From the NCBI GenBank assembly GCA_902779075.1, contig CACZAK010000152.1, positions 1-21,639 on the forward strand: a DNA stretch of 21,639 bases, read 5' to 3'. The notes beneath the pieces are model-generated. The model worked only from the letters and a program-made list of their open reading frames with translations, searched no databases and was not told where the DNA came from. How positions within the stretch are numbered: the first letter of the stretch is position 1; each line of letters starts with the position of its first letter. Positions 1 to 21,639 of this stretch are shown here, in pieces. The translations under genes and the position numbers were made by a program. The stretch comes from an uncultured bacterium. Its GTDB lineage: Bacteria; Verrucomicrobiota; Kiritimatiellia; RFP12; UBA1067.

Positions 1-1
1 C

Positions 2-166
2 GGATGCCACTGGCACCAGTTTTCGGACGAGGCGTCGTCCGGCCGCTTCGACGGCGAATACCTGACCGTGGGCCTCACCGACATCTGCGACACGCCGTAC
101 CCGGAGATGGTGAAGGCGTTCCGCGAGGCGGGAGGCCGCATCTATGAGACGCGCTACGTGAAGTAG
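2..166 (+). CDS. 3' end of a probable glycoside hydrolase (TIM-barrel type)
   Basis: The frame is open from the window edge to a TAG at 164-166, giving 54 residues of the C-terminus. Visible motifs are GCHWHQFSDEASSGR, then FDGEY and VGLTDICDTPYPEMVKAF. An aromatic-rich W-H-Q-F-D stretch, a GRxDGE step, then G-hx-D-hx-D-x-PYPE before a final helix resembles the last strand and helix of GH-A clan enzymes such as GH50 agarase-like and GH42 beta-galactosidase-like proteins. That resemblance comes from family memory, not a search. The catalytic residues would lie upstream of the window, so substrate cannot be assigned. A polysaccharide-degrading neighbour would fit the sugar-type regulator and ribokinase remnant nearby. 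No clear terminator follows. Confidence 0.5.
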   Translation, partial: GCHWHQFSDEASSGRFDGEYLTVGLTDICDTPYPEMVKAFREAGGRIYETRYVK

Positions 167-222
167 ATGTCGCGGCGGCAGGACTGGCGAGTGCGGCATC
201 CATAAATTTCCAAAATTACCAC

Positions 223-250
223 TTGACGGCAAGCAAAAAAATGCTAAATT
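223..250 (+). promoter_or_regulatory. Candidate sigma-70 promoter of the beta-helix gene
   Basis: TTGACG at 223-228 and TAAATT at 245-250 are separated by 16 bp, in an AT-rich patch that contrasts with the GC-rich surroundings. It lies about 66 bp before the ATG at 317. A strong ribosome binding site, AAGGAG at 304-309, sits 7 nt before that ATG and fixes the start. Confidence 0.5.
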
Positions 251-316
251 ATAGACTGGTGTTCGAGGAAGGTGGGCTTCTTTGAAGCGGTGGTTTGGTA
301 GTATAAGGAGTATGAC

Positions 317-1462
317 ATGTCGTTCAAGTTGCTGAAAATCGGGAGGGACGCGCTCCGTCGCGTCCGCATCGGGAGGGCCGCGCTTGCCGCGGCCGCAGTC
401 TGCGTAGCGACGGCGCCCGCGCCATCGTTCGCGGCAAACCAATACTGGGTCGGCGGGGCGAACGGCCCTTGGGACGGCGCGAACTGGGCCGATTCCGCAG
501 GCGGCACGGGCGGCGCATGGACGAGCGGCAACACGGGATGGTTTACGACTTCTCCCTCGACCATCGACCTTGCCGGTTCGTCGCAATCTGTCACGCGGTT
601 CAAGACGACAGGCTTCTCCGCCGCGAATCGCTGCGTGGTGAACATCACCAACTCAAGCGAGACGGCCTCCACGTTGACATTCTCCGGATTGAACCGTAAT
701 AACGACGATGATCTCGCTTTCACAGACCTGATCATCAGGAACGTCGCGGTGAGCGACGCTTCGACTTGGGGCTTTGAGCTAACCAGCGGCAGCCATGTGT
801 ATTTCGGTCGCGGCTCGTCCTACACGAAGCCCTCTGCCAACAGCAGCGGCAATGTGTACGTTGGCATGTTCTCCGCCACATCCAACACCATCACGGTGGC
901 GGAGGAAGCGACGATGAATGTCAACAACCATTTATACATCGGATGCTCGAAGAATGCAGACAACAATGTGGCCTGTACTGGCGTTATCCATGTCGTCGAT
1001 GGAACGCTGAATGTTCCTGGCGGTCTCTATATGGCGCGTTCAACTACTGGAAACAATGTGAAAAACTCCGGCACGGGCGTTCTCGTCGTGGATGACGGCG
1101 GCACGGTGAACATCACGGGGAACATCGAAATCGGCTCGGTTTACCAGAAAAACCACACCCACAACAGCAAGGCGGACATCATCGTGAATCGCGGCGGCGT
1201 TCTGAACTGCGCGAAGTTTATCGCATGGGAATACGCCAACAAAGGGCGCAAGGTCTCAATCGACGGCGGAACGTTCAACTGCACCGGCAATTTCGAGTCG
1301 GGGTATGCTTCCTCCGGCCTCTACAAGAGCCGTTCCTACACGGTGGAGGTGAAGAACGGCGGCGTTCTCGCGCTGGGCGGGAACTTCTATCCCAACAGCT
1401 ACGACGGGCGAAGTAATCCCCGCGCCGCCGGCGGAGGCGGTAGATTCAACTGGCGCGGGTGA
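317..1462 (+). CDS. Secreted beta-helix / autotransporter-like repeat protein, 3'-truncated
   Basis: The 381-codon ORF starts at ATG 317 with a good ribosome binding site (AAGGAG). Residues 1 to about 40 form a signal peptide: a basic n-region (KIGRDALRRVRIGR), a hydrophobic AALAAAAVCVATA core and an SFAA cleavage region. The mature part begins with NQYWVGGANGPWDGANW, the opening typical of PEP-CTERM/autotransporter-associated beta-strand proteins. Short Gly/Asn/Thr-rich beta strands follow (GTLNVPGGLYM, GGTVNITGNIEIG, GGVLNCAKF, GGTFNCTGNF, GGVLALGGNF), as in right-handed beta-helices. Family character is lost after about residue 364 (nt 1407), where the sequence becomes an out-of-frame reading of a ribokinase gene and stops at 1462. 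The native C-terminus is therefore missing and the gene is probably a chimeric remnant. Ligand unknown. Confidence 0.7.
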   Translation: MSFKLLKIGRDALRRVRIGRAALAAAAVCVATAPAPSFAANQYWVGGANGPWDGANWADSAGGTGGAWTSGNTGWFTTSPSTIDLAGSSQSVTRFKTTGFSAANRCVVNITNSSETASTLTFSGLNRNNDDDLAFTDLIIRNVAVSDASTWGFELTSGSHVYFGRGSSYTKPSANSSGNVYVGMFSATSNTITVAEEATMNVNNHLYIGCSKNADNNVACTGVIHVVDGTLNVPGGLYMARSTTGNNVKNSGTGVLVVDDGGTVNITGNIEIGSVYQKNHTHNSKADIIVNRGGVLNCAKFIAWEYANKGRKVSIDGGTFNCTGNFESGYASSGLYKSRSYTVEVKNGGVLALGGNFYPNSYDGRSNPRAAGGGGRFNWRG

Positions 1463-1628
1463 CACGTTCAACGGTGTCCTTGCCGTACGGCTCGCCGAAG
1501 GGGCGTCGCTGTGTGATGCCTGTATCGTGGCAAATGCGGCGGCATCGCAGTCTGTGGCGGCGCGTTATGTAATGCCGTCCATTCCCTACAGGGGCGGTAG
1601 ACGGTCCCTGCTTGGGGGGCGTCCGTAG
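1407..1628 (+). pseudogene. rbsK: Ribokinase (PfkB family) C-terminal remnant
   Basis: In the frame +1 relative to the beta-helix ORF, codons from about 1413 read VIPAPPAEAVDSTGAGDTFN, followed by GVLAVRLAEG, then ANAAASQSVAARYVMPSIPYR, to a TAG at 1626-1628. The STGAGDTFNG segment is the PfkB signature 2, containing the catalytic Asp and anion hole, and PSIPYR is the usual ribokinase end motif. Only about the last 65 residues exist; there is no start codon, no N-terminal domain and no ribosome binding site, so this is a fragment. Its 3' end overlaps the end of the convergent regulator gene by about 40 bp. A ribokinase beside a XylR-like regulator is a natural sugar-catabolism arrangement, so the right side of the junction is probably the original locus. 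Confidence 0.8.
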
Positions 1629-2767
1629 AACGCCCGGTAGGCGTTGCTGAAATGGGCCTGGGAGGAGAATCCGGTCTTCGACGCGATCTCCTTGACGCTG
1701 AACCGCCCGGTGGCCGCAAGTCGCTTCGCCTCGCTCATCTTGACGGAGAGCGCGTATTTCCCGACGCTTGTCCCGAAGGCTTTCCGGAATGCCGCATTGA
1801 GCGTGGACGGCGAGACGCCGGCGGCTTCCGCGAGCTTGGAAGAGGAAATCGGCTTGTCCAGATTCCCTTCCAGCGCCACAAGCGCCCTTTTGATGTAGGG
1901 GGAATCCACAGGATAGACGGCGGTCGATTCGCGCTCCACGATCCCGATCGGCGGGATGAGGAACGTCCGGCGGCGCTTCGGCTTTGCCGGAAATCTCATC
2001 GTCCTGTCCAGAATGCGCATCGCGGCGTAGCCGAGTCCCTGGACATCAACATCGATGCTGGTGATGGGGATCTGCGCCGAAGTGCAGACCTCCGTGTCGT
2101 TGAACCTGCCCATGATGGCGATGTCGTCCGGCACGGCTCTGCCGAGGCGCAGGCAGGCCTGAAGGAATAGGTAGGCCCTGTCGTCGTGGACGCAGAATAC
2201 CGCTGTGCGACGCGGCAGCGTGCGTATCCACGCTTCAAGCCGCGGCAAAAGCGAAGTGATACCGCAATCTTTGCTCTCTAGATACGAAGCGTCGAACGAG
2301 GAGCATGTACAGCCGGCCTTCGCCACAGTCTCCGTAAACGACCTTTCCAGTACGTCTGAACTGCGGTAGCGGGAACATCCGGAGTGGCCACAATACCCGA
2401 AATTCCTGAAACCGCGCCGCAGAAACCACTCGGCCGCCATTACGCCGTGTTTCGCGAGGTCGAAATCGACGCCGACAAGCCGGATGTCGTCGAATTCGCA
2501 GCCGGTATCGACAATCGGTAGTCCCGTCGCCGTCAGCGTTTCAATGACATTTCTGTACGGCACGTTTACAATGATACCGTTGCAGTTGCTGAGAATGGCC
2601 TTGTCCCGCACGTCGTCGGGCTTTACGGTCAGCACGGCGATGCCGTGCCGTTCCTGCGCGTATCGGGTGACGCCGGACAGAAGAAGGAACTTGAAAGACG
2701 AAATCGACGAACATACGAACGCAACCGTCTTTATCTTCCTTGATCGTTTTGGAATGGTGTGTTGCAC
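1586..2767 (-). CDS. AraC/XylR-type transcriptional regulator with LacI-like sensor domain
   Basis: The protein has 393 residues from a GTG start at 2767. Residues about 12-280 resemble the periplasmic-binding-protein-like fold of LacI/XylR regulators: KTVAFVCSSISSFKFLLLSG, then GIIVNVPYRN, LPIVDTG, GVDFDLAKHGVMAAEWFLRRGFRNFGYCG and CVHDDRAYLFLQACLRLG. Residues about 291-390 are an AraC C-terminal domain with two helix-turn-helix motifs, LDKPISSSKLAEAAGVSPST and FSVKEIASKTGFSSQAHFS, ending in YRAFYGRPPSRDR. This is the architecture of E. coli XylR: sugar sensing in the N-terminal part, DNA binding at direct repeats in the C-terminal part. The sugar is unknown. A direct-repeat array just upstream (2789-2875) is the likely binding region, implying autoregulation. 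No ribosome binding site is present; see the promoter entry. Confidence 0.88.
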   Translation of the reverse strand: MQHTIPKRSRKIKTVAFVCSSISSFKFLLLSGVTRYAQERHGIAVLTVKPDDVRDKAILSNCNGIIVNVPYRNVIETLTATGLPIVDTGCEFDDIRLVGVDFDLAKHGVMAAEWFLRRGFRNFGYCGHSGCSRYRSSDVLERSFTETVAKAGCTCSSFDASYLESKDCGITSLLPRLEAWIRTLPRRTAVFCVHDDRAYLFLQACLRLGRAVPDDIAIMGRFNDTEVCTSAQIPITSIDVDVQGLGYAAMRILDRTMRFPAKPKRRRTFLIPPIGIVERESTAVYPVDSPYIKRALVALEGNLDKPISSSKLAEAAGVSPSTLNAAFRKAFGTSVGKYALSVKMSEAKRLAATGRFSVKEIASKTGFSSQAHFSNAYRAFYGRPPSRDRLPPL

Positions 2768-2773
2768 GCCTAC

Positions 2774-2782
2774 AGTATACCA
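2774..2782 (-). promoter_or_regulatory. Extended -10 promoter of the regulator, possibly leaderless transcript
   Basis: On the minus strand TGGTATACT ends at 2774, only six bases before the GTG at 2767. Transcription would start at or next to the start codon. No in-frame ATG, GTG or TTG follows soon enough to preserve the first conserved beta strand (KTVAFVCS), and no Shine-Dalgarno sequence is present, so a leaderless mRNA is the simplest reading. The surrounding 13 bp (2773-2785) match the plus-strand promoter at 2893-2905 as an inverted copy, 12 of 13. Confidence 0.55.
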
Positions 2783-2788
2783 TAAATC

Positions 2789-2875
2789 GTAGGCACTTCG
2801 TTATAAATTGCAGACACTTCGTTGGATTATGTAAGGATTTTCGGATTTTCGTTGGATTGTGTAAGTCTTTTCGTT
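2789..2875. promoter_or_regulatory. Array of four imperfect direct repeats, likely operator for the regulator
   Basis: Units start at 2789 (GTAGGCACTTCGTT), 2810 (GCAGACACTTCGTT), 2831 (GTAAGGATTTTCG) and 2861 (GTAAGTCTTTTCGTT). Spacing is 21, 21 and 30 bp; the 30-bp unit contains a duplicated GATTTTCG, and without it would be 22 bp. A two-helical-turn period of direct repeats is what AraC/XylR proteins with two helix-turn-helix motifs bind. The array lies exactly between two divergent promoters. Confidence 0.6.
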
Positions 2876-2895
2876 TGAATATTGCGAGAGGGTTA

Positions 2896-2904
2896 TGGTA
2901 TAAT
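2896..2904 (+). promoter_or_regulatory. Extended -10 promoter facing the LamG gene
   Basis: TGG followed by TATAAT at 2899-2904 is a consensus extended -10. There is no good -35 at 17 bp; TTGCGA at 2882-2887 is only 11 bp away. It points toward gene A but lies about 370 bp before its leader ATG. It mirrors the regulator promoter across the repeat array, so it is probably the regulated target promoter. Confidence 0.5.
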
Positions 2905-3277
2905 GCGTGCCAAAGACAAAACATGCGCACATACGCCATCCATAAAACCGCATATAACCGCGCTGAAACGGCGCGGATTGGCAATTACCCCCCCCCCTCA
3001 TGGCCTGACGGCACTGGAGAATCTTGCCAATGTGGAATTGTTGCCAGTAATCAATACCCAATACCAATCTACCTACGCCAAGGCTACAGCGGATATATTG
3101 GGTACTGGCAACATTGGGAATTGGCAACATTTTCACATTTCCACATTTCGACAGCCGCCCTGACGGGCATTACAGAGGCGACTTGCCGCGCACCGTGCGC
3201 GACGAGCCGCCTTGCGCTTAACAAACCAAAAACAAATCTTCAAACCGCCAGTAAGGGCGGGCAAATAAGGAAAAGCC
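2905..3277. other. Intergenic leader region without a recognisable gene
   Basis: I see no credible coding sequence here. It holds a hairpin CCGCGC/GCGCGG at 2958-2976, a run of ten C at 2988-2997, a long imperfect inverted repeat (3024-3127, listed separately), a palindromic stretch CGCGCAC/GTGCGCG at 3187-3201 and a hairpin CCGCC/GGCGG at 3245-3260. The last sits immediately before the ribosome binding site AAGGA (3267-3271) that serves the ATG at 3278. The region looks like accumulated repeat elements separating a regulated promoter from gene A. Confidence 0.5.
3024..3127. repeat. Long imperfect inverted repeat (REP/MITE-like)
   Basis: The left arm contains TTGCCAAT (3024-3031) and TTGCCAGTA plus CCCAATA (3041-3063, with a 7-nt insertion). 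The right arm contains TATTGGGTACTGGCAA (3096-3111) and ATTGGCAA (3120-3127). The inner 16 bp pair perfectly apart from the bulge. The loop carries CTACGCCAAGGCTACAGCGG, which resembles a short palindromic repeat I know from many uncultured-bacterium genomes. No transposase is attached. Confidence 0.55.
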
Positions 3278-3346
3278 ATGACAACAGGAAAAGCACTCAA
3301 TGGAAAGCCGTATGCGGGAAATCCGCACGTACGGTTTGACGAGGGG
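3272..3346 (+). repeat. Group II intron domain V-like leader, copy 1
   Basis: These 75 nt are identical to 17622-17696. Bases 3305-3312 (AAGCCGTA) pair with 3330-3337 (TACGGTTT), including the G-U pair of the AGC triad. Bases 3313-3317 (TGCGG) pair with 3323-3327 (CCGCA) around a GAAAT loop, and CG at 3328-3329 is the 3' bulge. This is the layout of group II intron domain V (8-bp stem, 2-nt bulge, 5-bp stem, GAAA-type loop) at 33 nt, one shorter than the usual 34. The following GAGGGGGAAGTCGCATCGGC resembles the start of a domain VI/intron 3' end. Its own ATG (3278) opens a frame containing GKPYAGNPHVRFDEG. No other intron domains or maturase are seen. Confidence 0.75.
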
Positions 3347-6300
3347 GAAGTCGCATCGGCGGCAATGCCGGACAATACAGTTCAAAAAAGCGAAGTGCTC
3401 GCTCATTGCGGCGCTTGCGTTTGCCGCGACGGCGACGTTCGCCGCCGCGCCCGACGCCCTGATACACCGCTGGAGCTTCAACAACAGCCTTGAAGATACC
3501 GGCTCGATCGGCGGCAAGACCGCAGTGCTCGGCGGCAACGCCGCGCTGTACGGCGAAACCTCCGTGCGCGTGCAAAGAGGCGGCGACCCCGTGGAACTCG
3601 GCGCGAACCCGATTCCCTCCGACCTCGGCGACACGCCGTTCACCATCGAGGTGTGGGCCACGCCGACGACGCTGGACACTTATCGCGGCATGTTCTCCCT
3701 CGGCGAGCGCAGCAACACCAGCGCCAAGGGCTTGATGGGCGTGTTCCAGGGCTACAGGCAGATCAATTATACAGGCGGATCTGGCGGGGATAACGGTCCG
3801 GTCTGGCATGCCGTCGCCGGCACGGTCAACGGCGGCACGGGGAAAAACGTCGCCATGACGCCGGGCGGCATTTCCGCCAACACGCCATACTACTTCGCCT
3901 ACGTCGTGACGCCGACGGGCGACGGTAGCGCCACGGTCGCCGGCTACGTCTATAACGTCTCTACCGGCGCGCAGGTCGGCAAGAGCGTCGCGTGGACGGT
4001 GGAGAGCTGGACGACGTCGCAGTTGGCGCAATCCTGGTTCGGCCTCGGCACGACGCCATGGAACGACGCCTGCCCCGGCGCGGACTACGACGAAGTGCGC
4101 GTCTGGAAGAAGGCGCTCACGCCCGCCGATGTCGCTGCGAACGTCAAAGTCGGCCCCGACGCAATTCCCGGCGACGGCGACTATCCCACTCTCGGCGTCT
4201 CCGAAGCCAACCTCGCGCACCGCTGGAGCTTCAACGGCTCGCTTGTGGATTCCGTCACCGAAGACGTCGCGACGATGCAGGGCGCGAGCTACACCGCCGA
4301 CGGCGTCCGCTTTGCCGGCGGCAGCAAGGCCGACAACTACGTCTCCCTCGGCGCGAACAAGATGCCGTCCGACAACGTGACGCTCGAATTCTTCTCCACG
4401 ACGCGCACTCTCGGCTGGCCGAAGATGTTCTGCCTCGGCAACGGCGGTTCCGAAACGGACGGCATCAGCTTCTCGTACGCCCGCGGCGACGGAACCGGCT
4501 TGTCGGGCATCGAGATATACGGCACGAACGGCGGCCATTGGATAGGCAGAATAACGAACGCCCTCGAGGCGAACAAGCCGTACCATTTCATCTTCACCTT
4601 CTCTTGCGATGGAACCGACACCGTCGTAAGCGGCTATTGCATCGACCTGACGAATCCCGGCACGATCAGAGGCCAGTTCACCGAGACGCTCAGCGGCTGG
4701 AGGATGACCGAGAGCATTTCGCTCGACACGTTCAACCTCGGCTGGTCGTTCTGGGGCGACAGCGCTCCGAACGCCGACTTCGACGAGGTGCGCGTGTGGG
4801 ACGGCGTCCTTTCCGCCACCGAAATCCTCGCCAGCGCGGCGGCCGGCGCCGACGCCATCATTACGAAGGAGTCCGATCCGAACGTCGTTCTTTTCGAGTA
4901 CGATTTCTCCGGCGGCGCCAACAACTTCAGCGGCATCGTGGCCGATCCCGTCGTGAACGACGCCTCCTATCTGGCCGTCCACGGCACGAACGGATACGGC
5001 ACCGCCGTCCACCCTGCGGGCTACGGCCCGATCGCGCTCGGCGAACAGTACCTCAACGAGGACTGGACGCTCGCGATGTCCGTCAAGTCGTGCGACGTCG
5101 AGAACGGCATCCTCCTCGCCCTCGGCGGCAATGGCTTCACGTCCAACGGCCGCGAACTGCGCATTCTTTCCTCTTCCACGCCCGGCAAGCTGAGCGCCGT
5201 CATCGCGCAGACGTGGGACGTGAACTACGAATTCGGCCAGAACACGCCGGGAGGCTCGAACATCGAGCTGACGGATCTCGGCGACACGACCGGCGCGTTC
5301 CACACGCTCGTCGCCGTCCATACCAAGGACGACGCGAAGATCAAGCTGTATTGGGACGGCGTGTACAAGGGCGAGTTCAATTCGCTTTCCAACATGGGCG
5401 CGGACAAGGTGTTCCGTTCCAACCTCCAGTTCGGCGGTTCGTTGAACAACACCATTGCATCGCACGTCTCCACCGCCTCGAACCTCGACGCCGCTTTCCA
5501 GAACGTGACGTTCTACATGAAGGCGCTCGACGGCGACGCGATTTCTGAATACGCGACGAAGTTCCCGTCCGCGGCGGCGACGACCACGTCCATCGACGGA
5601 CAGTTCTTCGGCTACGGATTCACGACGGGCGAGAAGGTGTACAGCGGCACGATCGAAGACCCTGTCACGGTTGCGGCCGGCTACACCGCCGTCAATGGCG
5701 CGAACGGCTACGGAACGGCGGTCCACGCCTGCGGCTACGGCATCGACAACAACGACATCAAGACGGCTCTCGCCGGCGAATGGTCGCTCGCGATGTCCTT
5801 CAAGTCGTGCAACATCGAGAAGGGCGCGATTATCTCGCTCGGCAACATTCCCGCAAACGGCACGAAGCAGCTGGCGATCCTTTCGTCCAGCACCGAGGGC
5901 AGGCTTTACGCCGCCGTCGTCCAGCGCTGGGGCGGCACCACTGCGATAAACCGGTCTCTCGATGACCAGACGATTGCCGTGGGCGGCGCCGACTTCACGA
6001 AGGAGTTCCACACGCTCGTCGTCACCCACGTGCCGACGGACGCGACGCACACCGGCGTCTTGACGGTCTACGTGGATGGCGTCCAGGTGCATCAGTTCAC
6101 TATCGGCGGCGGCATCCGCTTCGGCGCGCTCATGGACAACGGCGGGACCACCTCCCTCCCAGCCGACATAAAGCCCACTGCCTGGTGCCCCGACGTGGCG
6201 TTCCAGGATGTGAGGCTCTACAAGAAGGCGTTCAACGCCGACGAAGCGCTCGCATACGCGCTTGCGTTCCCGGCCGTGGCGGCGGCGACGTCCGACATCG

Positions 6301-7553
6301 GCGACGTCGCTTTCCGCCACGACTTCACGGGCGGCACTCTCTCGGCGACCGGCGACGGATGGACGGACAGCGGCCTCGCTGGCACCGGAACCGCCGTGGG
6401 CGTGCCCGGCGGCGCGGCGTTCCCGTCCAAGGACGGCTACGGCACGGTCGTGGGCGGCCTCAGCCGCGACTGGACGATGGCCATGCAGTTCAGAGGGCCG
6501 GAAGTGTCGGAGGGCAAGGCCGTCATGTTCTCCTACGGCGGCGTCGAGAATGGCAACAAGAGGTCTATCTCCATATGCCGGACGGCGGAAGGCAAACTCG
6601 TCGCGCAGACCGTGCAGAACTGGGGCGGCGGCGTGAATGCGACCTCCAGCATCGAACTTGGTGACGATGCGGACAGGATCTTCCACACGCTTGTCATCGT
6701 GAATGAGCGCGACGTCAAGACCGACTACCGGTATGGGTGGGCCTCCGGAATGCAGTCGTTCTATCTTGACGGCGAGTTCGTGGGCGCGATCACCGACAAC
6801 AACGGACAGGAGCGCGCGCTGATGGACACGTTCCGCTACGGCGCGATCTACAACAGAACCTTCAACGGCATAACCGAGCCGACGGCGGGCAGCGGCCTCG
6901 CGTTCCGCGATTTGCGCTTCGCGACGAAAGTCTGGACTTCTGCGGAGGCCAAGGCTTACGCGCTCGACCGCCAGATGCCGGGCGACGACTTCCTCTTCGA
7001 CTACCGCTTCACGTCCGGCGAGAAACATTTCTACGGCAACGGATTCGCCGACCCCGTCACGGTTGCGGCTGGCTACACTCCTGTCCACGGCACGAGCGGC
7101 TACGGCACCGCCGTCCACGCGACCGGCTACGGCATAAACAATGACGACATCAAGAAGGCGCTCGCCGGGAACTGGTCGCTCGCGATGTCCTTCAAGTCGT
7201 GCGACATCGAGAAGGGCGCGATTATCTCGCTCGGCGACATTCCTGCAAACGGCACTAAGCAGCTGGCGATTCTTTCGTCCAGCACCGAGGGCAGGCTTTA
7301 TGCCGCCGTCGTCCAGCGCTGGGGCGGTACCACTGCGATAAACCGATCTTTAAACGACCAGACGATTGAGGTGAGCGGCGCCGACTTCGCGAAGAAGTTC
7401 CACACGCTCGTCGTCACCCACGTGCCGACGGACGCGACGCACACCGGCGTCTTGACGGTCTACGTGGATGGCGTCCAGGTGCATCAGTTCACTAGGCGGC
7501 ATCCGCTTCGGCGCGCTCATGGACAACGGGCGGACGACCTCGCTCCCCGGTGA
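3300..7553 (+). CDS. Giant LamG-repeat surface protein A, 5' part (frameshifted gene)
   Basis: Open for 1417 codons, but neither end is natural. The signal peptide (FKKAKCSLIAALAFAATATFAA, residues about 28-49) aligns with that of paralogue B. The ATG at 3300 has no ribosome binding site; the well-placed ATG at 3278 is in another frame and would join this frame if one A were removed from the A6 run at 3384-3389. LamG/concanavalin-like modules follow: residues about 50-290 and 301-521 (HRWSFN type), 528-760, 769-994, 1002-1226 and 1231 onward (YDF/RHDF type, with NGYGTAVH). At nt 7494 a 5-nt deletion relative to the copy at 6099-6120 shifts the frame, adding about 20 wrong residues to the stop at 7553. 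LamG folds bind glycans or proteins; the ligand is unknown. Likely a pseudogene or phase-variable gene. Confidence 0.75.
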   Translation: MESRMREIRTYGLTRGKSHRRQCRTIQFKKAKCSLIAALAFAATATFAAAPDALIHRWSFNNSLEDTGSIGGKTAVLGGNAALYGETSVRVQRGGDPVELGANPIPSDLGDTPFTIEVWATPTTLDTYRGMFSLGERSNTSAKGLMGVFQGYRQINYTGGSGGDNGPVWHAVAGTVNGGTGKNVAMTPGGISANTPYYFAYVVTPTGDGSATVAGYVYNVSTGAQVGKSVAWTVESWTTSQLAQSWFGLGTTPWNDACPGADYDEVRVWKKALTPADVAANVKVGPDAIPGDGDYPTLGVSEANLAHRWSFNGSLVDSVTEDVATMQGASYTADGVRFAGGSKADNYVSLGANKMPSDNVTLEFFSTTRTLGWPKMFCLGNGGSETDGISFSYARGDGTGLSGIEIYGTNGGHWIGRITNALEANKPYHFIFTFSCDGTDTVVSGYCIDLTNPGTIRGQFTETLSGWRMTESISLDTFNLGWSFWGDSAPNADFDEVRVWDGVLSATEILASAAAGADAIITKESDPNVVLFEYDFSGGANNFSGIVADPVVNDASYLAVHGTNGYGTAVHPAGYGPIALGEQYLNEDWTLAMSVKSCDVENGILLALGGNGFTSNGRELRILSSSTPGKLSAVIAQTWDVNYEFGQNTPGGSNIELTDLGDTTGAFHTLVAVHTKDDAKIKLYWDGVYKGEFNSLSNMGADKVFRSNLQFGGSLNNTIASHVSTASNLDAAFQNVTFYMKALDGDAISEYATKFPSAAATTTSIDGQFFGYGFTTGEKVYSGTIEDPVTVAAGYTAVNGANGYGTAVHACGYGIDNNDIKTALAGEWSLAMSFKSCNIEKGAIISLGNIPANGTKQLAILSSSTEGRLYAAVVQRWGGTTAINRSLDDQTIAVGGADFTKEFHTLVVTHVPTDATHTGVLTVYVDGVQVHQFTIGGGIRFGALMDNGGTTSLPADIKPTAWCPDVAFQDVRLYKKAFNADEALAYALAFPAVAAATSDIGDVAFRHDFTGGTLSATGDGWTDSGLAGTGTAVGVPGGAAFPSKDGYGTVVGGLSRDWTMAMQFRGPEVSEGKAVMFSYGGVENGNKRSISICRTAEGKLVAQTVQNWGGGVNATSSIELGDDADRIFHTLVIVNERDVKTDYRYGWASGMQSFYLDGEFVGAITDNNGQERALMDTFRYGAIYNRTFNGITEPTAGSGLAFRDLRFATKVWTSAEAKAYALDRQMPGDDFLFDYRFTSGEKHFYGNGFADPVTVAAGYTPVHGTSGYGTAVHATGYGINNDDIKKALAGNWSLAMSFKSCDIEKGAIISLGDIPANGTKQLAILSSSTEGRLYAAVVQRWGGTTAINRSLNDQTIEVSGADFAKKFHTLVVTHVPTDATHTGVLTVYVDGVQVHQFTRRHPLRRAHGQRADDLAPR
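5664..6102 (+). repeat. LamG module repeat R1
   Basis: This 439-bp stretch encodes VTVAAGYTAV to VDGVQVHQFT. It is nearly identical at DNA level to R2 (7056-7494) within the same gene and to R3 (11756-12190) in gene B. It keeps the intact TATCGGCGGCGGC sequence that R2 has lost. Confidence 0.8.
7056..7494 (+). repeat. LamG module repeat R2
   Basis: Same length (439 bp) as R1 and nearly identical, including silent positions. It ends at ACTA (7491-7494), directly followed by GGCGGCATCC where R1 has TCGGCGGCGGCATCC. The 5-nt difference is the frameshift of gene A. Confidence 0.8.
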
Positions 7554-8511
7554 CATCAAGTCCACGGCCTATTGCCCAGACACGGCGTTCCAGGACGTGA
7601 GGTTCTTCACGAAGGTCCTTTCCGCCGACGAGATCGCGGCGTATGCGGCCATGTTCCCGGCGGCGGCGGCGACGAAGAGCAATATTGACGACTACGGCTT
7701 CCGCCACGACTTCTCGTCCGGCAAGCTCGTCCGCACGGGCGATAGCTGGATCGACGGCGACGGCGAGGGCGCGAACGGCATCGTCGGCACGGGAACGAGC
7801 GTGCCCGGCCCGAAGGTCGAAGGGAAGATCACCAAGGCCGCGTTCCCGTCCAAGGACGGCTACGGTTCGGTCGACGGCGGCCTCAACCGCGACTGGACGC
7901 TCGCGATGAGCGTGAAGGCCCCGGCCGTCGTCGGCAGCGAGAAAGGCATCGTGCTCGCAATCGGCGGCGTGGATGTCGATCCGTGGACAGCCGCTGTAAA
8001 GGCTCTCGTGCTCAGCTCCGATGCGAACGGCGGCCTTTATGCGAAAATCGTGCAGCGTTGGGGATCTGGCGAGGACGCCGTCAATGACGTCGGCAGCATT
8101 GCTTCGCTGACAATCGCTTCCGACAATCTTGGAGGCGGGACGACGAACGGCTTCCACACTCTCGTGGTCGTGAACGAGAGGGACGTCAAGACCGACGAGC
8201 AGTGGACTACGAGCTGGAAGAGCGGAATGGTTTCCTTCTACTGGGACGGCGTGTACAAGGGTTCGCTTACCGGAGTGGATGGACAGGGGCCGACCTTTAC
8301 CCCGACCATGCGCTACGGTGCGATCTACAACAGGACGTACACGGGAAGCTCGAATTTCGTGGAATCGTCGAACAAGGACAGCGGCCTTGCGTTCTACGAC
8401 CTGCGCTTCATCCCGCAGGTGTGGACGAGCGCGGAGGCGGCGGACTACGCGGCGGCGTTTCCTGCGGCGGAGCAGTCCAAGGCGTGCGGAATCGCCATCC
8501 TCCTGAGGTAG
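7468..8511 (+). CDS. LamG-repeat surface protein A, 3' part after the frameshift
   Basis: This frame continues protein A. Real homology starts at about nt 7495 (GGIRFGALMDNGRTTSLP), completing the sixth LamG module, and a seventh runs about 7693-8470 (YGFRHDFSSGKLV to FIPQVWTSAEAADYAAAFP). The first residues before 7495 are an out-of-frame reading of the upstream module, so the ATG at 7468 is not a natural start and no ribosome binding site supports it. The C-terminus is KACGIAILLR, matching the tail shared by proteins B, C and D (basic at -10, Gly at -7, hydrophobic at the end). Without the 5-nt loss, A would be one polypeptide of roughly 1740 residues ending at 8511. Confidence 0.75.
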   Translation: MASRCISSLGGIRFGALMDNGRTTSLPGDIKSTAYCPDTAFQDVRFFTKVLSADEIAAYAAMFPAAAATKSNIDDYGFRHDFSSGKLVRTGDSWIDGDGEGANGIVGTGTSVPGPKVEGKITKAAFPSKDGYGSVDGGLNRDWTLAMSVKAPAVVGSEKGIVLAIGGVDVDPWTAAVKALVLSSDANGGLYAKIVQRWGSGEDAVNDVGSIASLTIASDNLGGGTTNGFHTLVVVNERDVKTDEQWTTSWKSGMVSFYWDGVYKGSLTGVDGQGPTFTPTMRYGAIYNRTYTGSSNFVESSNKDSGLAFYDLRFIPQVWTSAEAADYAAAFPAAEQSKACGIAILLR

Positions 8512-8536
8512 CGATGAATCGGGTTGATCGTTATGT

Positions 8537-8594
8537 GGTAGGGCGGCATATCCTTATGCCGCCGAACGGCGCGTTGAGGACAACGCGCCCTACC
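8537..8594. repeat. Twin-hairpin element with complementary loops
   Basis: An outer stem GGTAGGG (8537-8543) / CCCTACC (8588-8594) encloses two hairpins. Hairpin 1 has GGCGGCATA (8542-8550) pairing with TATGCCGCC (8555-8563) around the loop TCCT. Hairpin 2 has GGCGCGTTG (8568-8576) pairing with CAACGCGCC (8581-8589) around the loop AGGA. The loops are exact reverse complements. It sits in the gap between genes A and B and could act as a bidirectional terminator or a REP-like repeat; no T-tract follows. Confidence 0.7.
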
Positions 8595-8637
8595 AATACG
8601 GATCGATTAAATCCAACCACTTTCTAACCACATAAAT

Positions 8638-8641
8638 GGAG
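8638..8641 (+). promoter_or_regulatory. Ribosome binding site deciding the start of gene B
   Basis: GGAG at 8638-8641 lies 9 nt before the ATG at 8651. It overlaps the first codons of an alternative in-frame ATG at 8636, which has no such site upstream. This favours 8651, giving a compact signal peptide. Confidence 0.65.
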
Positions 8642-8650
8642 AAAAAACGA

Positions 8651-11600
8651 ATGAAATCAATAATGCTACATAAAGCGAAGCGCTGGCTTGGCGCGGCGCT
8701 TGCGTTTGCCGTGACGGCGTCGTTCGCCGCCACGCCAGACGCGCTGATACACCGCTGGAGCTTCAACAACAGCCTTGAAGACACCGGCTCGATCGGCGGC
8801 ATGACCGCCACGCTCGGCGGCAACGCCGCGCTGTACAACAAAACCACCGTCCGCGTGAACGCCGGCGGCAACGGCACGAGCTGGGTGGAGCTTGGCGCGA
8901 ACCCGATTCCCTCCAGCCTCGGCGACACGCCGTTCACCATCGAGGTGTGGGCCACGCCGAGGGAAATCCGAAACTACGCCTCCGTGTTCTCCCTCGGCGA
9001 GCGAAGCAATTCCTCGGCCAAGGGCCTGATGGGCGTGTTCCACGGCTACAGGCAGGTCAAGCACGACGACAGCGGGGCAAGCGGATGGGGAAGCCCGGTC
9101 TGGCAAGCGCTCGGCGGCACGGTCGGCAGCGGCACGGGCAACAACATCGGCATGGCGCAGAGCGGCATTTCCACCGGCACGCCGTACTACTTCGCCTACG
9201 TCGTGACGCCGAAGGGCGACTCCTCCGCCACGATCATCGGCTACGTTTACAACGCCTCCACCGGTGCGCTGGTGGGCAAGAGCGGGATGTACACGGCGAC
9301 GAACTGGACGACGGCGGATATGGTCCAGTCAACTTTCAACCTCGGCACTACGCCTTGGAACAATGACAACCCCGGCGCGGACTACGACGAAGTGCGCGTG
9401 TGGAAGACTGCCCTCACGCCCGGCCAGGTCGCGGCGCACGTCGCGCACGGCCCTGATGCGATTCCAGGCGACGGCAGCGTATCCGACGGGCGCCTCCGCA
9501 CGGAGTCCGCAACCCTCGCGCACCGCTGGAGCTTCAACGGCTCGCTCGCCGATTCGGTCACCGGCGACACCGCGACGATGAAGGGCGGGTACTACGCCGC
9601 CAACGGCGCCGTCCGCTTCGCCGGCGGCAACAAAGGCGACTATGAAATCGCTCTCGGCGCGGACATGCCGTCCGACAGCGTGACGCTCGAATTCTTCTCC
9701 ACGACGCGCAGTCTTGGATGGCAGAAGCTGTTCTGCCTCGGCAACGGTCAAACCGACGGTATCAGCTTCTCGTTCCAGCGCGGCAGCAACCCCGCCGCCG
9801 GCGTATCGGGCCTCGAAATCTACGACAAGAATAATAGCGGCCATTATGTGGACGGCATCCCGAACGCCCTTGAATCGGACAAGCCGTACCTTTTCACTTT
9901 CACCTTCTCCTGCGACGGAACCGACACCGTCTTGAACGGCTATTGCATCGACCTGGCGAATCCCGGCGTGATCAGGGGCCAGTTCTCCCGGACGCTCGCC
10001 GGCTGGAAGCTGACGGAAAAGATCACGCTCAACACGTTCAACCTCGGCTGGTCGTTCTGGGGCGACGGCGCTCCGAACGCGGACTTCGACGAAGTGCGCG
10101 TGTGGAACGGCGTCCTCTCCGAGGCCGAAGTCCTCAAGAGCGCGGCGGCCGGCGCCGACGCGACGATCAACCCCTCGTTCCCCGAAGCGCCCGAAGATCT
10201 GATACACCGCTGGAGCTTCAACGGCAACCTCGAGGACTCCGGTTCGATCGGCCTCAACACCGCGACGATCAAAGGCAACGCCGGGCTGCTGAACGGCAAC
10301 TCCGTGCACGTGAACAACGGCGGCAACGGCACGAGCTGGGTGGAGCTTGGCGGCAACCCGATTCCGTCCAGCCTTGGCGACACGCCGTTCACCATCGAGG
10401 TGTGGGCCACGCTGAATTCGAGGCAAGACTACGCCTCCGTGTTCTCCCTCGGCGAGCGCGGAACCGGCGGGGATCCCACGGTCAAGGGCCTGATGGGTGT
10501 GTTCCACGGCTTCAGGCAGGTTAGAGAAAGCGGGGACGCGCAATGGGGCGCGTGTATGCAGCCGCTCTGCGGCTCGATGTCGAACGTCGCCATGACGCAG
10601 GGCGAACTTTCCAACGGCACGGCGTACTACTTCGCCTACGTCGTGACGCCGCAGGGCAACGGCTCCGCCACGCTCATGGGCTACGTGTACAACGCCTACA
10701 CCGGCGCGCTGGTGGGCCAGAGCGTGATGCGCACGGTGACCGGCTGGACGACGGAGCAGCTTGTCCAGTCCACGTTCAACCTCGGCACGACGTGCTGGAA
10801 CAACAACAACCCCGGCGCGGACTACGACGAAGTGCGCGTGTGGAAGAAGGCGCTCACGGCCGACCAGGTTGCGGTGAGCGTCCGGTGCGGCCCGGACGTG
10901 GTTCCCGGCGCGAGTGCGACGGTTAACCCCGTGGTCGAAGAGGGCAAACCCGCGACGCTTCTCCACCGCTGGAGCTTCAACGGCAGCCTCACGGACACCG
11001 GCGTTTACGGCGGCTCCGACGCGGTTACGTTCGGCACCGCGAAACTGGTAGATGGAACGTCCGTGGCGACGTACAAGGACGGCAGCTGGAACACTTCCTA
11101 CGTGAGCCTCGGCGCGAACATGATTCCCGCCTCCCTTGGCAACACGCCGTTTACCGTCGAAATGTGGGCCACGCCGCGCGACCTGCAAACCTACCTCCCG
11201 ACGTTCACGCTCGGCAAGCCGGACGACAGTGGCAGTTCAAACAAGGCATTGATGTTCGTGTTCCACGGCGTCGGGCAGATCAGGCCGGGTAGCAATACAT
11301 CGCCTGCGCCCGTGTTCCAGGCGCTCGGCTCGAACCAGCACGGCAACAACGTATCGATGAGCACTGCGGCGCTCACGGTCGGCACGCGCTATCATGTTTC
11401 GATCGTCGTCGAGCCGCAGGCGGGCGACACCGTGACCATCACCGGCTACGTCCATGACGACGCGGGCAATCTGGTCGGCAGCGGCGCCCAGACGGGCATC
11501 ACCGGCTGGAACGCAACCACCCTGACGCAGTATGCGTTTTATCTCGGCCGCAACCCGTGGCACGACGCCAACCCCTCCGCCGAATACGACGAAGTCCGCA

Positions 11601-14600
11601 TCTGGAGCCGCGCCTTCACGGCGAAGGAACTCGCCTTGAACGCCGTATCCGGCCCCGACACGATCCTCGACCACGACGCTCGAGGAAATTCGCCGCTTCT
11701 CGCATACGACTTCACGTCCGGCGCGAAGGCGTACAGCGGCTTTATCGACGATCCCGTCACGGTCGCGGCGGGCTACACCGCCGTCCACGGCACGAACGGA
11801 TACGGCACGGCGGTCCACGCCGCCGGCTACGGCACGAGCGATGCCATCAGGACGGCGCTCGCCGGCGAATGGTCGCTCGCGACATCCTTCAAGTCGTGCG
11901 ACATCGAGAAGGGCGTGCTGCTCTCGCTCGGCAACATTCCCGCAAACGGCACGAAGCAGCTGGCGATCCTTTCATCCAGCACCGAGGGAAGGCTTTACGC
12001 CGCCGTCGTCCAGCGTTGGGGCGGTGCCACTGCGATAAACCGGTCTCTCGACGATCAGACGATTGCGGTGAGCGGTGCCGACTTCGCGAACGAGTTCCAC
12101 ACGCTCGTCGTCACCCACGTGCCGACGGACGCGACGAACACCGGCGTCTTGACGGTCTACGTGGACGGCGTCCAGGTGCATCAGTTCACCACTGTTAACT
12201 TGGGCCAAGAACGCGCCTTCGGCAACGGCATCCGCTTCGGCGCGCTGATGGACGCCGGGCGGACGACCTCCCTCCCATCCGACATCAAGCCCACGGCCTA
12301 TTGCCCCGACACGGCGTTCCAGGACGTCCGGCTCTACGACAGGCTGCTTTCGGCGGACGAAATCGCGGCATACGCCGCCGAGTTCCCGGCGGCTGCGGCG
12401 ACGAAGGGCAGCATCGGCGACTACGGTTTCCGCCACAGCTTCTCGACAGGCAAGCTCGTCTCCGACAACGGGACGTTCGCCTCGACCGGCGGGTTTAACG
12501 ACAACGGTCTCGTCGGGACAGGCACGGCGGTGGACGCCCCGGCGTACGCGGCGGAAGGCGTGAAGGCGTGCTTCCCGGACAAGACCGGCTACGGCACGGT
12601 GACGGGCGGCCTCAACCGCGACTGGACGATCGCCATGAGCGTGAAGGGCCCGACGGTCGTCAGCGGCAACCCCGCCGCGATGTTCTCTTTCGGCGGCGTG
12701 GAGGATTCCACGAAACAATGCCGCTCGATCGCGCTCTGCAGTTCCTCCACCGGCTCGCTCTTCGTGCAGATGGTGCAGCGCTGGGGTTCGGGAAACGATG
12801 CCGTCAATGCGCCGGTGAGCCTCGACCTCGGCGGCGACACGTCGAGCATGTTCCACACTCTCGTCATCGTCAACGAGCGGAACATCAGGACGGACGAGAA
12901 CCTCAACACGCAATGGAACACCGGCATGATCTCCTTCTACCTCGACGGCGAGTACAAGGGATCGTTCACAGTCAACAACGGCCAGGAGCGCGCGTTGATG
13001 AACGCGATCCGCTACGGCGCGATCTACAACAGGACGCATGAGAGCGTCGTCGAGCCTGACGCGGCGAGCGGCCTCTCGTTCCAGGACCTGCGCTTCATTC
13101 CGCAGGTGTGGACGGGCGCGGAGGCGAAGGACTACGCGGCGGCGTTCCCCGTCGCCCCGACGGCAAACGTCACGCTCGAGGTGTCCGGCGACGACGACTT
13201 CGCCGGTTCGCAGCAGATAGCAATCACCGGCGGCGGGCAGATCTACTACACGTTGGACGGCTCCGAGCCGACGCCCGAGAACGGCACGCTCTACGCCGGC
13301 GCGTTCACGCTCGCCGGGTCGGCGCAGTTCAAGGCTCGCGCCTTCGCGGACGGCCAGCCCGTCAGCCAGACGGTCAGCAGGACGTTCACCGAGGCGACGG
13401 ACACCGCGGCGTACGACTACGTCTTCCGCTACAACTTCGTGGACGGCGTCAAGAACTACAACCACCACGGCTGCGCGACCGAGCCTGCCGGAACGGCGGC
13501 GGGCTACGCCGCGGTCCACGGCACGAACGGCTACGCCAAGGCGATCCACCCGACCGGCTACGGCACGATCGTGGACGGCATGGCGCGTCTCAACAACGAC
13601 TGGACGCTCGCGATGTGCGTGAAGCCCGGCGACCTCGAGAAGGGCATCCTGCTTTCGCTCGGCGACAACAACGCCGTCAACACGAAGGAACTTGCGATTT
13701 GCTCCTCGTCCACGGCCGGCAGGATCCACGTCGCCGTCGTGCAGAAGTGGACGACGAACACGGGCGTCGCCAACTACAAGAACCTGCCGTTCGCCTACGA
13801 CATCCCGGTGGGCGGCGACACGGCGGGCAGCTTCCATTCGCTCGTCGTCACGCACGTCGCCAACACGGCGTATGACGCCGGGACCGGCCAGGCGGTGTCG
13901 GGCGTGATTACGTTCTACTGGGACGGCGTCAACGTCGGTGGGTTCGATTCCTCCACCAACGGCGGCGAACGCGAGTTCGGCAACGGCTTCAAGTTCGGCG
14001 GCCTGCACGACGGTTCGACGTCTTGGCTCTCGCAGCAGGGCTACGTCGAGACGGCGTACGACGTCGAGAGCGCGTTCCGCGACGTGCGCTTCTACGCGAG
14101 GACGCTGACGGCGGACGAGATCGCCGGCTACGCGGCGATGTTCCCGGCGACGGACTCCACGAGCGGAAACATCGGCACGTTCGACTTCCGCCACGACTTC
14201 ACCGGCGGCTCGCTCGCCGTCACCGGCAGCGCGTTCACCGACGGCGGCATCGCCGCCGCGACGAAGGAGGCGCTCGGCCCGGTGGGCGACGATGCGGCGA
14301 AGGCCGCGTGGCCCGGAATGTCCGGCTACGGCACGATCGGCGGCGTGAACATGAACGGCGACTGGACGCTCGCCATGAGCGTGAAGGCGCCGAAGGTCAC
14401 GGACGACGAGAAGGGCATCATCGTCTCGCTCGGCGGCGTGAACGCCAAAGGCACGAAGGCCCTTGCGATTGGCTCCACGGCGGACTCCACCGGCGGGCTG
14501 TTCTTCGGCCTTGCACAGCGGTGGGGCGGCGATACCACGGCAATCAACACCTGCAACGGACAGGTCACGCTCGCCGGGCTTGGCGACACGACGAAGGAGT

Positions 14601-14971
14601 TCCATTCGCTCGTCATCGTCCACGCCTCCGGCCTTCGCACCAACAACGACTCCGGCTGGAAGACCGGCACCTACGCCATCTACTGGGATGGCGTGTACAA
14701 GGGCGCGGTTGCGACGAACGACGGAGCCGGCCAGAACATCGGCAACTTCATCAAGTACGGCTCGCTCCATGACAGGATGCCGCCGACGCCGGAAAACTGG
14801 GGCGGCAACTACCCGCACTACGTCGAGACGGATTCGTCCGAAAGCGGCCTCGCGTTCCGCGACCTGCGCTTCGCGGGCAGGATGTGGACCGGCACGGAGG
14901 TCAAGGCGTATTCGCAGGCATTCCCGGCCGTGAAGCAGAAGAGCCGCGGTATTACGGTGCTGGTGTATTGA
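8651..14971 (+). CDS. Giant LamG-repeat surface protein B
   Basis: An intact protein of 2106 residues. Residues 1-25 are a signal peptide (MKSIMLHKAKRWLGAALAFA, then VTASFAA). Eight LamG/concanavalin-like modules follow: about 27-275, 287-506, 515-757 and 767-1006 (each opening HRWSFN), 1014-1250 (YDFTSG), 1255-1500 (RHSFSTG), 1589-1833 (YNFVDG) and 1840-2094 (RHDFTGG). Between modules six and seven lies a chitobiase/hexosaminidase C-terminal-type domain (about 1505-1587; IYYTLDGSEPTPENGTLYAG). Modules 1-4 carry a YDEVRVW motif near their ends. The C-terminus KSRGITVLVY is the shared tail. Modules 1 and 5 are close copies of modules in gene A, so A and B are adjacent paralogues. LamG modules usually bind glycans or matrix proteins; the ligand is unknown. 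The peptidase gene starts 22 bp downstream, so B and C are probably co-transcribed. Confidence 0.85.
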   Translation: MKSIMLHKAKRWLGAALAFAVTASFAATPDALIHRWSFNNSLEDTGSIGGMTATLGGNAALYNKTTVRVNAGGNGTSWVELGANPIPSSLGDTPFTIEVWATPREIRNYASVFSLGERSNSSAKGLMGVFHGYRQVKHDDSGASGWGSPVWQALGGTVGSGTGNNIGMAQSGISTGTPYYFAYVVTPKGDSSATIIGYVYNASTGALVGKSGMYTATNWTTADMVQSTFNLGTTPWNNDNPGADYDEVRVWKTALTPGQVAAHVAHGPDAIPGDGSVSDGRLRTESATLAHRWSFNGSLADSVTGDTATMKGGYYAANGAVRFAGGNKGDYEIALGADMPSDSVTLEFFSTTRSLGWQKLFCLGNGQTDGISFSFQRGSNPAAGVSGLEIYDKNNSGHYVDGIPNALESDKPYLFTFTFSCDGTDTVLNGYCIDLANPGVIRGQFSRTLAGWKLTEKITLNTFNLGWSFWGDGAPNADFDEVRVWNGVLSEAEVLKSAAAGADATINPSFPEAPEDLIHRWSFNGNLEDSGSIGLNTATIKGNAGLLNGNSVHVNNGGNGTSWVELGGNPIPSSLGDTPFTIEVWATLNSRQDYASVFSLGERGTGGDPTVKGLMGVFHGFRQVRESGDAQWGACMQPLCGSMSNVAMTQGELSNGTAYYFAYVVTPQGNGSATLMGYVYNAYTGALVGQSVMRTVTGWTTEQLVQSTFNLGTTCWNNNNPGADYDEVRVWKKALTADQVAVSVRCGPDVVPGASATVNPVVEEGKPATLLHRWSFNGSLTDTGVYGGSDAVTFGTAKLVDGTSVATYKDGSWNTSYVSLGANMIPASLGNTPFTVEMWATPRDLQTYLPTFTLGKPDDSGSSNKALMFVFHGVGQIRPGSNTSPAPVFQALGSNQHGNNVSMSTAALTVGTRYHVSIVVEPQAGDTVTITGYVHDDAGNLVGSGAQTGITGWNATTLTQYAFYLGRNPWHDANPSAEYDEVRIWSRAFTAKELALNAVSGPDTILDHDARGNSPLLAYDFTSGAKAYSGFIDDPVTVAAGYTAVHGTNGYGTAVHAAGYGTSDAIRTALAGEWSLATSFKSCDIEKGVLLSLGNIPANGTKQLAILSSSTEGRLYAAVVQRWGGATAINRSLDDQTIAVSGADFANEFHTLVVTHVPTDATNTGVLTVYVDGVQVHQFTTVNLGQERAFGNGIRFGALMDAGRTTSLPSDIKPTAYCPDTAFQDVRLYDRLLSADEIAAYAAEFPAAAATKGSIGDYGFRHSFSTGKLVSDNGTFASTGGFNDNGLVGTGTAVDAPAYAAEGVKACFPDKTGYGTVTGGLNRDWTIAMSVKGPTVVSGNPAAMFSFGGVEDSTKQCRSIALCSSSTGSLFVQMVQRWGSGNDAVNAPVSLDLGGDTSSMFHTLVIVNERNIRTDENLNTQWNTGMISFYLDGEYKGSFTVNNGQERALMNAIRYGAIYNRTHESVVEPDAASGLSFQDLRFIPQVWTGAEAKDYAAAFPVAPTANVTLEVSGDDDFAGSQQIAITGGGQIYYTLDGSEPTPENGTLYAGAFTLAGSAQFKARAFADGQPVSQTVSRTFTEATDTAAYDYVFRYNFVDGVKNYNHHGCATEPAGTAAGYAAVHGTNGYAKAIHPTGYGTIVDGMARLNNDWTLAMCVKPGDLEKGILLSLGDNNAVNTKELAICSSSTAGRIHVAVVQKWTTNTGVANYKNLPFAYDIPVGGDTAGSFHSLVVTHVANTAYDAGTGQAVSGVITFYWDGVNVGGFDSSTNGGEREFGNGFKFGGLHDGSTSWLSQQGYVETAYDVESAFRDVRFYARTLTADEIAGYAAMFPATDSTSGNIGTFDFRHDFTGGSLAVTGSAFTDGGIAAATKEALGPVGDDAAKAAWPGMSGYGTIGGVNMNGDWTLAMSVKAPKVTDDEKGIIVSLGGVNAKGTKALAIGSTADSTGGLFFGLAQRWGGDTTAINTCNGQVTLAGLGDTTKEFHSLVIVHASGLRTNNDSGWKTGTYAIYWDGVYKGAVATNDGAGQNIGNFIKYGSLHDRMPPTPENWGGNYPHYVETDSSESGLAFRDLRFAGRMWTGTEVKAYSQAFPAVKQKSRGITVLVY
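11756..12190 (+). repeat. LamG module repeat R3
   Basis: Gene B counterpart of R1 and R2 in gene A, about 435 bp and highly similar at DNA level, including the long stretch encoding NIPANGTKQLAILSSSTEGR. It diverges after VHQFT, where B has a longer loop (TVNLGQERAFGNG). Confidence 0.75.
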
Positions 14972-14993
14972 GGAATCGGAAAGGAGCAAAGAG

Positions 14994-17501
14994 ATGAAAA
15001 TGACAAAGAAGATTGCATTCGCTGCCGTTGGTTCGGCGCTGGCCTTTCCGCTTCTCGCGGCGGAGGTGTCCGGCGACGATGCGAAGACCGCCGTCGCCGG
15101 ATGGGTGAACCTGAAGGCCGCCGTGGGCGAGGATTTCGCCGCCAAACCGTCGAGCGTGAGGGAGTACCAAGGCAAGGACGGGAAGGGCAAGTATTACGTG
15201 GTGGAGCTGGAGGGCGGCGGTTTCGTCGTCACCTCTGGCGACACGGAGATCAACCCCGTCCTCGCCTATTCCAAGGAAGGAACGTGGGTCGACGACGTGA
15301 AGCGGAATCCGCTTCTCGCGATGCTGCCGCTCGACGTGGCTGCGGCGACCGAGGCCGCAATGATGGCCGAGCTGAGCTCGGCCAACTCGGCCGTTAACTC
15401 TGGCGGCAAGCGGCTTGCGGCGGGAGGGTCGTCGTCCTCGACGACCGCATCCGCCAACGCTTCGTTGTGGAGCACGTTCAAGTCGGCCGGTGCCGCCAAC
15501 GGCGGCCGCCGGCTGAGCGCGACCGCGACCGACAACCAGATTAAAGCCGATCTGCGCGTCGGGAAGCTCTTGACGACGACGTGGAATCAAGGCACTTACA
15601 CGGAAAATCTGTACATACCGCACCATTGGCCCTGCGGCTGCGTCGCCACCGCTGGCGCGCAGATCATGAAGTTCTGGAATTGGCCGAAGAACACGTCGGC
15701 GCTCACGCCGGTGCTTACGTTCCGCGGAACGGTTGGAAGCTCGGGTGACTGGACTTTGACAAAAGGCTGGCGGGATTCGTCGAGCGGTTCTTACACGCAG
15801 TGGAGCCCTGCGTTCGGCGGCCCGTACAACTGGAGTGCCATGACGGATTATCCGAGTAACGGCGGGACGGACGCATATGCGGTGAGCCAACTGACCCGCG
15901 ACGTGGGCCTCGCCTGCCACATGGATTACGCCAGTGACGGCAGCGGAGCGCAGACTTCGACGCTCTTCAGGCGCTTCACCGACCAGTTCGGATACGCGAA
16001 CGCCGCCTACGCCAGCAATCTCTCGGACAACGACGCCGATCAAAGCAGCTGGAAACGGGCGATGCTCGCGAGTTTCAACGCGGGTCTTCCCTGCGGCGTC
16101 AGCGTGCCGGGCCACGCCATCGTGGCGGACGGCTACGGCTATTACGGCGACGAGCTCTACGTCCACTTCAATCTCGGTTGGGGCGGAACGAGTGACGCGT
16201 GGTATTCGAGCCCGTTGACGGACGGTGTAAAGGATGGCACTTCAAACACTGCGGGTTTCACCACGCTCAACGCAATCATCTACAATATCTATCCGCAGGG
16301 GCCGGCCGGCGCCACCATCGTCAGCGGACGCGTCCTCGACACGGCGGGCTCTCCGGTCAAGACGGGCAACAAGACCATCGTGGCGAAGAACACGTCCGAC
16401 GGCACGACGTACACCGCCGTTTCGACGAACTCGATCTACGCGCTCATCCTTCCTCCGGGCACCTACGACATCGGCTACGAATACAGCGCAGGCACTGTGT
16501 TCTTCACGAACATGTTTGTAGATGCATGCGTCAATTTGAGCCTTGTCAACAACAACAATGACGTGGAGAAGCAGATTGACGCCGAGAGGAGCGGCTCGTA
16601 CTTCCCGAACACCGGCGCGATCCGCAACATCTACGACATGGATCTGAAGCCTGTCGCGATAACGGCGCCGACGTATTCGACGACGTGGGGTACGAAGTTC
16701 TACACCGCGTCGGCGAAGGTCGTGCTTTCGACCGCGACCGAAAGCGCCAAGATCTACTACACGACGGACGGCAGCGAGCCGACAGTTGCCAGCACGCTCT
16801 ACGCCGGGCCGATCTCGCTGACGGCGACGACCACCATCAAGGCCAAGGCGTTCTTCGGCGAATTCTACTCCAGCGACACGATGACGGCCTCGTTCACCAA
16901 GGGCGATTATGCAGCTGAATATCGTTCCACTAAGGACGGCCTGGCCGCCCACTGGGTCGACGAGCGCGAGGCGACGCACAACGTCACCGGTTCGTGGACG
17001 ACGGAGAAGGCGTTCGCCGGCGGATGGTTCGCCGTGGACGGTTTCAACGACTTCACTCCTTCGACCCGCTCGAAGGGCAAGAAGGTAACTGTGATGGCTA
17101 CTGTCTCCACGGTCGGAACCTACGGCGTCGATACCGATACGTACCAGGGCGTCAGGGCCGCCGTGAGAATCTGCAAGGTCAACGGCTCGCTTGCGTTCCA
17201 GGTCTACACGAGCGACGCCAACGGCGCGAAGTGGGTTGCGGCGACCGGCGCGACGCCGGCGGCTGAAACTGAATACGACGTGAAGGTGGTGCTGGACACC
17301 TCTGCCATGACTTACGAGGCGTTTGTCGCGACGGCTGGCGGAACCGAGGCGCAGCTGACGTCCGGCGGAAGCGGCACGTTCCCGTTCGCCACACGCGCGA
17401 AGGGCGCGGTTACGAAAATCGCGCTCGACGGCGACGGCGCGGTTTCGGCGGTGGAAGGCTCCTACATTCGCTCCAAGGGCGTTCTGCTCATCGTGCAGTA
17501 G
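14994..17501 (+). CDS. Secreted C10-family cysteine peptidase (streptopain-like), multidomain
   Basis: 835 residues; AAGGAG at 14981-14986 fixes the ATG. Residues 1-22 form a signal peptide (KKIAFAAVGSALAFPLLAA). Residues about 25-175 form a propeptide with the C10 pattern YYVVELEGGGFVVTSGDTE and PVLAYSKEG. The catalytic domain, about 185-430, begins LLTTTWNQGTYTENLYIP. The expected nucleophile is Cys216 in CGCVATAGAQIMKFW and the catalytic His is His374 in GHAIVADGYG, followed by HFNLGWGG (Asn393, Trp396). Beyond it lie a carboxypeptidase-regulatory-like beta domain (about 440-560; IVSGRVLDTAGSPV, LPPGTYDIGYE), a chitobiase C-terminal-type domain (about 565-640; IYYTTDGSEPTVASTLYAG) and a LamG-like domain (about 645-820). 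The tail RSKGVLLIVQ matches A, B and D. It probably cleaves proteins outside the cell; target unknown. Related to SpeB, with a much longer C-terminus. Confidence 0.9.
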   Translation: MKMTKKIAFAAVGSALAFPLLAAEVSGDDAKTAVAGWVNLKAAVGEDFAAKPSSVREYQGKDGKGKYYVVELEGGGFVVTSGDTEINPVLAYSKEGTWVDDVKRNPLLAMLPLDVAAATEAAMMAELSSANSAVNSGGKRLAAGGSSSSTTASANASLWSTFKSAGAANGGRRLSATATDNQIKADLRVGKLLTTTWNQGTYTENLYIPHHWPCGCVATAGAQIMKFWNWPKNTSALTPVLTFRGTVGSSGDWTLTKGWRDSSSGSYTQWSPAFGGPYNWSAMTDYPSNGGTDAYAVSQLTRDVGLACHMDYASDGSGAQTSTLFRRFTDQFGYANAAYASNLSDNDADQSSWKRAMLASFNAGLPCGVSVPGHAIVADGYGYYGDELYVHFNLGWGGTSDAWYSSPLTDGVKDGTSNTAGFTTLNAIIYNIYPQGPAGATIVSGRVLDTAGSPVKTGNKTIVAKNTSDGTTYTAVSTNSIYALILPPGTYDIGYEYSAGTVFFTNMFVDACVNLSLVNNNNDVEKQIDAERSGSYFPNTGAIRNIYDMDLKPVAITAPTYSTTWGTKFYTASAKVVLSTATESAKIYYTTDGSEPTVASTLYAGPISLTATTTIKAKAFFGEFYSSDTMTASFTKGDYAAEYRSTKDGLAAHWVDEREATHNVTGSWTTEKAFAGGWFAVDGFNDFTPSTRSKGKKVTVMATVSTVGTYGVDTDTYQGVRAAVRICKVNGSLAFQVYTSDANGAKWVAATGATPAAETEYDVKVVLDTSAMTYEAFVATAGGTEAQLTSGGSGTFPFATRAKGAVTKIALDGDGAVSAVEGSYIRSKGVLLIVQ

Positions 17502-17503
17502 CA

Positions 17504-17520
17504 AACACGCTCCGTGTTTG
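17504..17520. terminator. Weak hairpin after the peptidase gene
   Basis: AAACACG (17504-17510) and CGTGTTT (17514-17520) form a 7-bp stem with a CTC loop directly after the TAG at 17499-17501. It ends in only three T and is not GC-rich, so it is at best a weak intrinsic terminator for the B-C transcript. Confidence 0.35.
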
Positions 17521-17571
17521 AGCGCCGCAGGCTTCACTCCGCTCCGCAAGGTAAGAAATGCCGAAACGGAA

Positions 17572-17594
17572 TTGACAGGAAAAAATCGTATAAT
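17572..17594 (+). promoter_or_regulatory. Candidate promoter of gene D
   Basis: TATAAT at 17589-17594 is a perfect -10 box 33 bp before the ATG at 17628. TTGACA at 17572-17577 is a perfect -35 box, but only 11 bp separate them, far below the usual 17, so the -35 may be fortuitous. A ribosome binding site, AAAGGAAG (17614-17621), follows. Confidence 0.45.
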
Positions 17595-17621
17595 AAACGT
17601 TCAACAGCCCAAGAAAGGAAG

Positions 17622-17696
17622 AAAGCCATGACAACAGGAAAAGCACTCAATGGAAAGCCGTATGCGGGAAATCCGCACGTACGGTTTGACGAGGGG
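17622..17696 (+). repeat. Group II intron domain V-like leader, copy 2
   Basis: Identical over 75 nt to 3272-3346. The domain V-like fold covers 17655-17687: AAGCCGTA (17655-17662) with TACGGTTT (17680-17687), TGCGG with CCGCA around GAAAT, and a CG bulge. Here it is in frame with the downstream gene: the ATG at 17628 starts protein D, so the hairpin encodes residues 10-20 (KPYAGNPHVRF). The match ends at GAGGGG, where the gene-specific sequence encoding the signal peptide begins. Confidence 0.75.
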
Positions 17697-20600
17697 ATCC
17701 GCGCCGCGATTGCGGCAATCTGCGTGGCGGCGTCATTGACGTCGTTTGCTGCGGACAGGACAATCAGCGCGGACTACGCGCTGACCGCAGATGAAACGGT
17801 CGACGGCGTCCTGACCGTCGACTCCGGCGCGACGGTCGATCTCGCCGGACACAACCTCACCGTGAAGGGCCTCGCGGGCGGCGGCACGATAACATCCGGC
17901 AAGTATTCGCTCGACACGTCCATCGCCGTGCCGGAAATCGTGAGCGGCGAATCCATCTTCTGGCTCGACGCCTCCGCATCGGACACGCTGACGGTCGACG
18001 GCAATGGTCTTGTCACAGGATGGGCGTCACGTAGAGGATCGAACTCCGCGAAGTATATAACAAGCGGCATGACGGCTCCGACCTTCGACGACACCACATA
18101 CGGCATACCCACCGTGGACTTCGGCGCCGCCGGCAGCAAGAAAGACCTGGCCTTCGACGCCCTGGGAAACATCAGAACCGTATTTCTCGTGACGAAAATC
18201 CAGAAGACGCAGAACGCCTTCTGGCTGGCGGCTCCCAACCTCGGACAGGTATATCCTTTCCACCGCGGCGACAACGGAACATACGCCGCAACGTATTCCA
18301 ACATTGCAAAAACGTGGAACGGCACGATGCAGGCGAACATGACGACCGAAGCACCGGACGACACGTCCTTCATCGTCGTGGCGATTGAAGCGAACAGCAA
18401 TTCCACGGCAAACTCGCTCACGAACGACCGCAACATCGGCGGACGGAACGGCGGCAAGCAGCTTTCAGAACTCATTTGCTTCAGCCGCGTGCTGACGGAC
18501 GCCGAGCGTGTCGCCGTGACGGAATATCTCCAGAAGAAGTGGACCGTCCCCGCAGAACTGCGCGTGCAGACGTCCGGCAGCGCAGAAAACAGCACCGTGG
18601 CTCTTACTGGCAATGTGAAGCTCATCGTGGAAGGCGGCGGCACGTTCACGGCGTCTAAGGCCAGCCAGACCTACACCGGGGGAACGGAAGTATCAGGCAG
18701 CGGGACGACGCTCGTCGCCGGCACGGCCACGCATCCGTTCGGCAACGGCGGCGCCGCGCAGACCGTCACGGTCGGAGAAGGCGCGACCGTCAATCTCGGC
18801 ACGTGCGCGAACGGAGGCACGTGCGTTTACAACTACAATCTCGGCGGAAGCCTGGTGTGCGGCTACGAGAGCGGCAGAGGCACGCGAAGGTTCAATTTCA
18901 TCAACGTCATTTCCGACAGCGCGTCTCTCAGCATAAACCACAGCCTGATAGGCGGCACGGCGGACAACAGCATGGGCAGACTGCAGCTCAACGGTCACGT
19001 GTTCTCCATTTCCACGCAGAACGAGCCGCTGATGAAATACATCACGGCCCTCGACTACGGCACGATCAAGTTCACAGGCGGCTACGAACAGTTCTACCAG
19101 AACTGCGACCTGACCAAAGCGAGGGTGTGGTTCGCTGGGAGTTCGTGGATTCATCTCGCGGACTACGGCTTCAACGCGAAAGACCTCCGCTGCGACGTGG
19201 CGCAATGGCGCGTGTTCGGCAACGGCGTAAACAGGGACGCCCAGCCCAAAATCTCTGGCAGATACGAAGCGGGTGCGAACCGTCCGCCGCTTACGCTTCT
19301 GAGCGGCGCCACGCTCGACATCTCGGGTGTGTCCGGAACGTGGAGCGCGAACGGTCGCGCGCTTTCGGCCGCGGGAAGCAACGTCAACTACACCGAGCCG
19401 GGTCTTGTGACGTTTCTTGCGGCGAATGCGTCGTACACGATAGACATCGGCGCGCGCGAAGTCGCCGCCGGCGACAAGCTCGTGGCGTTTCCCTCTTCGT
19501 ATTCGCCTGGCGACACGGTAACATTCACGGCCACCGCCACCGGTGCCGCGCAGACGCTGGAAGAGCGCAATCTCGCGCTCAAGGTCAAGTCAGGCGACGG
19601 CATATACCTGAGGAGCACGGAAGTTCCATACGCTCGCTGGTGCATAGACGCCGCGACGCCCGCCAACTCCGGCTGGAAATTCTACGACGTGAAGACAAAC
19701 GCCGAGCGCACGGACTGGGAAGACGGAATCACGGACGACGTGGAAGTTCGGTTCTCGTCTTACGCCGAATGGACGGCGATACAGGCGCAGAGCGTGACTC
19801 CGCTACGCTATGTCATGGACGGGGCGGTGACGGCCGAAGGCTTCGACGGTACATGGGCCATTGCGAACGTCTCCGTGGCAGAAGGCACCACGCTCGACCT
19901 GAACGGACGCTGCGTTTCCTTGACGGGGCTTGGCGGAATGGCCACAGTCACCGACTCCACGAACGATGCGGAGCATCCCGGCGAGCTGCACATCGTGGTG
20001 TCCGGCACGCTCTCCAACGCCGACACGGCCATGACAGGCAACATGAAGCTCGTCATTGAAGGCGGCGGCACGTTCACGGCGGCCAAGGCCGGGCAGTCCT
20101 ACACCGGCGGCACGGAAGTCGCGGCGGGCATGACCCTCGCCCTCGGCACTGCGACGCATCCGCTAGGCGACGGCAACGCCTCGCAGACTGTGACGCTGGG
20201 GGCGGGCGCCGTTTTCAGCGCCGGTACGTATGCGAACAGCACGACGTGCGCATACAGTTTCACGCTCGGCGCAGGCAGCAGCCTTGTGTTTGGAAGTGCA
20301 GACCGCGCCACCCGCCGGTTCGCCGACTTGACGTTGCTTGGCGATGCAAGCCTGACCATGCAGGGGACGAGCGGCCCGATGGGGCTCTCGTCGCGGTACA
20401 GCACCATAACGCTCAACAACAACAAACTCTCCATGTCCCTCGGTAGCAATTCGTTCATCGGGCACATAAAGACGCTCGACTCCGGCACGATTCGGTTTGC
20501 GAAGAGCGAAGGTCACGGAACACAGGCGCAGGGCGCCGAGACCGACTTCCGCACCGCCGATGTGGAAGTCGCCAGCCAGGCGTACATCCACCTCGGCAAC

Positions 20601-21047
20601 AGAGGAATGGCCGTCTGCTCTCTTGTGTATGAAAGCGCGAAATGGAGGTCTTACGGGACGGCAAGGGTGAGAATACACGGCAAATACGCGGCTGCGGCGT
20701 TCCGCCCGGCGATCGAGATGCAGGGCGGCTCCACGCTCGACCTTACCGCCGTCACAGGCGCATGGAGCGCGAGCGGAACGGATCCGACAGACAAAGGAAA
20801 CAACGACATAAACACGGCTGGCTCGGTGACGTTCGCCTCCGGCGAGACGATCGGCGTCGATCTTTCCGGGCGGACGGATCTGAAGGAACTCGCCAAGAGC
20901 GCGACGCCTTACGTCGTTACGTGGAGTTCGCAGCCAAACGCCACGTTCACGCTTGACGCGGAAACTGCCAAGAACTTCAAGATCAAGCCGGACGGTACGG
21001 GCATCAAGCTCGTCCGCCGTGGCGGCCTCACGATCATTGTCAAGTGA
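17628..21047 (+). CDS. Secreted LamG plus beta-helix (autotransporter-repeat) protein D
   Basis: 1139 residues from the ATG at 17628, with AAAGGAAG upstream. Residues 1-23 come from the domain V-like leader. Residues 24-44 (IRAAIAAICVAASLTSFAA) are the hydrophobic signal sequence, so the n-region is unusually long. A short beta-helix stretch (ALTADETVDGVLTVDSGATV) precedes a LamG/concanavalin-like domain at about 105-308 (FWLDASASDTLTVDGNGLVT to LTDAERVAVTEYLQKKW). An internally duplicated beta-helix region follows: about 326-605 and 802-1090, each opening with GN(V/M)KL, EGGGTFTA and YTGGTEV, the autotransporter-associated beta-strand pattern. The C-terminus RRGGLTIIVK is the shared tail. 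It is probably exported and surface-exposed. No beta-barrel translocator domain is visible, so it is not a classical type V autotransporter. Confidence 0.85.
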   Translation: MTTGKALNGKPYAGNPHVRFDEGIRAAIAAICVAASLTSFAADRTISADYALTADETVDGVLTVDSGATVDLAGHNLTVKGLAGGGTITSGKYSLDTSIAVPEIVSGESIFWLDASASDTLTVDGNGLVTGWASRRGSNSAKYITSGMTAPTFDDTTYGIPTVDFGAAGSKKDLAFDALGNIRTVFLVTKIQKTQNAFWLAAPNLGQVYPFHRGDNGTYAATYSNIAKTWNGTMQANMTTEAPDDTSFIVVAIEANSNSTANSLTNDRNIGGRNGGKQLSELICFSRVLTDAERVAVTEYLQKKWTVPAELRVQTSGSAENSTVALTGNVKLIVEGGGTFTASKASQTYTGGTEVSGSGTTLVAGTATHPFGNGGAAQTVTVGEGATVNLGTCANGGTCVYNYNLGGSLVCGYESGRGTRRFNFINVISDSASLSINHSLIGGTADNSMGRLQLNGHVFSISTQNEPLMKYITALDYGTIKFTGGYEQFYQNCDLTKARVWFAGSSWIHLADYGFNAKDLRCDVAQWRVFGNGVNRDAQPKISGRYEAGANRPPLTLLSGATLDISGVSGTWSANGRALSAAGSNVNYTEPGLVTFLAANASYTIDIGAREVAAGDKLVAFPSSYSPGDTVTFTATATGAAQTLEERNLALKVKSGDGIYLRSTEVPYARWCIDAATPANSGWKFYDVKTNAERTDWEDGITDDVEVRFSSYAEWTAIQAQSVTPLRYVMDGAVTAEGFDGTWAIANVSVAEGTTLDLNGRCVSLTGLGGMATVTDSTNDAEHPGELHIVVSGTLSNADTAMTGNMKLVIEGGGTFTAAKAGQSYTGGTEVAAGMTLALGTATHPLGDGNASQTVTLGAGAVFSAGTYANSTTCAYSFTLGAGSSLVFGSADRATRRFADLTLLGDASLTMQGTSGPMGLSSRYSTITLNNNKLSMSLGSNSFIGHIKTLDSGTIRFAKSEGHGTQAQGAETDFRTADVEVASQAYIHLGNRGMAVCSLVYESAKWRSYGTARVRIHGKYAAAAFRPAIEMQGGSTLDLTAVTGAWSASGTDPTDKGNNDINTAGSVTFASGETIGVDLSGRTDLKELAKSATPYVVTWSSQPNATFTLDAETAKNFKIKPDGTGIKLVRRGGLTIIVK

Positions 21048-21048
21048 C

Positions 21049-21123
21049 GCGGCTGCATTGCCGCACATATCTGTTTATTGAAAACAGCTTGGTGATGGTG
21101 CGCGGGCGAATTCGCCCGCGCAC
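21049..21123. terminator. Hairpin cluster after gene D, including a 26-bp perfect palindrome
   Basis: Three inverted repeats follow the TGA at 21045-21047: GCGGC/GCCGC (21049-21064), CTGTTT/AAACAG (21071-21087) and a perfect 26-bp palindrome at 21098-21123 whose half is GTGCGCGGGCGAA. The last is followed by CATTTG, not a long T-tract. They probably end the D transcript or stabilise its 3' end. Confidence 0.5.
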
Positions 21124-21375
21124 ATTTGCCGATTCCTCAATTTGTCCATGCAGAACGTGCAGGAATTCTACACTTCTCCACTTCTACACGGCTAAAATCC
21201 TTCTCTTGATCGTCCATGTAGAACATGTAGAGCATATAGATCATCTGCGAGACTATGGGGTCAGACCTGATTTCTACTAAATTCTCAACCCAAAGTCCGA
21301 TGAAATGTGGTACAATGTACACGTTTACTTGATTGGGCATTGTCCACTCTTGAGTAAAAAGCGGAATAAGACAAC
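21124..21375. repeat. Intergenic stretch with short 9-bp repeats
   Basis: Two blocks share the pattern CCATG(C/T)AGAAC(G/A)TG(C/T)AG, at 21146 and 21214; the second continues as nine-base units CCATGTAGA, ACATGTAGA, GCATATAGA. CACTTCTCCACTTCTACAC lies between them. GGGGTCAGACCTGATTTCTA near 21256 resembles a motif I associate with REP-type elements in other genomes. No credible gene is seen; the shorter ORFs here lack any family character. Confidence 0.4.
21308..21316 (+). promoter_or_regulatory. Extended -10 promoter before the nuclease-family gene
   Basis: TGG then TACAAT (21311-21316) is a good extended -10, the same layout as the two promoters near 2780 and 2900. It lies 59 bp before the ATG at 21376. 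No convincing -35 is present. Confidence 0.45.
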
Positions 21376-21639
21376 ATGGTAAAACGTATGCAGAGCGGAG
21401 CGCGCAAAGCGGACAAAACCGTCGTCCGAAAGGCGAGGGCGGGGCGGTCGTCGTCTGCGATGAAGCCTGAGTATCTTGCGGAACTCGAGCAGATGCGGCT
21501 CATGGACGACACCTTCATGTCGAAATGCCTTGAGAACGCACCGGAGTGTATCGAACGGGCGCATCTGCGTCATTCACCGCCGAGCCTCCTGATGATTGGA
21601 AACAACTATTTGAAACAACTTGCCATTGGCGCGCGGGCT
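21376..21639 (+). CDS. Start of a PD-(D/E)XK nuclease / Rpn-like transposase-family gene (partial, possibly frameshifted)
   Basis: 88 codons are open to the window end. After a basic N-terminus (MVKRMQSGARKADKTVVRKA), residues about 33-59 read EYLAELEQMRLMDDTFMSKC then LENAPECIE, strongly resembling the N-terminus of the PD-(D/E)XK nuclease/transposase-family proteins common in gut bacteria (typically (L/F)xDD(T/D)FMxKxFxxNxECxELLLRIIL). The next expected segment, LVLRIIL followed by D and a V-rich strand, is not found: the frame reads RAHLRHSPPSLLMIGNNYLK. A frameshift or recombination near nt 21550 is likely. The catalytic core would lie beyond the window. The start has no strong ribosome binding site. 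Confidence 0.6.
   Translation, partial: MVKRMQSGARKADKTVVRKARAGRSSSAMKPEYLAELEQMRLMDDTFMSKCLENAPECIERAHLRHSPPSLLMIGNNYLKQLAIGARA

Follow-up and report, generated by a model that had tools for sequence, protein, structure and literature searches.

Why should a hairpin with the layout of group II intron domain V stand at the head of two unrelated genes? The question is raised by the window (the whole stretch of DNA that was analysed, 21,639 nt), in which positions 3272-3346 (copy 1) and 17622-17696 (copy 2) are identical over 75 nt. The identity extends no further on either side, exactly as claimed in the original prediction, and by base composition the expected number of pairs of this kind is about 1.6e-35. 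Each copy contains a 33-nt domain V fold (3305-3337 and 17655-17687, respectively, both on the plus strand) with the AGC triad and its G-U pair, a 2-nt 3' bulge and a GAAA-type loop. The predicted layout was confirmed by the folding energy (-17 kcal/mol; shuffle mean -7.41, sd 2.22, z = -4.32) and by an Rfam search of the window, in which RF00029 matched 3303-3412 (43.4 bits, E 1.1e-5) and 17653-17828 (43.3 bits, E 1.2e-5), both above the gathering score of 40. The domain VI portion of both alignments contains long insertions and is unconvincing; comparison with copies of relatives showed that copy 1 has lost half of domain VI and copy 2 all of it. The window gave no match at E <= 1 to any further Rfam family, including those for D1-D4, no RT-like sequence was found upstream of the copies (tblastn), and intron homology was absent beyond 38 nt (copy 1) and 88 nt (copy 2) upstream of domain V. 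Lacking domains I-IV, RT and a complete domain VI, the copies are intron fragments, not introns: both are remnants of a group II intron's 3' end, and the intron family occurs in rumen and gut Kiritimatiellae and their kin.

A domain V that precedes a gene might also be the upstream half of a circularly permuted intron, with D5-D6 before the exon and D1-D4 after it. In PMC8637638, circularly permuted group II RNAs are described as carrying domains five and six at the 5' end, and in this respect the window copies are like these ribozymes; unlike them, they have no D1-D4 after the exon (none in the window at E <= 1). Among 17 loci of relatives scanned, D1-D4 directly followed D5 only in L118, where one intron lies inside another. 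A circularly permuted intron, for which no downstream D1-D4 was found in the window, was therefore rejected and is barely conceivable. Cis splicing of the kind known from Clostridium tetani C.te.I1 was likewise rejected, there being no intron body upstream and no D1-D4 in the window.

The genes behind the two copies are unrelated, as had been noted: Laminin_G_3 repeats follow copy 1, and the product of the gene behind copy 2 has no Pfam match. The ATGs at 3278 and 17628 had both been proposed as gene starts, which holds for copy 2, in frame with its gene, but not for copy 1. In the latter, intron homology begins at about a Shine-Dalgarno-like AAGGAA (3267-3272, plus strand), the alignment to the intron reference starting 39 nt before the domain V core, and the promoter region of the intron is therefore absent. 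The leader frame (3278-3493, plus strand) runs from the ATG at 3278 for 71 codons to a stop, out of frame with the laminin-G gene, whose frame is 3300-7553 (plus strand). Comparison with the copies of relatives places the 5' part of domain VI at 3340-3370 (plus strand); the 3' part, and with it the 3' splice site, is gone. Copy 1 has most likely decayed. The region 3300-8511 contains the laminin-G gene split into two overlapping frames near 7468-7553, and because of this second frame break (near 7480-7553 in the frame 3300-7553) the gene itself has probably decayed (or the sequence contains errors). An intact Laminin_G_3 paralogue without the leader is located at 8636-14971.

Copy 2 retains more of the intron. 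It is preceded by intron-derived promoter-like boxes, TTGACA (17572-17577) and TATAAT (17589-17594, both on the plus strand), which recur between the RT stop and the ATG in introns of relatives and are here separated by 11 nt only. This spacer (17578-17588) is an A/G tract that varies between about 11 and 17 nt among copies, as in phase-variable promoters. A Shine-Dalgarno sequence, AAGAAAGGA (17611-17619, plus strand), lies 8 nt ahead of the ATG, and the leader, MTTGKALNGKPYAGNPHVRFDEG (17628-17696, plus strand), comprises 23 codons with domain V inside. Directly behind the shared sequence domain VI has been deleted in frame, and the leader is fused to a hydrophobic, signal-peptide-like segment, IRAAIAAICVAASLTSFAA (17697-17753, plus strand). 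The whole gene (17628-21047, plus strand) encodes a repeat-rich protein of 1139 aa, presumably a surface protein; its one NCBIfam match is far below the cut-off and outside the leader, which itself belongs to no Pfam or NCBIfam family. An empty-site comparison is provided by the orthologue in G001 (C63, L251), the genome nearest to the window among those compared (27% of sampled 31-mers). This orthologue shares 87% identity over query residues 7-370, begins with MNMKKLTMVVAICAAAFAPSWA, and has its own Shine-Dalgarno sequence and no leader. Copy 2 is most likely a working leader fusion.

The cassette is widespread among relatives. An exact 46-nt pattern gave 56 stretches and 60 matches in genome contigs, in records titled Kiritimatiellae, Lentisphaerae/Lentisphaeria, Verrucomicrobia or "uncultured bacterium", several of which name goat, sheep, cattle, deer or yak gut sites. 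A viral carrier was rejected, as this one exact pattern gave no stretch in viral contigs. RF00029 matches were found in 32 of 59 relatives, with up to 19 per genome, and a 131-nt cassette matched 24 of 40. Of 387 genomes drawn across the phylum (two candidates scored per genome), 10 carried the cassette: nine belong to the family of G001 and one, G048, to another family of the same order, where it may be a contamination.

Whether a complete intron with a matching domain V exists had been left as a point to check; in relatives, introns occur that encode an RT and carry a domain V of this kind. The intron of L120 (G002:C319) is complete, with group-II-D1D4-6, an RT with RVT_1 and GIIM, and D5-D6; that of L116 (G006:C7) has the same parts, but its 5' end is cut by the contig end. 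The TIGR04416 RT/maturase model scored 363.1 bits in L120 and 373.6 bits in L117 (cut-off 300), the D1-D4 model RF02005 scored 66.0 (L118), 62.8 (L120) and 57.3 bits (L116), and RF00029 scored above its gathering threshold in L116, in L120 and elsewhere; in type A introns D1-D4 was not matched at the gathering score. The order of parts is GTGCG, D1-D4, RT/maturase, promoter-like boxes, Shine-Dalgarno sequence, ATG, domain V, and domain VI ending in CTCTAC. The stretch from the RT stop to domain V contains TTGACA, a spacer rich in A/G, TATAAT (TATACT in L120), the Shine-Dalgarno sequence and the ATG, and the frame of this ATG is open through domains V and VI to CTCTACTCTAC and on into the 3' exon. 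The 5' end, GTGCGCCAAGC, immediately follows an ATG. In their matches to TIGR04416, PF08388, RF02005 and RF00029, and in the GTGCG found at their 5' junctions, which agrees with 5' GUGYG, these elements are like mobile bacterial group II introns; they differ from them in lying directly behind start codons.

This siting, like the in-frame reading of domains V-VI, was missed by the original prediction. Intron 5' ends, identified with one mismatch allowed and a second intron motif required, were found in 33 distinct places in the loci examined, 29 of which follow an ATG. Two of the other four follow ATGTG (L122 and L145) and two follow neither (L110 and L172, from genomes of other families of the order). 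A looser 5'-end pattern gave 58 places, again 29 behind an ATG, the rest being mostly chance matches. With three twintron sites and one near-duplicate excluded, 25 distinct gene-start sites remain; 23 of these show an SD-like motif between -15 and -3, compared with 810 of 6962 ATGs tested in the loci examined. The 5' exons have the ATG and a purine-rich SD-like run in common and little else; no single conserved homing sequence was found there. Introns also lie inside introns: in L118, L170, L179, L181, L185 and L190 the 5' end of a second intron lies behind an ATG near nucleotide 36 of the first, and in the twintrons of L118, L181 and L190 a type A intron sits inside type B, behind the ATG at nucleotides 34-36.

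Exon recognition may be read from domain I, where a loop, GTCATGATAG, occurs in L045 and L176. In L122, whose exon ends in ATGTG, the equivalent stretch identified by eye is GTCACATTGC, a single covarying case that is suggestive of a candidate EBS1 reading AUG. In L116 a TCCT-containing loop lies ahead of the candidate EBS1, and EBS2 was considered as an anti-Shine-Dalgarno sequence, though the spacing between Shine-Dalgarno sequence and ATG varies (about 6-10 nt by eye).

The cassette blast gave 167 matches, 121 of them distinct. The leader start is present in 71 of the 121 (66 ATG and 5 GTG); the remaining 50, many of them cut by contig ends, were excluded. In all 44 copies aligned from the start to the 3' splice site, leader length is divisible by three (114 nt in 39 copies, 111 nt in three, 144 and 108 nt in one each), and in 42 of these the frame stays open for 60 codons or more, or until the contig ends, L124 (stop 33 codons on) and L192 (contig end) being the exceptions. 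The distance from TTGACAG to the start, measured in 27 copies, falls into all three length classes (11/11/5). The frame from the leader start is open for at least 150 codons in 60 of 66 evaluable copies, compared with 1 of 69 for frame +1 and 0 of 71 for frame +2; the failures are L124, L199, L226, L237, L247 and window copy 1. This frame retention is partly ascertainment, since gene-killing copies would be lost.

The copies might still be neutral intron debris upstream of genes whose true starts lie elsewhere. The frame is, after all, broken in 6 of 66 copies, including copy 1 of the window, and the leader peptide bears no sign of conservation: changes at the three codon positions number 88/74/100 in 15 diverged copies, and selection on the leader peptide as such was rejected. 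Against dead debris stand the 60 of 66 copies open in the leader frame only, the 44 of 44 lengths divisible by three, the junction at codon 2 with the native ATG displaced, and the 109 of 120 listed carriers in which the leader goes straight into a hydrophobic segment. We consider this alternative improbable. In 14 diverged copies domain V has accumulated changes about half as fast as its flanks (0.099 vs. 0.219 and 0.199), a pattern expected of copies that underwent most of their divergence as active introns. A leader that is open and in phase was found also in related subtypes (L131, which is type A, L120, G035, G019 and G033), which suggests that it is a property of the intron clade. Three exceptions were noted among five type A introns: L122 has its leader out of phase, in L119 a stop follows after about 28 codons, and L118 leads into another intron. 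The more distant introns of G022, G009 and G045 do not show such a leader.

Most copies have lost the intron body. There are 104 distinct copies, 35 with less than 1 kb upstream and 69 that were evaluated. DNA comparison found no intron body in 59, a partial one in 2 and the RT region in 8; since L126 has a diverged RT upstream by tblastn and represents a distant intron, body-less copies number 58 of 69. The cassette is thus not confined to the 3' ends of full introns; such confinement had been named beforehand as what would speak against the original prediction. In three of the 58 the last 30 or so RT codons survive, and the other 55 have no RT-like sequence; an intron 5' piece is retained in four, e.g., the internally deleted L052 and L097. 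The 3' end of the relics is mostly exact and the 5' end variable, which may reflect either 5'-truncated insertion or later deletion. Domain VI has been lost in some copies of relatives as well, and one copy each in L064 and L091 lacks the leader ATG and is joined in frame to an upstream ORF. Three orthologue pairs passed the filter for dating of the cassette, with gene identities of 94.2, 97.7 and 100% and leader identities of 102, 107 and 113 of 114 positions.

Two further features of these copies were observed. At the tip of domain VI, L045, L046, L052, L073, L074, L090, L092, L093 and others carry in-frame extra sequence (encoding SCTAEASLRR) that leaves the leader frame intact and seems to be a further short repeat element. 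Near-identical non-intron sequence lies upstream of cassettes with different genes downstream (in L042, L046, L053 and L073, and in L049 and L089), which hints at cassette recombination, duplication or misassembly.

Body-less copies could also act as 3' half-introns, joined in trans by the D1-D4 and maturase of intact introns to a common or a separate 5' exon. A precedent exists in C. tetani C.te.I1, a 5.1-kb locus in which four D5/6 motifs share one upstream D1-D4 and are spliced; the authors of PMC3919590 describe the extra D5/6 before S-layer ORFs as alternative sites of 3' splicing and regard trans-splicing as a possibility. Trans-splicing would also fit the domain VI and CTCTAC end kept in many copies of relatives and the intact introns present in some of them, but conservation of the frame over D5-D6 would be needless if D5-D6 were spliced out. 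Moreover, a complete domain VI is missing from both window copies, G001, G003, G008 and G016 carry 13, 9, 10 and 11 cassette matches, respectively (a single copy may account for two), and no GIIM match, and G008 and G016 contain no intron 5' end (these assemblies being incomplete). Trans-splicing is accordingly considered improbable. Given the same loss of domain VI and absence of GIIM matches, no support was found for the trans recognition of a mobile 5' cassette, by a maturase or by introns still present, that had been suggested as possible. The idea of the cassette itself is largely supported: an intron 3' end has spread that supplies genes with a ribosome binding site and start codon, often with promoter-like boxes.

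The genes that received it were examined through a leader-only search limited to proteins of about 280-890 aa, in which 370 of 381 candidates matched at E <= 1e-3. Among the 120 carriers listed out of the 370, Pfam domains are present in 76, and the first family given for each adds up to 45 different ones. A hydrophobic 9-mer occurs within 35 residues past the leader in 109 of the 120, compared with 195 of 2400 random segments and 44 of 111 SD+ATG starts belonging to other ORFs of the loci examined; these counts reflect hydropathy and are not signal-peptide predictions. The notion that all carriers encode exported proteins therefore holds for most, given their signal-peptide-like segment, but not for all, as P0077, P0096 and P0117 look cytosolic (ferredoxin, sugar kinase and dehydrogenase). 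P0001 has tandem leaders, one lying immediately after the other's start codon, and P0068 and P0110 seem to be fused to pieces of the intron 5' end. Tryptic peptides of the leader are ALNGKPYAGNPHVR and FDEGEVASAATPR.

Taken as a whole, the window copies are very probably relics of start-codon-sited introns whose tails become gene starts. The intact intron would insert directly behind the start codon of a gene, and splicing would restore the AUG joined to codon 2. The unspliced transcript could also be translated, because the frame of the intron ATG is open in phase with codon 2: reading through domains V-VI without stops would add about 38 residues. Once the intron body is lost, cis splicing is no longer available and the relic would therefore become the start of the gene. 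That relics persist mostly ahead of signal peptides is probably due to signal peptidase, which would cleave off leader and signal peptide together. A more far-reaching reading, which we put forward tentatively and with more doubt than confidence, is that the introns read translation starts, a candidate EBS1 with CAU pairing to AUG, and possess a do-no-harm 3' end, in which promoter, Shine-Dalgarno sequence, AUG and domains V-VI doubling as coding sequence are in phase with codon 2; in rumen and gut Kiritimatiellae the relics might then have placed hundreds of proteins, most of them exported, under a single shared and possibly phase-variable expression cassette, forming a ribozyme-built regulon.

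C.te.I1 comes closest as a precedent for D5/6 ahead of genes for surface proteins: there, too, D5/6 precede several surface-protein ORFs with annotated start codons inside D5/6 (PMC3919590). Unlike C.te.I1, the copies described here are dispersed and mostly body-less, and have their own Shine-Dalgarno sequence and ATG with a frame running through D5-D6 into the gene. The F3 introns of Thermosynechococcus elongatus use one conserved site in another intron, not the start codons of many unrelated genes (PMC2882425). Three target specificities of bacterial group II introns are named in a review (PMC4424553), and in a term search the main text of a survey of prokaryote group II introns (PMC8919778) contained no Verrucomicrobi-, Kiritimatiell- or Lentisphaer-. 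In the open-access papers searched, nothing was recognised, from titles, abstract openings and passages, as start-codon-targeting group II introns or as this leader, the string of which was absent from them. Within that literature the target preference of this group II intron family is unreported, and its 3' end is translatable. The finding would extend the target classes of such introns to start codons and would show catalytic ribozyme domains under a second, coding constraint. It offers a route by which a mobile intron may enter start codons without killing genes, its remains turning into permanent gene starts; in hundreds of database proteins the N-terminal leader would be intron sequence, and AUG-reading introns are possible tools for insertion at start codons.

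Two neighbouring genes of the window were also noted: a C10-family peptidase gene with the inhibitor-like domain Inhibitor_I69 (14994-17501), and, on the minus strand (1586-2767), a regulator gene whose product combines a periplasmic-binding-protein-like domain with an AraC-type HTH.
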